Shown here in pieces: positions 1-57,451 of a stretch of DNA of 57,451 nt. This DNA is from Oscillospiraceae bacterium (GTDB lineage: Bacteria > Bacillota > Clostridia > Oscillospirales > Acutalibacteraceae). Positions within the stretch are counted from its first letter, which is position 1, and each line of letters opens with the position of its first letter. The DNA is taken from assembly GCA_022508845.1 (NCBI GenBank), contig JAFLUL010000003.1, positions 1-57,451 of the forward strand. Reading direction: 5' to 3'. The translations under genes were made by a program, and so were the position numbers. Below the pieces are notes generated by a model, which was given only the letters and a program-made list of their open reading frames with translations, searched no databases and had not been told where the DNA came from.

Positions 1-10
1 CGTTAAAATC

Positions 11-53
11 TTTTTATTTAATAGGAAACGAGAAGTTTCCTATTAAATAAAAA
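11..53. repeat. Perfect palindromic element, copy 1
   Basis: A perfect 19-bp inverted repeat: the left arm TTTTTATTTAATAGGAAAC is at 11-29, the loop GAGAA at 30-34, and the exact reverse complement at 35-53. Both ends are T/A tracts, so either transcript could terminate here. A diverged copy with the reverse-complemented loop TTCTC is at 12352-12392. It sits immediately beyond the ispH-rpsA terminator. Confidence 0.8.
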
Positions 54-84
54 AAGATCCGCTATCCTTTAGGAATGCGGATCT
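47..84 (-). terminator. Intrinsic terminator of ispH-rpsA
   Basis: Stem AGATCCGC (55-62) pairs with GCGGATCT (77-84). Read on the minus strand, the hairpin is followed by a run of seven T (plus-strand A-run 49-55). It lies 15 bases after the stop codon of the minus-strand gene ending at 100, the expected position for its terminator. Confidence 0.85.
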
Positions 85-99
85 GATTTTTTTATGGAA

Positions 100-2208
100 T
101 TATTCCTCGGTTGCTTCGGCGGTTTCCTCAGCTTCTGCCTTTGCAGCTTCTGCTATGATATCGTCAAACGAGATAACAGCGGGACCGTTATCAACGGGAG
201 CAACTTCCTCGGGAGCAGCCGTTTTCTCGGGAGCGGGGAGAAGAGCCTTGATGGAAAGGCTGATTCTCTTTCTGTCGAAGTCGATATCCGTAACCTTTAC
301 CTTAACCTCATCGCCTATGGAGAGAACATCCTGAGGCTTCTCGATGCGCTCATTGGATATCTGAGAAATGTGGATAAGGCCTTCCATCTTGGGGAAGATT
401 TCGGCGAAAGCGCCGAAGGTTGTCATTCTTACGATCTTAACGGTTATCTCACTGTCAACAGGATAGTCGCGTCTGAGAACTTCCCAGGGATTATCCTCAA
501 GCTTTTTGTAACCGAGGGAAATCTTTTTCTTTTCGGTGTCAAGAGCCTTGATGTAAACGTCTACCGTATCGCCAACGTTTACTACCTCTGACGGATGCTT
601 GATTCTCTTCCAGGAAAGCTCGGTGCGATGAATCATACCGTCAACGCCGGGAGCAAGCTCAACGAATGCGCCGTAGTCGGTGAGGGATTTAACTGTTCCG
701 TTATAATGCTGGCCTTCGGCAGCCTCTGCCCAGAACTTTTCTCTTGCCTCTTTGCGTACAACGCCGGAAGCGGCTTTAATGGAGCCTACAGCTTTCTTTC
801 TGCGGCGGTCGGTGTCGATAACCGTAAACTTAACGGTCTTATTGAGCATATCCTCAAGACGTCCGTCTCTCGGTACGGTGGAAAGAGAAGCGGGGATGAA
901 AATTCTTATGCCGTTAACAAAAACAATCAGACCCTTGCTGATCACTTCAACAACCGTTCCCTCAAGAATCGTTCCTTCCTTATTTGCTTCAACGATACCG
1001 TCCCAATACTGGGCAACATCATAAAGACGCTTGGAGAGCATAATTGTGCCTTCCATATCGTTTGTCTTCATAATAATGAGATTGAGCTGATCGCCAACCT
1101 TAAGCTCGGCGGCGGGATCCGCGGTGGGATCTGCGCTATACTCATCGATCGGGATATACCCGGTCTGCTTTCTGCCTATGTCCACCTGAATTTCATTGGC
1201 GGATATGTGCATAACGGTACCAACGACTTTTTTGTCGTTATTGAGGACTGTGTTCAGGTTTTCCTCAAGCGCCTCTTCAAAGGACATTTCCTCAGGGTTC
1301 TCAGCAGCCACTGCCTGTCCTTCGGTCTCGGCTTCTGTTGAGATGTTTTCAATGATCTCGGACATTGTTTTTACTACCTCCTTAATTATACCGTCCGGAG
1401 TGGACGCTCCGGCAGTAGCTCCGATCGCCATTACGCCGTTAAAGTTTATTTCGGATAATTCCGCAGCGTTTTCGATAAGATACGATTTGCAGTTATTCTC
1501 ACACACGCCTAAGAGCTTTTTGGTGTTTGAGCTGTTGCGTCCGCCGATAACTATCATCATATCATTCTCTCCCGAGAGCTTATGCGCCTCGGCTTGTCTG
1601 AGAGCGGTAGCATTACATATTGTATCAAATATTTTCGCGTTTGTACATAGGAAATTTGCAATTTTTTCACATTTTTTAAATTCTTTTGAGTCAAAAGTGG
1701 TTTGAGCAACCAAAGAAATCGGGGTATTTTTGTTTATTTTGCCGAATTTTATCAGTTTTTCAAGCCCTTCGGCATTTTCAACAACAAAAACCCTCTCGCC
1801 CGAATAGCTCTTTATGCCTTTAACCTCCGGGTGGTCGGCGTCGCCTGCGATTATAACTGTTCTGTCTGAAGCTTTTTCGCCGCTTACAACCGAATGAATA
1901 CGCTTAACAAACGGGCAGGTAACGTCAAGAAAATCCATACCCGAGTTTATCACCGCTTCGTTTAATTCCTTCGGTATTCCGTGGGTACGGATAAAAAGTG
2001 TATATCCCTCGGGCACTTCATCTGTTGTGTTAACGACCTTAACTCCCCTGCCCTCAAGCTCTTTTATAAAATCGGGATTATGGATAAGCGGCCCCAGAGT
2101 ACACGCCTTTTTTCCGCTCTCAATATGAGAAAGCAGCATTTTTACCGCTCTGTCCACCCCGAAGCAGAAGCCCGCTGATTTTGCGAGAGTTATTTCAGCC
2201 TTGCCCAT
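100..2208 (-). CDS. ispH-rpsA: IspH-ribosomal protein S1 fusion (HMBPP reductase / S1 RNA-binding protein)
   Basis: A 702-aa two-part protein. Residues about 1-280 are IspH/LytB, the [4Fe-4S] reductase that makes IPP and DMAPP in the last step of the MEP isoprenoid pathway; the three cluster cysteines are visible in [20 protein letters not shown] and [10 protein letters not shown]. Residues about 325-650 hold four S1 RNA-binding repeats (e.g. [15 protein letters not shown] and [15 protein letters not shown]), followed by an acidic Ala/Glu-rich tail. This fusion is a known Clostridia arrangement. I start at the ATG at 2208 because AGGAAA lies just upstream and the protein then begins [15 protein letters not shown], like stand-alone IspH; a longer frame to 2232 lacks a ribosome site. 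It overlaps the end of cmk by 14 bases, so the two are probably translationally coupled. Confidence 0.93.
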
Positions 2209-2869
2209 TTTCAGTTTCCTTTGTAAGCGCAACTATTTTTTCTATGACATCCTCGAGCGTCATATTGCTTGAATCAACTATAATAGCGTCGGAAGCGGGC
2301 TTTAATGGGGCTATGGCACGGTGGCTGTCGTTATAATCGCGCTGAATTATTTCCTCTAAAAGGGTGTTGTATTCAACGGGCGTACCACGCTCTATAAGCT
2401 CCTTATAGCGGCGGTTTGCCCTCTCTTCGGGAGAGGCAGTCAAAAATATTTTCAGCTGCGCGTCCGGCAAAACAACAGTACCGATATCGCGCCCGTCCAT
2501 AAGGCAGTTATTGTTTTTTGCAAGGTTTTTTTGAAGGTCAAACAAAAATGCTCTTACGGCGGGAATGGCCGAAACGTCCGACGCCGCCATACTCGCCTCT
2601 GGCAGACGGATGGTTTTTGAAACGTCAGCGCCGTTTAAGTATACCTTCTGTCCACCGTTTTCAAACTTAAGGGAAATCTCAATTTCTCCGAGCATATCGG
2701 TAACGGAGGGTTTGTCGGTGGTTGCGATATTTTTTTGAAGCGCCGCAACGCCGACCGCCCTGTAAAGTGCGCCGGTGTCAACATAAATAAATCCGAGTTT
2801 TTTCGCGGCTCCCTTTGCTGCGCTGCTCTTTCCCGCGCCGGAGGGACCGTCGATGGCAATATTGAACAT
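2195..2869 (-). CDS. cmk: Cytidylate kinase
   Basis: A 224-aa P-loop kinase that phosphorylates CMP and dCMP with ATP, feeding pyrimidine nucleotide pools. Visible motifs are the N-terminal Walker [14 protein letters not shown], the [10 protein letters not shown] segment, the CMP-binding [11 protein letters not shown] loop and the lid region [13 protein letters not shown]. Length and motif order match bacterial Cmk. It lies directly upstream of ispH-rpsA with a 14-base overlap; cmk next to ispH/rpsA is a conserved order in Clostridia. Confidence 0.95.
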
Positions 2870-2919
2870 TAAAACTATCTCCTTTTATGATAAATATTGA
2901 ATCCGAACTTATGGATGAT

Positions 2920-3117
2920 GTTCGCTTGCGCTCACGGGATGGGGAAAAAAGGAAAAACCGCAAGCGATTTTTTGATTATATAAACACAATTTTATTTTTC
3001 AGCATTTGCGAAAATATTAAATTCCATTTACTTTCAAATTATAATTATAATATCGCCCCATCCCTCATCCCGCGAACGGAGCGGGCAAAATCGCCCATCC
3101 CGTGGGCTGAAGCGAAC
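2920..3117. repeat. Non-coding element with imperfect terminal inverted repeats (MITE-like)
   Basis: The 25 bases at 2920-2944 match the reverse complement of 3093-3117 at 21 of 25 positions, bounding a 198-bp AT-rich stretch with no convincing gene. The left end also forms its own hairpin, TCGCTTGCG (2922-2930) with CGCAAGCGA (2959-2967), followed by six T on the plus strand. No target-site duplication is obvious. It fills the gap between cmk and the flavoprotein gene. It could be a miniature mobile element or a genome-wide palindromic repeat. Confidence 0.5.
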
Positions 3118-3123
3118 TCTGAA

Positions 3124-4359
3124 TTAAACAGCTCTCCCCGCGGCTGCGCCGGTTGAAAAAGCTATCTGCAAATTAAAACCGCCTGTGTATGCGTCAGCGT
3201 CGATAACTTCTCCGGCAAAATAAAGCCCTTCAATCAGCTTGCTCTTCATAGTTTTCGGGTCAAGCTCTTTTGTTTCAACTCCGCCGGAGGTTATTATGGC
3301 CTCGGCGATCGGACGGGTGCCGGTTATTCCCGCTTCAAGGTGCTTAAGAAGATAAACAAGCTCCTTTCGCTCTTCGCGGGTTATTTTATTGACCTGAATC
3401 CCGGGGTTTATTCCCGAAAGTTCAACTATTATCGGAATGAGCGATGATGGCAGCAGCTTTTTGAGAGCGTTTGAAAGATTTCTGTTTGAAAATTCCGAAA
3501 AATCTCTGAGCAGACGTGCGTCAAGCTTTTTTTCGTCAAGGGCGGGCTTTAAGTCCACACTCAGAATATACTTTTTTGTGTTTATATCTCTCAAATGCGC
3601 CGACGCGCTCAGAATAACCGGGCCGGAAACTCCGAAGTGGGTAAAAATCATCTCGCCGAAATCGGAGTAGACCTCTTTATAATTCTCCGCGTCAAACACC
3701 GTAACCGCGATATTTTTCAGCGTGAGTCCCTGAGCCTTTCTCCATAGCCTTTCGTCCGTTTCAAGCGGAACAAGAGAAGGGCGCAAATCGGTAACGGTAT
3801 GTCCCGCGGTTTTCGCAAACTTATAGCCGTCGCCCGTTGAACCGGTGAGCGGATAAGACAGCCCTCCGGTTGCAACGATAACGCTGTCGGCAAAAAAGCT
3901 CTGACCGTCGGCGGTTTTAACGCCTGAAACTCTGTTTTCTTCAAAGATCAGTCCCGCAGCCGTGACCCCGGTTTTTATTTTTGCCCCGCTGTTTTCGGCA
4001 TAACCCGCAAGAGCTTTAACAATATCCGCCGCGTTATCCGAAACAGGAAAAACTCTGTTTCCGCGCTCCACCTTAAGCGGAACTCCGAGGCCTTCAAAAA
4101 GGTCCATAACGTCAACCGGCATAAACCGCGAAAACGCGCCGTAGAGAAATCTTCCTCCGCGCGGGATATTGTCCATTATGTCGTTTATTAGCATGGAGGC
4201 GTTTGTAACGTTGCATCTGCCCTTTCCGGTTATGCGAAGCTTTTTTCCCGGGAAAGGATTCTTTTCAAGCACGATAACTTTTCGTCCTCTGTTTGCCGCG
4301 AACGCGGCGGCGGTAAGACCCGCGGGTCCGGCGCCAATAACAATTACGTCCGTTTTCAT
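3124..4359 (-). CDS. BaiN/HI0933-family FAD-dependent oxidoreductase
   Basis: A 411-aa flavoprotein of the family that includes HI0933, YhiN and BaiN. The N-terminus has a Rossmann dinucleotide fold (VIVIGAGPAGLTAAAFAA) followed by an acidic strand end (VIVLEKNPFPG). The family segment KLRITGKGRCNVTN is at about 40-53, and the C-terminus has the FAD-closing motif LYFAGEVIDADAYTGGFN. The true substrate of most members is unknown; bile-acid dehydroxylation roles apply only to some. The ATG at 4359 follows AAAGGAAAGTG. It is transcribed toward cmk but separated by the repeat element, so it may be its own unit. Confidence 0.88.
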   Translation of the reverse strand: MKTDVIVIGAGPAGLTAAAFAANRGRKVIVLEKNPFPGKKLRITGKGRCNVTNASMLINDIMDNIPRGGRFLYGAFSRFMPVDVMDLFEGLGVPLKVERGNRVFPVSDNAADIVKALAGYAENSGAKIKTGVTAAGLIFEENRVSGVKTADGQSFFADSVIVATGGLSYPLTGSTGDGYKFAKTAGHTVTDLRPSLVPLETDERLWRKAQGLTLKNIAVTVFDAENYKEVYSDFGEMIFTHFGVSGPVILSASAHLRDINTKKYILSVDLKPALDEKKLDARLLRDFSEFSNRNLSNALKKLLPSSLIPIIVELSGINPGIQVNKITREERKELVYLLKHLEAGITGTRPIAEAIITSGGVETKELDPKTMKSKLIEGLYFAGEVIDADAYTGGFNLQIAFSTGAAAGRAV

Positions 4360-4430
4360 TTTTTCACTTTCCTTTTAATAAAAATTATAACCGATATTAA
4401 AAATAAAGGCAATGTTTTTTTAAAAAGTAT

Positions 4431-4459
4431 TTGTAATTGCAGAGATTATGATGTATACT
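4431..4459 (+). promoter_or_regulatory. Sigma-A promoter of hprK
   Basis: TTGTAA (4431-4436), a 17-base spacer, then TATACT (4454-4459), 31 bases before the TTG start of hprK. Confidence 0.6.
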
Positions 4460-4490
4460 TAGGGTTAAGAATAATTAAGGAGTGAGAGCT

Positions 4491-5456
4491 TTGCCCAAAA
4501 CTTACAGTGTTACGTTGGCAAAGATGATAAAGGATAATGCGCTTGAAATTCTGAGCGTACCGTCAGACCCGTCGGGGCTGTATGTATCATCCCCTGAAGT
4601 AAACCGACCGGGGCTAATGCTCGCGGGGCACGACCGCTTTTTTGACCCGAAGAGGGTTCAGTTTTTGGGGTTGGGGGAATACGGATTTTTAAATTCCCTG
4701 ACGGATGAAGAGCGAAAGGACAGCCTTGAACGATTTTTTTCAGCAAAGCCCTGCTGCGTTATTATAACGCGCGGTCTTGAACCTCTCGGAGAAATGCTCG
4801 AAATAGCCAAACAGCATGAAATTCCTCTTTTGAGATCAAACGATGCAACCTCGGGGGTTATGTCGACCCTCATAAGCTATCTGGGCGTTGAGCTTGCCGA
4901 AAGAATAACCCGCCACGGCGTTTTGGTTGAGGTTTACGGCGAGGGAATTCTCATTATCGGAGATTCGGGCGTAGGCAAGAGCGAAACGGCAGTTGAGCTT
5001 ATAAACAGAGGACATCGACTCATTGCCGACGATGCGGTTGAAATAAGGAGAGTTTCATCAAAAAGCCTTGTCGGAAGCGCGCCGGACAATATAAGACACT
5101 TCATTGAGTTGAGGGGCGTCGGAATTATTAACGCGCGAAATATTTTCGGCATAGGCGCGGTTAAAATGACCGAACGCATAGATATGATAATCAAGCTCGA
5201 AACCTGGAATGAAAACAAGGTTTATGACAGATTGGGGCTTGAGGACGAATATATGAGCGTTTTGGGAATAAACGTACCGGTTACAACCGTTCCCGTAACG
5301 CCCGGACGAAACCTCGCCATTATAATTGAAACCGCCGCAAGAAACAACCGCCAGAAGAGAATGGGCTATTCCGCCGCAAAGGAGCTTATGCAGAGCCTCG
5401 GTATGGATATAGATGAAGAGGAATCCGAGCCGAATGTTTTGGAGCAATGGCAATAA
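4491..5456 (+). CDS. hprK: HPr kinase/phosphorylase
   Basis: A 321-aa bifunctional enzyme that phosphorylates and dephosphorylates HPr (and Crh) on a serine, the signal that drives CcpA carbon-catabolite repression and sugar PTS control. Visible motifs: RHGVLVEVYG with the catalytic His at about 142, Walker A GDSGVGKS at about 157-164, ADDAVEI with the catalytic Asp, and the HprK signature IELRGVGIINAR. I place the start at TTG 4491 because AAGGAG (4477-4482) lies 8 bases upstream; the in-frame GTG at 4482 overlaps that ribosome site. It is followed closely by glk and murB, so it may form an operon with them. Its presence implies catabolite control of sugar genes such as the GH36 and GH42 genes. 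Confidence 0.95.
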   Translation: MPKTYSVTLAKMIKDNALEILSVPSDPSGLYVSSPEVNRPGLMLAGHDRFFDPKRVQFLGLGEYGFLNSLTDEERKDSLERFFSAKPCCVIITRGLEPLGEMLEIAKQHEIPLLRSNDATSGVMSTLISYLGVELAERITRHGVLVEVYGEGILIIGDSGVGKSETAVELINRGHRLIADDAVEIRRVSSKSLVGSAPDNIRHFIELRGVGIINARNIFGIGAVKMTERIDMIIKLETWNENKVYDRLGLEDEYMSVLGINVPVTTVPVTPGRNLAIIIETAARNNRQKRMGYSAAKELMQSLGMDIDEEESEPNVLEQWQ

Positions 5457-5509
5457 ACGGGGCATAAAATTTATTTTTATTACATATAATTAAAAGATGG
5501 AGGATAAAA

Positions 5510-6460
5510 ATGTATAGGATAGGTGTTGATCTTGGGGGAACAAATATTGCCGTTGGGATCATAGACGAACAAAACAATATCATCGCAAGAGGTGCAAGAA
5601 AAACCAACGTGCCGAGAGCAGCAGAGCTGATTTTTGACGATATGGCTGCCGCTATCAAGGACGCTATGGACTCAAAAGGACTTACAAACGCGGACATCTC
5701 CTCAATAGGAGTTGGAACTCCCGGCAGCGTAAACAAGGAGCTTGAGCTTATAGAGTTTGCAAACAATCTCGGATTTGACAATGTTCCGGCATATAAGCTG
5801 CTCAGAGAGAGAACAGGAATTCAAAACGTATATTTTGATAATGACGCAAACTGCGCCGCTCTCGGCGAGGCTGTTGCAGGCTGCGGCAAGGGAGTTAAAG
5901 ACTTTATAATGATAACTCTCGGAACGGGAGTAGGCAGCGGAATAATTGTTAACGGAAAGCTTGTTACAGGCAAAAACTATGCCGCCGGAGAAATGGGACA
6001 CAGCGTTATCGTTTTCGGCGGACTTCAGTGCAACTGCGGCAGAAAAGGCTGCTGGGAAAAATATTCCTCCGCAACCGCACTTATTTCTCAAACCAAGGAC
6101 GCTATGCGCCTTAACCCCGATTCAATAATGTGGGATGAAGTAAACGGAGATTATAACAGCGTTAACGGACGCACCGCATTCAGAGCGGCCGACAAGGGCG
6201 ACGCTGCCGCGAAAAAGGTTGTTAATACCTACATAAGCTACCTTGCCTGCGGAGTAAGCAATATAATAAACATATTCCAGCCCGATATTCTCTGCGTTGG
6301 CGGAGGCATTGGCAACGAAAAAGAAAATCTGCTCGTACCGCTGAGAAGGATAGCAGGTTCTGAGATTTATTCCATCCACGCCCAAAAGCAGACCGAAATC
6401 ATGAGCGCAACTCTCGGCAACGATGCCGGAATAATCGGTGCGGCTCTGCTCGATGAATGA
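5510..6460 (+). CDS. glk: ROK-family glucokinase
   Basis: A 316-aa sugar kinase. The N-terminal phosphate loop IGVDLGGTNIAVGI, the ATP-binding segment MITLGTGVGSGIIVNG and the ROK zinc motif QCNCGRKGCWEKY (GxxxxHx... then CxCGxxGCxE) are all present; a GHSVIVFGG-like H precedes the cysteines. Expected reaction: ATP-dependent phosphorylation of glucose to glucose 6-phosphate in the cytosol. GGAGG lies just before the ATG. It sits 53 bases after hprK and overlaps murB by four bases (ATGA), so sugar signalling, glycolytic entry and wall synthesis are linked in one transcript. Another ROK hexose substrate is possible. Confidence 0.9.
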   Translation: MYRIGVDLGGTNIAVGIIDEQNNIIARGARKTNVPRAAELIFDDMAAAIKDAMDSKGLTNADISSIGVGTPGSVNKELELIEFANNLGFDNVPAYKLLRERTGIQNVYFDNDANCAALGEAVAGCGKGVKDFIMITLGTGVGSGIIVNGKLVTGKNYAAGEMGHSVIVFGGLQCNCGRKGCWEKYSSATALISQTKDAMRLNPDSIMWDEVNGDYNSVNGRTAFRAADKGDAAAKKVVNTYISYLACGVSNIINIFQPDILCVGGGIGNEKENLLVPLRRIAGSEIYSIHAQKQTEIMSATLGNDAGIIGAALLDE

Positions 6461-7383
6461 GTGATATAATGAATTTAAGAGAAGAATTCAGCGAATATAT
6501 AAAAGACCAAAGCGCAGAGGCTCTATATAACGAGCCTCTTTCTTCCCATTGCAGCTTTAAGATCGGCGGTCCGGCGGATATACTTTATACGCCGTTTGAC
6601 GAAAACGCCCTCATATGCGCTCTAAGGTTTGCGGCTGAAAACTCAGTTCCCTTCAGAGTCCTCGGAAACGGCTCAAACGTGCTCATATCCGATAAAGGAC
6701 TTCGCGGCGTTACTATAAAGCTCATAGGAGGATTAACAGAACTCTGCTTTACCGAAGACGGCGAAATATTCTGCGGCGCGGGAGTATCCCTCAAAAAGCT
6801 ATGCACTTTTGCCCTCGAAAACGGTCTATCCGGGCTTCAGTTTGCCTACGGCATCCCCGGAAGCGTTGGCGGAGCGGTTTATATGAACGCGGGAGCTTAC
6901 GGCGGAGAGATAAAAAACGTTCTCACCAAGGTTCGCTGCGTTGATCCGAAAACTTTTGAAACCGAGGAAATACCCGCCTGCGAAATAGACATAGCCTACC
7001 GCAGTACTCCGTTTATGACAAACGGAAAAATTATAACCGGCGCTTATTTCTCTCTCCAAAACGGCGATAAAGAGGAAATAAAAAAAGAAATGAATTCCCT
7101 GATGGCAAAGAGAAAAGCTTCTCAGCCGCTCGAATACCCATCGGCGGGAAGCACCTTCAAAAGGCCTGCAAACGGTTATGCCGCAGCTATGATAGACGAA
7201 TGCGGCTTAAAGGGATGCGCGGTCGGAAACGCCGAAGTAAGCGTTAAACACGCGGGCTTTGTTATAAACAAGGGCGGCGCCTCGTTCGGCGATGTTATGG
7301 GAGTTATCGAAAAGGTGCGTCAGACCGTTTTGAAAGAAAAAGGCGTTTACCTTGAAACAGAAGTTGAAATTTTGGGAGAATAA
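6457..7383 (+). CDS. murB: UDP-N-acetylenolpyruvoylglucosamine reductase
   Basis: A 308-aa FAD enzyme that reduces UDP-GlcNAc-enolpyruvate to UDP-MurNAc with NADPH in cytosolic peptidoglycan precursor synthesis. Seen: SFKIGGPADILYTP, the FAD-binding GNGSNVLISDKGLRG, GLQFAYGIPGSVGGAVYMNAGAYGG, the catalytic-serine segment YPSAGSTFKRP, and the C-terminal Glu of VYLETEVEIL. This is the type IIa/b length. The start overlaps the glk stop (ATGA); an internal ATG at 6469 is an alternative. whiA begins four bases after its stop. Confidence 0.95.
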   Translation: MSDIMNLREEFSEYIKDQSAEALYNEPLSSHCSFKIGGPADILYTPFDENALICALRFAAENSVPFRVLGNGSNVLISDKGLRGVTIKLIGGLTELCFTEDGEIFCGAGVSLKKLCTFALENGLSGLQFAYGIPGSVGGAVYMNAGAYGGEIKNVLTKVRCVDPKTFETEEIPACEIDIAYRSTPFMTNGKIITGAYFSLQNGDKEEIKKEMNSLMAKRKASQPLEYPSAGSTFKRPANGYAAAMIDECGLKGCAVGNAEVSVKHAGFVINKGGASFGDVMGVIEKVRQTVLKEKGVYLETEVEILGE

Positions 7384-7387
7384 AAAA

Positions 7388-8299
7388 ATGTCCTTTGCCG
7401 GAGAAGTTAAAGAAGAACTTCTGAACATAGAAAAAACCGCCTGCTGCGAGCAGAGTGAGGCGAGAGGTCTGCTGCTCTTCGGAAGAGAGCTTTCGCCCTC
7501 GTCAGTTTCTTTTCTCACCGAAAACGGCAGCGTTGCGTCCGCTTTCGCGAATGCAGTGCATCTTTTTTCGGGACATACCCCCGAAACGCAGGTGAGCGCG
7601 AGCGGAAACTATAAAATAGTTATTGAAAACAGAAATATAAACGATGCCCTTTTAAGCGAGGTTTTGCCCGACGGATTAAACAGCAAAAAGCAGCTCACCG
7701 TTGGCGAAATTGAAAGAGACTGCTGCAAAGCATCCTTTATAAGGGGAGCTTTTTTGGCGGGAGGAACCGTAACCAACCCCGACACGGAATACCACCTTGA
7801 GTTTTCCTGCCCCTCAAAAACCCTTGCAAACGACCTTATGGAGCTTATAAGGCAACTCGGCATTGAACCCAAAACAGCAAAGCGGGCGGGCAATAATATC
7901 GTATACATAAAAAAAAGCGGGGATATAGAGGACATCCTCTCGGCTATGGGCGCCACCGAAACCTCTATGATGCTTATGGGCGCAAAGATGTATAAGGATG
8001 TCCGCAACACGATAAACAGGCGGGTGAATTTTGAAAACGCCAATATAGCGAGAAGCGTTGAAGCAGCTATGCGGCAATATGAGGCAATAGAGCTTATTGA
8101 AAAAAAACAGGGGCTTGACTCCCTTCCCGCTGAGCTTAAAAGAGCCGCCGCTTTGAGACTTGAAAACCCCGATGTATCAACGGGAGAAATAAGAAAACTG
8201 CTGGGAGAAGAGCTCTCGCTTTCGGGACTTAATCACCGCTTTAAAAAACTTATAGATATGGCACAGGAACTGAAAAAAGATGACGATAAACGAAAATAA
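7388..8299 (+). CDS. whiA: DNA-binding regulator WhiA
   Basis: A 303-aa protein with the WhiA N-terminal segment (MSFAGEVKEELLNIE), a LAGLIDADG-homing-endonuclease-derived core (FIRGAFLAGGTVTNP and YHLEFSCPS) and a C-terminal helix-turn-helix (RLENPDVSTGEIRKLLGE). WhiA binds DNA and influences division, chromosome segregation and, in actinobacteria, sporulation. The ATG at 7388 follows GGGAGAA and gives the usual N-terminus; the frame is open farther back to 7352 but that part lies inside murB. In many Firmicutes rapZ and yvcK/mgfK stand between murB and whiA; neither is here. Confidence 0.95.
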   Translation: MSFAGEVKEELLNIEKTACCEQSEARGLLLFGRELSPSSVSFLTENGSVASAFANAVHLFSGHTPETQVSASGNYKIVIENRNINDALLSEVLPDGLNSKKQLTVGEIERDCCKASFIRGAFLAGGTVTNPDTEYHLEFSCPSKTLANDLMELIRQLGIEPKTAKRAGNNIVYIKKSGDIEDILSAMGATETSMMLMGAKMYKDVRNTINRRVNFENANIARSVEAAMRQYEAIELIEKKQGLDSLPAELKRAAALRLENPDVSTGEIRKLLGEELSLSGLNHRFKKLIDMAQELKKDDDKRK

Positions 8300-8831
8300 A
8301 TTCACTGATCTGCAAGAAAGAGGACTATGCTTCGAGCCGGAAAAGAGTTGTTTAAGCTTTCTTTCTCAGCTCGGCATAAGCTACGAGGGGCTCACCCACG
8401 ACGAAGCGGACACGATAGAGAAATGCGAAAAAATTGAAGAATCGCTCGGCGCGAAGATAGCAAAAAATCTCTTTTTATGCAACTCTCAGAAAACATCATT
8501 TTATCTGCTCATTATGCCGGGAGACAAAATATTTAAAACAAAATATCTCTCAAAGCAGATAAATTCCTCGCGCCTCTCATTTGCGGACGCTGAAAATATG
8601 AAAAAATATCTGGGCTTAAGGCCTGGCAGCGTCAGCATACTGGGGCTTAAAAACGATATGGAAAAGAAGGTAAAACTTATAATCGACAGAGATCTTCTCT
8701 CGCTCGAATATGTTGGTTTTCATCCCTGTATTAACACTTCAACATTAAAATTAAGGCTTACGGATGTGCTGAACAAATTTCTTCCGGCTGTAAACAGCGA
8801 GCCTATAACGGTTGATTTGCCCGGAGAATAG
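8280..8831 (+). CDS. YbaK/ProX-type aminoacyl-tRNA editing protein
   Basis: A 183-aa single-domain protein like the free-standing prolyl-tRNA deacylases (PrdX/ProX, YbaK fold), which hydrolyse alanine wrongly attached to tRNA-Pro. Seen: YEGLTHDEADTIEKC near the N-terminus, an AKNLFLCNSQKTSFYLLIMPGDK core strand region, LRPGSVSILGLKND and the end-of-domain FHPCINTSTLKL, all typical of this family. It overlaps whiA by 20 bases, implying coupled translation. Exact tRNA specificity is inferred from family, not seen. Confidence 0.82.
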   Translation: MTINENKFTDLQERGLCFEPEKSCLSFLSQLGISYEGLTHDEADTIEKCEKIEESLGAKIAKNLFLCNSQKTSFYLLIMPGDKIFKTKYLSKQINSSRLSFADAENMKKYLGLRPGSVSILGLKNDMEKKVKLIIDRDLLSLEYVGFHPCINTSTLKLRLTDVLNKFLPAVNSEPITVDLPGE

Positions 8832-8838
8832 TTTTTTC

Positions 8839-8864
8839 AGTACAAAAAGTTAATACATTGTACT
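8839..8864. promoter_or_regulatory. Operator-like inverted repeat
   Basis: AGTACAA (8839-8845) and TTGTACT (8858-8864) form a perfect 7-bp inverted repeat with a 12-base spacer, abutting the -35 box of the promoter ahead of the aminotransferase gene. The TetR gene at the end of the same cluster is the obvious candidate ligand. Inferred. Confidence 0.5.
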
Positions 8865-8892
8865 TGTTTTACAAAAAAAAATGTGATAAAAT
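8864..8892 (+). promoter_or_regulatory. Promoter of the aminotransferase-aldolase cluster
   Basis: TTGTTT (8864-8869), a 17-base spacer, TAAAAT (8887-8892); the start codon is 42 bases downstream behind GAGGAGG. It touches the palindrome at 8839-8864, so a repressor bound there would block polymerase. Confidence 0.5.
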
Positions 8893-8934
8893 GAATTTTG
8901 TAGGAATTTATTCCAAAAACGAGGAGGAAAAAAT

Positions 8935-10413
8935 ATGGACAAACGTTTTGCAATATCCGAATATCCGGATGCAGCCGCTATAAACGGCAAACTCAATGAG
9001 CTTATCTCAAAGCCCGTCTACACAATTACCGACAAGGCTCTTAAGGCCTATGAGGAAGAATACTTTGAGAAAAAGTGCGCCAAATCAAAGGCGATGATAA
9101 CCGAAGCTAAAAGCATCATTCCCGGAGGCGTTCAGCACAACCTTGCTTTCAACTATCCCTTCCCGCTTGTTTTCACAAAAGCCTCCGGCTGCAAGCTTTA
9201 CGATATTGACGGCAACGAATACTATGACTTCCTTCAGGCAGGCGGTCCCACGGTTCTCGGCTCAAATCCCCCCGAAATAAGAGAACAGGTTATTGACTTA
9301 TTAAACACCTGCGGTCCTTCAACCGGTCTTTTCCACGAGTTTGAATATAAGCTCGCAAAGAAAATAGCCGATAGCGTACCCACAGTTGATATGTTCCGTA
9401 TGCTTCAGTCAGGCACCGAGGGCTGTATGCTTGCTGCCCGTATTGCCCGTCTTGCAACAAAAAACCGCAACATAGTTAAAATGGGCGGCGCATATCACGG
9501 TTGGTCCGATCAGCTCGGCTACGGCATACGCATCCCCGGAACAAAGTTTACTCAGGCAAACGGCGTTCCTATGAGAATAATGAGAGATACCCAGGAGTTC
9601 TTCCCCGGCGATCTTGACTCGCTTGAAAGAGTTCTGAGAAAGAATATGCTTCGCGGCGGAACGGCTGCTGTTTTCCTTGAGCCGGTAGGCCCCGAGAGCG
9701 GTTCTCGTCCCGTTGATAAAAACTTCTGCAAGGGCGTTGAAAGACTCTGCCGCAAATACGGCGCTCTGCTCGTATTTGACGAGGTTGTAACAGGCTTCCG
9801 CGTTGGTATGGCCGGTGCACAGGGCTATTTCGACGTATCCCCCGACCTCACCGTATTCGGCAAGGTTGTTGCGGGCGGATATCCCGGAGCCGGCGGCGTT
9901 GGCGGAAAGAAAGAATATATGAAGTATCTCGGCGCCGGACTTGACGGCGCAGTCAAGGTCAAGAAGGCATTCTGCGGCGGTACTCTCTCGGCTAACCCCC
10001 TTAGCTGCGCTGCGGGCTACTTCACCCTTGAAGCAATCGACAATACCAACGCCTGCGTTAAGGCCGGCGAAATGGGCGACCGCATAACAAAAGGACTTCA
10101 GGAAATAATAGCAAAACGTCATCTTCCGTTTGTTGCGTTCAACCAGGGCTCGATCTGCCATCTCGAAACCGTTGGAACACTTCAGTTCTCGCTCAACTGG
10201 AAGAAGCCGTGGACTATTCCCTCGGTTCTCAAGCAGACCGACATAAGAAAGACCGAAATGACTCATATGGGCGCTGCATATATGGCGGAAGGCCTTGTTA
10301 CCCTCGCGGGCAGCAGACTTTACACCTCCGCGGCCTACACCGAAAAGGAAATTGACGACGCTCTTTCACGCTTTGACAGAGTGTTTGAAAATGTCAGCGT
10401 AAAGGAAAACTGA
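8935..10413 (+). CDS. Class III PLP aminotransferase (glutamate-1-semialdehyde aminomutase-like)
   Basis: A 492-aa fold-type I PLP enzyme. The Asp contacting the PLP ring is in LLVFDEVVTGFR, and the Schiff-base Lys is in DLTVFGKVVAGGYP; QSGTEGCMLAARIAR and GGAYHGWSDQ are the phosphate-binding and stacking segments. It resembles HemL-type aminomutases, but there are no tetrapyrrole genes nearby and it is longer than HemL (about 430 aa), with an extra N-terminal stretch of about 60 residues, so I do not call it hemL. It is followed one base later by a tandem class II aldolase gene and then a TetR regulator; the two enzymes likely act on one pathway, e.g. an amino-sugar or amino-hydroxy-acid. 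Substrate unknown. Confidence 0.85.
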   Translation: MDKRFAISEYPDAAAINGKLNELISKPVYTITDKALKAYEEEYFEKKCAKSKAMITEAKSIIPGGVQHNLAFNYPFPLVFTKASGCKLYDIDGNEYYDFLQAGGPTVLGSNPPEIREQVIDLLNTCGPSTGLFHEFEYKLAKKIADSVPTVDMFRMLQSGTEGCMLAARIARLATKNRNIVKMGGAYHGWSDQLGYGIRIPGTKFTQANGVPMRIMRDTQEFFPGDLDSLERVLRKNMLRGGTAAVFLEPVGPESGSRPVDKNFCKGVERLCRKYGALLVFDEVVTGFRVGMAGAQGYFDVSPDLTVFGKVVAGGYPGAGGVGGKKEYMKYLGAGLDGAVKVKKAFCGGTLSANPLSCAAGYFTLEAIDNTNACVKAGEMGDRITKGLQEIIAKRHLPFVAFNQGSICHLETVGTLQFSLNWKKPWTIPSVLKQTDIRKTEMTHMGAAYMAEGLVTLAGSRLYTSAAYTEKEIDDALSRFDRVFENVSVKEN

Positions 10414-10414
10414 T

Positions 10415-11632
10415 ATGGAAATTCTTGACGCTAAAAAAGCTGTTGTTGAGGCAGGCGTTCAGCTCGTTAAAAAAGGGCTTATCCAGCGCACCTGGGGAAA
10501 TGTAAGCTGCCGTGTAAGCGATACTCAGTTTGTTATAACTCCCAGCGGAAGAGATTATCTCAGCCTCACACCCGATGATATAGTTCTTGTCAATATAGCG
10601 GACTGCTCTTATGAGGGCGATATAAAGCCCTCCTCCGAAAAGGGGATCCACGCAAACTGCTACAGACTCAGAGATAACGTTAATTTTGTTATCCACACCC
10701 ATCAGACCTATGCCTCAATTATAGGGCTTTCGGGTCTTGATATAAATGAGATAGAGGGCGAAAGCGCAAAAATTCTGGGCGATAGCGTTCCGCTCGCCGC
10801 CTACGGACTTCCCGGAACAAAAAAGCTTAAAAACGGAGTTGTTGACGCGCTTTTAAGAGCTCCCTCATCAAATGCCTGCCTTATGCTTCACCACGGCGCT
10901 CTCTGCGTTGGAAACAGCCTTCAGGAAGCGTTTACCGTTGCAAACGAGCTTGAAAAGGTATGCAAGGAGCGCATTTATAACAGATTTTATGAAATCTCCG
11001 GAAACACCGCAAAGAGCTTTTATGAAATTGCCGATTATATTGCAAAGGGACTTGCCGCAGGAAAGGACGCCCCCGAAATTGAGGCATATGATTCGGTTCG
11101 CTCCTTCGGCGCGGTTGAAATGAAAAATGTAAGCACCGGCGAAGAGCTTATGGTTGAGCTTGAGAGCGGTATGCCCATTGACGTCACCGCTCCGCTTCCC
11201 GACACCGCAATTCTTCACTGCGAAATTTATAAAAACAGGGACGATGTTAACGCTATCGTTCATTCAAAGGAAGAGGCAACTCTTGCCGCTTCAAAAATGG
11301 GGAGAACCGTTAAGCCGTTTTTGGACGATTTTGCTCAGATAGCCGGATTTACCGTTAAAAACACGGTTTATGATCCGAATAACGCTCTTCGTTCCTCAAA
11401 GAAGGTTATAAAAAAGCTGAAACGCAGAGACGCGGTGCTTCTCAAAGATAACGGCGCCGTATGCGTTGGAAAAGATGAGGATGAGGCAAACGCCGTTAAG
11501 CTTGTTGCCGAAAAGGGCTGCAAGGCCTTTACCGCCGCTGAAATTTACGGCAAAGGCAAAAACAGCATAGTTCTTGCCGAGAGCATCCTTATGAGAGTGA
11601 TTTATAAGGCAAAATACTCAAAGAAAAAATAA
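10415..11632 (+). CDS. Tandem class II aldolase/adducin-family protein, second domain degenerate
   Basis: A 405-aa protein made of two class II aldolase/adducin domains. Domain 1 (about 1-190) keeps the zinc ligands: HTHQ (VNFVIHTHQTYAS) and HHGA (CLMLHHGALCVG), plus GNVSCRV and ITPSGRDYLSL, so it should be catalytic (fuculose-phosphate-aldolase-like, or a decarboxylase/epimerase of the same fold). Domain 2 (about 225-395) aligns in outline, but HxH has become HSK (NAIVHSKEEATLAAS) and HHG has become KDNG (AVLLKDNGAVCVG), so it has lost the metal site. It starts one base after the aminotransferase stop. A single-chain active/inactive pair is unusual and may be structural or allosteric. Confidence 0.8.
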   Translation: MEILDAKKAVVEAGVQLVKKGLIQRTWGNVSCRVSDTQFVITPSGRDYLSLTPDDIVLVNIADCSYEGDIKPSSEKGIHANCYRLRDNVNFVIHTHQTYASIIGLSGLDINEIEGESAKILGDSVPLAAYGLPGTKKLKNGVVDALLRAPSSNACLMLHHGALCVGNSLQEAFTVANELEKVCKERIYNRFYEISGNTAKSFYEIADYIAKGLAAGKDAPEIEAYDSVRSFGAVEMKNVSTGEELMVELESGMPIDVTAPLPDTAILHCEIYKNRDDVNAIVHSKEEATLAASKMGRTVKPFLDDFAQIAGFTVKNTVYDPNNALRSSKKVIKKLKRRDAVLLKDNGAVCVGKDEDEANAVKLVAEKGCKAFTAAEIYGKGKNSIVLAESILMRVIYKAKYSKKK

Positions 11633-11660
11633 CTAAAAAAAATACTGCTTAAAAGAATAA

Positions 11661-11685
11661 ATGCCGACACCCGTCGGCATTTATT
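11661..11685 (+). terminator. Hairpin after the aldolase gene
   Basis: ATGCCGAC (11661-11668), loop ACCC, GTCGGCAT (11673-11680), then TTATT. The T tract is short, so it may only partly terminate, letting some transcripts continue into the TetR gene 19 bases on. Confidence 0.6.
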
Positions 11686-11698
11686 AAAAGGAGAAAAT

Positions 11699-12301
11699 AT
11701 GCCTGAAAGGATAAAATCCGAACACAAAAACGCCTCCCGTTCCAGATATCTTATAAAACACGCCTACGGGGAGCTTTTAAACGAAAAGGATCCGAAAAAA
11801 ATAACCGTAACAGACATAGTTGAAAGAGCAAATATATCAAGGGGCACCTTTTATGCGCATTACCTTGACGTTTATGATCTTAATATGGCCATTCAGAACA
11901 ATATGCTCTCAACTCTCGACAAGGCGATAAACCAAATCGGAATTGAAAACCTCGTTGCAGACCCAACCGCGGCGATTACTGCGGGACTGAAGTACCTTGA
12001 GGAAAACAAGCCGTATTTCAGCCTGTTTGTTAACTCCTCCCAGGGAAACGCGCTCATTTCGAGAATTATGGTTTATATCAAGGAGCGACTCTATTCCGTT
12101 GTTGATGAGCGTTTTTCCTCACACGACAATGAGAGAATAAAGCTCTTTGTTATGTATACGCTCGGAGCTTATAAATCAGTTATAAACTCCTGGTTTGCGG
12201 GTGAATTCAGCTACAGCGCGGAGGAATGCGCAAATAAGCTTATGCAGATATATATGACTTCCCGGCCTCCGGAAATCATTCGCCTTGAAAAAACGCAGTA
12301 A
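11699..12301 (+). CDS. TetR/AcrR-family transcriptional regulator
   Basis: A 200-aa regulator with an N-terminal TetR helix-turn-helix at about 28-60: KITVTDIVERANISRGTFYAHYLDVYDL. The C-terminal ligand-binding half is all-helical and has no recognisable specificity. It follows the aminotransferase and aldolase genes on the same strand behind a weak terminator, with AAAGGAG before its ATG. The likely target is the palindrome at 8839-8864 at the head of the cluster (inference). A strong terminator follows. Confidence 0.88.
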   Translation: MPERIKSEHKNASRSRYLIKHAYGELLNEKDPKKITVTDIVERANISRGTFYAHYLDVYDLNMAIQNNMLSTLDKAINQIGIENLVADPTAAITAGLKYLEENKPYFSLFVNSSQGNALISRIMVYIKERLYSVVDERFSSHDNERIKLFVMYTLGAYKSVINSWFAGEFSYSAEECANKLMQIYMTSRPPEIIRLEKTQ

Positions 12302-12317
12302 TTGGTACACACTAAAA

Positions 12318-12360
12318 AACGGTCAGCGGCTAAAAGCTTTGCTGACCGTTATTTTATTTA
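12318..12360 (+). terminator. Intrinsic terminator after the TetR gene
   Basis: AACGGTCAGC (12318-12327) pairs perfectly with GCTGACCGTT (12341-12350) around a 13-base loop, followed by ATTTTATTTA. It starts 17 bases after the TetR stop. Confidence 0.85.
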
Positions 12361-12392
12361 ATAGGAAACTTCTCGTTTCGCATTAAATAAAA
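12352..12392. repeat. Palindromic element, copy 2 (inverted, two substitutions)
   Basis: Left arm TTTTATTTAATAGGAAAC (12352-12369), loop TTCTC, and a right arm (12375-12392) that differs from perfect complementarity at two adjacent bases (12380-12381). The arms equal those of 11-53, and the loop is the reverse complement of that copy's GAGAA, so this copy is inverted. It merges with the T tail of the TetR terminator. Confidence 0.75.
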
Positions 12393-12451
12393 AGGTTTAA
12401 CACCCGCCGAATTTTGCCTCAGGGCAACGGCGATGGCGTAATCGAAAACGG

Positions 12452-12475
12452 CTGCGCCGCATGCGTGCGGCACAG
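12452..12475. other. GC-rich hairpin between convergent genes
   Basis: CTGCGCCGCA (12452-12461) pairs with TGCGGCACAG (12466-12475) around loop TGCG with one mismatch. It lies 20 bases past the stop of the minus-strand alpha-galactosidase gene; on that strand it is followed by CCGTTTTCG, so it may be that gene's terminator, though the T run is short. Confidence 0.4.
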
Positions 12476-12494
12476 TCGCTTCTTGTATATTTAA

Positions 12495-14672
12495 TTATAC
12501 CTCTTCAAAATAAAAGGTTTTGCTGTAGCCGTCGGATCTTTTCATATTAAACAGCGAAATTCCCGCGTTCATAAGAAGCGCGCCTGAATAAACCTCGCCT
12601 GTTTCCTCAAGGCGGTAATATTTATCGGGAGAAAGCCCCTTAAGACGGATAAAGAAATTCTGAGGCTCTTTTTGGAACTTAATGAGCACAGTCAGCAGAA
12701 CCTTTGACTTATCCTCACAAACAAACTCCCAGGCACAGCGATAGGGATCGTCCCAAGGAGAGATAATGCGGTAAAGATCTCCGCTGTGAATGAGATCATA
12801 ATGTCTGTGGTAGTCCGATATTTGCGTTTTTATCTCATTTCTTGCCTCTTCGCTTATCTTTTCGGGATCAAGTTCATATCCGAATGAACCCCACATTGCA
12901 ACATTGCGCTTAGTTTCATATGAGGAGCGAGAGGAGGCTGAAACGTGCGCTCCCTGAACAGAGGCGGGATAGCAGAGCGATGAGCCGAACTGAATGTCCA
13001 CCCTTGAAAGAGCATCGGTATTGTCGGAACACCATATCTGCGGAGAATAATACATCATTCCGGGGTCATAGCGTCCGCCGCCGCCCGAGCAGTTTTCCAT
13101 AAGAATATGCGGATAGGCTGAGGTTATGCGATCCATAAGCTCGTAGGTTCCGAGAATAAAGCGGTGATAAAATTCCTTTTGCCTTTCTTTCGGGAGAAGA
13201 GCGGAGCCTGCTTCGGTTATATTTCGGTTAAAATCCCATTTGAGATAGTCGATATCGTTAGCCTCGAGAACCTCGCTCATTATATTAAACAGATAATCCC
13301 TTACATCCTTACGGCTCATATCAATAACAAGTTGATGCCTGCCTATACTTCCCTTTCTTCCCGGAACGTGAATACACCAGTCAGGATGCTCACGATAGAG
13401 GTCGGAGTTTGGAGAAATCATCTCAGGCTCATACCATATGCCGAATTTAAGCCCCAGAGCCTTAACGCGCGAAACAAGGCTGCCTATACCGCCGCCGAGC
13501 TTTTCCTCATTTACTGTCCAATCGCCCAAAGAAGAGGTGTCGTCATTTCGTTTACCGAACCAGCCGTCATCCATAACAAACATCTCAATGCCGGTTTCCT
13601 TTGCCCATTTAGCAATATTTAAGAGCTTTTCGTCATCGAAATCCATTCCCGTGCCCTCCCAGTTGTTAACAAGCAGGGGGCGTTTTTTATTTTTCCACTC
13701 GCCTCTTATGAGGTTGTTGTTATAAAGCCTGTGAAAAGTTCGGCTCATACCGCCAAGACCTTCGTTTGAATAAACAAGCGCCGCCTCCGGAGTATAAAAG
13801 CTGTCGCCCGGCTCCAAGGTCCAGCCGAAATCATCGTAATTTATGCCCATAATAACTCGGGAGGAATTATTATAGTCCACCTCAATTTCACCCTTGAAAT
13901 TCGCGCTGTAAACAAGGTTGAATCCGTAAGCTTCGCCGAAATCCTCATTGCCGTTTTTGGAAATAAGCGCCATAAAAGGATTTTGAGCCGCTGAAGAAGA
14001 ACCTCTGCGGCTGCCTATACCCTGAGTTCCGTGGGCAAGCGGCCTTCTTTCAAAGTCTCTCTCCTGATAGTGTCGGCCGTAAAGCGTAATAAGGTCATAG
14101 TCCTTTGAATTCATATCAAGGCAAAAGCTCATAGCCCGCTCTATAACAAAGCTCTTTTCGGACGTGTTTTTAATTATCATACTGCGGGTTATCGCAGAGT
14201 GCTTTTCAAAAACCGTGTATAGAAGAATGCATTCTGCTCCGGTAACACTGTCCCGAAGAGTAAGCTCAAGAGTTTCGCATTCATCCGGTGTGTTGGCATA
14301 AAGCGCGGGAAGTCCCTTAAGAGCCGGCTTGCCTTTATAAATCTTATGAGAAACATAGCGCATATCTGTAACGGCGTTTCCGTCGGAATTTCTTATCTGA
14401 ACGCTGGCTATCCTCATATCCGCGCCTCCGTTGCAGCCTATCTCCATAGGATAGGTGTCGGGGGTAAAGGTATAGGGTTCATAGCCCTCCGGCCACGCAG
14501 AGAAGGACGCATAAACGTTTCTCTTTTCAAAGTCGGTTAAATTAACATCGGGGATGTAGGCGCCGAAATAGAGGTGAAGAGGATAACCTTCACCAAAAAT
14601 TTTGATAACATAGCTCGTGTTTTTTGAGTCAAGCTTAAAAATACGGTTTTCTTCAAAATACTTTACAGACAT
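12495..14672 (-). CDS. Alpha-galactosidase, glycoside hydrolase family 36
   Basis: A 725-aa GH36 enzyme that removes terminal alpha-1,6-galactose from raffinose-family oligosaccharides or melibiose. It has the N-terminal beta-sandwich, a (beta/alpha)8 barrel with the nucleophile Asp in IDYLKWDFNRNI and the acid/base Asp in IWCSDNTDALSR, the FVMDDGWFGKR and FGIWYEPEMISPNS segments, and a C-terminal beta domain. There is no signal peptide, so it acts in the cytosol on imported sugars. No transporter is adjacent. With HPr kinase in the window, catabolite repression is likely but I see no clear cre site. The gene stands alone between two terminators. Confidence 0.93.
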   Translation of the reverse strand: MSVKYFEENRIFKLDSKNTSYVIKIFGEGYPLHLYFGAYIPDVNLTDFEKRNVYASFSAWPEGYEPYTFTPDTYPMEIGCNGGADMRIASVQIRNSDGNAVTDMRYVSHKIYKGKPALKGLPALYANTPDECETLELTLRDSVTGAECILLYTVFEKHSAITRSMIIKNTSEKSFVIERAMSFCLDMNSKDYDLITLYGRHYQERDFERRPLAHGTQGIGSRRGSSSAAQNPFMALISKNGNEDFGEAYGFNLVYSANFKGEIEVDYNNSSRVIMGINYDDFGWTLEPGDSFYTPEAALVYSNEGLGGMSRTFHRLYNNNLIRGEWKNKKRPLLVNNWEGTGMDFDDEKLLNIAKWAKETGIEMFVMDDGWFGKRNDDTSSLGDWTVNEEKLGGGIGSLVSRVKALGLKFGIWYEPEMISPNSDLYREHPDWCIHVPGRKGSIGRHQLVIDMSRKDVRDYLFNIMSEVLEANDIDYLKWDFNRNITEAGSALLPKERQKEFYHRFILGTYELMDRITSAYPHILMENCSGGGGRYDPGMMYYSPQIWCSDNTDALSRVDIQFGSSLCYPASVQGAHVSASSRSSYETKRNVAMWGSFGYELDPEKISEEARNEIKTQISDYHRHYDLIHSGDLYRIISPWDDPYRCAWEFVCEDKSKVLLTVLIKFQKEPQNFFIRLKGLSPDKYYRLEETGEVYSGALLMNAGISLFNMKRSDGYSKTFYFEEV

Positions 14673-14693
14673 AAATTTTTTCCTTTCAGCTAT

Positions 14694-14728
14694 GAAAAAA
14701 AGCCCGGTTTTACGGGCTTGTTTTTTTT
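14694..14728. terminator. Bidirectional intrinsic terminator
   Basis: AAGCCCG (14700-14706), loop GTTTTA, CGGGCTT (14713-14719), with an A-run on the left (14695-14701) and eight T on the right (14721-14728). On the minus strand it terminates the transketolase/zinc-ribbon transcript just before the alpha-galactosidase start. Confidence 0.85.
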
Positions 14729-15533
14729 ATTCGGTCTTCGCTTCGCTAACGGCGTTCTTTTTCTTTTCAATTGTTGACGGACGTTCGTCATAAGGAAGAA
14801 GAAGCTCTGAAACATCGGTGTATTTAACGGGGATATTCTTCTTTTTATAAATGATATTAACAACTATCATAGCTATAAACAGCGCGCAAACGGCTATGTA
14901 GGCAAGAGGATTAACGCTTCCGCTGAAAACATCGGGAATGGCAGAATTAAGACTGCTTATCATAAGGCAGTAGCCAACGAAAGATACCGTTGCGAGAACT
15001 ATTCCCACGATCGGGAAGCCTATATTTCTCTTCATACCCTTAGGAGAGCAAGAGAGGGTTAAAAGGAAGAACCCAACCAGAGTTAAAATCGCCATAAGGG
15101 CAAGACCCACAAGCGCCACGCTGAAGCATATTATCGCCTTTCCGAGAAGCTCGGAGCCAAAGAGCGCCGTTAGAGCGTCCAAATCGAAACCGTTTTTAAC
15201 AAAAAAGGTTATTATGGACACAAGATTTGCGGTTGCGCTGTGCTCGCCGAAGGGAAGAACAAAGCTTATCTTTCCCATAGGCAGAAGCAGAGCAACCAAC
15301 GGAAGAAGCCCCAAAACTATGCGCACAATCGAGAGCGGATGACCTATCAGAGAGAATTTAAGGCGGTCAAATTTGGGCTTTCTTTTTGCATAGTTATACT
15401 CGGCGATATCGGCTTCTTTTCTTAAGCTCTCTTCTATGCCGTAGTAAAGAACGTTAACTCCGCATTTCGGGCAATCAGGTTTCCAATCGGTCACCTTAAG
15501 TTTATAATTACACTTTGGACAATACTGCGCCAT
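14727..15533 (-). CDS. Zinc-ribbon multi-pass membrane protein, function unknown
   Basis: A 268-aa protein. The N-terminus has two CxxC knuckles (YCPKCNYKL and DCPKCGVNVLYYG), a classical zinc ribbon. Four hydrophobic stretches follow: about 71-90 (SIVRIVLGLLPLVALLLP), 131-160, 175-195 and 205-230, ending in a charged cytoplasmic tail. I recognise no enzyme motif. It starts 20 bases after the transketolase C-subunit stop and shares its transcript, ending at the terminator at 14694-14728. Zinc-ribbon membrane proteins of this kind are common in Clostridia with no assigned role. Confidence 0.8.
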   Translation of the reverse strand: MAQYCPKCNYKLKVTDWKPDCPKCGVNVLYYGIEESLRKEADIAEYNYAKRKPKFDRLKFSLIGHPLSIVRIVLGLLPLVALLLPMGKISFVLPFGEHSATANLVSIITFFVKNGFDLDALTALFGSELLGKAIICFSVALVGLALMAILTLVGFFLLTLSCSPKGMKRNIGFPIVGIVLATVSFVGYCLMISSLNSAIPDVFSGSVNPLAYIAVCALFIAMIVVNIIYKKKNIPVKYTDVSELLLPYDERPSTIEKKKNAVSEAKTE

Positions 15534-15553
15534 ATTATCATCTCTTTCCGTTT

Positions 15554-16507
15554 TTATTTTGCATTTTTAATTTCTATTGCTTTTTTGGCCTTGCTTACAA
15601 TGTTTGCAGCGTTAAGACCGAAAATTTCAAGCAGCTCAAGCGCGGGGCCGGACTTTCCGAAGGTGTCCTCCACTCCCACTCTGAGAACAGGAACGGGGCA
15701 GCATTCGGCAGTAACCTCGCAAACAGCCGATCCGAGACCGCCTATTATATTGTGTTCCTCAGCGGTTACTATGCAGCCGGTTGTTTTGGCGGCGTCAATA
15801 ATAATTTCTCTGTCCAAGGGCTTTATTGTTGCCATATTGATAAGAGAAGCGCTTATGCCTTCGCTTTTAAGCTGCTCTGCCGCCGCCATAGCTCTTTCAA
15901 CAAGAAGGCCGGTTGCGATTATCGTAACGTCGGTTCCCTTGTTTAAATATACGCCCTTGCCTATTTCAAATTTATAGCTTTCGTCAAAAACTCTGGGCAC
16001 GGCAAGACGGCCGAATCGCATATAAACGGGGCCTTCGCTCTCGGCGGCCGCAAGCACCGCAAGGCGAGTTTCAACATCGTCGGCAGGATTTAATATTGTC
16101 ATCCCGGGAATAGTACGCATAAGACCTATATCCTCGCAGCACTGGTGGCTTGCGCCGTCCTCTCCAACCGAAATTCCGGCGTGAGTTGCGCCTATCTTAA
16201 CGTTTATTCCGGGGTAACCTAAAGTGTTTCTGATCTGCTCAAAGGCTCTTCCGGCCGCAAACATCGCAAATGAGCTTGCAAAAACGGTATAACCCGAGGC
16301 TGCAAGACCGGCGGCAACGCCTATCATATTGCCCTCCTGAATACCGCAGTCTATAAATCTGTCGGGGAACGCCTTTTTGAACATTCCCGTTTTGGTTGCG
16401 GCGGCAAGATCCGCGTCAAGAACAAGGAGCTTATCGTTTTTTTCGCCCAACTCAACAAGAGCTTTTCCGTAGGCGTCTCTTGTGGCGGTTTTGATAATTT
16501 CTGCCAT
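15554..16507 (-). CDS. Transketolase, C-terminal subunit
   Basis: A 317-aa protein equal to the C-terminal half of transketolase, with the pyrimidine-binding domain (DGASHQCCEDIGLMRTIPG) and the transketolase C domain (VVTAEEHNIIGGLGSAV). With the N-terminal subunit encoded just upstream it should form the thiamine-diphosphate enzyme that moves two-carbon units between pentose and hexose phosphates. The ATG at 16507 follows AAGGAGGAAACG; an in-frame upstream ATG at 16540 lies inside the partner gene and is less likely. Split transketolases are common in Firmicutes and archaea. A 1-deoxyxylulose-5-phosphate-synthase-like role is unlikely given the split form. Confidence 0.92.
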   Translation of the reverse strand: MAEIIKTATRDAYGKALVELGEKNDKLLVLDADLAAATKTGMFKKAFPDRFIDCGIQEGNMIGVAAGLAASGYTVFASSFAMFAAGRAFEQIRNTLGYPGINVKIGATHAGISVGEDGASHQCCEDIGLMRTIPGMTILNPADDVETRLAVLAAAESEGPVYMRFGRLAVPRVFDESYKFEIGKGVYLNKGTDVTIIATGLLVERAMAAAEQLKSEGISASLINMATIKPLDREIIIDAAKTTGCIVTAEEHNIIGGLGSAVCEVTAECCPVPVLRVGVEDTFGKSGPALELLEIFGLNAANIVSKAKKAIEIKNAK

Positions 16508-16526
16508 TTTCGTTTCCTCCTTATTC

Positions 16527-17375
16527 TTATATAGCGGCAAGAGCGGCGTTTAGCTCCTGCATAGCTGAATCGTATTGATCTTTATTTGGTGCGGAGCCGT
16601 GCCAGTTTACTGCGTTCTCCATAAATGACACGCCCTTGCCCTTAACAGTTTTCATTATAACTGCCGTGGGCTTATCGGCACACTCCTTTGCGTTATTAAC
16701 AGCCGCTTCAATTTCGTCAAAGCTGTGGCCGTTAATTTCTATTACGTTAAAGCCGAACGCGGCAAATTTTTCGGGTATCGGATAGGGGGAATTTACCTCC
16801 TCAACCGTGCCGTCTATCTGGAGATTGTTGTTATCAACAAAAACGGTGAGCATATTCAGTTTTTTTGAGCCGGCAAACATAGCGGCCTCCCAAACCTGAC
16901 CCTCTTCAATTTCTCCGTCACCGAGAACGGCATAAACTCTGAACTTATCTCCCTGAAGCTTGGATGCAAGCGCAAAGCCCGCGGCGGCAGAAATGCCCTG
17001 ACCGAGAGAGCCTGTGGACATATCAACGCCGGGAATATGGTTCATATTGGGATGCCCCTGAAGGCGGGAATCGGATTTTCTGAGAGTTTTAAGTTCCTCA
17101 ACAGGGAAATAGCCTCTGTTTGCAAGAGCTGCATAAAGCGCGGGAGCGGCATGCCCCTTTGAGAGAACAAGGCGATCCCTATCCTCTTTATTGGGGTTTG
17201 CGGGATCAATATTCATCTCCTTAAAGTAGAGATAGCTCATAAGCTCCGCTATTGAGAGCGAGCCGCCGGGATGTCCGCTTTTGGCGTTATACGTGCCCTC
17301 GATTATGCCCATTCTTATTTTAACAGCTATTTCTTCAAGCTGTTTTTTTGCTGCAGCATCCATATAAATTACCAT
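16527..17375 (-). CDS. Transketolase, N-terminal subunit
   Basis: A 282-aa protein equal to the thiamine-diphosphate-binding half of transketolase. Seen: GHPGGSLSIAELMSYLYF, LSKGHAAPALYAAL, STGSLGQGISAAAGFALA, the TPP/Mg motif GDGEIEEGQVWEA...VDNNNLQIDG, and WHGSAPNKDQY at the C-terminus. It is 19 bases upstream of the C-subunit gene. The start is either ATG 17375 (GGAAAGG only two bases away) or ATG 17363 (spacing about 14); neither is ideal. The 155-base leader is strongly structured; see the entry at 17376-17531. Confidence 0.92.
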   Translation of the reverse strand: MVIYMDAAAKKQLEEIAVKIRMGIIEGTYNAKSGHPGGSLSIAELMSYLYFKEMNIDPANPNKEDRDRLVLSKGHAAPALYAALANRGYFPVEELKTLRKSDSRLQGHPNMNHIPGVDMSTGSLGQGISAAAGFALASKLQGDKFRVYAVLGDGEIEEGQVWEAAMFAGSKKLNMLTVFVDNNNLQIDGTVEEVNSPYPIPEKFAAFGFNVIEINGHSFDEIEAAVNNAKECADKPTAVIMKTVKGKGVSFMENAVNWHGSAPNKDQYDSAMQELNAALAAI

Positions 17376-17531
17376 AACCTTTCCGGCTACAAATAGAAAT
17401 TATAATCACGATGGCTCCTTGCTGTAGCCGGACAAGGCGTGACGGTGATTTTGTCCGTCTCAAAATTTATTTTTGTTCAAATTTTGATGGACACAAGATT
17501 TTTCAGCGTGACTTTTCAGGCTAAAACTCCT
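17376..17531 (-). promoter_or_regulatory. Structured leader upstream of the transketolase genes
   Basis: The gap before the transketolase N-subunit holds several inverted repeats. TCCGGCTACA (17382-17391) pairs with TGTAGCCGGA (17423-17432), placing an AAGGAG (on the minus strand) in its loop and the second arm right against the ribosome site. TCAAAATTT (17460-17468) pairs with AAATTTTGA (17479-17487), extended by TGTCC/GGACA (17452-17456, 17489-17493). No match to a riboswitch core I know (no TPP-box sequences). Confidence 0.45.
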
Positions 17532-18458
17532 TTATTGCTCTTTTAGGTGAGATAAAAAATTAACAAAATATTCGGGGAGAGGCGAATCAAATTCCATATA
17601 CTCGCCCGTTCTCGGGTGAATAAATCCGAGGGTTTTCGCGTGAAGGCATTGTCCTGCAAGCCCGAAGGTGTTCTTTTCGCTGCCGTAAACCGGGTCGCCT
17701 GCTATCGGGTGACCGAGAGCGGCGCAATGAACTCTTATCTGGTGGGTCCTGCCGGTTTCAAGCCTGAATTTGCAAAGATCAAAACCCTCATATCTGGTTA
17801 TAACTTCATAATGGGTTACGGCGTTTCTGGCGTTTATACCGCCTATCGCCTGCTTTTTTCGATCGGTGCGGCTTCTGCCTATGGAAAAGTCCACGCTGCC
17901 TTTTTCACTTTTCATATGTCCCAAAACAACTCCCCTGTATTCCCGCTTAAAGGAATGCGCCTGGATCTGCTCCGAGAGAGAAATATGGGCAAAATCGTTT
18001 TTGGCAACTATAAGAAGACCGGAGGTATCCTTATCTATTCTGTGCACTATTCCGGGTCTTATAACTCCGTTTATACCCGAAAGACTGCCTTTGCAATGAA
18101 ACAGCAGTGCGTTTACAAGAGTATTGTCCGGATTGCCGGGTGCGGGATGAACCACCATCCCCTTTGGCTTATTAACAACAAGCAGGTCATTATCCTCATA
18201 AACAATGCTGAGGGGAATATCCTGCGGCAGGGCTTTCAGCTCTTCAGGGTCGGGAAGATAAACGCTTATCTCATCGTTTTCCTTTACCTTAACGCTTTTG
18301 ACTGTGGCTTTTCCGTTTAATATAACGCTTTTTTCATCCATCAGCTTTTGAACGCTGCTTCTTGAAACGGAAAGAAGACTGTCGGCAATAAATTTATCCA
18401 GCCGCTCTCCCTCCCTGTTTTTGGGAACGATAAGGACTTCCTCAGTCATTTTTTTCAC
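17532..18458 (-). CDS. rluD: RluD-family 23S rRNA pseudouridine synthase
   Basis: A 308-aa enzyme that isomerises uridines in large-subunit rRNA. An N-terminal S4 RNA-binding domain (ERLDKFIADSLLSVSRSSV) is followed by the RluA-family catalytic domain with the Asp nucleophile in IVHRIDKDTSGLLIVAK; the RLETGRTHQIRVHCAALGHP motif is intact. It overlaps the end of lspA by 17 bases; the start is GTG 18458 or ATG 18449. lspA followed by rluD is a conserved Firmicute pair. RluD is the best family guess; the exact uridine targets cannot be read from sequence. Confidence 0.9.
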   Translation of the reverse strand: MKKMTEEVLIVPKNREGERLDKFIADSLLSVSRSSVQKLMDEKSVILNGKATVKSVKVKENDEISVYLPDPEELKALPQDIPLSIVYEDNDLLVVNKPKGMVVHPAPGNPDNTLVNALLFHCKGSLSGINGVIRPGIVHRIDKDTSGLLIVAKNDFAHISLSEQIQAHSFKREYRGVVLGHMKSEKGSVDFSIGRSRTDRKKQAIGGINARNAVTHYEVITRYEGFDLCKFRLETGRTHQIRVHCAALGHPIAGDPVYGSEKNTFGLAGQCLHAKTLGFIHPRTGEYMEFDSPLPEYFVNFLSHLKEQ

Positions 18459-18957
18459 CGTCCGCCGTCTTTTTCGAAGAATCCCTTATTATATCATATA
18501 TGAGATACACTATAACCGCTATGCAGGAGCAGGTTATCAGGCAGTCGGCAAAATTGAATATGGGAAAGTCTATAAACAGGGTTTTAATATAATCTATAAC
18601 AAAGCCCCTTGTTAGCCTGTCAAGCTGATTTCCGGCTCCGCCCGCTATAATCAGGGGGATACAGATATCATAAATAAGCGGTTTATTTTTAACGGCAAAT
18701 AAAATCGCAAGTCCGGCAAGAATAAGAACGCCTGTTATAACGCTCAGAACTGTTGTTGACGATGAAAACAGGCTGAACGCCGCGCCGGTGTTCTCAGCAT
18801 AAGAAAGACCGAGAAATCCCGGGATAACTTCAATCGTCCCCCTGTCGGGGAGACTAACGTAAACCGCGTTTTTTATCAGACGGTCAACAACCGTTAGAAC
18901 GATAATTCCCGCAAGCTGAATTAAAGAGCGGGATATCCGTCTACCTTTTTCAGTCAC
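18442..18957 (-). CDS. lspA: Lipoprotein signal peptidase II
   Basis: A 171-aa membrane aspartyl protease that cleaves signal peptides of diacylated prolipoproteins. Four transmembrane helices can be seen, and both catalytic aspartates are in place: GGAGNQLDRLTRGFVIDY and FPIFNFADCLI. The NTGAAFSLF loop motif is also present. It lies between the DivIVA-like gene (24-base gap) and rluD (17-base overlap). Confidence 0.95.
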   Translation of the reverse strand: MTEKGRRISRSLIQLAGIIVLTVVDRLIKNAVYVSLPDRGTIEVIPGFLGLSYAENTGAAFSLFSSSTTVLSVITGVLILAGLAILFAVKNKPLIYDICIPLIIAGGAGNQLDRLTRGFVIDYIKTLFIDFPIFNFADCLITCSCIAVIVYLIYDIIRDSSKKTADGEKND

Positions 18958-18981
18958 AATAATACTTTTCTCCGTTCGGGA

Positions 18982-21615
18982 TTATTTTTTCTTTCTTCCT
19001 TTGCCCCTGCGGGAACCCCTTTCGGACCTGGATGGAGCTTCGGGAATTTCTTCAAATACGCTTAAATCTATATCGAATCCGTTTTCTCCCGAGAAGGTTT
19101 CCTCGGTGATTGAAACTTTTTCTTCGGGAGCTTCGTCAAAATCGAGTTCCTGCTTTTCGGAGCCGTTTTCGCCCGGAGCTTCAAATCCGCCTTCTTCATC
19201 AGATAAAGCTTCAAACTCCGGTATGCTTTGGCTTTCATCATTATCGAAAGCAATATCGCCGAAAGCTTCAAAGTCGTTGGCGTCATCGAGATCGTCAAGA
19301 GTTATCTCCGGCTCATCAGTTAAGCCTGTTTCCTCTTCAGCCTCTTTTATGTTTTCTGATTCGGTCTCAGCATCACGCAAATCTTCTTTGGTGGCAGAAT
19401 CAGGAATTTCATCAAAATCGGTAATTTCAAAATCGGAAAAGTCCTCAAAGTCATCGGTAAGCTCAAGCTCGGATTCATCCGCCGGCTCGGTTTTGTTTGT
19501 AAGCTCAGCTTCATCTTTCTTTTCGGGAGCTTTTTTTCCTGCAAGCTCGGCAATGCGCTCAGCGGCGGCCTTGGCGGTTCTCTCCGTATCGGTTTTTGCA
19601 GCGCTTACGGCAGCCTCAACATTTTCAGCCGTTATGCCTGTTTCTTCCCTCATTATAGGAGCGTTTTCAAGCGGAAGCTCCGAAACAACGGCGTCAAACT
19701 CCGCTTCGGTTTCGTCCGAATTATGTAGGAGAGGAAGGCTCAATTCTTCGTCAAGCCCAAGCTCATCTTCAATATCCTGAGCCGCGTTTGCGGCAATCAT
19801 CCTTTTAGTTTCGGCAAATCCGCCTTCAACGGGCTCAGAGGTAACTTTTTCGCTCTTGCCGATCTGAGCTTCGGTTATCTCCTGCGGGTCATCGCCGAAA
19901 ACCGGCTTTTCAAGTTCAAGGCCGTAGTTAAATCCGTTTGCCTTAAGCATTTCGTCCGGGTCAATACCTTCGTCAAGAGGTTCAACCGTTTCCGGCATTT
20001 TCAGCGTAAAGAACATATCCGATTCTTTTGATATTTCGGTTTTAACAAGGGAGAGCTTCTTTTCACACTCGCTGTTTACAGCAACCATAAGGGCTGCTGC
20101 CTTGCTCTGAGACTGACGGAAATACTCATTCGAAGCGGCTTCGGCTTTGTCGATCCTGTTTTCCGCCTCAGCCTTTGCGAGCTTGAGCATAGAATCGCAT
20201 TTGAGCTTTGCTTCAACAAGCTGTTTTTCAACCGTATCGTCAACCTTGGCAAGAACACCGTTTGCGTTTTCCTCGCTTTGAATCCTGAAAGCTTCCGACT
20301 CGCTCTCGGCGGTTGCGATTATTTCATCAGCCCTTGCCTTTGCGCCGTCAATAAGCGCGTTTGCCTGCTCTTTTGCGGAGGCTTTAATTTCTTCTGCTGA
20401 TTTCATCGCCTCAGCATATATAGCTTCAAGCTGCTCATTTTTTGCGGTGAGAAGCTCTAATGCCTTTTCCTTTGCCCCGCTTAAGGCATTTTCGCAGCGC
20501 AGCCTTACTTCCTCAAGTTTATCAAAGGAATCCTTGTTTGCCGCTTCAATAACGCTGTCCGCCTCGCTCTGAGAGGTTGCTATAAGGCTTACTGAATTTT
20601 CCTTTGCCTCGTCCATTATTTTTTCGGAGGCCTTTTTTGCCGTTTCCAGCATCTCGGTTGCGCGGGTTTCGGCATCCGAAAGGATGGCATTTATCTCACT
20701 CTCGGTTTCGGTTCTGAGGGTTTCCGACGAAACGCGGATTTTCTCAGCCTCTGTTTTTGCGTTTAAAAGAGCGGTTTCGATTTCGGACATAAGAAGCTTA
20801 AGCTGCTTGTCCGTTTCGGTTTCGTTTTCTATTTTGAGTTCGTTATTTATGTTATCGGAAATATCTCCCGATGAAGAGAAATCGTCAATTATTTTTTGGG
20901 CGCGGATACGGGAATTAGTCCATATTGATAAAACAGCGGTTTCCGCCTCATTTTTTATTTTCTCCGCACTGGTTTCGGCGTTAACCGTTATGCTTTCCGC
21001 CTCGGCTTCGGCGTTAACTATCATAGCCTCGCTCGCCACCTTCGCATCGTCAAGCAGGGCGTTTGCCTTAGACTGAGCGTTTTCAAGAATGGCGGCAGCC
21101 TTGCTGCTGCAATCTCCTATGAGATCGTTTACCGCCTTTTCGGTTTCCGAGGTAACGTTTCCGGCAGTTTCGCGCGCCGCACTTACATACCCTTCGGAGA
21201 GAACCTTTGCGGATGAAATTATGCTTGCATACTCCGCTTCGGCAGCGGCGTTGATTTTTTCCGCCTTGAGAACTGCGGTGTCAATTATTCCGTCCGCCTC
21301 CGCCTTTATATCCGCAACCTGCTCCTCCGCCGAGCTGATTATTCCGTCAGCCTGATCGTTTGCGGCGGCAATAATGAGATCCGCGCTTTTCTGAGCGTTA
21401 TAAAGGACGTCTCTGAGAACGCTTTCGTCTTTTCTGTATTCCTCGAGCTTCGCTGCAAGAATACCGAGCTTTTTAACCATTGCGGCGTTTTCGGCAAAGA
21501 TGGCAGAATAATCCTCAGCTATCTGATTTAGCGCGGAATCAACCTCTAAAGCGCTGTAAGAGTCATCAGCCTGACGCTCAAAGCTTATATCTTTCAACTG
21601 CGCGGGTGTCAGCAT
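18982..21615 (-). CDS. Very long DivIVA-domain coiled-coil protein
   Basis: An 877-aa protein. Residues 1-60 look like a DivIVA/GpsB N-terminal domain (MLTPAQLKDISFERQ...YSALEVDSALNQIAEDYSAIF), which in other bacteria binds curved membrane at division sites and poles. Residues about 80-540 are a long alanine/glutamate-rich coiled coil built from imperfect repeats of the type A-x-x-I-I-x-x-A-E-x-E-A. Residues about 545-860 are very acidic and probably disordered, and the end is basic (RSERGSRRGKGRKKK). Ordinary DivIVA proteins are 150-350 aa. It lies directly downstream of sepF and upstream of lspA, the usual divIVA position, so a division or cell-shape scaffold role is likely. Confidence 0.8.
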   Translation of the reverse strand: MLTPAQLKDISFERQADDSYSALEVDSALNQIAEDYSAIFAENAAMVKKLGILAAKLEEYRKDESVLRDVLYNAQKSADLIIAAANDQADGIISSAEEQVADIKAEADGIIDTAVLKAEKINAAAEAEYASIISSAKVLSEGYVSAARETAGNVTSETEKAVNDLIGDCSSKAAAILENAQSKANALLDDAKVASEAMIVNAEAEAESITVNAETSAEKIKNEAETAVLSIWTNSRIRAQKIIDDFSSSGDISDNINNELKIENETETDKQLKLLMSEIETALLNAKTEAEKIRVSSETLRTETESEINAILSDAETRATEMLETAKKASEKIMDEAKENSVSLIATSQSEADSVIEAANKDSFDKLEEVRLRCENALSGAKEKALELLTAKNEQLEAIYAEAMKSAEEIKASAKEQANALIDGAKARADEIIATAESESEAFRIQSEENANGVLAKVDDTVEKQLVEAKLKCDSMLKLAKAEAENRIDKAEAASNEYFRQSQSKAAALMVAVNSECEKKLSLVKTEISKESDMFFTLKMPETVEPLDEGIDPDEMLKANGFNYGLELEKPVFGDDPQEITEAQIGKSEKVTSEPVEGGFAETKRMIAANAAQDIEDELGLDEELSLPLLHNSDETEAEFDAVVSELPLENAPIMREETGITAENVEAAVSAAKTDTERTAKAAAERIAELAGKKAPEKKDEAELTNKTEPADESELELTDDFEDFSDFEITDFDEIPDSATKEDLRDAETESENIKEAEEETGLTDEPEITLDDLDDANDFEAFGDIAFDNDESQSIPEFEALSDEEGGFEAPGENGSEKQELDFDEAPEEKVSITEETFSGENGFDIDLSVFEEIPEAPSRSERGSRRGKGRKKK

Positions 21616-21682
21616 AATTTCCCGTTCCTTTCAAAATTTAGGTTTTATTTTTTAGGCGGCAGAGCTGCCTCAGAGAGATTTA

Positions 21683-22168
21683 TCACACAAAAAACATTCC
21701 GTTGTTTTCAAGCTCGTCGAGAAGATCTCCCATAACGTCAACATTATATGGAGTTATGATATAAGTGTTGTTTGCAATTTTCTTGAGCTGGCCGCCGTTT
21801 GAATAGGCAACGCCGCTGAGGAAGCTCAAAAGCTTACCCGCCTCATCCTTTGCCGTTGCTTCAAGATTGAGAACAACGGTCCTCTTTTCAAGAAGCTCGT
21901 CAGCAATAGAGGTCGCTTCGCTGAAATGCTCGGGCTTTTTCAGAACCACCTGAAGCTTAGCGGTTGTGTGGATGTCAACAACCTTTGTGGGAGTGCGGGA
22001 AACGCCGGAGGATGCTCTTCTTTCAATTCTGTCGGCAGAGCTCTGACGGCGGGCGGGAATGCGCTCAGGTTCGTAGGAATCCTCTTCCTCTTCTTCATTT
22101 TCTTCGTCTATATCAAAATAATCGCTGTCAAGTCCGAATGCTTTTTTCATTTTGTCCGAAAACTTCAT
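21683..22168 (-). CDS. sepF: Cell division protein SepF
   Basis: A 161-aa protein with a short amphipathic N-terminus (MKFSDKMKKAFGL), an acidic/serine-rich linker and the SepF core at about 70-161 (HFSEATSIADELLEKR, VVLNLEA, RLLSFLSG-like KLLSFLSGVAYSNGG, and TYIITPYNVDV). SepF anchors FtsZ to the membrane and orders division septum assembly. It is 67 bases upstream of the DivIVA-like gene and 60 bases after yggS, the conserved order yggS-sepF-divIVA. Confidence 0.94.
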   Translation of the reverse strand: MKFSDKMKKAFGLDSDYFDIDEENEEEEEDSYEPERIPARRQSSADRIERRASSGVSRTPTKVVDIHTTAKLQVVLKKPEHFSEATSIADELLEKRTVVLNLEATAKDEAGKLLSFLSGVAYSNGGQLKKIANNTYIITPYNVDVMGDLLDELENNGMFFV

Positions 22169-22228
22169 TGCAGGATTTCCTTTCTATATTTCTTCATTTA
22201 ATTATTATATATAAATGCGGTATAAAAG

Positions 22229-22951
22229 TCAATATCTTCTCATACCAAAAAGCGCGCTTCCAACTCTTATCAGGGTTGAGCCCTCTTCTATTGCCTCGGC
22301 ATAATCGCCGGACATGCCGAGAGAGAGTGTGTCAAACTGAGAAAATGCGGGAGAAGAGCTCTTCATATCCTCAAATAAGCGGCGCATTTTTGAAAAATAA
22401 GCCCGGAGCTCGGCTTTTTCTTCGCATATCGGAGGAACCGCCATTAGTCCTCTTATGCAGATGTTTTTCATCTCGGCAATTTTGAAGGCAGATTCATTAA
22501 CGGCGGAAAAATCGAAACCGGTTTTTGAAGCCTCCGCTCCGATATTTACTTCCAAAAGAATATCCATAGTTTTGGAATTATTAACTGCCTGACGGGATAT
22601 TTCAGCGGCGAGAGAAACGCTGTCAACCGATTCTATCATGGAGACCTCGTTTATTATCTTTCGCGCTTTATTTGACTGCAAATGGCCGATAATATGCTTT
22701 TCTGCCTCCCCTTCAAGAAACTCGGTTTTTGAAAGAAGCTCCTGAACCTTGTTTTCGCCTATAAGGTCTATGCCTAAGGAGAGAGCGTGGTTTATAAAAA
22801 TCGGTTCAACGGTCTTTGTTACCGCCATAAATCTTATGTCCGATTCGTTTCGTCCGCTTCTCTCAGCGGCGGCGGCAATATTTTCTTTTATTTCCTTATA
22901 GTTTTCTTCTATTGAGAGAAAACGCTTTTCAAGCGATAATTTTTCCGTCAT
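22229..22951 (-). CDS. YggS/PLPBP-family pyridoxal phosphate homeostasis protein
   Basis: A 240-aa single-domain TIM-barrel PLP-binding protein of the YggS/YlmE/PROSC family, with the PLP lysine in RFMAVTKTVEP, and the family segments GENKVQELLSK, HIIGHLQSNKARKI and LSLGMSGDYAEAIEEGSTLIRVG. It keeps free PLP and amino-acid pools balanced and has no known enzymatic turnover. It overlaps the HlyD-like gene by 23 bases and precedes sepF, as in most Firmicutes. Confidence 0.93.
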   Translation of the reverse strand: MTEKLSLEKRFLSIEENYKEIKENIAAAAERSGRNESDIRFMAVTKTVEPIFINHALSLGIDLIGENKVQELLSKTEFLEGEAEKHIIGHLQSNKARKIINEVSMIESVDSVSLAAEISRQAVNNSKTMDILLEVNIGAEASKTGFDFSAVNESAFKIAEMKNICIRGLMAVPPICEEKAELRAYFSKMRRLFEDMKSSSPAFSQFDTLSLGMSGDYAEAIEEGSTLIRVGSALFGMRRY

Positions 22952-24233
22952 ACAGGTCTGTTCCCTCCGTTATTATCTCATCGTAAAGGCGCAAATATCC
23001 GTTTTCGCTTTTTGCGGCGGCAAGAACGATGTTATCATCCGAATAAGCTATTTCTATCTTGCGGAAGCGCACTAAATTTCCGAGCTGAATATAAACTCCG
23101 GTTTCTCCGTCAACGGTGCGAAGAGCCTTTTTATCAACCGCGTAGCCTGAATATTCCTCTAGGCATATCTTAATGTCCTCGCTTCTGAGGGCGGCTATTT
23201 CGGAATTCATAAGATTGCTTTTGAAAACAAGCGCAACCTTATCGCCGGCTCCCTCGTTTTTCGCCGCGAGAGTCATACTTACCGTATCACCTGAAAAGCC
23301 TGCTATGGAGATATTTATTTTTTGATTAACGCTGACTTCGTCCGCGTCCGCTTTGTCAACAGCGCAAACAATATACCAAACGAACTGGGTTATAAGCTTG
23401 CCAACGTTATTTGAAACGCTCTTCGGATATGAAGAAAGAAGAGATGAAACCTCCTCGGGAGTTATTGCTAAAACGCCTCCGTAGTCGGTTATATCCTCAT
23501 AGCCGTCAGCCTTGTTAACATAGTAGCCCGCCGCGTTTGCGCTTATTGCCGCGCCGGACGAAATTGACGAGGAGAGCTGATCTCTGCGGGCATAAAGGGA
23601 CGACAGAGTGTTATCAACGGAAACTGCCTTACCCAGAGCTATCTGCTTTTTGGTGACGTTCAGGCTCAGTTCCATAACACATCCGTTTAAGTCGGAAAGT
23701 CTGTTTTCGCTTATGCAGCCCAGCACTTCAAAAAGAGAATTTGCTATGTTCTGATTGTAGCTGTCTTTATTAGGGAGCATAGTATTCGAGCCTAAAAGCC
23801 CTATATCCTCATAATAAGCGATTTCGGAGTTCAGAGAATCAATTTCCATAAGCGCCTCGGCGGCAGCGGAGGACTTAAAAATTTCCGCAACTGTATCGCC
23901 GGAGCTCACCTTACTGCCGTTTGAAACTCTCGGAACAACGGTGCCAGAAAGCCCCGCGGACGAGAGAACGCTTTCCTCTCTTATAACTATTCCCTGAGCG
24001 GAGATGCTCTTTGTTATGGTGCGGTTCAGGGCGGTTTGAGTTTTTAAGGCAGAACGCGAGCCTGTGTAGGCGGTGATATGATATATTGCAAATGCCGCCG
24101 CCATAGCCAGAACGGCAAAAATCAGAATTCCCTTTATAACAGGGGATCTGAGTTCAAAATCGATATTGGTAACTTTTCTTCTGAAGCTGCCCATCTGCCT
24201 TACTTCAGCTTTATTTCTTTCTTTTGAAGCCAT
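22929..24233 (-). CDS. HlyD-like membrane-anchored adaptor protein
   Basis: A 434-aa protein with one N-terminal membrane anchor (about 34-53, IKGILIFAVLAMAAAFAIYH) after a basic cytoplasmic segment. The outside part begins with a biotinyl/lipoyl-like hairpin (SAGLSGTVVPRVSNGSKVSSGDTVAEI), then a helical region and a beta-barrel-like C-terminus, the layout of HlyD/RND-type adaptors. No transporter is beside it. Genes like this recur upstream of yggS-sepF-divIVA in Clostridia and may act in envelope or division processes rather than export (inference). It lies three bases downstream of miaA and overlaps yggS. Confidence 0.75.
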   Translation of the reverse strand: MASKERNKAEVRQMGSFRRKVTNIDFELRSPVIKGILIFAVLAMAAAFAIYHITAYTGSRSALKTQTALNRTITKSISAQGIVIREESVLSSAGLSGTVVPRVSNGSKVSSGDTVAEIFKSSAAAEALMEIDSLNSEIAYYEDIGLLGSNTMLPNKDSYNQNIANSLFEVLGCISENRLSDLNGCVMELSLNVTKKQIALGKAVSVDNTLSSLYARRDQLSSSISSGAAISANAAGYYVNKADGYEDITDYGGVLAITPEEVSSLLSSYPKSVSNNVGKLITQFVWYIVCAVDKADADEVSVNQKINISIAGFSGDTVSMTLAAKNEGAGDKVALVFKSNLMNSEIAALRSEDIKICLEEYSGYAVDKKALRTVDGETGVYIQLGNLVRFRKIEIAYSDDNIVLAAAKSENGYLRLYDEIITEGTDLYDGKIIA

Positions 24234-24236
24234 TTT

Positions 24237-25190
24237 TTACCTCCCCTTAAAAATTCCCGAAGCGTCCGTTATTTCGCACGCGGCAGAAAAAACCTCGTCA
24301 TCGGACATATTATCTCTGTTTATCCTGTTTATATCAGGATTTTTATTAAACCACGTGAGCTGCCTTTTCGCATAGCGGCGGGTTGCCCTCTTAAGATTTT
24401 CCTTTGCCTCGTCAAGAGGAATTTCGCCGTCAAAATATGGCTTTAGCTCCTTATAGCCTATCGCCTGAACCGCTGTTTCGGAAGCTTTTAACGAAAAAAA
24501 CCTCTCCGCCTCGTCTAAAAGTCCGTTTTGAAGCATTATTTCAACGCGTCTGTTTATTCTGTCGTATAAAACTTCCCTGTTTTCAAAAAACAGACCTATA
24601 TAAACGCTCTCATACCTGCTTTCGTTTTTCTTTGCAAGAAGGCGGACTACCGACGGTTTTTCCCCCGAATTATAATATATTTCCAAGGATCTCAAAACTC
24701 TTTTTTCGTTATTTATATGCGTATTTAACGCCGTTTCGGGGTCAATTTTTTTCAGTTCTTCATAGAGGGACTCAATCCCCTCGGCATTTAACCGCCTGAT
24801 AAGCTCCTGCCGAATTTCAAAAGAAGCCTTTTCCTCGGGAAAATCAAGCCCCGATAAAAAAGAGTCAACATAAAGTCCGGTGCCCCCGGCAATTATAACC
24901 CGCTTTCCGCGGCCCGTTATATCCCTTGCAGCCAAAGCGGCTTCCTCGGAAAATCTCGCCGCGCTGTATTTTTCCGCAGACGATATATGGCCTATCAGGT
25001 GATGCCGAACCGAACGCATTTCTTCTGCGGAGGGCTTTGCTGTTGCGATATCCATGCCGGAATAAATCTGCATAGAGTCAGCTGAAATTACCTCGCCGTT
25101 ATATTTTTCCGCAAGCATTACCGCAAGCGAGGTTTTGCCCGAGGCGGTTGGCCCCACAACGGCGAGAACGGGAATCTTTTCCATGCTCAT
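24237..25190 (-). CDS. miaA: tRNA dimethylallyltransferase
   Basis: A 317-aa enzyme that transfers a dimethylallyl group to A37 of tRNAs reading UNN codons. Seen: P-loop VVGPTASGKTSLAV, SADSMQIYSGMDIATAKP, the GGTGLYVDSFLSG motif and AIGYKELKPYFDG. Its product is the substrate of MiaB, which is encoded at 30510-31934, so both steps of ms2i6A synthesis are in this window. It overlaps mutL by four bases (ATGA). Confidence 0.95.
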   Translation of the reverse strand: MSMEKIPVLAVVGPTASGKTSLAVMLAEKYNGEVISADSMQIYSGMDIATAKPSAEEMRSVRHHLIGHISSAEKYSAARFSEEAALAARDITGRGKRVIIAGGTGLYVDSFLSGLDFPEEKASFEIRQELIRRLNAEGIESLYEELKKIDPETALNTHINNEKRVLRSLEIYYNSGEKPSVVRLLAKKNESRYESVYIGLFFENREVLYDRINRRVEIMLQNGLLDEAERFFSLKASETAVQAIGYKELKPYFDGEIPLDEAKENLKRATRRYAKRQLTWFNKNPDINRINRDNMSDDEVFSAACEITDASGIFKGR

Positions 25191-27115
25191 TCCAACCTTC
25201 CGAACTGCTTTTCAAGCTCATATTTTGAAAGCTCATATAAAACCGGTCTGCCGTGGGGGCAGTATTTAACGCTTTCGTCCGAGAGCAATTTTTCGGCAAA
25301 ACTCTGCATTTCAGTTAAGGACATACTGTCGCCCGCCTTGACCGCCGCTCTGCAGGCGGTTGAATTTTTAAGCCAGTCCAGCTTTTCGGGAACGGGCTGC
25401 ATATCGCCCTTAACGAGCTTTCCCGCCATCTCCCTTATTATGGATGAAACGTCATCCTTTTCAAGCAGCACCGGGCAAGCGCGCACTATAACCGAGGATG
25501 AGCCGAAATCCTCTATCTCATAGCCGATTTTGGTAAAAACGCCGATATTATCTATAACGGCGGCATATTCCCTGCCCGAAAGCCCAACAACGGCGGGAGA
25601 GAGCAGCATCTGCGCTTCTCCGGAGGAAAAATCATCTCCGAGGCTGTTGAAGATCATACGCTCGTGGGCGGCGTGTTTGTCTATTAAAATGAGCTTGTTT
25701 CCGCGCTCGGCAATAATATAGGTCTTAAACGCCTCTCCGATAACTCTTACTTTCTCTTGTGTATCCTTTTTTTCCGGAGCATTTTTTGAAAGAAGCGAAA
25801 ATTCCTTTGCGAAATCACGTTCGGGCGGCTTAACTTCGCCCTTTCCGGCGGAATCGTGAAGTTCCAAAAAATCCACCGGGGCTTTATCATCATCCGAAAA
25901 CACTATATCTATTTTCGGTGCATTTGCGGTATATTTTTTCGGCGGTTCAATAAACGACCGCGTTAAAGGCATGTCCGAAACGCTTATCTGCTCTTTTTTT
26001 TGAGGCTCTGAAAAACCTCTGCGAAAAGCAGGTTCCGAACCGAATGCAAGCTGCTCGTGAACTGCATTTTCGCTCTCGTCAAGAATGCTCTTTTTGCCCT
26101 GAAGCGTTACCTCGGGGCGAAGAGTGTCCCCTTTTGCAATAGCGGCTTTCGCGGCATAAAACACCGTCTCAAAGACCTTGCTCTCATCCGAAAAGCGAAT
26201 TTCAGTTTTGGCGGGATGAACGTTTACGTCGGTAAGCTCTCCGGGCAGTTCAAGGCGCAGAAAACACATAGGGAATTTCCCCACCATAATGCTGTTTTTA
26301 TAGGCTCTGTCAAGCGCAGGAGCGGCGGCGGGAATACGGACGTAACGCCCGTTTACAAAGAAATACTGCATATTTCTGTTCGGGCGGTTTCCCAGGGGCT
26401 TTGAAACAAAGCCCGATACCTTTATTTTTTCGTATTCATATGAACAGGGAAAGAGCATATCAGTTACTTCCCTGCCGAAAACCGAATAAAGGGCGGCGAA
26501 GAGATCGCCGTTTCCGGGGGTTGTAAAAACGCGTTTTTCGTCTCTGATAAAGGTAAACTTTATATCCGGGCGGGATAAGGCTATTTTGGTTACGATGTCC
26601 GAAATATAGTTTCCCTCAGTAACATCCTTTTTAAGAAATTTCATTCTTGCGGGAATGTTATAAAAAATATCCCTTACAATAACAGTTGTTCCGTTCGGGC
26701 AGCCGGCAGGCTCGTTTGACTTTCCCTCGCCCCCCTCAACGGTGTAAGCCACGCCCTCTTCGGCATCTGCGGTCTTTGATAAAAGAAAAACCTTTGAAAC
26801 GGCGGCAATGCTAGGCAGCGCTTCACCTCTGAATCCGAGAGTAAAAATAGCATTCAGATCGTCGGCGTTTTTTATTTTGCTCGTGGCGTGAGTCAGAAAA
26901 GCAACCGGAACGTCGGAAATGTCTATTCCGCTTCCGTTGTCGGTCACACGCATATATTTTATACCGCCGTTTTTAATTTCAACGGTTATCTCGGTTGCGA
27001 GCGCGTCTATTGAATTTTCGGTCAGCTCTTTTATAACGGAGGCGGGGCGTTCAACAACCTCTCCCGCCGCTATGAGCTCAGCCACCCCCTTGGGCAGCAC
27101 ATTTATTTTTGACAT
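25187..27115 (-). CDS. mutL: DNA mismatch repair protein MutL
   Basis: A 642-aa GHKL ATPase. Motifs: IAAGEVVERPASVIKELTENSIDA (ATP/Mg Glu and Asn), VTDNGSGI, the ATP lid TLGFRGEALPSI, and the transducer lysine in NVHPAKTEIRF. The C-terminal dimerisation/endonuclease domain keeps the metal-site motifs LIDKHAAHERMIF (canonical Q replaced by K) and CPHGRPVLYEL, so it should be a nicking MutL as in other bacteria without MutH. It is five bases downstream of mutS and overlaps miaA. Confidence 0.96.
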   Translation of the reverse strand: MSKINVLPKGVAELIAAGEVVERPASVIKELTENSIDALATEITVEIKNGGIKYMRVTDNGSGIDISDVPVAFLTHATSKIKNADDLNAIFTLGFRGEALPSIAAVSKVFLLSKTADAEEGVAYTVEGGEGKSNEPAGCPNGTTVIVRDIFYNIPARMKFLKKDVTEGNYISDIVTKIALSRPDIKFTFIRDEKRVFTTPGNGDLFAALYSVFGREVTDMLFPCSYEYEKIKVSGFVSKPLGNRPNRNMQYFFVNGRYVRIPAAAPALDRAYKNSIMVGKFPMCFLRLELPGELTDVNVHPAKTEIRFSDESKVFETVFYAAKAAIAKGDTLRPEVTLQGKKSILDESENAVHEQLAFGSEPAFRRGFSEPQKKEQISVSDMPLTRSFIEPPKKYTANAPKIDIVFSDDDKAPVDFLELHDSAGKGEVKPPERDFAKEFSLLSKNAPEKKDTQEKVRVIGEAFKTYIIAERGNKLILIDKHAAHERMIFNSLGDDFSSGEAQMLLSPAVVGLSGREYAAVIDNIGVFTKIGYEIEDFGSSSVIVRACPVLLEKDDVSSIIREMAGKLVKGDMQPVPEKLDWLKNSTACRAAVKAGDSMSLTEMQSFAEKLLSDESVKYCPHGRPVLYELSKYELEKQFGRLE

Positions 27116-27120
27116 AATTA

Positions 27121-29736
27121 TTATACTATCTTATTTTTCAGTTCATAAAGCTTTGTTAGAGCCTCAATGGGAGTAAAGGTGTTGAGATCCAGATTTTTAA
27201 GTTCTTCCAAAACAGCGGCGTTGTTATTTTCAAAAAGTCCTCCGAAAAAGCCTTCATCAGACACGTTTGCGGACAAAAGCCCGGCCGCTCCCGGCGAAGC
27301 CGCATTTTCTCCGCTTTCAAGCTCGTTTAATATAACCCTTGCGCGCTTAACAATGCTGCCCGGTATACCTGCGAGCTTTGCAACCTCAATGCCGTAGCTG
27401 CCATCGGCTCTGCCGCGCACTATCCTGCGCAAAAAGTTTATATCATCTCCGCGTTTTTTAACGGAGGTGTTATAGTTTTTAATTCCCTGAAGCTCGTTTT
27501 CTATCTCGGTTATTTCGTGATAGTGAGTTGCAAACATTGTTCTCGCGCCGAGCTTCTTTTTATCGTTAACATATTCGAGAACTGCCCTTGCTATGCTCAT
27601 ACCGTCAAATGTGGATGTGCCTCTGCCTATCTCATCCAGAATAATTAGGCTTTTCGAGGATGCCGAAGAGAGGATGGAAGCCACCTCGCTCATCTCAGTC
27701 ATAAAGGTGGATTGCCCCGCGGCAAGATCATCCGCCGCACCTATGCGGGTAAAAATGCTGTCAACTATTCCTATTGTTGCGCTCGAAGCGGGAACAAAGG
27801 AGCCCATCTGAGCCATCAGCGTTATTAAAGCCGTTTGCCGCATATAGGTTGATTTACCCGCCATATTCGGGCCGGTTATGATAAGTGTCCGGTTTTCCCG
27901 GGAATCGAGAAGAACGTCATTCGGAACAAAGGGCATACCGCCAAGGAATTTTTCAACGACCGGATGACGGCCGTCCTTTATTATTATAACGTCGGAATTA
28001 TCAACAACGGGTCTTGAATAGCTGTTTTCACTTGCAGTTTTTGCAAGTGAACAAATAACATCCAATGCTGAGATCCGATCGCCGGTTATTTTAAGGCTCT
28101 CCTGCTTTAACGCGGCAAAGGAGCGAATTTCGCAAAAGAGATCGTATTCAAGCTTAGCAATTCTCTCCCTCGCGCCGAGCACCTTGCCTTCAAGCTCCTT
28201 GAGCTCGGGGGTTATGTATCTTTCGCAGTTTGTTAAGGTCTGTTTTCTTATGTAGTTTTCGGGAACAAGCTCTTTTTGAGTGTTCAGCACCTCAATATAG
28301 TAACCGAAAACCTTGTTATAGCCTATTTTCAGCTTTTTAATGCCTGTGCGCTCCTGTTCCTGAAGCTCAATATTTTTTATAAAATTAACTCCGCCTTCAA
28401 CTATCTCTCTGAGGGAGTCAAGCTCTTCATTATAGCCTGTTTTTATTATTCCGCCCTCTCGCACGGTGCGCGGCGCGTCCGTTTTTATCGCGGCTTCTAT
28501 CATAGAAGCAAGCTCTTCATTCGGGTCGATATCGCTTGCGAGCTTTTTGAGCATATTCGATTTAACTCCGCAGAGAAGATTTTTAAGCCTCGGAACAGCC
28601 CTGAGAGCACCGGCGAGGGCAGTCATCTCCTTTGGGTCGGCATTGCCGTAAACAATGCGGGTTGAAATTCTCTCAAGATCGTTAATTCCCGAAAGCTCAT
28701 CAAATATACGGTCCAATAAAACAGGGTCGGCATATAGCTCTTCAACTGCGTTTTGGCGGTAAGTTATTGCCGAAACGTCTATAAGCGGCTGGTTTATCCA
28801 GGAGCGCAGCTTTCTTTTGCCCATAGCGGTTTTAGTTTTATCGAGAACCCATAAAAGCGAGCCTTTTTTCTCGCGCCTTCTGTAGGTCTCGGTAAGCTCA
28901 AGATTCTGCCTTGTTTCAGCGGAGAGCGAAAGGCATTTATCGGCGGAATATATTTTCAGCTCGGTTATATTTTCAAGAGAATTTTTTTCATTCTGATAAA
29001 GATAGCCGAGCATTGTTCCGAGAGCGCAAACCGCAAGCTGATTTTTTTCAATTCCGAGAGCGGAAAGGCTTTTTTTGAAATGGTTTTCAACCGTGGCGGC
29101 ATTTTTTTGAAAGTCAAACTCTCTATCGCCCATAACAGAAGCAACGAGCGAGGAATTTCTGTTTATATAGTCCTTTATCTGAGGACAGTCAACGGATGCG
29201 GAATTCATCAGCATCTCTGATGGAGAAAAGCGGGCAAGAGCGTCAACACACTTTGAATAGCAGCCGCTTCCGGTAAACTGACTTACGTTTACTTCACTTG
29301 TTGAAATATCGCACACTCCGAGACCGACTCCGTCATCGCGGCAAAAAACGCAGGCAAGATAGTTATTTTTGCTCTCGTCGAGCATAAGGCTGTCGGTAAC
29401 AGTTCCGGGAGTTACAACGCGAATAACATCGCGCTTCACTATCCCCTTGGCGGCGGCAGGATCCTCCGTCTGCTCGCAGATGGCCACCTTATAGCCCCTT
29501 GAAACAAGGCGCGCTATATATGTGTCGGCGGCGTGAAAGGGCACTCCGCACATCGGCGCGCGCTCTTCCTGACCGCAGTCCCTCCCCGTTAAAACCAGCT
29601 CGAGCTCCCGCGAGGCCGTTTTCGCATCGTCAAAAAACAGCTCGTAGAAGTCCCCCAAGCGGTAAAAAAGAAGCGTGTCGGGGTACTGGTTTTTTATTTC
29701 AAAATACTGCTTCATCATCGGAGTGAGTTCTGCCAT
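27121..29736 (-). CDS. mutS: DNA mismatch repair ATPase MutS
   Basis: An 871-aa mismatch-recognition protein. The N-terminus contains the mismatch-probing Phe-x-Glu (RLGDFYELFFDDA), the connector and lever/clamp domains follow, and the ABC-type ATPase has Walker A GPNMAGKSTYMRQ, Walker B IILDEIGRGTSTFDG and the dimer contact FATHYHEITE. I start at ATG 29736 (MAELTPMMKQYFE), matching family N-termini; the open frame runs on to a TTG at 29769 with no ribosome site. It is first in the long mutS-mutL-miaA-... operon. Confidence 0.95.
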   Translation of the reverse strand: MAELTPMMKQYFEIKNQYPDTLLFYRLGDFYELFFDDAKTASRELELVLTGRDCGQEERAPMCGVPFHAADTYIARLVSRGYKVAICEQTEDPAAAKGIVKRDVIRVVTPGTVTDSLMLDESKNNYLACVFCRDDGVGLGVCDISTSEVNVSQFTGSGCYSKCVDALARFSPSEMLMNSASVDCPQIKDYINRNSSLVASVMGDREFDFQKNAATVENHFKKSLSALGIEKNQLAVCALGTMLGYLYQNEKNSLENITELKIYSADKCLSLSAETRQNLELTETYRRREKKGSLLWVLDKTKTAMGKRKLRSWINQPLIDVSAITYRQNAVEELYADPVLLDRIFDELSGINDLERISTRIVYGNADPKEMTALAGALRAVPRLKNLLCGVKSNMLKKLASDIDPNEELASMIEAAIKTDAPRTVREGGIIKTGYNEELDSLREIVEGGVNFIKNIELQEQERTGIKKLKIGYNKVFGYYIEVLNTQKELVPENYIRKQTLTNCERYITPELKELEGKVLGARERIAKLEYDLFCEIRSFAALKQESLKITGDRISALDVICSLAKTASENSYSRPVVDNSDVIIIKDGRHPVVEKFLGGMPFVPNDVLLDSRENRTLIITGPNMAGKSTYMRQTALITLMAQMGSFVPASSATIGIVDSIFTRIGAADDLAAGQSTFMTEMSEVASILSSASSKSLIILDEIGRGTSTFDGMSIARAVLEYVNDKKKLGARTMFATHYHEITEIENELQGIKNYNTSVKKRGDDINFLRRIVRGRADGSYGIEVAKLAGIPGSIVKRARVILNELESGENAASPGAAGLLSANVSDEGFFGGLFENNNAAVLEELKNLDLNTFTPIEALTKLYELKNKIV

Positions 29737-29790
29737 AGTTTTTAATCTCTCTTCAAATATAGATTGCAACAGGGGGAATTATATAAATCA

Positions 29791-29892
29791 GGAATGCGCA
29801 ATTCGCAATTAAAAATAAGTTCAGCTTTCGGAACCTGCGGTTGGCATAGTTAAATCCAAAATCGCCTGCGATTTTCCGAAATTCCGCATTCC
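29791..29892. repeat. Intergenic inverted-repeat element
   Basis: GGAATGCGCAATT (29791-29803) is the reverse complement of AATTCCGCATTCC (29880-29892) at 12 of 13 positions. Inside, AAAATCGC and GCGATTTT form a hairpin with a two-base loop at 29858-29875. It fills most of the 197-base gap between the ylbF-like gene and mutS. No coding potential seen. Confidence 0.45.
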
Positions 29893-29933
29893 GAATTATA
29901 AATTCAGTCCATAATCCGCCGCAGGCTCCGGTT

Positions 29934-30350
29934 TTATCCGCAGCCGCCGCAGGTGGAACAGCTTCCGGTGCAGCCGGATCCGTCGCTTTGAACAGGCTCG
30001 GCGGTTTCGGGATCGGCGCCGTTTACGCACAGCGACAAAAGGTTTACTATATAATTCATAAGATCGTCAACGATCTGTTTTTTCTCTTCAAAATCGCGCA
30101 TTTTTGCGTTGAGCATAACTTCAGCGTAGGTATTTCTGAAATCCGCGTCCCACTGCTCGAGCTTTTTTTCGTCCGGATTTTCCTTTTCGCTCTCGTTTTG
30201 ATAGGACATCTGCAAAATATTAAGCTTTCCTATAAGCCCCTGAAGCCCTATATCTTCATCATTTGCCTTTTTTGCATTTGCATATTCTTTATATCTCTCG
30301 TCGGCCTGTATGGCCTTGCCAAGCTCTCTTGCGGCGGTAATAACATCCAT
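29934..30350 (-). CDS. YlbF/YmcA-family regulator with Cys-rich tail
   Basis: A 138-aa helical protein of the Com_YlbF family. In Bacillus, YlbF, YmcA and YaaT form a complex that carries iron-sulfur clusters and controls RNase Y-dependent mRNA maturation, competence and biofilm formation. The N-terminal helices (ARELGKAIQADERYKEYANAK) fit the family. The C-terminus ends GCTGSCSTCGGCG, with four cysteines, a plausible cluster-ligand tail. It follows miaB on the same strand after a 159-base gap containing an inverted repeat. Confidence 0.83.
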   Translation of the reverse strand: MDVITAARELGKAIQADERYKEYANAKKANDEDIGLQGLIGKLNILQMSYQNESEKENPDEKKLEQWDADFRNTYAEVMLNAKMRDFEEKKQIVDDLMNYIVNLLSLCVNGADPETAEPVQSDGSGCTGSCSTCGGCG

Positions 30351-30386
30351 ATTTTTTCCTCCTGAAAATAAAATAGATCAAATATA

Positions 30387-30507
30387 CAGAGTTTAGATTT
30401 TAGAGTTAAGAGTTCAGATAAGGGACATGCGCCCGGCTTAATAATATATAATCAAAACACACAGTGTTTTCCGAAACTAAACTCTAATATCTCGATTATA
30501 AACTCTG
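30387..30507. repeat. Intergenic inverted repeat between ylbF-like gene and miaB
   Basis: CAGAGTTTA (30387-30395) is the exact reverse complement of TAAACTCTG (30499-30507); TTAGAGTT and AACTCTAA inside continue the pairing loosely, and AAAACAC/GTGTTTT forms a small inner hairpin near 30453-30469. No ORF. Probably another small palindromic repeat. Confidence 0.4.
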
Positions 30508-30509
30508 AT

Positions 30510-31934
30510 TCACACAAGCTCTCCCGAAAGGAGCCAGTTTTTTGCCTCGGTCACCTTAACTTTTCTGTAAGTGCCGATAAGCTCCTTATCCCCGGGGAAG
30601 TCTATGTTTATATTTCCTCCGGTTCTGCCTGTGAGCAGACCGTTTTTCTCTTTTGTTTCGCTCTCAATAAGAACCTCATATATTTTACCGATCATTTTTT
30701 TTGAACGCTCTGCCGCAATTTGCTCCTGCGTTCTTAAAAGCTCGGTAAACCACCTCGATTTTTCGGCATACGGCACCGGATCGGGCATTTCGGCGGCTTT
30801 TGTTCCCTTTCGCGGGGAAAAGATAAAGGTGAAAAGCGAAGTAAATTTAACTTCCTTTATGAGGGATACCGTGTCGAGGAACTCCTCATAAGTTTCCCCC
30901 GGAAAGCCCACGATTATGTCGCTCGTTATTGAAATATCCGGCATAACCTCTTTGGCGTAATTTATCAGCTCCAAGTATTTTTCCCTTGTATAGCCCCTGT
31001 TCATCGCTTTGAGAACTCTGTTATTCCCCGACTGAAAAGGAAGATGCAAATGCCTGTCCGCCTTAGAGCAGGATGCCATAGCGTCAAGCAGCTCTTTTGT
31101 GCAGTCTTTCGGATGAGAGGTCATAAATCGCAGCTTAAAATCGCCGTCAAGCTCTCCAAGCATTTTAAGCAGCTTCGGGAAATTTATGCCGTCCTCGCTG
31201 TTTTTACCGTAGGAATTAACGTTCTGTCCGAGAAGAGTTATTTCTTTCGCGCCTCCCGCGATTATCTCCTTTGCCTCGGCTATAATGTCATCCGCCTTCC
31301 GGCTTCTCTCCCGCCCGCGAACATAGGGGACAATGCAGTATGTACAAAAATTATTGCAGCCATACATAATGGGAAGCCACGCCTTAAACGATGAATCTCT
31401 CTTAACGGGAACTCCTTCGGCAATAGGCTCGTTTTTTTCAGTTATTTCAAATATCCTTTTCCCGCCCCTGAGAGTTTTATACATAAGCTCGGGAAATACG
31501 GAAATTGCAAAGGTACCGAAAACAAGATTAACAAAAGGATAGCTCTTTTTTATCTTCTCAGCGATATGGGGCTGCTGCATCATACACCCGCAAAGAGCTA
31601 TTATCATATCTCTTTTTTCGGTTTTAACGGGCTTCAGCGCGCCAACGTTTCCGAATACTCTGTCCTCTGCGTGCTCACGCACGGCGCAGGTGTTAAACAA
31701 AACAAAATCTGCCGTTTCGGGCGAATCGGTAAATTCATAGCCCAGTTCATCGAGCATTCCCTTTATACGCTCCGAATCGGCAACATTTCCCTGACAGCCG
31801 TAGGTATGAACAAACGCCTTCGGCGCGGCCTCGGGATATTTTTCACTTATAAGAGCCCTTGCAAGCTCGGTATATTCTTTTTGAGAAAACGCTTTTTCAT
31901 CCGATGAAAAAACGCCGTTTTTTGCTTCAGACAA
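30510..31934 (-). CDS. miaB: tRNA-2-methylthio-N6-dimethylallyladenosine synthase
   Basis: A 474-aa radical-SAM methylthiotransferase that adds a methylthio group to i6A37 of tRNA. The UPF0004 domain supplies one cluster (TYGCQGNVADSERI, NTCAVREHAEDR, LCGCMMQ); the radical-SAM motif is YGCNNFCTYCIVPYVRGRE, and a C-terminal TRAM domain follows. The start is a TTG at 31934 behind CGGAGG, six bases away. A TATAAT-like box lies upstream, at about 31975 on the minus strand. It partners functionally with miaA at 24237-25190. Confidence 0.95.
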   Translation of the reverse strand: MSEAKNGVFSSDEKAFSQKEYTELARALISEKYPEAAPKAFVHTYGCQGNVADSERIKGMLDELGYEFTDSPETADFVLFNTCAVREHAEDRVFGNVGALKPVKTEKRDMIIALCGCMMQQPHIAEKIKKSYPFVNLVFGTFAISVFPELMYKTLRGGKRIFEITEKNEPIAEGVPVKRDSSFKAWLPIMYGCNNFCTYCIVPYVRGRERSRKADDIIAEAKEIIAGGAKEITLLGQNVNSYGKNSEDGINFPKLLKMLGELDGDFKLRFMTSHPKDCTKELLDAMASCSKADRHLHLPFQSGNNRVLKAMNRGYTREKYLELINYAKEVMPDISITSDIIVGFPGETYEEFLDTVSLIKEVKFTSLFTFIFSPRKGTKAAEMPDPVPYAEKSRWFTELLRTQEQIAAERSKKMIGKIYEVLIESETKEKNGLLTGRTGGNINIDFPGDKELIGTYRKVKVTEAKNWLLSGELV

Positions 31935-32042
31935 AACTTGCCTCCGTGTTTAACATAAAATTATACATAGTATATTATAAGTTAAAACAGAAGAAAAGTA
32001 AAGCGTTTTTTTGAAAAACTGCCGGGGCAGAAAATCCGTATT

Positions 32043-33143
32043 TCAGAGTAAGTCTGACGATTTATACAATTTCATAATCTGCGGATAAAACTCTTTTTCA
32101 TCCGCAAAAGAAGATAAACCGCCGAGCTGACTTAACGTGCCGATCAAAGGCAGATTCTCCAAATCGGTACCTTTCAATCTATCAGCTGTTGCCTGAGCAA
32201 ACTTATCAGCGAATATCACCTTTATATCTCTGCCGAAATAATCTTCAACTCGATAGTCCACCGCGTCTGTTAATCCGCTTGAATTGTGCATTTCGGCAGC
32301 CAAAGCCTGTGCCTCAACGATTTTATTCTCTCGCTGCGTTAAGGTGTTTGCCGAAACAGCCTCCTGAATTGTTTGTTTTATTCTCTCGGGAATATTAAGC
32401 CGGTTAAACGCTGTTCCGAACCATTTGCTGTAAGGCGCATAAGTGTCATTATACAAAAAACACAGTCTCATCAGGCGTTCGGCGATCCTCGCACAAACAA
32501 GCCGTGAGCCTATGTCGTCGCCGCGTTCACCGCAGCGCTTAACAAAAGCCTGCTCCGAAGCTATGATCTCCCAATTTGAAGCGATCATATATAGCTTTAC
32601 GTCCTCGGGATAATATTTGATTTTTGAGATTTTCCCCGCACAGTTAAGGCCGTCAACAAAAAACTTGCCCGATACTAACGATAAAAGTCTATGCTCTGAA
32701 AAAGAGAGCCACCTGACAGCTGATATGCTATCCAAACAGGATATTCCAAGCTGCTCAATTAAATATTCATCAAAAGTATACACAAACACCAATGGGTTGA
32801 CCCTGCCGTTGGTTATAAATTCCGGGTGCTGCACTCCGCAATCGTTTGGATCGGGCTGAGTAAAATTAACGCTGCAGCCTTTATATGTATACGGAAGGTT
32901 CTCGGATAAGGCATTAAAAATACCGTTCTTTTTTGAAATATCGGCTTCACTTAAAAACAAATAAAAGCGAGGTCCCCACATATGGTCAGTGGAAACCGCG
33001 TCGTCATAACCCAACACATCGGAGCCGTAGCCTATTAACCCGGCCGTGTATATTAGATCGGGGAAGCTTCTTTCAATAATCGGTCTTGCACAGTCATTGA
33101 AAAAGCCTTCGCATAAATCCATTCCTTTTATAAATTCAGACAT
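32043..33143 (-). CDS. DUF4037-family protein
   Basis: A 366-aa protein resembling DUF4037 proteins. The N-terminal half looks like a nucleotidyltransferase fold (AGLIGYGSDVLGYDDAVSTDHMWGPRFYLFLS, a G-S...D-x-D pattern with DAVSTDH), and the remainder is helical (ASEQAFVKRCGERGDDIGSRLVCARIAERLMRLCF). No substrate can be read; relatives are guessed to modify small molecules or proteins. It overlaps the next upstream gene, another nucleotidyltransferase-like protein, by eight bases, so the two are probably made together. A short GC hairpin follows near 32022. Confidence 0.75.
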   Translation of the reverse strand: MSEFIKGMDLCEGFFNDCARPIIERSFPDLIYTAGLIGYGSDVLGYDDAVSTDHMWGPRFYLFLSEADISKKNGIFNALSENLPYTYKGCSVNFTQPDPNDCGVQHPEFITNGRVNPLVFVYTFDEYLIEQLGISCLDSISAVRWLSFSEHRLLSLVSGKFFVDGLNCAGKISKIKYYPEDVKLYMIASNWEIIASEQAFVKRCGERGDDIGSRLVCARIAERLMRLCFLYNDTYAPYSKWFGTAFNRLNIPERIKQTIQEAVSANTLTQRENKIVEAQALAAEMHNSSGLTDAVDYRVEDYFGRDIKVIFADKFAQATADRLKGTDLENLPLIGTLSQLGGLSSFADEKEFYPQIMKLYKSSDLL

Positions 33144-33672
33144 ATCTTTCTATAAATTCCCCGTAACTCCTGATATTATTTTCAAAAACAGCCCTATACA
33201 CATCCATGCTTGAATATTTATCAAAGCCGTACTGTTCGCTTACAATTAACGAATGTTTGATATTTATAACGATCTCTTTTGCGCCGGGATCGTTGATCAG
33301 CTTTTGTTTTATATTCCGAGCGAAATCCAAGGCATTTGAAATTGTTTCATCATCAAAAAACCATATGTCAACATTCCAAAGGCAGCCTGATATTTTGGTT
33401 TCAAAGCCATGAAACCATACTTTATTTCCGTCCTTTATTTCTTCCTTTGCCTCATACCAAACAGGCTTAAAAGTGCGAACGATAAATAAAGTTAATTCAT
33501 ACAGCTTATCCTTTGACATAAATTTGTTTGAAACATAAATATCCAAATCATTCCACGCCATTAGATCCATATAATAACTGCCGACAATATACGCAGTACC
33601 GTATTTATTCAATTCTCCAAACAGACCGAAATCATAAAGCAGCTTATCGGCATTATCCTTAAAATTATTCAT
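33136..33672 (-). CDS. Nucleotidyltransferase-like protein
   Basis: A 178-aa protein whose N-terminus carries the nucleotidyltransferase pattern G-S...D-x-D (YIVGSYYMDLMAWNDLDIYVS), with a possible third acidic residue in WNVDIWFFDDE. This fold includes aminoglycoside adenylyltransferases and tRNA- or protein-modifying enzymes. No typical resistance-enzyme sequence is recognisable. It precedes the DUF4037 gene with an overlap; both carry the same fold, so they may act as a pair. Confidence 0.65.
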   Translation of the reverse strand: MNNFKDNADKLLYDFGLFGELNKYGTAYIVGSYYMDLMAWNDLDIYVSNKFMSKDKLYELTLFIVRTFKPVWYEAKEEIKDGNKVWFHGFETKISGCLWNVDIWFFDDETISNALDFARNIKQKLINDPGAKEIVINIKHSLIVSEQYGFDKYSSMDVYRAVFENNIRSYGEFIERYV

Positions 33673-33702
33673 AACCTCACCTTATTTAACAGCAAATGCA
33701 AT

Positions 33703-34182
33703 TTATTCGCAATGAATAATATCTATTTCATCTTTGCTCGGCGCTTCAAAAATCGACGCAAATTTTGCTGCGAGGTTATCATCAATATAATAAGCGCTTG
33801 TTTCTTCTGCGAGAACCGCGTTATTTCTTTTATTCATGCGAAATCTCCATATTTCATCGCTGATATCAATATAATGAAGTTCGCTTTTTATGCCGCGGGA
33901 AACATAAAATTCTTTTATTTCTTTCCGTTCTTCTCTTGTCCAAAATCCCCAATCCAGAACGATGTTTATCCCCTTTTGGATCAGCTCCAGGGATTTTCTC
34001 AGCAGATAGAGCTTTGCCTTCTCGGTATATTCATCGTGTTTATCGCCGCATGTCTGACCGAAAAGCTCAAGCATTATTTCATCAACAGAAAGAAGCACGG
34101 CATTATTTTCAACGCATAATTTCTGTGCGTAAGCTGTTTTGCCGCAGCAGATCTTTCCGCATATTAAAATCACATTCGGCAT
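33703..34182 (-). CDS. Small P-loop kinase-like protein (AAA_33 type)
   Basis: A 159-aa protein starting with Walker A ILICGKICCGKTAYAQKL; the internal segment LIQKGINIVLDWGFWTREERKE is typical of the AAA_33 group (zeta-toxin/chloramphenicol-phosphotransferase-like kinases). Such proteins phosphorylate small metabolites or antibiotics. It is six bases downstream of a methyltransferase gene and 30 bases upstream of the nucleotidyltransferase-like gene. Confidence 0.75.
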   Translation of the reverse strand: MPNVILICGKICCGKTAYAQKLCVENNAVLLSVDEIMLELFGQTCGDKHDEYTEKAKLYLLRKSLELIQKGINIVLDWGFWTREERKEIKEFYVSRGIKSELHYIDISDEIWRFRMNKRNNAVLAEETSAYYIDDNLAAKFASIFEAPSKDEIDIIHCE

Positions 34183-34188
34183 AAATTT

Positions 34189-34932
34189 TTATACCTTTCT
34201 CGCTTTTACGATCAAAAAGTTCGGTTTAATGTATTCCTTAACTATTGCAGGGAGTTCTTTTATTGCCCGATCCTCAGGAACAGGTTCATTTATTTCCTCT
34301 ATAACAAATCCCGCCGTTGTAAGCGCGTTTACAACGCCGCTGAAAGTTCTGTGGTACTTTATAACTCCGTCCACATACCAGTGAATTTTTCTCTCTCCGG
34401 GTTCATTGTAATTTGAAAATGTGTAAGATATCTTTTCACCTTTCGGATTTTTGTTAAAATGACCGTTGCCGTCAACTGTTGCCGTAATGATCGGATGCTC
34501 CTGCGAAAACAGCAATTGACCGCCGGCATTGAGAACCGAATACATATCCTTTGCAAACGAATCAAAATCTTCGATGTAATGAAAAGCAAGAGAACTGTAA
34601 ATAAAATCGAAAGTCTTATTGAGCTTTGAAATGTCCGTCATGCTCATATTTATATATTCGATCTTTTCATCGTTTGATTCGCTCTTCGCCACTGCAAGCA
34701 TTTTTTTTGAAATATCAACGCCCACAACGCTTTTTGAACCGCGGCGAACAAAATCGATGCAATTGTGACCGTATCCGCAGCCTAAGTCAAGAACCGTTTT
34801 TCCGTTTAAGTCAGGCAATAATTTTGTCATTGCAGGCTGTTCAAGCAAGTCATTATAGTTAGCTGCACCTGCACGCAGCTCCTTATACCCCTTAAAAAAG
34901 ATATCGCTATCATAAATATTCTGATTGCTCAT
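34189..34932 (-). CDS. Class I SAM-dependent methyltransferase
   Basis: A 247-aa methyltransferase with SAM motif I GKTVLDLGCGYGHNCIDF, motif II VVGVDISKKML and the later FDFIYSSLAFHYIEDFDS. It resembles small-molecule or antibiotic methylases in the UbiE/Methyltransf_11 group; the acceptor is unknown. It lies between the GNAT gene upstream and the P-loop kinase gene six bases downstream. Confidence 0.85.
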   Translation of the reverse strand: MSNQNIYDSDIFFKGYKELRAGAANYNDLLEQPAMTKLLPDLNGKTVLDLGCGYGHNCIDFVRRGSKSVVGVDISKKMLAVAKSESNDEKIEYINMSMTDISKLNKTFDFIYSSLAFHYIEDFDSFAKDMYSVLNAGGQLLFSQEHPIITATVDGNGHFNKNPKGEKISYTFSNYNEPGERKIHWYVDGVIKYHRTFSGVVNALTTAGFVIEEINEPVPEDRAIKELPAIVKEYIKPNFLIVKARKV

Positions 34933-34950
34933 AAAATCTCCTTCACCGAA

Positions 34951-35448
34951 TTATTTTACTTCAAAAAACAGCACTCTCGCCTCGGTTCCGTCATTAAAAG
35001 GCTCATCGCCTATGCAAAGCTCAAAGTTTTCGTCATACTTCTTTGCCGTTTTGTTCCACAAAACAACGCTCGCCATATTATTCTTGTGATACTTTATGTG
35101 CCATAAGCCCTTATGTTTTTCAAAAATCTGTCTGACCGCTTCTGCCCCAACACCTTGCCGTCTGAAATTATATGACACAAAAAACTCCGCCATAGACCAG
35201 TCAATTGGTCTGCTGCACTCTTTATATTTGTTAATTAAGGCAAAGCCTGCAAGAAGGTCGTCAACATAAATAAAATAGGCAAACCTGCCTTCTTCCGAAA
35301 AATAGTTGTTCAGATATTTATAACCGAACAAGCCGTTATTATCAAACTTTCTTTTGTCATACTGCGAAAACTCATAGTTATATTTTTCAAGCAAATTTGC
35401 AAGAATATCTCTTTCGCCCGAAGTTACTTTTTTTATTACTGTTTTCAT
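34951..35448 (-). CDS. GNAT-family N-acetyltransferase
   Basis: A 165-aa acetyltransferase. The acetyl-CoA binding region is visible as MAEFFVSYNFRRQGVGAEAVRQIF (motif A, R-x-x-G-x-G/A). The start at ATG 35448 follows AGGAGTGATGCCAAA; the open frame continues farther back across a hairpin and is not coding. It is first in a short minus-strand run with the methyltransferase and kinase genes. Confidence 0.83.
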   Translation of the reverse strand: MKTVIKKVTSGERDILANLLEKYNYEFSQYDKRKFDNNGLFGYKYLNNYFSEEGRFAYFIYVDDLLAGFALINKYKECSRPIDWSMAEFFVSYNFRRQGVGAEAVRQIFEKHKGLWHIKYHKNNMASVVLWNKTAKKYDENFELCIGDEPFNDGTEARVLFFEVK

Positions 35449-35475
35449 TTTGGCATCACTCCTAAAAAATAGAAT

Positions 35476-35505
35476 AGGCACCTCCGTAAAATAACGGAGA
35501 TGCCT
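35476..35505 (-). terminator. Intrinsic terminator between nitroreductase and GNAT genes
   Basis: AGGCA-C-CTCCGT (35476-35487) pairs with ACGGAG-A-TGCCT (35494-35505), with one mismatch. On the minus strand it is followed by ATTCTATTTTTT, then by the ribosome site of the GNAT gene. It may end upstream transcription or act as an attenuator for the GNAT gene. Confidence 0.7.
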
Positions 35506-35679
35506 GAAAGTTCAGAAAGATATTTTCACATCAATCGCGACCGGACAAAAAGGCTCTCCCAAAACTCAAAAAATTTCTGTTCATCATTTTGTCCGCCTGC
35601 CTTTCCGCAATTTTTTTATAATTATACTCTTGCGAACAGAGAAAGTCAATACTTCTCTCTTAACAATAAAAACCGCGCT

Positions 35680-36342
35680 TTATTTCCAGCTGAAATTTTC
35701 TTTTCCGGCGGCAAGCTCAAAATGGCACTTTACTATGCCGAGATCCACCTTCAGCTCCGGACCGAAAAGAGCGGCTTTTGCCGAAACCTCGCTGCCGTTT
35801 CTCGAAAAACTGAACTTTTGCTGATTTATCGCCGTTGGAGCCATCAAAGCGGCCTCAATTCCCCTTTTATACCATTCGGGCGAATCGGCCCGGAGATCGC
35901 TCACCTCTGATAAAGACTTGCTCTTTCTCTCCTTGCCCGCCGTTTTTCCGTAGCCCAGAGAAATAATAATTACCTCTTTTTCGTTCCTACCGATATTTGC
36001 CTTGCTCTTTCCGTGAGTAAGAGCCGCCCAGCAGGTGTTAAGCCCCAGCTCCTGAGCTTTTAAAACAAGCATTTCGCCGAAAAAGCCGCATCTTTCATCG
36101 AGGCCGGGAGCTTTTTTGCCTATCAGGGCAATATAGTTATTTGCGTTTTCAAAATGACCGTAGCGAGCTAACGCTGAATTAAAGCACTCGGGCTCGTCAT
36201 AAATTATCTGCATATTAAGTCCGCTCTCCGCATTTAGGGAACGGCAGCAGTCATTCAGAGCATTTCTTATATCCTCAGGGATAGGCTTATTAAGATACTG
36301 CCTTACGCTGTGCCTCTCCCTCATAAGCTCCATAATATCCAT
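35680..36342 (-). CDS. Nitroreductase-family FMN protein
   Basis: A 220-aa protein of the FMN nitroreductase fold: the N-terminus MDIMELMRERHSVRQYLNKPIPED carries the R-H-S-V-R FMN-phosphate signature. The middle has GFFGEMLVLKAQELGLNTCW, and APTAINQQKF is typical of the second half of the TM1586-like nitroreductases. Natural substrates (quinones, nitro-aromatics, flavins) are not identifiable. It begins 13 bases after the GH42 beta-galactosidase stop, so they may be cotranscribed. About 175 bases of non-coding sequence follow, ending in the terminator at 35476-35505. Confidence 0.85.
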   Translation of the reverse strand: MDIMELMRERHSVRQYLNKPIPEDIRNALNDCCRSLNAESGLNMQIIYDEPECFNSALARYGHFENANNYIALIGKKAPGLDERCGFFGEMLVLKAQELGLNTCWAALTHGKSKANIGRNEKEVIIISLGYGKTAGKERKSKSLSEVSDLRADSPEWYKRGIEAALMAPTAINQQKFSFSRNGSEVSAKAALFGPELKVDLGIVKCHFELAAGKENFSWK

Positions 36343-36355
36343 ATTTTGTTCTCCC

Positions 36356-38356
36356 TTATTCTAAAATCAGATATCCGTATTCGGGCAAAACAGCGCTTGT
36401 AAGCACTGACTTCGTTAGATGATCAGTATATGTTTCGCCGAAATCGACGGTCTTGCTTTGCGAGGTAAAATTCATCAGATATATAAGCTCTCCGCGCTTT
36501 CTGGCAATAACGCCCTTCGGAAGAGAAGCGTTTATATCCGGGAGCAATCCTTTTTTATCCGCAAGCGGAGAAATAAAGTCCGAAATAAAGTCGTCCCCGG
36601 GGCAAAACGCAACATAATATGCCTCGCCCTTTCCATAGCTGTTTTTTGTTACGGCGGGGCTGCCCTTATAAAATCCGCTTAAGAAGCTGCCGAGAGTCTC
36701 ACCGCCTATGAGATGCAGGATATCGCAAAGCTCGGTTCCTTTATATTCCTTTTCTCCGTATGCTATGCGCGAAAGCTCATCGTCATAAAGAGAATCTGTT
36801 TCCTCACACCAAACGCCGAAAACATCCTTCAGCTCCTCAGCCGGAAAACCGCCGAGATAGCATAGATCATCCCTGTCCGCTATACCCGTCAGGCAGGTTG
36901 CAATAAGCGTTCCGCCGTTTTGAACAAAGGAAGAAAGGCGCTGCACTGTGCCGTCTTTCAGCATATAGAGATATGGAGCAACAACGATATCATATCCGCT
37001 TATATCCCTGTCCATAGGCACAACGTCCGCAGGAATTCCCCTTTCCCAAAAAGCGCGATACCAACGCTCGCACACCTTAAAATAATCGCGGCCGTCGCGC
37101 CTATAACCGCAGTAGCCTTCAACAGCCCAGCTGTTTTCCCAGTCGCATATAACGGCAGCCCTCGCTTTTGTTCGGCTTCCAACGGCTCTATCAAGCTGAG
37201 AGAGAACTCTGCCGAGCTTTTCGGTGTCGCGGAAAACTCTCGTGTCCTCTTTTCCGCAGTGATCCACCACGGCGCCGTGGAATTTTTCGTGTCCGCCGCG
37301 CCCTTTGCGCCACTGAAAATACTGAACGCTGTCCGCCCCGTGAGCCACCGCCTGAATGGCCGCAAGCTCAGTTATTCCCGATGCCGGCAGCTTATTAACA
37401 GGACGCCAGTTTATAAGAGAGGGAGTGCTCTCCATCATATAAAAGGGCTTGCCGTTTTTCATACTGCGAAAGATATCGTGGGCAAAGGCGGTTTCGCAGG
37501 CAATACCGAGAAAATCGGGATGGGTCCATTCGGGATAGTTATCCCAGGAAACTATATCGAGATGCTCAGAGAGCTTTTGATAATCTATGCCGTTATAAAA
37601 GCGCATAAGATTGGTTGTTACGGGAATTTCGGGAGTGAGCTCACGAATGGGAGCTATCTCGTTTTCATAAAAGGAGATATGGCTGTCGGTAACAAATCTT
37701 TTCCATGCAAGCTTCAAGGCGGGAACGTGGTTTTCGCCCCTGTCTTTCGGCGAGCTTATCTGCGAAAAGCTTGAATACCTATGGCTCCAAAAGCCGCCCC
37801 ACCACTTAAAATTGAGCTTTTCTATATCATTATCATATTCTTTTTTAAGCCATTCTCTAAAAGCCTGCTGGCATAGCTCGCAATGGCATTCGCCGCTGTA
37901 TTCATTTGAGATATGCCACATAAAGAGCGCGGGATGATCTTTATATCGCTCGGCAAGGGCCCGGTTTATCTCACTTACCTTTTTGCGGTAAACGGGAGAC
38001 GCAAGGCAGTGGTTATGCCGAACTCCGTATTCATTTCGTATACCGTTTTCCGAAACCCTTAAAACCTCGGGGTATTTTTCCGCCATCCACGGCGGACGAG
38101 CTCCCGAGGGAGTTGACAAAATAACCTTTTTGCCGTGACGGTCAAGCTTATCCATAATTTCATCGAGCCAGGAAAAGCTGTAAACTCCCTCCTCGGGCTC
38201 CAAAAGCGACCAGGAAAAAATCCCCACGGTTGCGCTGTTTATATGCGCCAGATCCATAAGACGCATATCCTCGTCCCAAATCTCTTTCGTGTTTATCCAT
38301 TGATCGGGGTTATAATCACCGCCGTGAATAATATGCTCATAATAGCTGTCTTTCAT
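36356..38356 (-). CDS. Beta-galactosidase, glycoside hydrolase family 42
   Basis: A 666-aa GH42 enzyme that hydrolyses beta-galactosides such as lactose or galacto-oligosaccharides. The acid/base Glu is in MWHISNEYSGECHC and the nucleophile Glu in PFYMMESTPSLINW; the zinc-binding cysteines (CHCELC) follow the first. An N-terminal (beta/alpha)8 barrel, a trimerisation domain (IVVAPYLYMLKDG) and a short C-terminal beta domain are all present. No signal peptide, so cytosolic. The ATG at 38356 follows AAAGGA. With the GH36 enzyme at 12495-14672 it points to plant- or milk-galactoside use. Confidence 0.93.
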   Translation of the reverse strand: MKDSYYEHIIHGGDYNPDQWINTKEIWDEDMRLMDLAHINSATVGIFSWSLLEPEEGVYSFSWLDEIMDKLDRHGKKVILSTPSGARPPWMAEKYPEVLRVSENGIRNEYGVRHNHCLASPVYRKKVSEINRALAERYKDHPALFMWHISNEYSGECHCELCQQAFREWLKKEYDNDIEKLNFKWWGGFWSHRYSSFSQISSPKDRGENHVPALKLAWKRFVTDSHISFYENEIAPIRELTPEIPVTTNLMRFYNGIDYQKLSEHLDIVSWDNYPEWTHPDFLGIACETAFAHDIFRSMKNGKPFYMMESTPSLINWRPVNKLPASGITELAAIQAVAHGADSVQYFQWRKGRGGHEKFHGAVVDHCGKEDTRVFRDTEKLGRVLSQLDRAVGSRTKARAAVICDWENSWAVEGYCGYRRDGRDYFKVCERWYRAFWERGIPADVVPMDRDISGYDIVVAPYLYMLKDGTVQRLSSFVQNGGTLIATCLTGIADRDDLCYLGGFPAEELKDVFGVWCEETDSLYDDELSRIAYGEKEYKGTELCDILHLIGGETLGSFLSGFYKGSPAVTKNSYGKGEAYYVAFCPGDDFISDFISPLADKKGLLPDINASLPKGVIARKRGELIYLMNFTSQSKTVDFGETYTDHLTKSVLTSAVLPEYGYLILE

Positions 38357-38389
38357 ATAAAGTATCCTTTCGGTTTGGTGATATGATTT

Positions 38390-38878
38390 TTATTTTCTAT
38401 CCCACTCATAGGCGATACGGGGCGAGCCGGAGGCGGTAAAAATTATTCCGCATTTTTTAAACCCGTATTTTTCGATTTGCCGCTGCATAATCAGATTATC
38501 TTCGTGGGTGTCAACGCGGATATGATTGATTTTTTCAGCGCAAAAATCCGCCGCGGCGCGAAAAACACCGTGAAGAACGCCGTCGCTCGCAACTCTGTGG
38601 ATCGCGGCATAAGGCTCATTATTAAGCCAGGAGCCGTTTTCAATGATTTTATAAGTCGGATCCTCTCCGAAATGGAGAGTGAAAACCGCGCGAATTATAT
38701 TATTTTCAGTTATAACATAGGCTTTCCTATTTGAAATATCCTGCTCAATCAGCTCTTTCGGCGGATAAAAATGCCCCCATTGGGTGGGATTTCCGCTTTT
38801 TATCATAAAATCCTGAGCGGCGCGATAAACAGCCATAACCTCGCTTAGTTCCGAAATTTCGGCAAGGCGAATTTCCAT
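38390..38878 (-). CDS. GNAT-family N-acetyltransferase
   Basis: A 162-aa acetyltransferase-like protein. Family features are the N-terminal MEIRLAEISELSEVMAVYRAA, a central IHRVASDGVLHGVFRAAADFC (usual acetyl-CoA loop, here without the classical R-x-x-G-x-G) and IRVDTHEDNLIMQRQIEKYGFKKCGII, the standard end of GNAT domains. It begins one base after the phosphodiesterase-like gene, with AGGAG nine bases before its ATG. Confidence 0.83.
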   Translation of the reverse strand: MEIRLAEISELSEVMAVYRAAQDFMIKSGNPTQWGHFYPPKELIEQDISNRKAYVITENNIIRAVFTLHFGEDPTYKIIENGSWLNNEPYAAIHRVASDGVLHGVFRAAADFCAEKINHIRVDTHEDNLIMQRQIEKYGFKKCGIIFTASGSPRIAYEWDRK

Positions 38879-38879
38879 T

Positions 38880-39893
38880 TTAATAAATCTCCTTATTCGA
38901 CACTATAAAAGTCATGCGTTCTTCAAAAGAGGAGCCGCCGTGATTTTTCCCGATCCCGCCGTGGTCTGTGGTTATGAGAATAAGCCAGTCCTCGGTTTCA
39001 TAAGAGCTTCGGTTTAATATAGCCTCTATAATATCCGCGCCAGAAGCCTCGGCGTCATAAAAAGCTTCTATATAATCGGAATTTTGCAGCGAAAATCCGG
39101 AGCTGTGACCTGCGTGGTCGGTGAATTCAAGCGTTGAAAAAATAAAGCCGGAGCAATCCTGCTCATTTAAGTCGGAGAGGATATTTTCTATAGTTCCCTT
39201 ATCGGACTTTGCGCGGCAAAAATAAGCGTTAACGCCGTTATCTTCGGCATATTTCTTTTCGTTTATGTAGGTTGAGTTTCTTTTGCTGAAGTGTCCGTTC
39301 CAGGAAACATAAAACGCGCTTTTGTTTACGGCGCCGTCCTCAACCAGCGAAAGCAGGAGCGTTTTAGGCTCCAAGGGCTTAGGTATACCGTTTTCGGCAA
39401 CGCCGTGTTCATCGGCAAGAACGCCCGTGAGCATAGAGCACCAGCCCGGAGCTGTGGAGGTGGCCTGAGTGTTTTTCCCCGGATACATAGCTCCGCCCGC
39501 ATAGCTGAAGAGAACCTGACCGCCCGTTTCGAGCAGCATATTTATTGCGCTGCGCCCGGAATTTTCAAGAAGCCGAAGATTATCGACCCGACAGCCGTCG
39601 TAGCCTATAACAATAGCCTTTTTCTCGGTTTTTCCCTCAGGGAGAGGCGCATCGAAATGCATCTTTATTAAATTATATAAAATAATCTGAGGAGAAGCGT
39701 CCTGCCATCTGTTTTCCATAACGTTCAGCTGCTCCAAAGCCTCCTCAAAAGGTATATCGGGAAACTCCTCTTCGGCGTTAGAATACGGTTTTCCGGGATG
39801 ATAGCTTTGCTTTTGCAAAGCATAACCCGCAACGCCGGCTATAACTATAACGGCAAGAAGAACCGATAAAATAATTTTAACGCTCTTTTTCAT
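38880..39893 (-). CDS. Alkaline-phosphatase-superfamily phosphodiesterase, membrane anchored or secreted
   Basis: A 337-aa protein with an N-terminal hydrophobic segment (MKKSVKIILSVLLAVIVIAG), likely an uncleaved anchor or signal. The rest has the alkaline-phosphatase/type I phosphodiesterase layout: AIVIGYDGCRVDN (first metal Asp), a nucleophile region TQATSTAPGWCSMLTG, a LEFTDHAGHSSGF metal site and TTDHGGIGKNHGG. Substrate not readable: nucleotides or phospho-sugars. It has its own promoter at 39919-39947 and abuts the GNAT gene. Confidence 0.83.
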   Translation of the reverse strand: MKKSVKIILSVLLAVIVIAGVAGYALQKQSYHPGKPYSNAEEEFPDIPFEEALEQLNVMENRWQDASPQIILYNLIKMHFDAPLPEGKTEKKAIVIGYDGCRVDNLRLLENSGRSAINMLLETGGQVLFSYAGGAMYPGKNTQATSTAPGWCSMLTGVLADEHGVAENGIPKPLEPKTLLLSLVEDGAVNKSAFYVSWNGHFSKRNSTYINEKKYAEDNGVNAYFCRAKSDKGTIENILSDLNEQDCSGFIFSTLEFTDHAGHSSGFSLQNSDYIEAFYDAEASGADIIEAILNRSSYETEDWLILITTDHGGIGKNHGGSSFEERMTFIVSNKEIY

Positions 39894-39918
39894 AATTAAA
39901 AATTCCTTTTTTTATTAT

Positions 39919-39947
39919 ATTATACATAAGGATTTATTATTGCACAA
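39919..39947 (-). promoter_or_regulatory. Promoter of the phosphodiesterase-like gene
   Basis: Minus strand TTGTGC (39942-39947), 17-base spacer, TATAAT (39919-39924), ending 26 bases before the start codon. It stands back-to-back with the aspS promoter 25 bases away. Confidence 0.6.
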
Positions 39948-39972
39948 GTATTTTTATAAAGAAAAATAGTGC

Positions 39973-40001
39973 TTGACAACAATAATAAAATGTGTTATAC
40001 A
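39973..40001 (+). promoter_or_regulatory. Near-consensus promoter of the aspS leader
   Basis: TTGACA (39973-39978), 17-base spacer, TATACA (39996-40001). The predicted transcript start near 40008 would fall at the AAGGTG ribosome site of the leader ORF, giving almost no 5' untranslated sequence. Confidence 0.75.
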
Positions 40002-40019
40002 TTCAGCAAGGTGATTTTT

Positions 40020-40061
40020 ATGTTATATTTAATAATTTCAAAACAGGACTCTGATCTATAG
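40020..40061 (+). CDS. Candidate leader peptide (13 codons, Asp-Ser-Asp) for aspS
   Basis: The ORF reads MLYLIISKQDSDL then TAG. AAGGTG lies about seven bases before the ATG. Two of the last four sense codons are aspartate (GAC 40047-40049, GAT 40053-40055), and the next large gene is an aspartyl-tRNA synthetase. The stop codon lies in the first arm of the downstream stems. This is the classic architecture of a ribosome-mediated amino-acid attenuator. It is too short to be supported statistically on its own; the context carries the call. Confidence 0.6.
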   Translation: MLYLIISKQDSDL

Positions 40062-40158
40062 CATCCGGGCAAGTTTGCTCGGGTGCGGTTTCAGCGTGCC
40101 TGTGAGAATATGCTATATCATTCGCATCGGCACATTTTGTCGGTGCGTTTTTTATTTT
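40057..40158 (+). promoter_or_regulatory. Attenuator region with competing stems upstream of aspS
   Basis: GCATCCGGGCA (40061-40071) pairs with TGCTCGGGTGC (40076-40086); TATAGCAT (40057-40064) can instead pair with ATGCTATA (40110-40117). GGTGCG (40082-40087) can pair with CGCATC (40123-40128), and GTGCC (40096-40100) with GGCAC (40129-40133); both would break the terminator at 40123-40147. The mutually exclusive pairings overlap the leader stop codon. No T-box consensus is present. Confidence 0.55.
40123..40158 (+). terminator. Intrinsic terminator in the aspS leader
   Basis: CGCATCGGCA (40123-40132) pairs with TGTCGGTGCG (40138-40147) with two G-T pairs, loop CATTT, then a T-rich tail (40148-40159). 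It lies between the promoter and aspS, so aspS expression requires read-through. Confidence 0.8.
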
Positions 40159-40172
40159 TAGGTGGTGATATT

Positions 40173-40265
40173 ATGCGGCAAACAGATCTTGCCGGGGCGG
40201 ACATTTTCTCTTTTTATCATTATCAAAAAAGGAGAAAAGGAAATGAAAAAAATACAGATAAATGA
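40173..40265 (+). CDS. Second small upstream ORF overlapping the aspS start
   Basis: A 30-codon ORF beginning MRQTDLAGADIFSF and ending inside aspS, 23 bases past its ATG, in another frame. AGGTGG lies just upstream of its start, so it could be translated and couple translation to aspS. It also carries two Asp codons early. It may be only chance; no homolog is known to me. Confidence 0.35.
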   Translation: MRQTDLAGADIFSFYHYQKRRKGNEKNTDK

Positions 40266-41571
40266 AATTAAAAATCATATAAACGAAAAAGTAAAGCTCG
40301 GCGGGTTTACCGAAAGCATACGAAACGGCAAGGCGATGGCCTTTTTGGTGCTTAAAGACATAACCGGCAGGGTGCAGATAACCGTCAACAAAGCTGAAGA
40401 TCCATCGCTTGCTGAAATAATAGCCGAGCTTACGCCGGACAGCGTTATTTCGGTTACAGGCTCTGTTCGGAAAAACGAAAATGTCCGCCTCGGCGGCTTG
40501 GAGATGATCCCGGATGAGATAATAATTGAATCCCTTGCCGCCCCGCTGCCCATTCAAAGAGAGGAAATCCCCGCATCGAAGAAAAAGCCCTCAATCCCCC
40601 GCTCAGATCCGGACGCAAGGCAGAATTATCGCTGGATAGACCTCAGAACGGACAAAAATCAGCTTATGTTCAAGGCGCAAACCGAGCTTGTTTCTGCTAT
40701 GAGAGAATTTTTGCTTCGGCAGAGCTTTACCGAAATCCACACTCCGAAGTTGATCGCCGCGGCAAGCGAGAGCGGAGCGGAGGTTTTTAAGGTGGATTAT
40801 TTCGGGCGGGAAGCTTACCTTGCGCAAAGTCCGCAGTTTTATAAGCAAATGGCGATGGCGGCGGGCTTTGAGAGGATATTTGAAACAGGCCCCGTTTTCC
40901 GAGCCGAAAAATCATATACATCGAAGCACACAACTGAATTCACAGGCTTTGACCTGGAGATAAGCTATATTGAATCTCACCGCGAACTTATGAATTTGGA
41001 AGAAGACCTGCTCATATATGCCCTTCAAAAGGTGAAGGATAAATTCGGAGATGAAATTGAAACTCTGTTCGGCGTTCCTTTGGTTGTACCGCAAAAGCCC
41101 TTTCCGGAGGTAAAGCTCTCTGAGCTCTATGCCGCTCTTAAGGAGGAATACGGCTACATCGCACCCGAAACCGGCGACCTTACAACAGCGGCGGAGCAGC
41201 TGAGCTTTGAATGGGTAAAAAAGCACTATGCACACGAATTTCTGTTTATAACGGACTACTCTGCGGAGAAACGTGCATTTTACCATAAGAGAGACGCAAG
41301 CGGCGTTCCTCAGGGCTACGATCTTATCTGGAAGGGAGTTGAAATAACAACCGGAGCTCTTCGCGAACACAGATATGAAATTCTCAAACGGCAAGCAGAA
41401 GAGAAAGGACTTAACGAGGACGTTAAATTCTACCTCGAATTTTTCCGCTGCGGCTGCCCGCCTCACGGCGGCTTCGGTCTGGGAATCGACCGCCTTACAA
41501 TGCTCTTAACAGGACTGCATATCTCAGACGCTATGTTTTTGTTCCGCAGCCCGAAACGCTTAACACCGTAA
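40243..41571 (+). CDS. Archaeal-type aspartyl-tRNA synthetase
   Basis: A 442-aa class IIb synthetase, far shorter than bacterial AspRS (about 590 aa) and lacking the bacterial GAD insertion, so of the archaeal type (AspS2). N-terminal OB fold (residues 1-105), then motif 2 VFRAEKSYTSKHTTEF and motif 3 GFGLGIDRLTMLL. The start at ATG 40243 follows AAGGAGAAAAGG; longer frames to 40162 are spurious. Whether it charges only tRNA-Asp or also tRNA-Asn cannot be told by eye; Clostridia that make Asn-tRNA by transamidation often carry such a second enzyme. It is expressed through the attenuator-like leader and ends at a strong terminator. Confidence 0.9.
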   Translation: MKKIQINEIKNHINEKVKLGGFTESIRNGKAMAFLVLKDITGRVQITVNKAEDPSLAEIIAELTPDSVISVTGSVRKNENVRLGGLEMIPDEIIIESLAAPLPIQREEIPASKKKPSIPRSDPDARQNYRWIDLRTDKNQLMFKAQTELVSAMREFLLRQSFTEIHTPKLIAAASESGAEVFKVDYFGREAYLAQSPQFYKQMAMAAGFERIFETGPVFRAEKSYTSKHTTEFTGFDLEISYIESHRELMNLEEDLLIYALQKVKDKFGDEIETLFGVPLVVPQKPFPEVKLSELYAALKEEYGYIAPETGDLTTAAEQLSFEWVKKHYAHEFLFITDYSAEKRAFYHKRDASGVPQGYDLIWKGVEITTGALREHRYEILKRQAEEKGLNEDVKFYLEFFRCGCPPHGGFGLGIDRLTMLLTGLHISDAMFLFRSPKRLTP

Positions 41572-41579
41572 TATTCAAA

Positions 41580-41611
41580 GGAGCGGCCGCGCCGGCCGCT
41601 CCGGATTTTTA
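41580..41611 (+). terminator. Intrinsic terminator after aspS
   Basis: GGAGCGGCCG (41580-41589), loop CGC, CGGCCGCTCC (41593-41602), then GGATTTTTATT. It starts eight bases after the aspS stop and just before the convergent regulator gene. Confidence 0.88.
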
Positions 41612-42703
41612 TTGCAGCTTCTGCAAAATATCGTGGAATTCAGAACTGCTCCGTATATAATCAAATTCCCTTGCGAAAAGCCAGCTTTCCCGCAAAATCT
41701 CCCTCATCGGGCGGGTGTCTGAGGTTTCAAATCCGCTTCGCTCGTTTTTTCTTTCGCCCAGCAGCAAAGAGGAATATTGCCACATTTCAGGTCTCAAATC
41801 AAAGGCAAGCGCCGCATCCGCCGCAGCGCGCAAGGCTTCAAGCATTTCCGCCGTTTTCCCCAAACGCGCATAAACTTTTGCGAGCTCGAATCGGCTTTCG
41901 GCGATATACCAAGGGCTGTCAACGCCGCGCTGTCCGTCAAAAACGATATCGTCTATCGCAAACATTTTTTGGAATACCGAAACTGCCTCTTCGTCAGGTA
42001 TCAATTCTTCCTCCGCAAGCAGACATACGGAATGGCAGAGAGAAAAATAGCTGTCGTTAATATACTCTCTTACATATGGGAGCTTTTCATCCTGCTCAAG
42101 CGCGAACCACAAAAAGCTCTCTCTGCATTTTTCCAGCTTCGGAATTTGAGAAAAGACCTCGCGGCTCTTTTCTTTCCGCCCCATTTCATAATGTTGGAAG
42201 GCAAGCCGAGCAATTGCTTCAAAACGCAAATCCGCATCAATTCCGTACTGCGCCAAACGTTCGCCGAGGCGAACAATCTCAGCATCGTATTTTTCCATAT
42301 TTTCTTTCCAGTCCGGAATGTTTCCGGAGCTGTCGCCGGACACAAACAGCGCATACATCAGCTTATTGAGCAGTTGTTCGTTATTTGGGTATTCTGCAAC
42401 TCCCGCGCGGGCTATTCGGATACATTCGCCGATATTCCCTTTTGCAATAGCCATCTGAAACTCATTCAGATATCCGTCCACCCGCTGTTTTTCCGAAATA
42501 TCGTCAACGCCTAAAAGCACGTCCACCGTAACCCCGAAAAACCCCGCTATAGTTGGAAGAAGCTCCATATCGGGATAGCAAACTCCGTTTTCCCAGCGGG
42601 AAACGGACTGACTGCTCACTCCCAAAAGCTGAGCGAAATCCTCCTGAGTTATATCCTTTTCTTTCCTAAAACGTTTGATATTAAGTCCGATTTTAAGTTC
42701 CAT
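41609..42703 (-). CDS. XRE-family helix-turn-helix regulator with C-terminal helical repeats
   Basis: A 364-aa regulator. The N-terminal Cro/C1 helix-turn-helix at about 8-62 is clear: IKRFRKEKDITQEDFAQLLG with VSSQSVSRWENGVCYPDMELL. The remainder is helical and looks TPR-like (ALFVSGDSSGNIPDWKENMEK, FELAKVYARLGKTAEMLEALRAAA). This layout resembles peptide- or load-sensing regulators but no quorum peptide gene is seen nearby. The start at ATG 42703 follows AAAGGAAC; the frame is open farther back without a ribosome site. Target unknown. Confidence 0.88.
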   Translation of the reverse strand: MELKIGLNIKRFRKEKDITQEDFAQLLGVSSQSVSRWENGVCYPDMELLPTIAGFFGVTVDVLLGVDDISEKQRVDGYLNEFQMAIAKGNIGECIRIARAGVAEYPNNEQLLNKLMYALFVSGDSSGNIPDWKENMEKYDAEIVRLGERLAQYGIDADLRFEAIARLAFQHYEMGRKEKSREVFSQIPKLEKCRESFLWFALEQDEKLPYVREYINDSYFSLCHSVCLLAEEELIPDEEAVSVFQKMFAIDDIVFDGQRGVDSPWYIAESRFELAKVYARLGKTAEMLEALRAAADAALAFDLRPEMWQYSSLLLGERKNERSGFETSDTRPMREILRESWLFAREFDYIRSSSEFHDILQKLQ

Positions 42704-42832
42704 AATATGTTCCTTTCTAAAGCTATTCAAAAGCGCGCCCTTCAAGAACAGTTTATCATATCGTTTTATAAAAAGGAATGTCACGCTGCGAGAGATTTTT
42801 TAACGTTATTCGCGGATCACAAAACCGGTTTT

Positions 42833-43351
42833 TCAAGTCTTCCGCAAAGAGAAATCTGTCCATTTTAATTTTTCTAAATATTCGTCCGCTTCTTGCCTTG
42901 ACTTAAAAATATAAACCTGCTTATCTCCGTGTTTTTCTATCATCTCATATATGGCGGGAAGCTTTTTGAGCGGAAAATCGGTTATCCACTCTCTGAATTC
43001 ATCATCAAATTCAGTTTCAACCCACGGCATATCCTCTCTTTTTTTGCCGATTCTGGAGCTAACGCCGTCCAGACACACTTCAAGCGGATAATCGAGAAGA
43101 AAAACCGTGTCGCAATGCTTTAACCTGATTTCCAATGTCCTTTGATAATTGCCGTCAATTATCCACTTATCCTCAGCCAAAATATCATTTAATTTTTTAT
43201 CAAATTCCTCGGCGGCAATATTCGTTTTATCCCGCTTATGCCAAATCAAATCCAAATGATAAAGCGGCAAGCCTGTTTCATCCCTCAGTCTGCGGCTAAA
43301 GGTGCTTTTTCCCGCCCCCGGACTTCCTATAACAATAATTTTTTGAAACAT
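42833..43351 (-). CDS. Adenylate-kinase-like P-loop protein (FlaR/topology-modulation type)
   Basis: A 172-aa protein with Walker A IIVIGSPGAGKSTFSRRLRDE, followed by YHLDLIWHKRDK and WIIDGNYQRTLEIRLKHCDTVFLLDYP, the hallmark of the family once called DNA topology modulation proteins FlaR. These are likely nucleotide or small-molecule kinases; the name's role in topology is not established. Preceded by GGGAGAG, its start codon at 43351 is 32 bases downstream of the methyltransferase stop. Confidence 0.83.
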   Translation of the reverse strand: MFQKIIVIGSPGAGKSTFSRRLRDETGLPLYHLDLIWHKRDKTNIAAEEFDKKLNDILAEDKWIIDGNYQRTLEIRLKHCDTVFLLDYPLEVCLDGVSSRIGKKREDMPWVETEFDDEFREWITDFPLKKLPAIYEMIEKHGDKQVYIFKSRQEADEYLEKLKWTDFSLRKT

Positions 43352-43383
43352 GGCTTCTCTCCCTTTAGCTCTTTATTTATCAG

Positions 43384-44115
43384 TTATTTGTTCTTTTGAA
43401 AAATCAAATGCCGGAAGAAAGAAAAACTGTTATATTCAGTTATATTGCAGGTTCTCATTTCGAGCGCAAGCATATTATCGTACCATTCAGGGGTAAACTT
43501 GATATCATCGTTTTGCGACAGCGCAAAAAATGTGCGGATACCAAAGATATTTTCCATAAACAGACCATATTTACGCCCTAAGCCGATAATATGATCATCG
43601 CTGTATGTATTGCGCTTTCCGAACATACTTTTTTCGTTATCGCCGCATTCAAGCAAATCGAGCGCGGCTTTCGGATCGTCCGCAAAAACAGCATAAGCCA
43701 TAATTCTGCCCATAAGATTATGCTTTACAATTGAAAGCTTTCCGCCCGGCTTTACTATTCTCGCAAGCTCTTTAAGTATAACTTCTTTATCGGGAACATA
43801 TTCCAGAACATTGTGGCAAAACACGAAATCAAATGAATTATCCGCATAGGCGCTCAGGGCTTCTTTGCCGCCGTGTATCAGCTCAAAATGATTTTCATGT
43901 ATACTCAGTTTGATCATTTCTTCGTCAGGCTCAATAGCCACCACTTTATGATGCTTACCATAATGATCCGCGGTAACGCAAAATCCCGCACCGAAGTCAA
44001 GTATTTTCAGCGGAGAGTTATCCGATAAATCAAGCTGTTTGAATAATGTATCATAGAACATTCTCCCCCAAGGTTTTTCTATAAGTTTTCGGTAATCTTC
44101 AATAGAATTCGGCAT
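43384..44115 (-). CDS. Class I SAM-dependent methyltransferase
   Basis: A 243-aa methyltransferase: SAM motif I is LKILDFGAGFCVTADHYG and motif II is VVAIEPDEEMIKL, then FDFVFCHNVLEYVPDKEVILKEL and VKPGGKLSIVKHN. Acceptor unknown; family relatives methylate small molecules. It sits in a run of stand-alone modifying enzymes (GNAT, P-loop kinase). Confidence 0.86.
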   Translation of the reverse strand: MPNSIEDYRKLIEKPWGRMFYDTLFKQLDLSDNSPLKILDFGAGFCVTADHYGKHHKVVAIEPDEEMIKLSIHENHFELIHGGKEALSAYADNSFDFVFCHNVLEYVPDKEVILKELARIVKPGGKLSIVKHNLMGRIMAYAVFADDPKAALDLLECGDNEKSMFGKRNTYSDDHIIGLGRKYGLFMENIFGIRTFFALSQNDDIKFTPEWYDNMLALEMRTCNITEYNSFSFFRHLIFQKNK

Positions 44116-44148
44116 ACTCTCTTCCTCTCATAATCAAAAGTTATCTGT

Positions 44149-44673
44149 TTACACAATCAGTGAATACGTCAACTCGCGCGCGGTCTCGTTCCTTTTGGGA
44201 TAAACTCTGATATCATTATCCCTTTCAAGTTCTAATCCTATTTTTTCCATAACGCGGGAAGATGCTGTGTTTCTATGGTCACAGTTGGCAGTGAGTTTTT
44301 TAATATGAAAAACATTGAGGGCAAAATCTCTTAATGCCATCGCAGCTTCGGTTGCATAACCGTTGTTCCAATACTTTTTATTCAATATCCAGCCCAACGC
44401 TCCGCTTTCACGATTATCGTCTAAATAAACAGAAATTGCGCCGATCTGTATGCCGTTAAGTTCTATGGCAAACTCATAGAAGCTCGGCGTCTCTTTTTCC
44501 CATTCCTTAGTCACACCTGATAAAAATTCCGCTGTTTCTTCAAGAGTTTTATTTGGCAGCCATTGCATATACATAGTGTTTTCATTATTTGATGCGTATT
44601 CGTGCACAGTTTCTAAATCCGTTATATTCAAAGGCCGCAAAAACAATCTTTCTGTTTTAATTTGATAATACAT
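44149..44673 (-). CDS. RimJ/RimL-type GNAT N-acetyltransferase
   Basis: A 174-aa acetyltransferase of the RimJ/RimL group, opening with TERLFLRPLNITDLETVHEYA and containing GALGWILNKKYWNNGYATEAAMALRDFAL (acetyl-CoA loop) and NTASSRVMEKIGLELERD. Targets in this group are ribosomal proteins, amino acids or antibiotics. Preceded by GAGGAGGGGG. Confidence 0.88.
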   Translation of the reverse strand: MYYQIKTERLFLRPLNITDLETVHEYASNNENTMYMQWLPNKTLEETAEFLSGVTKEWEKETPSFYEFAIELNGIQIGAISVYLDDNRESGALGWILNKKYWNNGYATEAAMALRDFALNVFHIKKLTANCDHRNTASSRVMEKIGLELERDNDIRVYPKRNETARELTYSLIV

Positions 44674-44709
44674 AGTTGCCCCCTCCTCTAAATCCCGATT
44701 TCTTTAATA

Positions 44710-45744
44710 TTACACAGTGGGTGATTCTAAAAAGCGAATCGTTTTTTCATTGCAATTCAGCTCTGTTTCAATACCATAAGGAAGAATACCTATCGGTTTT
44801 GCATGTCCGAAATTCACATTATAGAAAATTGGTAACCGAATTAAATGTTCTTCCTCGGCAACGACCTGTCTGATCGCCTTTTTATACTCTTCATAATACG
44901 TTTCATCCTTAGGTTTGCCTACGATCATTCCGTTTATCGCATTTAAAACCCCCTGCGCGGCCAAATTTCTTAAAGTCCACAATACAAAGTCAGGGGATGG
45001 TTTATCCTCACTGGTTTCAAAAAACAGAATAGCATTTGCCCATTCATCCAACGTCGGCCAAATAGATGTTCCGTTCGCCATCATAAACACATCAATACAG
45101 CCACCCAGCAAATGTCCCTTTGCAATTCCGTTTCCGCTTATCACTTCATACCCGTAAGCGTCCTTTTTCATAGAATGAGAGGTGTTTTTATTACTCTCTT
45201 GCCAAGTAATATAATCGTCCGTCCATTCGGGACTCGGGAGCAATTCATATTCATCCCATGCTCCAAACAAAACGTCCTCCACCGCCTTTTTGGTGTAGTC
45301 AAACATTTTAACATATTCCCCAAATTCACACATAACTGACGGGCCGTAAAAAGAAACCAATCCTGCCTTGTGCATCATGAAATGATTTATTGTAGTATCA
45401 GAATAACCCATAAAAATTTTCGGATTGCTTCTTATAATATCCAAATCTATATAAGGGAGCGTTCTAATTGTATCGTCTCCTCCGATGGCGCAGAAAATTG
45501 CCGAAACGGAGGTATCCCGAAAAGCGTCCATCAAATCCCGGGCGCGCAATTGGGGATTTTTTGCAATAAACTCGCTCCCCTTTAGGGCATAAGGCATACA
45601 CTTTACTTCTAAGCCAAAATCTCTCTCCAATCTTTCCTTAGCAATATAATATTTATGAATAAGGGCCTCATCGCCTAAGCCGCCCCAAGACAAGCTAACG
45701 ATTGCAATTTTATCTCCGCGTTTTAATTTTTTTGGCTTTATCAC
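44710..45744 (-). CDS. S66-family peptidase (LD-carboxypeptidase / MccF-like)
   Basis: A 344-aa serine peptidase of family S66. The nucleophile Ser lies in IFMGYSDTTINHFMM, preceded by the family segment AIFCAIGGDDTIRTLPYID; the Glu is likely in ILFFETSEDKPSP and the His in VNFGHAKPIGILP. Members either trim peptidoglycan L,D-tetrapeptides or (MccF) cut the amide of microcin C-like Trojan-horse antibiotics; the shape here (a long insertion and no signal peptide) fits the cytosolic MccF-like branch slightly better. GTG start at 45744 behind AAGGAAATATAC. Confidence 0.88.
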   Translation of the reverse strand: MIKPKKLKRGDKIAIVSLSWGGLGDEALIHKYYIAKERLERDFGLEVKCMPYALKGSEFIAKNPQLRARDLMDAFRDTSVSAIFCAIGGDDTIRTLPYIDLDIIRSNPKIFMGYSDTTINHFMMHKAGLVSFYGPSVMCEFGEYVKMFDYTKKAVEDVLFGAWDEYELLPSPEWTDDYITWQESNKNTSHSMKKDAYGYEVISGNGIAKGHLLGGCIDVFMMANGTSIWPTLDEWANAILFFETSEDKPSPDFVLWTLRNLAAQGVLNAINGMIVGKPKDETYYEEYKKAIRQVVAEEEHLIRLPIFYNVNFGHAKPIGILPYGIETELNCNEKTIRFLESPTV

Positions 45745-45847
45745 GTATATTTCCTTCTTTCTCTGATTATTGCTATCATTCGGTTATCATAAAATGCCAT
45801 TTAAGCTGATTATAACACATAATTTTGTAGTTTTCCAATAAACAAAT

Positions 45848-45869
45848 GGATACCACCGAAGTGATATCC
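45848..45869 (-). terminator. Hairpin after the Gfo/Idh gene
   Basis: GGATACCAC (45848-45856) and GTGATATCC (45861-45869) pair with one mismatch around loop CGAA; on the minus strand it is followed by ATTTGTTTATT. It is 26 bases past the stop of the gene at 45895. Confidence 0.6.
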
Positions 45870-45894
45870 AAAAAATCATAATAAAAATATCCTC

Positions 45895-47190
45895 TTAAAA
45901 GTGACGGATTTCGCCGCCGTTTTCTCTGGATTCATCAGCAAGATATACGGATAGATGGCCGGCCACGCTGTCAAAAATCGAGGTGCAGGCAAGGCTTGCC
46001 TTTTCCCCCCGCACGAAACTTACAAAGTCCTCAGCCAGTTTTTCGTCGCCGCCGCCGTGACCTCCGTAAGCGCCAACCATATCTCCGGTAACCTGAAGGT
46101 CAACTTCTTCTATATCGCACTCCTTACCGGGGTCGGGATTGATTTTAGAAACATAAAACCTGCTCTCTTCAAAATTGCCGTAGATCTCGCCCTTTGTTCC
46201 GATAATATGTATACGTCTGAGCGGTGCGCTTGCTCCGCCTGTCATATTGTGGGTTCCGGTTGCTCCGCTTGCGAACTGAACGAGAACACTTTGATGGTCA
46301 ACAACGTTATTATCGCTCTTATATATGCAGCGCGCATAAGGCGAATCGCTCTTCATCAAACGGATCTTATCCTCGATAGTGGGGTTTTCTATCCCCTCAA
46401 GCGCATCCCATACATAGAACGCCCAGCGGTCGGGATGGTCAATATAAAGCCTCTTGGTTGAAAAGACGCAGGTATCAACAAGCGGACAATCCACCATACA
46501 CCTTGTTCCCGCACCCTCGGGGGCGTTTTCGGGCTTAAACTGGAATTTTCCGCCGACCGATGATACCGAAACAGGCGAAGTATCATTCATCATCCACATC
46601 ATTATATCCATATCGTGGCAGCACTTTGCAAGCAGCATTGAGGTGTGGCTTTTTTCGGAATTAGCCCACTTACCTCTCACATACGAGGTTGAAAGATGAT
46701 GATAGGACACATTTTCAAGCGTTTGGATATTTATAATATCGCCTATTTCGCCATTTACAATGCGCTCCTTAATGCCGTAATAAAACGGAGTATAGCGCAG
46801 AACGTGGCATATCATAACCCTGGAGTTATTTTTTCTTGCACATTCAACAAGAGTTTCCATATCCTCTTTGCAAACGGCAAAGGGCTTTTCGAGCAGCATA
46901 TCATATCCCTTATCAAGAAGCGGAACCGCCGTTTCCAGATGCTGATGATCCATGGTTCCGTTTATAACCGCGTCCGCAAGCTTCGGAGCGGCGGCAAGGG
47001 CGTCAGCGTTTTCAAAACAGTTCTCTTCAGGAAAACCGAACATCTCCATTGCTTTTTTGCGTCTTATGGGGTCGGGATCGGCAACGCCGACTATCTTTAA
47101 TTTTTCGGGATTAGTTAAAGCGAGCTTGCTGTAAACAAGAGCGCGGTGTCCCGCGCCGACAATAACGGCTGTAACAGGTCCATTTTCCAT
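45895..47190 (-). CDS. Gfo/Idh/MocA-family oxidoreductase
   Basis: A 431-aa NAD(P)-dependent oxidoreductase. The N-terminal Rossmann fold starts AVIVGAGHRALVYSKLAL, and LLEKPFAVCKEDMETL carries the family E-K-P. The C-terminal domain contains a Cys-rich stretch (GTRCMVDCPLVDTCVF) and YGGHGGGDEKLAEDFVSFV. Such enzymes oxidise or epimerise sugars and inositols. The ATG at 47190 follows CGGAG; 19 additional codons upstream are open but lack a site. It is the last chromosomal-looking gene before the AT-rich island. Confidence 0.88.
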   Translation of the reverse strand: MENGPVTAVIVGAGHRALVYSKLALTNPEKLKIVGVADPDPIRRKKAMEMFGFPEENCFENADALAAAPKLADAVINGTMDHQHLETAVPLLDKGYDMLLEKPFAVCKEDMETLVECARKNNSRVMICHVLRYTPFYYGIKERIVNGEIGDIINIQTLENVSYHHLSTSYVRGKWANSEKSHTSMLLAKCCHDMDIMMWMMNDTSPVSVSSVGGKFQFKPENAPEGAGTRCMVDCPLVDTCVFSTKRLYIDHPDRWAFYVWDALEGIENPTIEDKIRLMKSDSPYARCIYKSDNNVVDHQSVLVQFASGATGTHNMTGGASAPLRRIHIIGTKGEIYGNFEESRFYVSKINPDPGKECDIEEVDLQVTGDMVGAYGGHGGGDEKLAEDFVSFVRGEKASLACTSIFDSVAGHLSVYLADESRENGGEIRHF

Positions 47191-47337
47191 TTTTAACATC
47201 TCCGTTGGCCGCAAACGGCAAATCCTGCGGTTGATTATCCACTTCATTATACATCAGAAGATACGAAAATCAAGAGAAAAAACATTTTTACTTGCTTTTT
47301 TAAGCAAAAAATATACCTTCGTAGGGGCAGAGGATAT

Positions 47338-48465
47338 TTATATTTTCGGCGTTACTCCCATATTCTCGGGATATAAATTTGCAGCCGATTGATACTCGTT
47401 TGCAAATTGATTTCTGAGCTCTTCGGGGGCGATAATTTCAGCACGAGTGCCGAAACCGAAGAAATAATCATATGCTTGTTTCGTACTGCAAAGGAATTTC
47501 AGAAGATATCTGCCGTCATCAAGCTTTTCAGGCATTTCGCTTAATACAGGGCGTGACTGAAGCACGGTGTTGTATGTATTCATACCGTGCACTGTAAGCA
47601 GGACTTTAATTTCAACCACATCTGCCAAAAGGTACTGTATGCTCCTTTCTTTAACTTTATCTTCAATTTCATTTATTTCAATTTGCGTCAACGAACCGTC
47701 CTTTGATGTTTTTCTTATTTCGCCTGTTCTTGCAATCCTGAATGAAGCTACTTTCCAGTTGCGATTCGGATCGTTTACTTTGCATCCAAGCCCCACAAGA
47801 TAAGAAAAGGTAGTCAGCGGATCTGCCATTATTTTATAAGGCTTTGCATAAAAAGTCTCTTCTTTGCTTCGGGTTTCTTTGCCTGTTGTGATTTCAAGAA
47901 TATTATTTTCGTTAATTGCAGTTCGAATCAAATTTACTTTTTCGGCATTTATTATTTTTTCACGCTCAAAGTGAGCCAATGAAGCATATCTCTCAATCAC
48001 AGCTCTGAAGAATATATTCAATCTGTATTCTCCGTATACTGTTGCTTCAAAACATTCCTGAGCAAGATATCTGCAATTATCTTTACTGAGGACTATATTA
48101 ACTCTGTAACTATCCGCAGACATCAGATCGTTGATTCTATCATTGATATCGCTGAGGTAATCCTGAAGCTCTTTGTTGAATTTTGGGGAATCCTCTTTTA
48201 TATAAACCTTTAATGCTTCATTTTTCCTGCCTAAAGCAGCATATGCAAAAACATCATAGCTTTCGCTGTAGTCAGCACACATATTATAAAAAATCAGGTT
48301 CAGTATGCCGTTCCTTTTCAGTCCGTAAGTTCTCATATCATTCAGAATAACCGACCAAGCGAAATAACTCAACCTGAGCTGAAGTTTATCGGTTCTGTCT
48401 TTTGCAAAGCATACGATGTTCCCATTCTCATAATTCTTAAAATCCAAATACTTTCTTTTTTTCAT
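47338..48465 (-). CDS. WYL-domain transcriptional regulator with RHH-like N-terminus
   Basis: A 375-aa regulator. Residues about 27-62 (KLQLRLSYFAWSVILNDM, then YGLKRNGILNLIF) look like a ribbon-helix-helix DNA-binding unit; about 185-255 is a WYL-type ligand domain whose signature reads TTFSYLVG in place of W-Y-L; and 290-375 is the WCX-like C-terminal extension. WYL proteins commonly control defence islands (BrxR, CapW), sensing nucleotides or nucleic acids; here the neighbour is a putative defence operon. ATG 48465 follows AGGAGGAAAA. It is divergent from three mini-ORFs, sharing a 173-base intergenic region with a palindrome. Confidence 0.72.
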   Translation of the reverse strand: MKKRKYLDFKNYENGNIVCFAKDRTDKLQLRLSYFAWSVILNDMRTYGLKRNGILNLIFYNMCADYSESYDVFAYAALGRKNEALKVYIKEDSPKFNKELQDYLSDINDRINDLMSADSYRVNIVLSKDNCRYLAQECFEATVYGEYRLNIFFRAVIERYASLAHFEREKIINAEKVNLIRTAINENNILEITTGKETRSKEETFYAKPYKIMADPLTTFSYLVGLGCKVNDPNRNWKVASFRIARTGEIRKTSKDGSLTQIEINEIEDKVKERSIQYLLADVVEIKVLLTVHGMNTYNTVLQSRPVLSEMPEKLDDGRYLLKFLCSTKQAYDYFFGFGTRAEIIAPEELRNQFANEYQSAANLYPENMGVTPKI

Positions 48466-48501
48466 TTTTCCTCCTGTTTGTATATATAATATGAACAGAA
48501 A

Positions 48502-48511
48502 AATGTACATT
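48502..48511. promoter_or_regulatory. Palindrome in the divergent intergenic region
   Basis: AATGTACATT is a perfect 10-bp palindrome 37 bases upstream of the WYL gene start and 74 bases before the divergent -35 box. Candidate operator for the WYL/RHH regulator; inference from position only. Confidence 0.4.
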
Positions 48512-48584
48512 ACATATAGATTATACTGCAAAACAAGGCACTTTTTAATAGGTTTATAAACAGAAATTAAAAAAAATATTTGGA

Positions 48585-48613
48585 TTGCAGTTCCCATCTT
48601 TTTGATGTATTAT
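48585..48613 (+). promoter_or_regulatory. Promoter of the mini-ORF cluster
   Basis: TTGCAG (48585-48590), 17-base spacer, TATTAT (48608-48613), then the GGGAGG ribosome site at 48625-48630. It fires away from the WYL gene. Confidence 0.6.
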
Positions 48614-48638
48614 AGCTATGAAAAGGGAGGTGAAAATA

Positions 48639-48818
48639 ATGTTTTTCGGAGACAACATAGCTGATTGGATGAAAGAAGAATCCTGGGACAGAGAATACAC
48701 AAACGAAAGCGACGGAATGCATTTCTTCGGCTCGGATGGGGATGACGGCTATACATTATGGTATAGTGATGACGGAACGCTTGACTGCAGACTTCCTACA
48801 CCGATGGATGATGAATGA
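48639..48818 (+). CDS. Small acidic protein, 59 aa, function unknown
   Basis: It begins MFFGDNIADWMKEESWDREY and ends CRLPTPMDDE. About one residue in four is Asp or Glu, and there is one cysteine, no membrane segment. GGGAGGTG lies nine bases before the ATG; a longer frame starting at 48618 would begin at the transcript start and is less likely. It is the first of three small ORFs spaced 42 and 37 bases apart, each with a strong ribosome site, in a defence-like island. An acidic partner for the two hydrophobic peptides (antitoxin or immunity type) is a guess. Confidence 0.6.
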   Translation: MFFGDNIADWMKEESWDREYTNESDGMHFFGSDGDDGYTLWYSDDGTLDCRLPTPMDDE

Positions 48819-48860
48819 AGCTAAATTTTTCAAAAAATGATTATAAGGAGGTGCAAAGAT

Positions 48861-49004
48861 ATGCTTTTTGGATTAAGTGCGGCAACCGCAACAACTCTCA
48901 CTGTGGTTGCGAATATCCTTGTTCCCGTTGGCGGAGCCTTGATTGCGCTTCAGCCTATAATGGACGCAGCCAAGAAAAAGTCTGCCGAAAAAAAGGACAG
49001 ATGA
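48861..49004 (+). CDS. Small hydrophobic protein, 47 aa, single membrane segment
   Basis: Short ORF. Starts MLFGLSAATATTLTVVANIL, continues hydrophobic to about residue 33, then ends with a lysine-rich tail (AAKKKSAEKKDR), the shape of a single-pass membrane peptide. AAGGAGGTG lies eight bases upstream. A 70-codon frame over the same bases (48815-49027) has no membrane pattern and no ribosome site. Could be a small toxin, holin-like or bacteriocin-like peptide. Confidence 0.6.
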   Translation: MLFGLSAATATTLTVVANILVPVGGALIALQPIMDAAKKKSAEKKDR

Positions 49005-49041
49005 GCGTCCGATTAATATTGATATAAAAGGAGGTTATCAT

Positions 49042-49107
49042 ATGCTCGCAGTACTCGGTATTATAGCCGTAACAGCCGGAAAGATTATACTTGCAATCAT
49101 AAAATAA
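49042..49107 (+). CDS. Tiny hydrophobic peptide, 21 aa
   Basis: It begins MLAVLGIIAV and ends IILAIIK, with a lysine in the middle and one at the end: a single short hydrophobic helix. AAAGGAGG lies seven bases before the ATG, a strong site. Such tiny membrane peptides resemble type I toxins or regulatory membrane peptides. It ends 42 bases before the stop of the convergent HEPN-like gene. Too short for certainty; the ribosome site and neighbours support it. Confidence 0.5.
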   Translation: MLAVLGIIAVTAGKIILAIIK

Positions 49108-49148
49108 CGATAAATCTGAGATTGCTATTCAGGTAATTCTAAATTTAT

Positions 49149-50936
49149 TTATTGATTGATGATTCTTGCCGTGTATACACTGTTCTCTTCTTTTGTAATT
49201 ATTTCGCAGCGTGCAATATTTTTTAGTTTTTTAGAATTTTTCATATTGATAATTGTCACCTTATACTCTTTTCCTCCAAACACAAAAAACCCCTTCTTGC
49301 CGCCTGGAGGATCAATGGTAACATCAACTTTTTTGCCTTTTAAGTCCGGAGCGTTATGCTCCGGCTCTTCTGCTCTTTGCTGCTGAGGTGTTTCTTCTGG
49401 ACCGCATTCTTTCATCAGGTCAAACAGCGAGTCATACACATTAAAAAGAGATAGAGTGTATTTTACAGTGTTATTTTCTTTATCCAACTCCTCCTTGACT
49501 ACAGCCGCCCTGATTGTATGACTTACACTGACTATTTTACTGATAATATAGTTTTTTCCTCCGCAATTTTCTATCTCTTTTTCACCGAAATTCAATATGT
49601 CCTTTCCATAAAGAATTCGGGCGTCATATTCACCGACTTTACCGTTTATGTATATTTCCGTTAGTTCACCGGAAATATTTTTTTTATAATAAGGTTCTGA
49701 TTTAGGCTTAAAATCCACTATTTTGCTGCCCGGTCTGCGCTGATTCAGTCGGTAATCAGCGTTCGCAGTGCTTCTATACACACCGGGACTGACTTGAACT
49801 TCGGTGTTTTCGTAAGAAGGATTTATTCCGTTTCTGTCCTGTTTCAAACAATCGGAAAAATCAATTTCATCGGAAGATTGATTCAGGGGGACATTATCAT
49901 AATAGGCGCCGGGCAAATTTTCCGAAATATAACCGGCAATTTGCGCCGCAGTGTAATCTTTACTTTCATTTGACGCAGCTGAGCTTTTCTGTTTTTTGAC
50001 CTCATCTTGATGTTTCCTTGTATTTTTCATCGCTTTGATATCTTCCAGATATATCTTAAGCTCGCTGTTCATTTTAAAAACAGTAAATGCTTTTTCAAAC
50101 AGTATACCCGGCAGCATAGAAAAATTACTTTCTTCTCGAGCATCGGCTATTGTTCTTTTCAATATCTCTTTCAGAAATTTGCTGAAAAAGCGTTCTGTAA
50201 CAAATTCTTTGCTCTCATCCGCTTCCTCATTGAGTTCAGTCACTTTATCGAAGAGCTTTTTATTTTTACTGCGATAAAAAACAATAAAATTTTCGCATTC
50301 CGAGTATGAAAGGGGCGTATAATCTTTTTTATTATCATCCACAATATTATAATCGTATTGACGGATCCAATCAAACAGTATAGTCCTATCTGAACAATAG
50401 CAGTCAATCAAAATTTCCTCAAATACTTCAATCAGATCATTTTTATTTTGAGCACAGTGACAAACAAAAGTATTAAATGAATTTACAATGCTTAGTTTTG
50501 TTTTTAAGAGCCACTCGTTTGCTTTTTCTTCTGAGAAATGAGGATAATCGCAAATTGTTTCATTATATTTTCTGATATTCCAGCAGGAACCACCCAAATC
50601 TATATTATTGTTATGAACAAAACAATGCCGTATGTTTTCGGTTTTCCTTATTTCGTTATATAATTTTTTTTCTTCATCACCGATGAACCCAAATTTATTA
50701 TCATTCTCATTTTTTATGATCTCACTGCATAAATAATTAGAATCATGGCAAAAGCGATAGAGATTTTGAAGCTCTGCAAAAAAATATGCGTCATCGCTTA
50801 ACCCGGAGGTGTCAAACGGAGTAAAATAGGCAAACATAAACAAATGCGGTGCTATTTCTTTTTTAATCAGGTTGTTGATTTCTTCAGATTTTTTCTGCAA
50901 ATCTATCTTTTTTGAAAGTTCAACCACATTGCTCAT
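49149..50936 (-). CDS. Putative HEPN-motif protein, partner of the NTPase
   Basis: A 595-aa protein, not recognisable overall. In the helical N-terminal region, NIRHCFVHNNN (residues 101-111) gives R103-x4-H108, the Rx4-6H active-site pattern of HEPN RNases; flanking helices fit that fold. About 325-380 is low-complexity and polar, and the last 60 residues (VDVTIDPPGGKKGFFVFGG onward) look like a small beta domain. It starts at ATG 50936, sharing ATGA with the stop of the 1186-aa gene and preceded by AAGGAGGAAC; a longer frame to 51020 is spurious. The tight coupling says the two act together, plausibly as toxic RNase plus sensor (inference). Confidence 0.6.
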   Translation of the reverse strand: MSNVVELSKKIDLQKKSEEINNLIKKEIAPHLFMFAYFTPFDTSGLSDDAYFFAELQNLYRFCHDSNYLCSEIIKNENDNKFGFIGDEEKKLYNEIRKTENIRHCFVHNNNIDLGGSCWNIRKYNETICDYPHFSEEKANEWLLKTKLSIVNSFNTFVCHCAQNKNDLIEVFEEILIDCYCSDRTILFDWIRQYDYNIVDDNKKDYTPLSYSECENFIVFYRSKNKKLFDKVTELNEEADESKEFVTERFFSKFLKEILKRTIADAREESNFSMLPGILFEKAFTVFKMNSELKIYLEDIKAMKNTRKHQDEVKKQKSSAASNESKDYTAAQIAGYISENLPGAYYDNVPLNQSSDEIDFSDCLKQDRNGINPSYENTEVQVSPGVYRSTANADYRLNQRRPGSKIVDFKPKSEPYYKKNISGELTEIYINGKVGEYDARILYGKDILNFGEKEIENCGGKNYIISKIVSVSHTIRAAVVKEELDKENNTVKYTLSLFNVYDSLFDLMKECGPEETPQQQRAEEPEHNAPDLKGKKVDVTIDPPGGKKGFFVFGGKEYKVTIINMKNSKKLKNIARCEIITKEENSVYTARIINQ

Positions 50937-53900
50937 TTGCCGTTCCTCCTTTTCCACAAACCCACGGAGTGTGCGGCAAATTTGGTGTAGCCGATGCCCA
51001 GGCCAAAGCCTTCGGGACATTCACCCTCCTGAAGCTCTTTGTCCATATTTGGATTATAAAAATGTGCTAATACATGGCTTCCGTTTATTTTTATATAAAG
51101 ATTGTTCTTATCTCTTTTTACTTCCCCGGAATACTTTTTCGGCTCACCTTTTTCATCACATATCATAAACGGCACAAACATACGATTGCTGTACATAAAA
51201 TCTTTGTCAACTATATCCCTGCGTATTTTCTCGGCTTCATCCAATGACACTCCGAGCTGAATTCCTGCAAGTACTCCCAAAAGTAAAATGATCGGACTGT
51301 TGAATTCGCCTGACGCTTTTTTATAATCATCGCAAAGTTTGCTGATTTTTTCCCATCCCTCTTTTTCTTTGATGCATGTCTGCCGCCATTCCGTTTGTCC
51401 CGTTTTGCTTGCAAGCGGTCTTCCATTATAATAAAGCCATGTAATTTTTATCAGAAACGCTATCGCATATTTATTGGTCTCAACACACCTGTAATTATCC
51501 TTCTCATTCATAAAGTCCATAACTTTTTTGCAGATTTCTTTTTCTCCGTTGGTTATAACTTCCTTTGAAAGAATAGTTCCCACTTCGTTTCTGCAAATAT
51601 AAGTAATGGCAGCCGGATTATTTGAGCTGCACATAGCGTCAAACAACTCATAAAACTTTTTGGCCGGAGAATCAGGATTGCAATTCTTCCTGTTTATAAG
51701 ATCATCCAACGTTACGGGAGTCTTGGTCATATTTGTAACCGTAGTTATCCATCCGGACAGCGAATCACTTCCGTTGGAACCTCTGTTTGAAATGTTTTCC
51801 GGACCGATATCCCAGCAATGATCCGCGATATCCATCACTTCACATGCGTATTTCATTCTCTGCTGCTCATCTTTTTCGGCTTCATAAGCGACCTTAAACG
51901 CTTTGAACAGAGCGATATATGAATAACCGTTGCGACTATCCCTTTTTATTGCTTCTGCAAGCCTCTCGTATATGGAACCGAATTGATATATTTGCTCTGA
52001 GATATCATTATCACATTCACAACCCAATTCTTTCAGCTTTTCTGTCAACGATTTTATACTATAAAAGCAGTTTGCGATTTCAACAGCAGCATTATTAAGG
52101 TCTTTTGAAATGGAATTAACCTTGTGATAACTGCTCTCATACTGTTCTTTGAGCGAGTTGTCAATATCCACGGCATATTTAAAAATGTCTTTCATCTTTT
52201 CAAGCCGGGCATTGCAATCTTCTGCCGAATCAACCTTGTCATTATAACCGTAAATTTCCCTTGTGTAAGTAATATAAAGCAGCGCAAACTTATAGTCCTT
52301 TATTTTATAATTTTTAAATTCGTCGGCGATTTTCTTTATATATCTGCAAAAAGTCTCCCAGTGGGTATTAAATGGGTTATTATCTTTATTGCGGTATTTA
52401 TCGTATCTTGAGTTCGGCCCCACCAATCTGAATAATTCCAGAAGACTTTCCGCTAATTTTTCATCGTATAATCTGTTTTTAAATATTTCAACCAGTTTTT
52501 CTATACAATTTCTTTGCTTTGTCTGCTCAGAGTCATCATTGCGCTGAAGATACAATTCCGCCTCTCTGGCATTTCTATAACGCAGGACATAGTTGCCGTC
52601 GGAGCTTTGATAATAATCTATCCATGGAATGCTGCGTGCAATCGCAGAACAGATTTTTTCGCGTGTTATCAGATCGCTGTCGGGACAAATCAGTGCAGAT
52701 GCGATATGGCTCGGCATCTCCAATTTAAATTTGCCAAGCAATGCCACACATAAATTCAACGAATCAATATCATATTTTTTATCGTCTTTATTTTTCTTCT
52801 TTATTTCCTCCGGGTCAATACCGAAAGCATCCAGCAATTCTTCAAACGGATTAAACACATTAGGCGGGTTAAATTTATCAATAATATTATGAATTTCATT
52901 TGATACAAAATCATCGCCTATATATTGCTCTCTTGCTAAACCTTCGTTCATTGAATTACGGAGAATGTTGATAAGTATATAGAAATAATCGGAAATATCA
53001 TTTGCATCGATATTTTTGTCCTCTTCAAATAATCTGAGGCGGGTATCCCAATCATCGTTTATAGAAGTATACTGCCTGAATTTTTGGATAAGCTCCGATT
53101 TTTCATCCCCGCGCATATCACGGCGCGCTCTTATATATACATATCCGGGGTTGCTAAAATCTGCAATATCATAATTGTCAGAATTGTATATTCGGCCAGG
53201 CTTGTTGTTTGAATCGAACTCAAAGAAATTTACTGCATCTTTGCAGTCAGCTTTAGGCATATTCATTTTTTCGTCTATATAAGCACTGCACAGCAAAACG
53301 ACCTTTCTGCCGAGATTTTGTAAATTCATAAATAAATTGACTGCGTTATCGCTCACCGACTTATATGATGAGCAATCCCATACAACAAGCAGCGATACAT
53401 TTGAGCATTTATTAACAATATACTCTATCATCTTTGAAAGCTCTTTAAATTCCGCGCTGCTTTCATTGCTGAGAGAGGCATCGCCGTTTTTTATATAAAG
53501 AACGGGGTGCTTTTTTTCAGCAAAAACACGGTAAGCAACAGAGGCAATAGTTACGCTTTTACTGCTTCCGGGAGGGCCAAAAAGTATAATGGGCTTCAGT
53601 GCTTTTTTTCCGTTCAGCATTTTCTGCACATAATAAAAAACTTCATCCTCATAATAACGCTTAATATGAAATGTTGGTGTGGAAATATAACCGTACCACT
53701 GCGGTTTATCTGAGGAGGTTCCCTCCAGAAAACGCATATACAGATGCTCCTGCAGCACATTCGGATTGATCTTGTATACTTCTTCACGGGATAGCAATGT
53801 GGCAATATTTTCATATCTGAATAAATCCTGAGGATTAAATTCTATCGGTTTTCCGTCCACGAAGAAAAAGTCAGAGGATGTATCAACATCAAAATAACCG

Positions 53901-54493
53901 TCACCTTCAGAAATCTCCTCATTTATTGTTTCGTACCAATCCAATGCTTCAGAAAGTTTTTTTTCCGAAAAAGCGATTTCGTGTTGTTTATTTTCAGAAA
54001 ATGCTTTAAGATTCTCATACTCAGAGCAATCCTTATTCATTCCCCAAATCTGAACATTGGAATAAGGGATATCCTGAAGAATATCCTGTAAATTATTATA
54101 TGGATAATCCTCCTTATCCGGATTATAACCTATAATTACCAAACAATTTTGAAGTGAAAGACGGTCGGGGAGGCTGTTCATAATATTACTGGATTTACGC
54201 CAATTGATACGATCACCTGTTTTTTCGCCAATTCTGAAAATCGGCAGCTTTTTTTTATTGAATAAAAGTTGTTCTTTTTCGGAATAAAAGGCTTCTCTAA
54301 AATCTCCGGCATTAAAATATTTGTGGATATCGGCAGATTGACTTGTTATAACACATGCCCAGGGTAGCCCCGCAACCGATTCAATTTCTTCTCCGGATGC
54401 ATCCTGACCTATATAAAGAATAATATGGTTGAGTTCAAAGCGTTCATATAGATCGGTTAACCATTTCTGTGCAGAATTTCCTATTTCCGGCAT
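50933..54493 (-). CDS. Large P-loop NTPase with degenerate SIR2-like N-terminus (STAND-like)
   Basis: An 1186-aa protein. Residues about 1-155 resemble a SIR2-like fold: LPWACVITSQSADIHKYF where active members have TTNYD, LPIFRIGEKTGD where they have a LHG, and CLVIIGYNPDKEDYPY like the closing VGYSxxD strand. The catalytic Asn and His are not seen, so it may be inactive. Walker A is GPPGSSKS (306-313), Walker B about VVWD (370-373), with a following KVVLLCSAY strand. From 480 on it is helical, repeat-like, ending in a short beta segment (GFGLGIGYTKFAAHSVGLW). This matches STAND/Avs-type architecture, where the C-terminal repeats sense invaders. GGAGG precedes the ATG. No close named family is known to me. 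Confidence 0.7.
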   Translation of the reverse strand: MPEIGNSAQKWLTDLYERFELNHIILYIGQDASGEEIESVAGLPWACVITSQSADIHKYFNAGDFREAFYSEKEQLLFNKKKLPIFRIGEKTGDRINWRKSSNIMNSLPDRLSLQNCLVIIGYNPDKEDYPYNNLQDILQDIPYSNVQIWGMNKDCSEYENLKAFSENKQHEIAFSEKKLSEALDWYETINEEISEGDGYFDVDTSSDFFFVDGKPIEFNPQDLFRYENIATLLSREEVYKINPNVLQEHLYMRFLEGTSSDKPQWYGYISTPTFHIKRYYEDEVFYYVQKMLNGKKALKPIILFGPPGSSKSVTIASVAYRVFAEKKHPVLYIKNGDASLSNESSAEFKELSKMIEYIVNKCSNVSLLVVWDCSSYKSVSDNAVNLFMNLQNLGRKVVLLCSAYIDEKMNMPKADCKDAVNFFEFDSNNKPGRIYNSDNYDIADFSNPGYVYIRARRDMRGDEKSELIQKFRQYTSINDDWDTRLRLFEEDKNIDANDISDYFYILINILRNSMNEGLAREQYIGDDFVSNEIHNIIDKFNPPNVFNPFEELLDAFGIDPEEIKKKNKDDKKYDIDSLNLCVALLGKFKLEMPSHIASALICPDSDLITREKICSAIARSIPWIDYYQSSDGNYVLRYRNAREAELYLQRNDDSEQTKQRNCIEKLVEIFKNRLYDEKLAESLLELFRLVGPNSRYDKYRNKDNNPFNTHWETFCRYIKKIADEFKNYKIKDYKFALLYITYTREIYGYNDKVDSAEDCNARLEKMKDIFKYAVDIDNSLKEQYESSYHKVNSISKDLNNAAVEIANCFYSIKSLTEKLKELGCECDNDISEQIYQFGSIYERLAEAIKRDSRNGYSYIALFKAFKVAYEAEKDEQQRMKYACEVMDIADHCWDIGPENISNRGSNGSDSLSGWITTVTNMTKTPVTLDDLINRKNCNPDSPAKKFYELFDAMCSSNNPAAITYICRNEVGTILSKEVITNGEKEICKKVMDFMNEKDNYRCVETNKYAIAFLIKITWLYYNGRPLASKTGQTEWRQTCIKEKEGWEKISKLCDDYKKASGEFNSPIILLLGVLAGIQLGVSLDEAEKIRRDIVDKDFMYSNRMFVPFMICDEKGEPKKYSGEVKRDKNNLYIKINGSHVLAHFYNPNMDKELQEGECPEGFGLGIGYTKFAAHSVGLWKRRNGK

Positions 54494-54566
54494 ACAAAAA
54501 CCTCCATCTTTGTATTGACTTTGTTTGCAGATATAAAATGATGATTTATTGTTTTAACATTATATT

Positions 54567-54595
54567 ATTATATTATCTTTACTTATTATTTTCAA
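54567..54595 (-). promoter_or_regulatory. Promoter of the NTPase-HEPN operon
   Basis: Minus strand TTGAAA (54590-54595), 17-base spacer, TATAAT (54567-54572), about 73 bases before the NTPase start codon. Confidence 0.7.
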
Positions 54596-54605
54596 GGAAT
54601 AAGAC

Positions 54606-54665
54606 TATCGTTGATATACAATGATATGCAAAACCACTCTGCAGCATATGATTCTCGCAACGATA
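54606..54665. promoter_or_regulatory. 60-bp nested inverted repeat upstream of the NTPase operon
   Basis: TATCGTTG (54606-54613) with CAACGATA (54658-54665) outside, and ATATGC (54624-54629) with GCATAT (54644-54649) inside. It lies 11 bases upstream of the -35 box. It could be a regulator site or a structured RNA; nothing else is seen in the 320 bases between the operon and the tRNA genes except the operon promoter and the tRNA terminator. Confidence 0.5.
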
Positions 54666-54769
54666 TACATCGCTTTTTTATTATAACAGCAAACGAATAT
54701 TAAATCAATTATTTATAAGCGAAGCAACTTCTTTATTCTTTATTCATTGAAAATCCTTTTGAATAAATA

Positions 54770-54804
54770 CAAAACAAAAGTCCTACCGACAAAAGTCGAC
54801 AGGA
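54770..54804 (-). terminator. Intrinsic terminator of the tRNA operon
   Basis: Minus strand TCCTGTCGAC (54795-54804), loop TTTT, GTCGGTAGGA (54781-54790) with two G-T pairs, then CTTTTGTTTTG. It lies 10 bases after tRNA-Gln. Confidence 0.85.
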
Positions 54805-54813
54805 TTTTCGTTA

Positions 54814-54888
54814 TGGCTGGGGAGGCGGGATTCGAACCCACGCATACAGCAGTCAAAGTGCTGTGTCTTACCGCTTGACGACTCCCCA
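54814..54888 (-). tRNA. tRNA-Gln (anticodon TTG)
   Basis: 75 bases including an encoded CCA. Acceptor TGGGGAG/CTCCCCA pairs fully; the anticodon loop is CTTTGAC (TTG, reads CAA) on stem ACAGCA/TGCTGT; the T arm carries GGTTCGAATCC. It is second in a two-tRNA transcript. Confidence 0.93.
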
Positions 54889-54914
54889 ACGGAGTTTTCT
54901 GTTAAATAAAAAAA

Positions 54915-54992
54915 TGGGGTGGGTGATCGGGGTCGAACCGACGACCTCCAGGGCCACAACCTGGCACTCTAACCAACTGAGCTACACCCACC
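54915..54992 (-). tRNA. tRNA-His (anticodon GTG)
   Basis: Acceptor GTGGGTG/CACCCAC plus the histidine-specific extra G-1 (54992) opposite C73, then encoded CCA. Anticodon loop TTGTGGC (GTG, reads CAC/CAU) on the CCAGG/CCTGG stem; D arm AGCTCAGTTGGTTAGAGT and T arm GGTTCGACCCC are standard. Confidence 0.95.
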
Positions 54993-55028
54993 GCATTCGC
55001 CACGCCGCTTGCGCCCGTGACTTTTGAT

Positions 55029-55057
55029 ATTATATAACAAGAATTGAATGTTGTCAA
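55029..55057 (-). promoter_or_regulatory. Consensus promoter of the tRNA operon
   Basis: Minus strand TTGACA (55052-55057), exactly 17 bases, TATAAT (55029-55034): a perfect sigma-A promoter, 36 bases upstream of tRNA-His. Confidence 0.88.
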
Positions 55058-55084
55058 TACAGAATTTTGATTTTTTGGCGAAAA

Positions 55085-55112
55085 GAGAGAGGCTGTTTGC
55101 GGCAGCCCCTCA
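55085..55112 (-). terminator. Hairpin after the ACT-domain gene
   Basis: On the minus strand GAGGGGCTG and CAGCCTCTC pair with one imperfection around CCGCAAA, followed by TCTTTTC, 20 bases after the ACT gene stop. Confidence 0.55.
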
Positions 55113-55131
55113 TTTTCAGCTCGGAATTCAA

Positions 55132-55566
55132 TCAGATATTTGCTATTTCTTCCTGAGAAACTGCTCTGAGCCCCTTTGCGGCGAGAGCGGCTTCGGCGGC
55201 GGAGGTGTCAGCAACGCGGAAAATCATATAGGCGTGGGAAGAATCATTTCCGCCAAGGAAGGAATACATATACTCGATATTAACTCCCGCTTCGTTAAAG
55301 GCACACAGCAGCTTATTAAGTCCGCCCGGCTCGTCGGGAACGGCATAAGCCAAAACGGGCGAAAAATTAGCAATAAAATCGCCGTTTTTAAGAACATTTG
55401 CGGCCTCAAAAGCGTCGTCCGCAATCATACGGGCGATGCCGAAATCCTTTGTTTCGGCAAGGGAGAGAGCGCGAAGGTCAATATTGTTTTCGGCAAGAAG
55501 AGCAGTCATTTCGCTGAGCTTGCCGGGCTTGTTTTCAAGGAAAACCGAAATTTGCTTTATACTCAT
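55132..55566 (-). CDS. Tandem ACT-domain regulatory protein
   Basis: A 144-aa protein of two ACT domains: the first starts SIKQISVFLENKPGKLSEMTALLAENNIDL, and the second VLAYAVPDEPGGLNKLLCAFNEAGVNIEYMYSF. ACT domains bind amino acids; this type is routinely found beside paaK and ior genes and probably senses an aromatic amino acid or product. It is 45 bases downstream of paaK with AGGAGG before its ATG, and is the last gene of that transcript. Confidence 0.9.
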   Translation of the reverse strand: MSIKQISVFLENKPGKLSEMTALLAENNIDLRALSLAETKDFGIARMIADDAFEAANVLKNGDFIANFSPVLAYAVPDEPGGLNKLLCAFNEAGVNIEYMYSFLGGNDSSHAYMIFRVADTSAAEAALAAKGLRAVSQEEIANI

Positions 55567-55610
55567 AACTTTTCCTCCTTAGGTCTGTGGAGCTCAAGCT
55601 CTCACTTTTA

Positions 55611-56912
55611 TTATATTTTGCGTTTGTCTATAACTCTTACCGCCTTGCCCTCGCTGCGGACAATGCTCTTGGGCGCAACAAGAGTTACGCTTGCTTTAAG
55701 TCCGAGCATAGATTTTAATCCGTCAACAAGGACTTTCTGACGCGCCTGAATTTCGCCCACGTTATCGGTGAACATTTCGGGGGTCATTTCAACCTGAACA
55801 TCGAGGGTGTCGGTATTGTTAACACGGTCAACTATTATTTGATAGTTGGCAGCATAGCCGTTGTTGAGAAGGACGGTTTCTATCTGGCTCGGGAAAACGT
55901 TTACTCCGCGGATTATGAGCATATCGTCCGAGCGTCCTTTTGGCTTTGTCATACGAACGTGAGTGCGTCCGCAGGGGCATTTTTCGCGGGTAAGGGTGCA
56001 GATATCGCGGGTGCGGTAGCGAAGCAGCGGAAACGCCTCTTTATCTATGGACGTGAACACAAGCTCGCCCTGAGTTCCCTCGGGAAGCACTTCGCCGGTT
56101 TCGGGGTCGATGATTTCGGCGATAAAGTGATCCTCATTTATATGCATACCCTTTTGGTCGGAGCATTCAAACGAAACGCCGGGACCGGAAAGCTCTGTAA
56201 GGCCGTAAATGTCAAATGCCCTGATTCCGAGGGTCTTTTCTATATCTCTGCGCATTTCCTCGCTCCAGGCCTCAGCGCCGAATATTCCCGCCTTAAGGGG
56301 GATATCATCGGGTCCGTAACCAAGTTCTTTCATTCTCTCGCCCAAATATGCGGCATAGCTGGGAGTGCAGCAGAGGATCGTTGACTTAAGGTCCATAATG
56401 AACATTATCTGACGGTCGGTGTTGCCCGATGAAGTGGGAATGGTGAGGCATCCAACCTTGTGGCTGCCGCCGTTAAGTCCGGGGCCGCCTGTAAACAGGC
56501 CGTAACCATAGGACACCTGGCAAACATCCTCGTCCGTTCCGCCCGCGGCAACGATAGCTCTTGCGCAGCATTCTTCCCATATGTCTATGTCCTTATGGGT
56601 ATAAAACGCAACAACGCGCTTGCCGGTCGTTCCGGAGGTAGACTGAATACGAACGCATTCCTTAAGGGGCTTGCCCATAAGTCCGTAAGGGTAGGCCTCT
56701 CTCAAATCATCCTTTGATAAAAACGGAAGCTTATAAAGATCGTCTATCGACTTTATGTCGTCAGGCGAAACGCCCTTTGCCTCCATTTTTTTGCGGTAGT
56801 AAGGGACATTGTCCCAAACGTGCTGAACCTGCTTCAAAAGACGCTCATTTTGGAGTTTTATCATCTCCTCGCGCGAAGCACATTCAATCTCGGGCTGGAA
56901 ATACCTTTCCAT
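55611..56912 (-). CDS. paaK: Phenylacetate-CoA ligase
   Basis: A 433-aa adenylate-forming ligase that makes aryl-acetyl-CoA from aryl acetates, ATP and CoA. Seen: the P-loop-like RIQSTSGTTGKRVVAFYT, YGYGLFTGGPGLNGG, IYGLTELSGPGVSFEC, the hinge region YRTRDICTL and the zinc-like CPCGRTH. The C-terminal domain includes GRSDDMLIIRGVNVFP with the usual lysine in KAVRVIDKRK. With IorB just upstream this recycles aryl acids (indole- or phenyl-acetate) formed from aromatic amino acids. Confidence 0.94.
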   Translation of the reverse strand: MERYFQPEIECASREEMIKLQNERLLKQVQHVWDNVPYYRKKMEAKGVSPDDIKSIDDLYKLPFLSKDDLREAYPYGLMGKPLKECVRIQSTSGTTGKRVVAFYTHKDIDIWEECCARAIVAAGGTDEDVCQVSYGYGLFTGGPGLNGGSHKVGCLTIPTSSGNTDRQIMFIMDLKSTILCCTPSYAAYLGERMKELGYGPDDIPLKAGIFGAEAWSEEMRRDIEKTLGIRAFDIYGLTELSGPGVSFECSDQKGMHINEDHFIAEIIDPETGEVLPEGTQGELVFTSIDKEAFPLLRYRTRDICTLTREKCPCGRTHVRMTKPKGRSDDMLIIRGVNVFPSQIETVLLNNGYAANYQIIVDRVNNTDTLDVQVEMTPEMFTDNVGEIQARQKVLVDGLKSMLGLKASVTLVAPKSIVRSEGKAVRVIDKRKI

Positions 56913-56960
56913 AGGGATACACTCTCCTTTATATTATTTTTAGCGGTCGGCGGCTAATTG

Positions 56961-57451
56961 TTAGTCACTGGCTGCCACTCTTCCTATTGCAAAAGCTTTT
57001 TTATTTATCTCAAGGAATTTTTGCGGCACTATAGCCTCTAATGAAGACAGCCACTTTTCTTCGGGAATATCAAAATAATGAGAAAGCCTCCCGAGAAGAA
57101 CTATATTTACCGCTTTTATTGAACCTGCCTGCTCGGCAAGGTCAAGGCAGTCAAGCGCGTCAATATGTATTCCGGCGGCCTTTATTTTTTCAACCAGGTT
57201 TTCCGGATATACGGCTGCGCCCGTTATAACGGGCATAGGGTCTATCTGTTGGGTGTTTGTTACAATAACTCCGCCTTTTTTAAGAAACGAAGTGTATCTT
57301 GCCGCTTCAAGCAGCTCAAAAGAAACAATAAAATCGGCTTCGCCCTTATCTATGACCGGAGAGTATACCTTATCGCCGCAGCGAACGTAGGTCACAACGC
57401 TGCCTCCGCGCTGAGACATCCCATGAACCTCGCTCACCTTAACGTCATATC
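56961..57451 (-). CDS. iorB: Indolepyruvate ferredoxin oxidoreductase beta subunit, partial
   Basis: At least 162 codons; the frame runs off the window, and the N-terminal part (about 40 residues, normally beginning with a GxGGQG loop) is missing. What is seen matches IorB: YDVKVSEVHGMSQRGG at the edge, VVTYVRCGDKVYSP, GKADFIVSFELLEAARY-like EADFIVSFELLEAARY, and LLGRLSHYF. The enzyme oxidatively decarboxylates aryl pyruvates to aryl-acetyl-CoA with ferredoxin as acceptor. iorA is expected just beyond the window. The gap to paaK is 48 bases. Confidence 0.9.
   Translation of the reverse strand, partial: YDVKVSEVHGMSQRGGSVVTYVRCGDKVYSPVIDKGEADFIVSFELLEAARYTSFLKKGGVIVTNTQQIDPMPVITGAAVYPENLVEKIKAAGIHIDALDCLDLAEQAGSIKAVNIVLLGRLSHYFDIPEEKWLSSLEAIVPQKFLEINKKAFAIGRVAASD

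Follow-up and report, generated by a model that had tools for sequence, protein, structure and literature searches.

Which of the genes in this AT-rich block belong together, and what might they do? The window (the whole stretch of DNA analysed here, 57,451 nucleotides) has a GC content of 44.2%, whereas positions 47260-54700 have 36.6%. Six genes lie in this block: a WYL-domain regulator, three mini-ORFs, and the genes for a 595-aa protein with an R-x4-H motif and an 1186-aa P-loop NTPase. A sequence-only reading of the locus, which had also noted the AT-rich composition, took all six for one immune system. Our analysis instead singles out the two large genes. We favor, with a probability of roughly 0.6, a two-gene abortive-infection system, in which a HEPN RNase would be controlled in trans by a STAND sensor whose SIR2-like domain is degenerate.

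The NTPase gene (50933..54493, minus strand; ORF 54493-50933) encodes the proposed infection sensor, and the gene for its HEPN-like partner, the proposed RNase effector, occupies 49149..50936 on the same strand. The two overlap by ATGA at 50933-50936, confirming the coupling first read from this locus, and an SD sequence, GGAGG, is found upstream of the partner gene. Profile searches recovered six further NTPase homologues, whose identity to the window copy is 18-26%, so that the pair is seen in seven genomes, a count that omits short P-loop-only rows (open frames of 217-462 aa) on the basis of their length. The partner gene directly follows the NTPase gene in every one of these loci. The ATGA overlap recurs in L047, the overlap is 8 nt in L077 and L075, and the genes are separated by 1 nt in L046, 3 nt in L028 and 15 nt in L070, with starts chosen by us. 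Judged from gene order, the two large genes are thus supported as a conserved pair (7/7 loci found).

The remaining four genes behave differently. The WYL-type regulator (47338..48462, minus strand) was recognized as such by PADLOC (WYL, E 2e-14) and by Pfam, with WCX at 32.7 bits (cutoff 23.9). Both were run with the 419-aa ORF 48597-47338, but the ATG at 48462, which has an SD sequence, is the likelier start and gives a protein of 374 aa. Pfam found no HTH profile match in it. The three mini-ORFs are all on the plus strand: an acidic one of 59 aa (48639..48818, SD GGGAGG), and two hydrophobic ones of 47 aa (48861..49004) and 21 aa (49042..49107), each with SD AGGAGG. Their strong translation signals, as originally proposed, are well beyond chance: 48463-49148 holds three SD-led ATG ORFs of at least 20 aa, compared to a mean of 0.04 after dinucleotide shuffling, and none of 2000 shuffles matched this number. 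However, they do not sit between the two large genes, as had been stated. Instead, they occupy the interval that separates the WYL gene from the R-x4-H gene, are encoded on the strand opposite to these two, and converge with the R-x4-H gene.

If the WYL protein acted as a switch, with the membrane peptides and the HEPN protein as joint effectors, all six genes could form a single system. They are adjacent in one AT-rich block, and in L028 tblastn finds a WYL homologue at a distance of ~4 kb from the pair. In the flanks examined at the six other pair loci (12.8-19.9 kb each, but 3.2 kb for L075), however, mini-ORF homologues are absent from all six and a WYL homologue from five; for mini-ORFs 2 and 3, the comparison covered retrieved loci only. 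Synteny across the homologues therefore holds for the NTPase and its partner (7/7), but the WYL gene and the mini-ORFs do not travel along. Conversely, small SD-led ORFs run divergently from WYL genes in L029 and L026, and NTPase or partner homologues were not seen there. The WYL gene and mini-ORFs are therefore probably a separate, neighboring regulated unit, and a six-gene system is very unlikely.

For the NTPase itself, the assignment to the STAND class made from the sequence is borne out. The Walker A motif, GPPGSSKS (residues 306-313; 53555..53578, minus strand), keeps its lysine in all six homologues whose sequence spans the region, and an alignment shows a conserved WD in the same six. 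The window protein matches nSTAND_NTPase5 in Pfam with E 7e-4 and 19.9 bits, under the gathering cutoff, but the L046 protein, at 37 bits (cutoff 34), lies above it, and four of the seven match at E<=1. A match to nSTAND3 is seen in one of seven (E 0.13), and nSTAND_NTPase5 scores better. These profile matches support placing the protein with the STAND NTPases; against PDB sequences, the NTPase gives general P-loop matches only. The C-terminal tail (50936..51241, minus strand) is conserved in the alignment, with a G-x-P motif, and is possibly an OB fold, although none of the seven C-terminal segments has a Pfam OB match and the window tail is a low-confidence part of the structure model.

A SIR2 domain had also been proposed, and only part of that claim holds. 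The N-terminal alpha/beta region (residues 1-200; 53894..54493, minus strand) was delimited by DSSP of the model, Foldseek and motif alignment. The first four Foldseek rows for the NTPase model are human SAMD9, two Avs5-filament chains and Avs4, with E 1.6e-13 for SAMD9 as the top row and 4.5e-8 for the Avs5 filament, on a low-confidence model (pLDDT 49.2) and with TM ~0.17. The fold-level resemblance to SIR2 stands, but the catalytic Asn is missing from all six N-termini that were aligned: the third residue of the stretch that lines up with the TxND motif, located by eye with the catalytic residues of PaAvs5 as given in PMC12931631, is Q, S, S, S, A and L. By the model and this alignment, then, the region is SIR2-like only at the level of the fold, and its catalytic residues are not conserved. 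We also considered that the SIR2-like domain is itself the effector, causing loss of NAD+ as in Avs5, with the R-x4-H protein as an accessory. The Avs5 row points in this direction, and changes within the motif, such as NG for HG, are described in PMC12931631 as tolerated by Avs5 SIR2 domains, but with no Asn in 6/6 we regard this explanation as quite improbable.

The partner is supported by its sequence as a carrier of the HEPN signature, defined in PMC3710099 as Rx4-6H with a polar residue after the R. In the window copy the motif is RHCFVHN, within RHCFVHNN (residues 103-109; 50610..50630, minus strand). Each of the seven partners has a single R-x4-H, located at residues 94-119, and in six of them N directly follows. 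Among 102 control ORFs, R-x4-H occurs in 24 and R-x4-HN in one, which also has the motif within residues 86-124. The residue after the R is H, T, E, G, T, S and S in the seven partners, which agrees with the HEPN superfamily in being mostly polar. The partners are only 14-23% identical to the window copy (alignment A7), and the placement of the motif in L028 is ambiguous: alignments A3 and A7 and two MAFFT runs bring its R-x4-H to the motif position, whereas A5 places K-x4-R there. BLASTP finds no meaningful similarity between the L028 and window partners.

The HEPN motif that was first noticed in the sequence is borne out. In the profile searches suggested along with it, the NTPase comes out nearest to nSTAND_NTPase5, and no named or curated HEPN family matches the partner, a difference from the known superfamily. 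Nor does the partner match an NTPase profile or have a meaningful counterpart among PDB sequences. The superfamily is characterized by metal-independent RNase activity and by a fold of four helices, the third of which ends in the motif. In the poor structure model of the partner (pLDDT 38.9), R103-H108 closes helix 87-109, and the model has no Foldseek match at E<=0.001. The beta-rich C-terminal extension (model strands 416-593; 49158..49691, minus strand), present among the seven partners in the long window copy only, yields weak OB/S1-like Foldseek rows, the best at E 0.028. The partner is a putative RNA-cutting enzyme.

The genomic contexts bear on what such a pair might be for. A clear defense or mobile context is supported for two of the seven loci: in L070 the pair is beside the type I-B genes Cas5b/7b/8b/6b and a C5 methylase, and in L077 a phage integrase adjoins it. 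The neighbors in L047, L046 and L028 look, by eye, like housekeeping genes. Such neighbors would suit a regulatory or stress NTPase pair with no role in defense, a reading that we consider extremely unlikely given the sparse, patchy distribution of the pair across species and its contexts with cas genes, a methylase and an integrase. The integrase, the tight gene coupling and the frequency of HEPN toxins in toxin-antitoxin pairs (PMC3710099) would also fit a pair of that kind, in which the NTPase restrains a HEPN toxin that is released under stress or when the element is lost, with no direct sensing of phage. However, an antitoxin would not need to be anywhere near as large as this protein of ~1100-1240 aa, with its STAND NTPase and long helical region, and by Foldseek the protein resembles the sensor proteins Avs5 and SAMD9, which makes this explanation unlikely.

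We therefore return to the two-gene abortive-infection system as the preferred reading. The sequences themselves show that the pairing is conserved, that the two genes are tightly coupled, that Walker A keeps its lysine and that the R-x4-H is conserved. In the proposed mechanism, the large protein would begin with the degenerate SIR2-like domain, continue with the P-loop NTPase and end in a long helical region that serves as the sensor, and at rest would probably be inactive with bound nucleotide. Its C-terminal part may recognize a phage component, upon which the NTPase would oligomerize. In this form it could associate with and activate the co-translated HEPN-like partner, which would then cut RNA, perhaps tRNA, and arrest the infected cell. 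If this is right, a compact two-gene immune system is added, with sensor and RNase as separate proteins, and the split architecture would make sensing and cutting assayable separately.

Comparison with known systems provides several partial precedents. Avs5 (AVAST type 5, SIR2-STAND) has an active SIR2 NADase and nSTAND3 (PMC12931631). By the low-confidence model (pLDDT 49.2), the NTPase would share its domain order, a SIR2-like domain first, then the STAND NTPase and then the helical sensor region, but differs in lacking the SIR2 catalytic Asn where aligned, in being nearest to nSTAND5, and in always being followed by a separate HEPN-like gene. HEPN-STAND fusions, some with cold-shock-type OB domains, are described from bacteria such as Bacillus cereus (PMC3710099); they combine the same two modules in one polypeptide, whereas here there are two genes and the NTPase bears a SIR2-like domain. 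Two-gene systems of the nSTAND2 type, whose effectors are HEPN or GT4 (PMC8195603), also pair STAND with a HEPN effector, but have STAND in both genes, with HEPN fused to the inactive one, whereas the partner here is the protein with no NTPase match.

Human SAMD9 acts as a tRNase under STAND control (PMC13245274), and the core architecture of its family, which spans animals and bacteria, is described in PMC5445408 as having a fused AlbA/tRNase domain and no Walker A lysine. Glycine replaces that lysine, some members have lost the AlbA/tRNase domain, and the family also has an OB fold at the C-terminus. By the low-confidence model, the NTPase would have the family's domains in the same order, from a variant SIR2-like domain through the STAND P-loop to helical repeats. 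In contrast to that family, the Walker A lysine is kept in 6/6 NTPases here, the candidate for the RNase is encoded apart from the NTPase, and Pfam scans (E<=1, one at 0.5) find no AlbA match in the NTPases. A tentative extension of our model, which we hold as possible rather than likely, is that the pair corresponds to SAMD9 in a bacterial, split form. An apoptosome-like sensor of the SIR2-like/STAND type would then act through a HEPN subunit that cuts RNA and is a protein apart, instead of through a fused tRNase, such that sensors and RNases could be exchanged. If true, this would relate STAND-controlled translation shut-off in animals to that of bacteria. The two-gene model itself, if right, would connect bacterial sensors of the Avs type to human SAMD9, which is antiviral and cuts tRNA.

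Among 394 genomes of the order, a single-protein search with the window NTPase found only itself, and such searches found no relatives of it in genome contigs, viral contigs, plasmids or phages, and none of the window partner in viral or genome contigs; the contig scans were seeded by exact 8-residue patterns and reach close relatives only. There were likewise no relatives of the L028, L046 and L070 NTPases in plasmids, of the L028 and L046 NTPases in phages, or of the L028 and L070 NTPases in viral contigs, where the A1 search had no match and mini-ORF 1 no relative. PADLOC, run on four of the seven pairs, gave weak rows only (best E 0.0043, PtuA1, L046), and a literature search conducted mostly outside subscription journals, and outside bioRxiv, found no description of the pair. 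In a DNA search of 26 genomes of the genus, with 11 candidates scored per genome, the pair is represented among the matches listed outside the window genome by one 35-base scrap. Oxidoreductase matches within the genus (nine loci) have a different gene neighborhood and are probably paralogues.

The upstream edge of the pair shows a candidate for the promoter first ascribed to it, and the adjacent tRNA genes. The promoter-like site TTGAAA-17-TATAAT (54567..54595, minus strand) is the best in the region, where such sites are only mildly above chance (36 versus 27.6, sd 5.8). Beyond it, tRNA-Gln (54814..54888, minus strand) stands at the block edge with its 3' end toward the block, followed by tRNA-His (54915..54991, minus strand). 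No direct repeat was found to connect the left side of the block with its end at tRNA-Gln. A tRNA gene lies directly upstream of the pair in two of the six pair loci scanned, a set that leaves out L075; these are the window and L046.

The NTPase gene and the gene that follows it are the conserved unit of this locus. All genes named in the sequence-only reading were found in the window, whose source genome is 2.36 Mb (85% completeness), and its NTPase ORF (54493-50933, minus strand) and R-x4-H partner ORF (50936-49149, minus strand) overlap through a common ATGA. An NTPase gene with one same-strand gene directly after it is present in 7/7 loci, the window and six others: L047 (NTPase 9332-13006, partner 13003-14028, with ATGA), L077 (12433-8825, 8832-7801), L028 (1309-5037, 5041-5928 with a TTG start), L046 (11194-7829, 7827-7087), L070 (11588-8232, 8216-7329) and L075 (3228-1180, cut by the contig end, 1187-378), with NTPase starts in the relatives approximate to a few codons.

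Judged by sequence, homology among the NTPases is clear. When the window copy was compared by tblastn with a small database made up of the loci, E values were 6e-79 (L047), 9e-75 (L077), 7e-38 (L070), 1e-15 (L046), 4e-11 (L028) and 9e-5 (L075), at 18-26% identity (alignment A6). The partners are hardly alignable by sequence, with E values of 2e-4 (L047), 0.005 (L077) and >0.1 for the other four; BLASTP of the L028 partner against the window partner gave no meaningful match.

The NTPase had been proposed to be SIR2/STAND-like. The STAND assignment holds, as the Walker A lysine and a following WD occur in 6/6 homologues and nSTAND_NTPase5 matches four of seven NTPases at E<=1, L046 exceeding the gathering score. 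The SIR2 assignment is weakened by the absence of the TxND Asn in 6/6 homologues, at a place judged by eye in an alignment without a reference sequence. An AlphaFold model built on a four-row alignment is of poor quality (mean pLDDT 49.2), and Foldseek with this low-confidence model ranked human SAMD9 first (E 1.6e-13), two Avs5 filament chains second and third (4.5e-8, 1.2e-7) and Avs4 fourth (3e-5). Because their TM-scores are <=0.17 relative to query length, these rows support domain order, not precise fold. PaAvs5 likewise resembles SAMD9, according to its authors (PMC12931631).

Each partner contains exactly one R-x4-H (7/7; residues 103, 99, 99, 97, 94, 119, 102), directly followed by N in six of seven. 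Among 102 mechanical control ORFs (200-650 aa, ten loci, some not genes), 24 have R-x4-H and one has R-x4-HN, also at residues 86-124. The earlier HEPN assignment stands for motif and spacing, which agree with the definition in PMC3710099 (Rx4-6H ending helix 3, the residue after R mostly polar); for the fold, the model is of low confidence (pLDDT 38.9). The L028 partner may be a degenerate copy, because alignment A5 leaves its motif out of register and puts K-x4-R in that place. The window partner is the longest of the seven, with a beta-rich tail giving weak OB/S1-like Foldseek rows (best E 0.028).

We consider it most likely, at a probability of roughly 0.6, that an activated STAND sensor would switch on the predicted HEPN RNase in trans, whose activity would lead to growth arrest. 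Precedents for the single elements are proteins in which HEPN is fused to STAND, in some cases together with OB domains (PMC3710099), two-gene nSTAND2 systems with HEPN (PMC8195603), the SIR2-STAND protein Avs5 (PMC12931631) and the STAND-controlled tRNase SAMD9 (PMC13245274, PMC5445408). Whereas the HEPN-STAND proteins described in PMC3710099 are fused, the HEPN-like partner here is stand-alone. Since each element has a precedent, and the accessible literature on HEPN-STAND, nSTAND2, Avs5 and SAMD9 and wider searches yielded no description of a degenerate SIR2-like STAND that is paired with a separately encoded HEPN protein, we count the pair as a new combination of known elements.

Single-sequence searches with the window proteins found no relatives because the proteins are rare and divergent. 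The first relative, L028, was a chance find: a search for homologues of the WYL gene, with matches in 12 of 394 order genomes (the window's own included), led to this contig, which also encodes an NTPase homologue. Profiles built stepwise gave the others: two true pairs among 394 order genomes (window and G249), G462 among 391 class genomes, G809 among 43 of the genus of G249, G927 among 179 phylum genomes, and G1122 and G1073 among 135 of the family of G809. These samples overlap and the counts are not additive; two more family searches (32 and 9 genomes) added no pairs. A DNA-level search of 26 genus genomes, with 11 candidates scored per genome, listed two scraps within 47.3-54.5 kb outside the own genome: one from G410 covers 35 bases of the NTPase gene, and one from G396 covers 37 bases where the WYL gene starts.

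The L070 pair adjoins Cas5b, Cas7b, Cas8b, Cas6b and a C5 DNA methylase, and the L077 pair a phage-type integrase and an HTH_17 gene. Neighbours of L047, L046 and L028 look housekeeping-like by eye, which speaks against a strict defence-island rule. In the window and L046, the NTPase gene is immediately preceded by a tRNA gene on its own strand, and no tRNA was found in the four other pair loci scanned (a set without L075). Just upstream of the L047 pair, three large consecutive genes (1944-9112; 425, 835, 1075 aa) matched no Pfam family and are possibly a mobile element. Two genes (5666-7291) that separate the L070 pair from the type I-B cas genes have no Pfam or PADLOC match, the larger with an HExxH-like stretch by eye. 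GC is 36.6% in the block vs 44.2% in the window. Another AT-rich cluster at 33136-35481 (GC 34-40%), with genes that look nucleotidyltransferase-, kinase-, methyltransferase- and acetyltransferase-like by eye, is a possible second acquired block.

That all six genes travel as one immune system, as first proposed, is not supported by the other pair loci: within the flanks covered, WYL homologues occur in 1/6 and mini-ORF homologues in 0/6 (tblastn, E<=0.1). A mini-ORF 2 match in L070 (E 0.098), on the opposite strand inside the pair, was taken as chance. In the window, the WYL gene (48462-47338, minus strand) has its own ribosome-binding (SD) site, and three SD-led mini-ORFs lie in opposite orientation between it and the R-x4-H gene. 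Their number is far above chance, three against a mean of 0.04 in 2000 dinucleotide shuffles, none of which reached three. Among six WYL loci scanned, three (the window, L029 and L026) show divergent SD-led small ORFs of hydrophobic/glycine-rich look. In two more, L030 and L031, the divergent SD-led ORF is of a different type, with lengths of 109 and 200 aa, and L028 has no SD-led divergent ORF. Neither L029 (3.8 kb only) nor L026 gave an NTPase or partner match of note.

At L029:411-2650, the WYL homologue diverges from a chain of small glycine-rich/hydrophobic ORFs with good SD sites, resembling the window's arrangement. At L026:9255-10950, the WYL homologue diverges from a gene for a small DUF697-like protein (Pfam E 0.012, under the cutoff) and from a 76-aa SD-led ORF; the adjoining cas genes are of type III, matching III-D models of PADLOC, and repeats within nearby ORFs look CRISPR array-like. 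L026 also encodes a 944-aa protein (4484-7318) that has a P-loop by eye and whose kinase part matches models of PD-T4-6 (E 1.4e-21); its gene adjoins those of a 397-aa protein and the WYL regulator.
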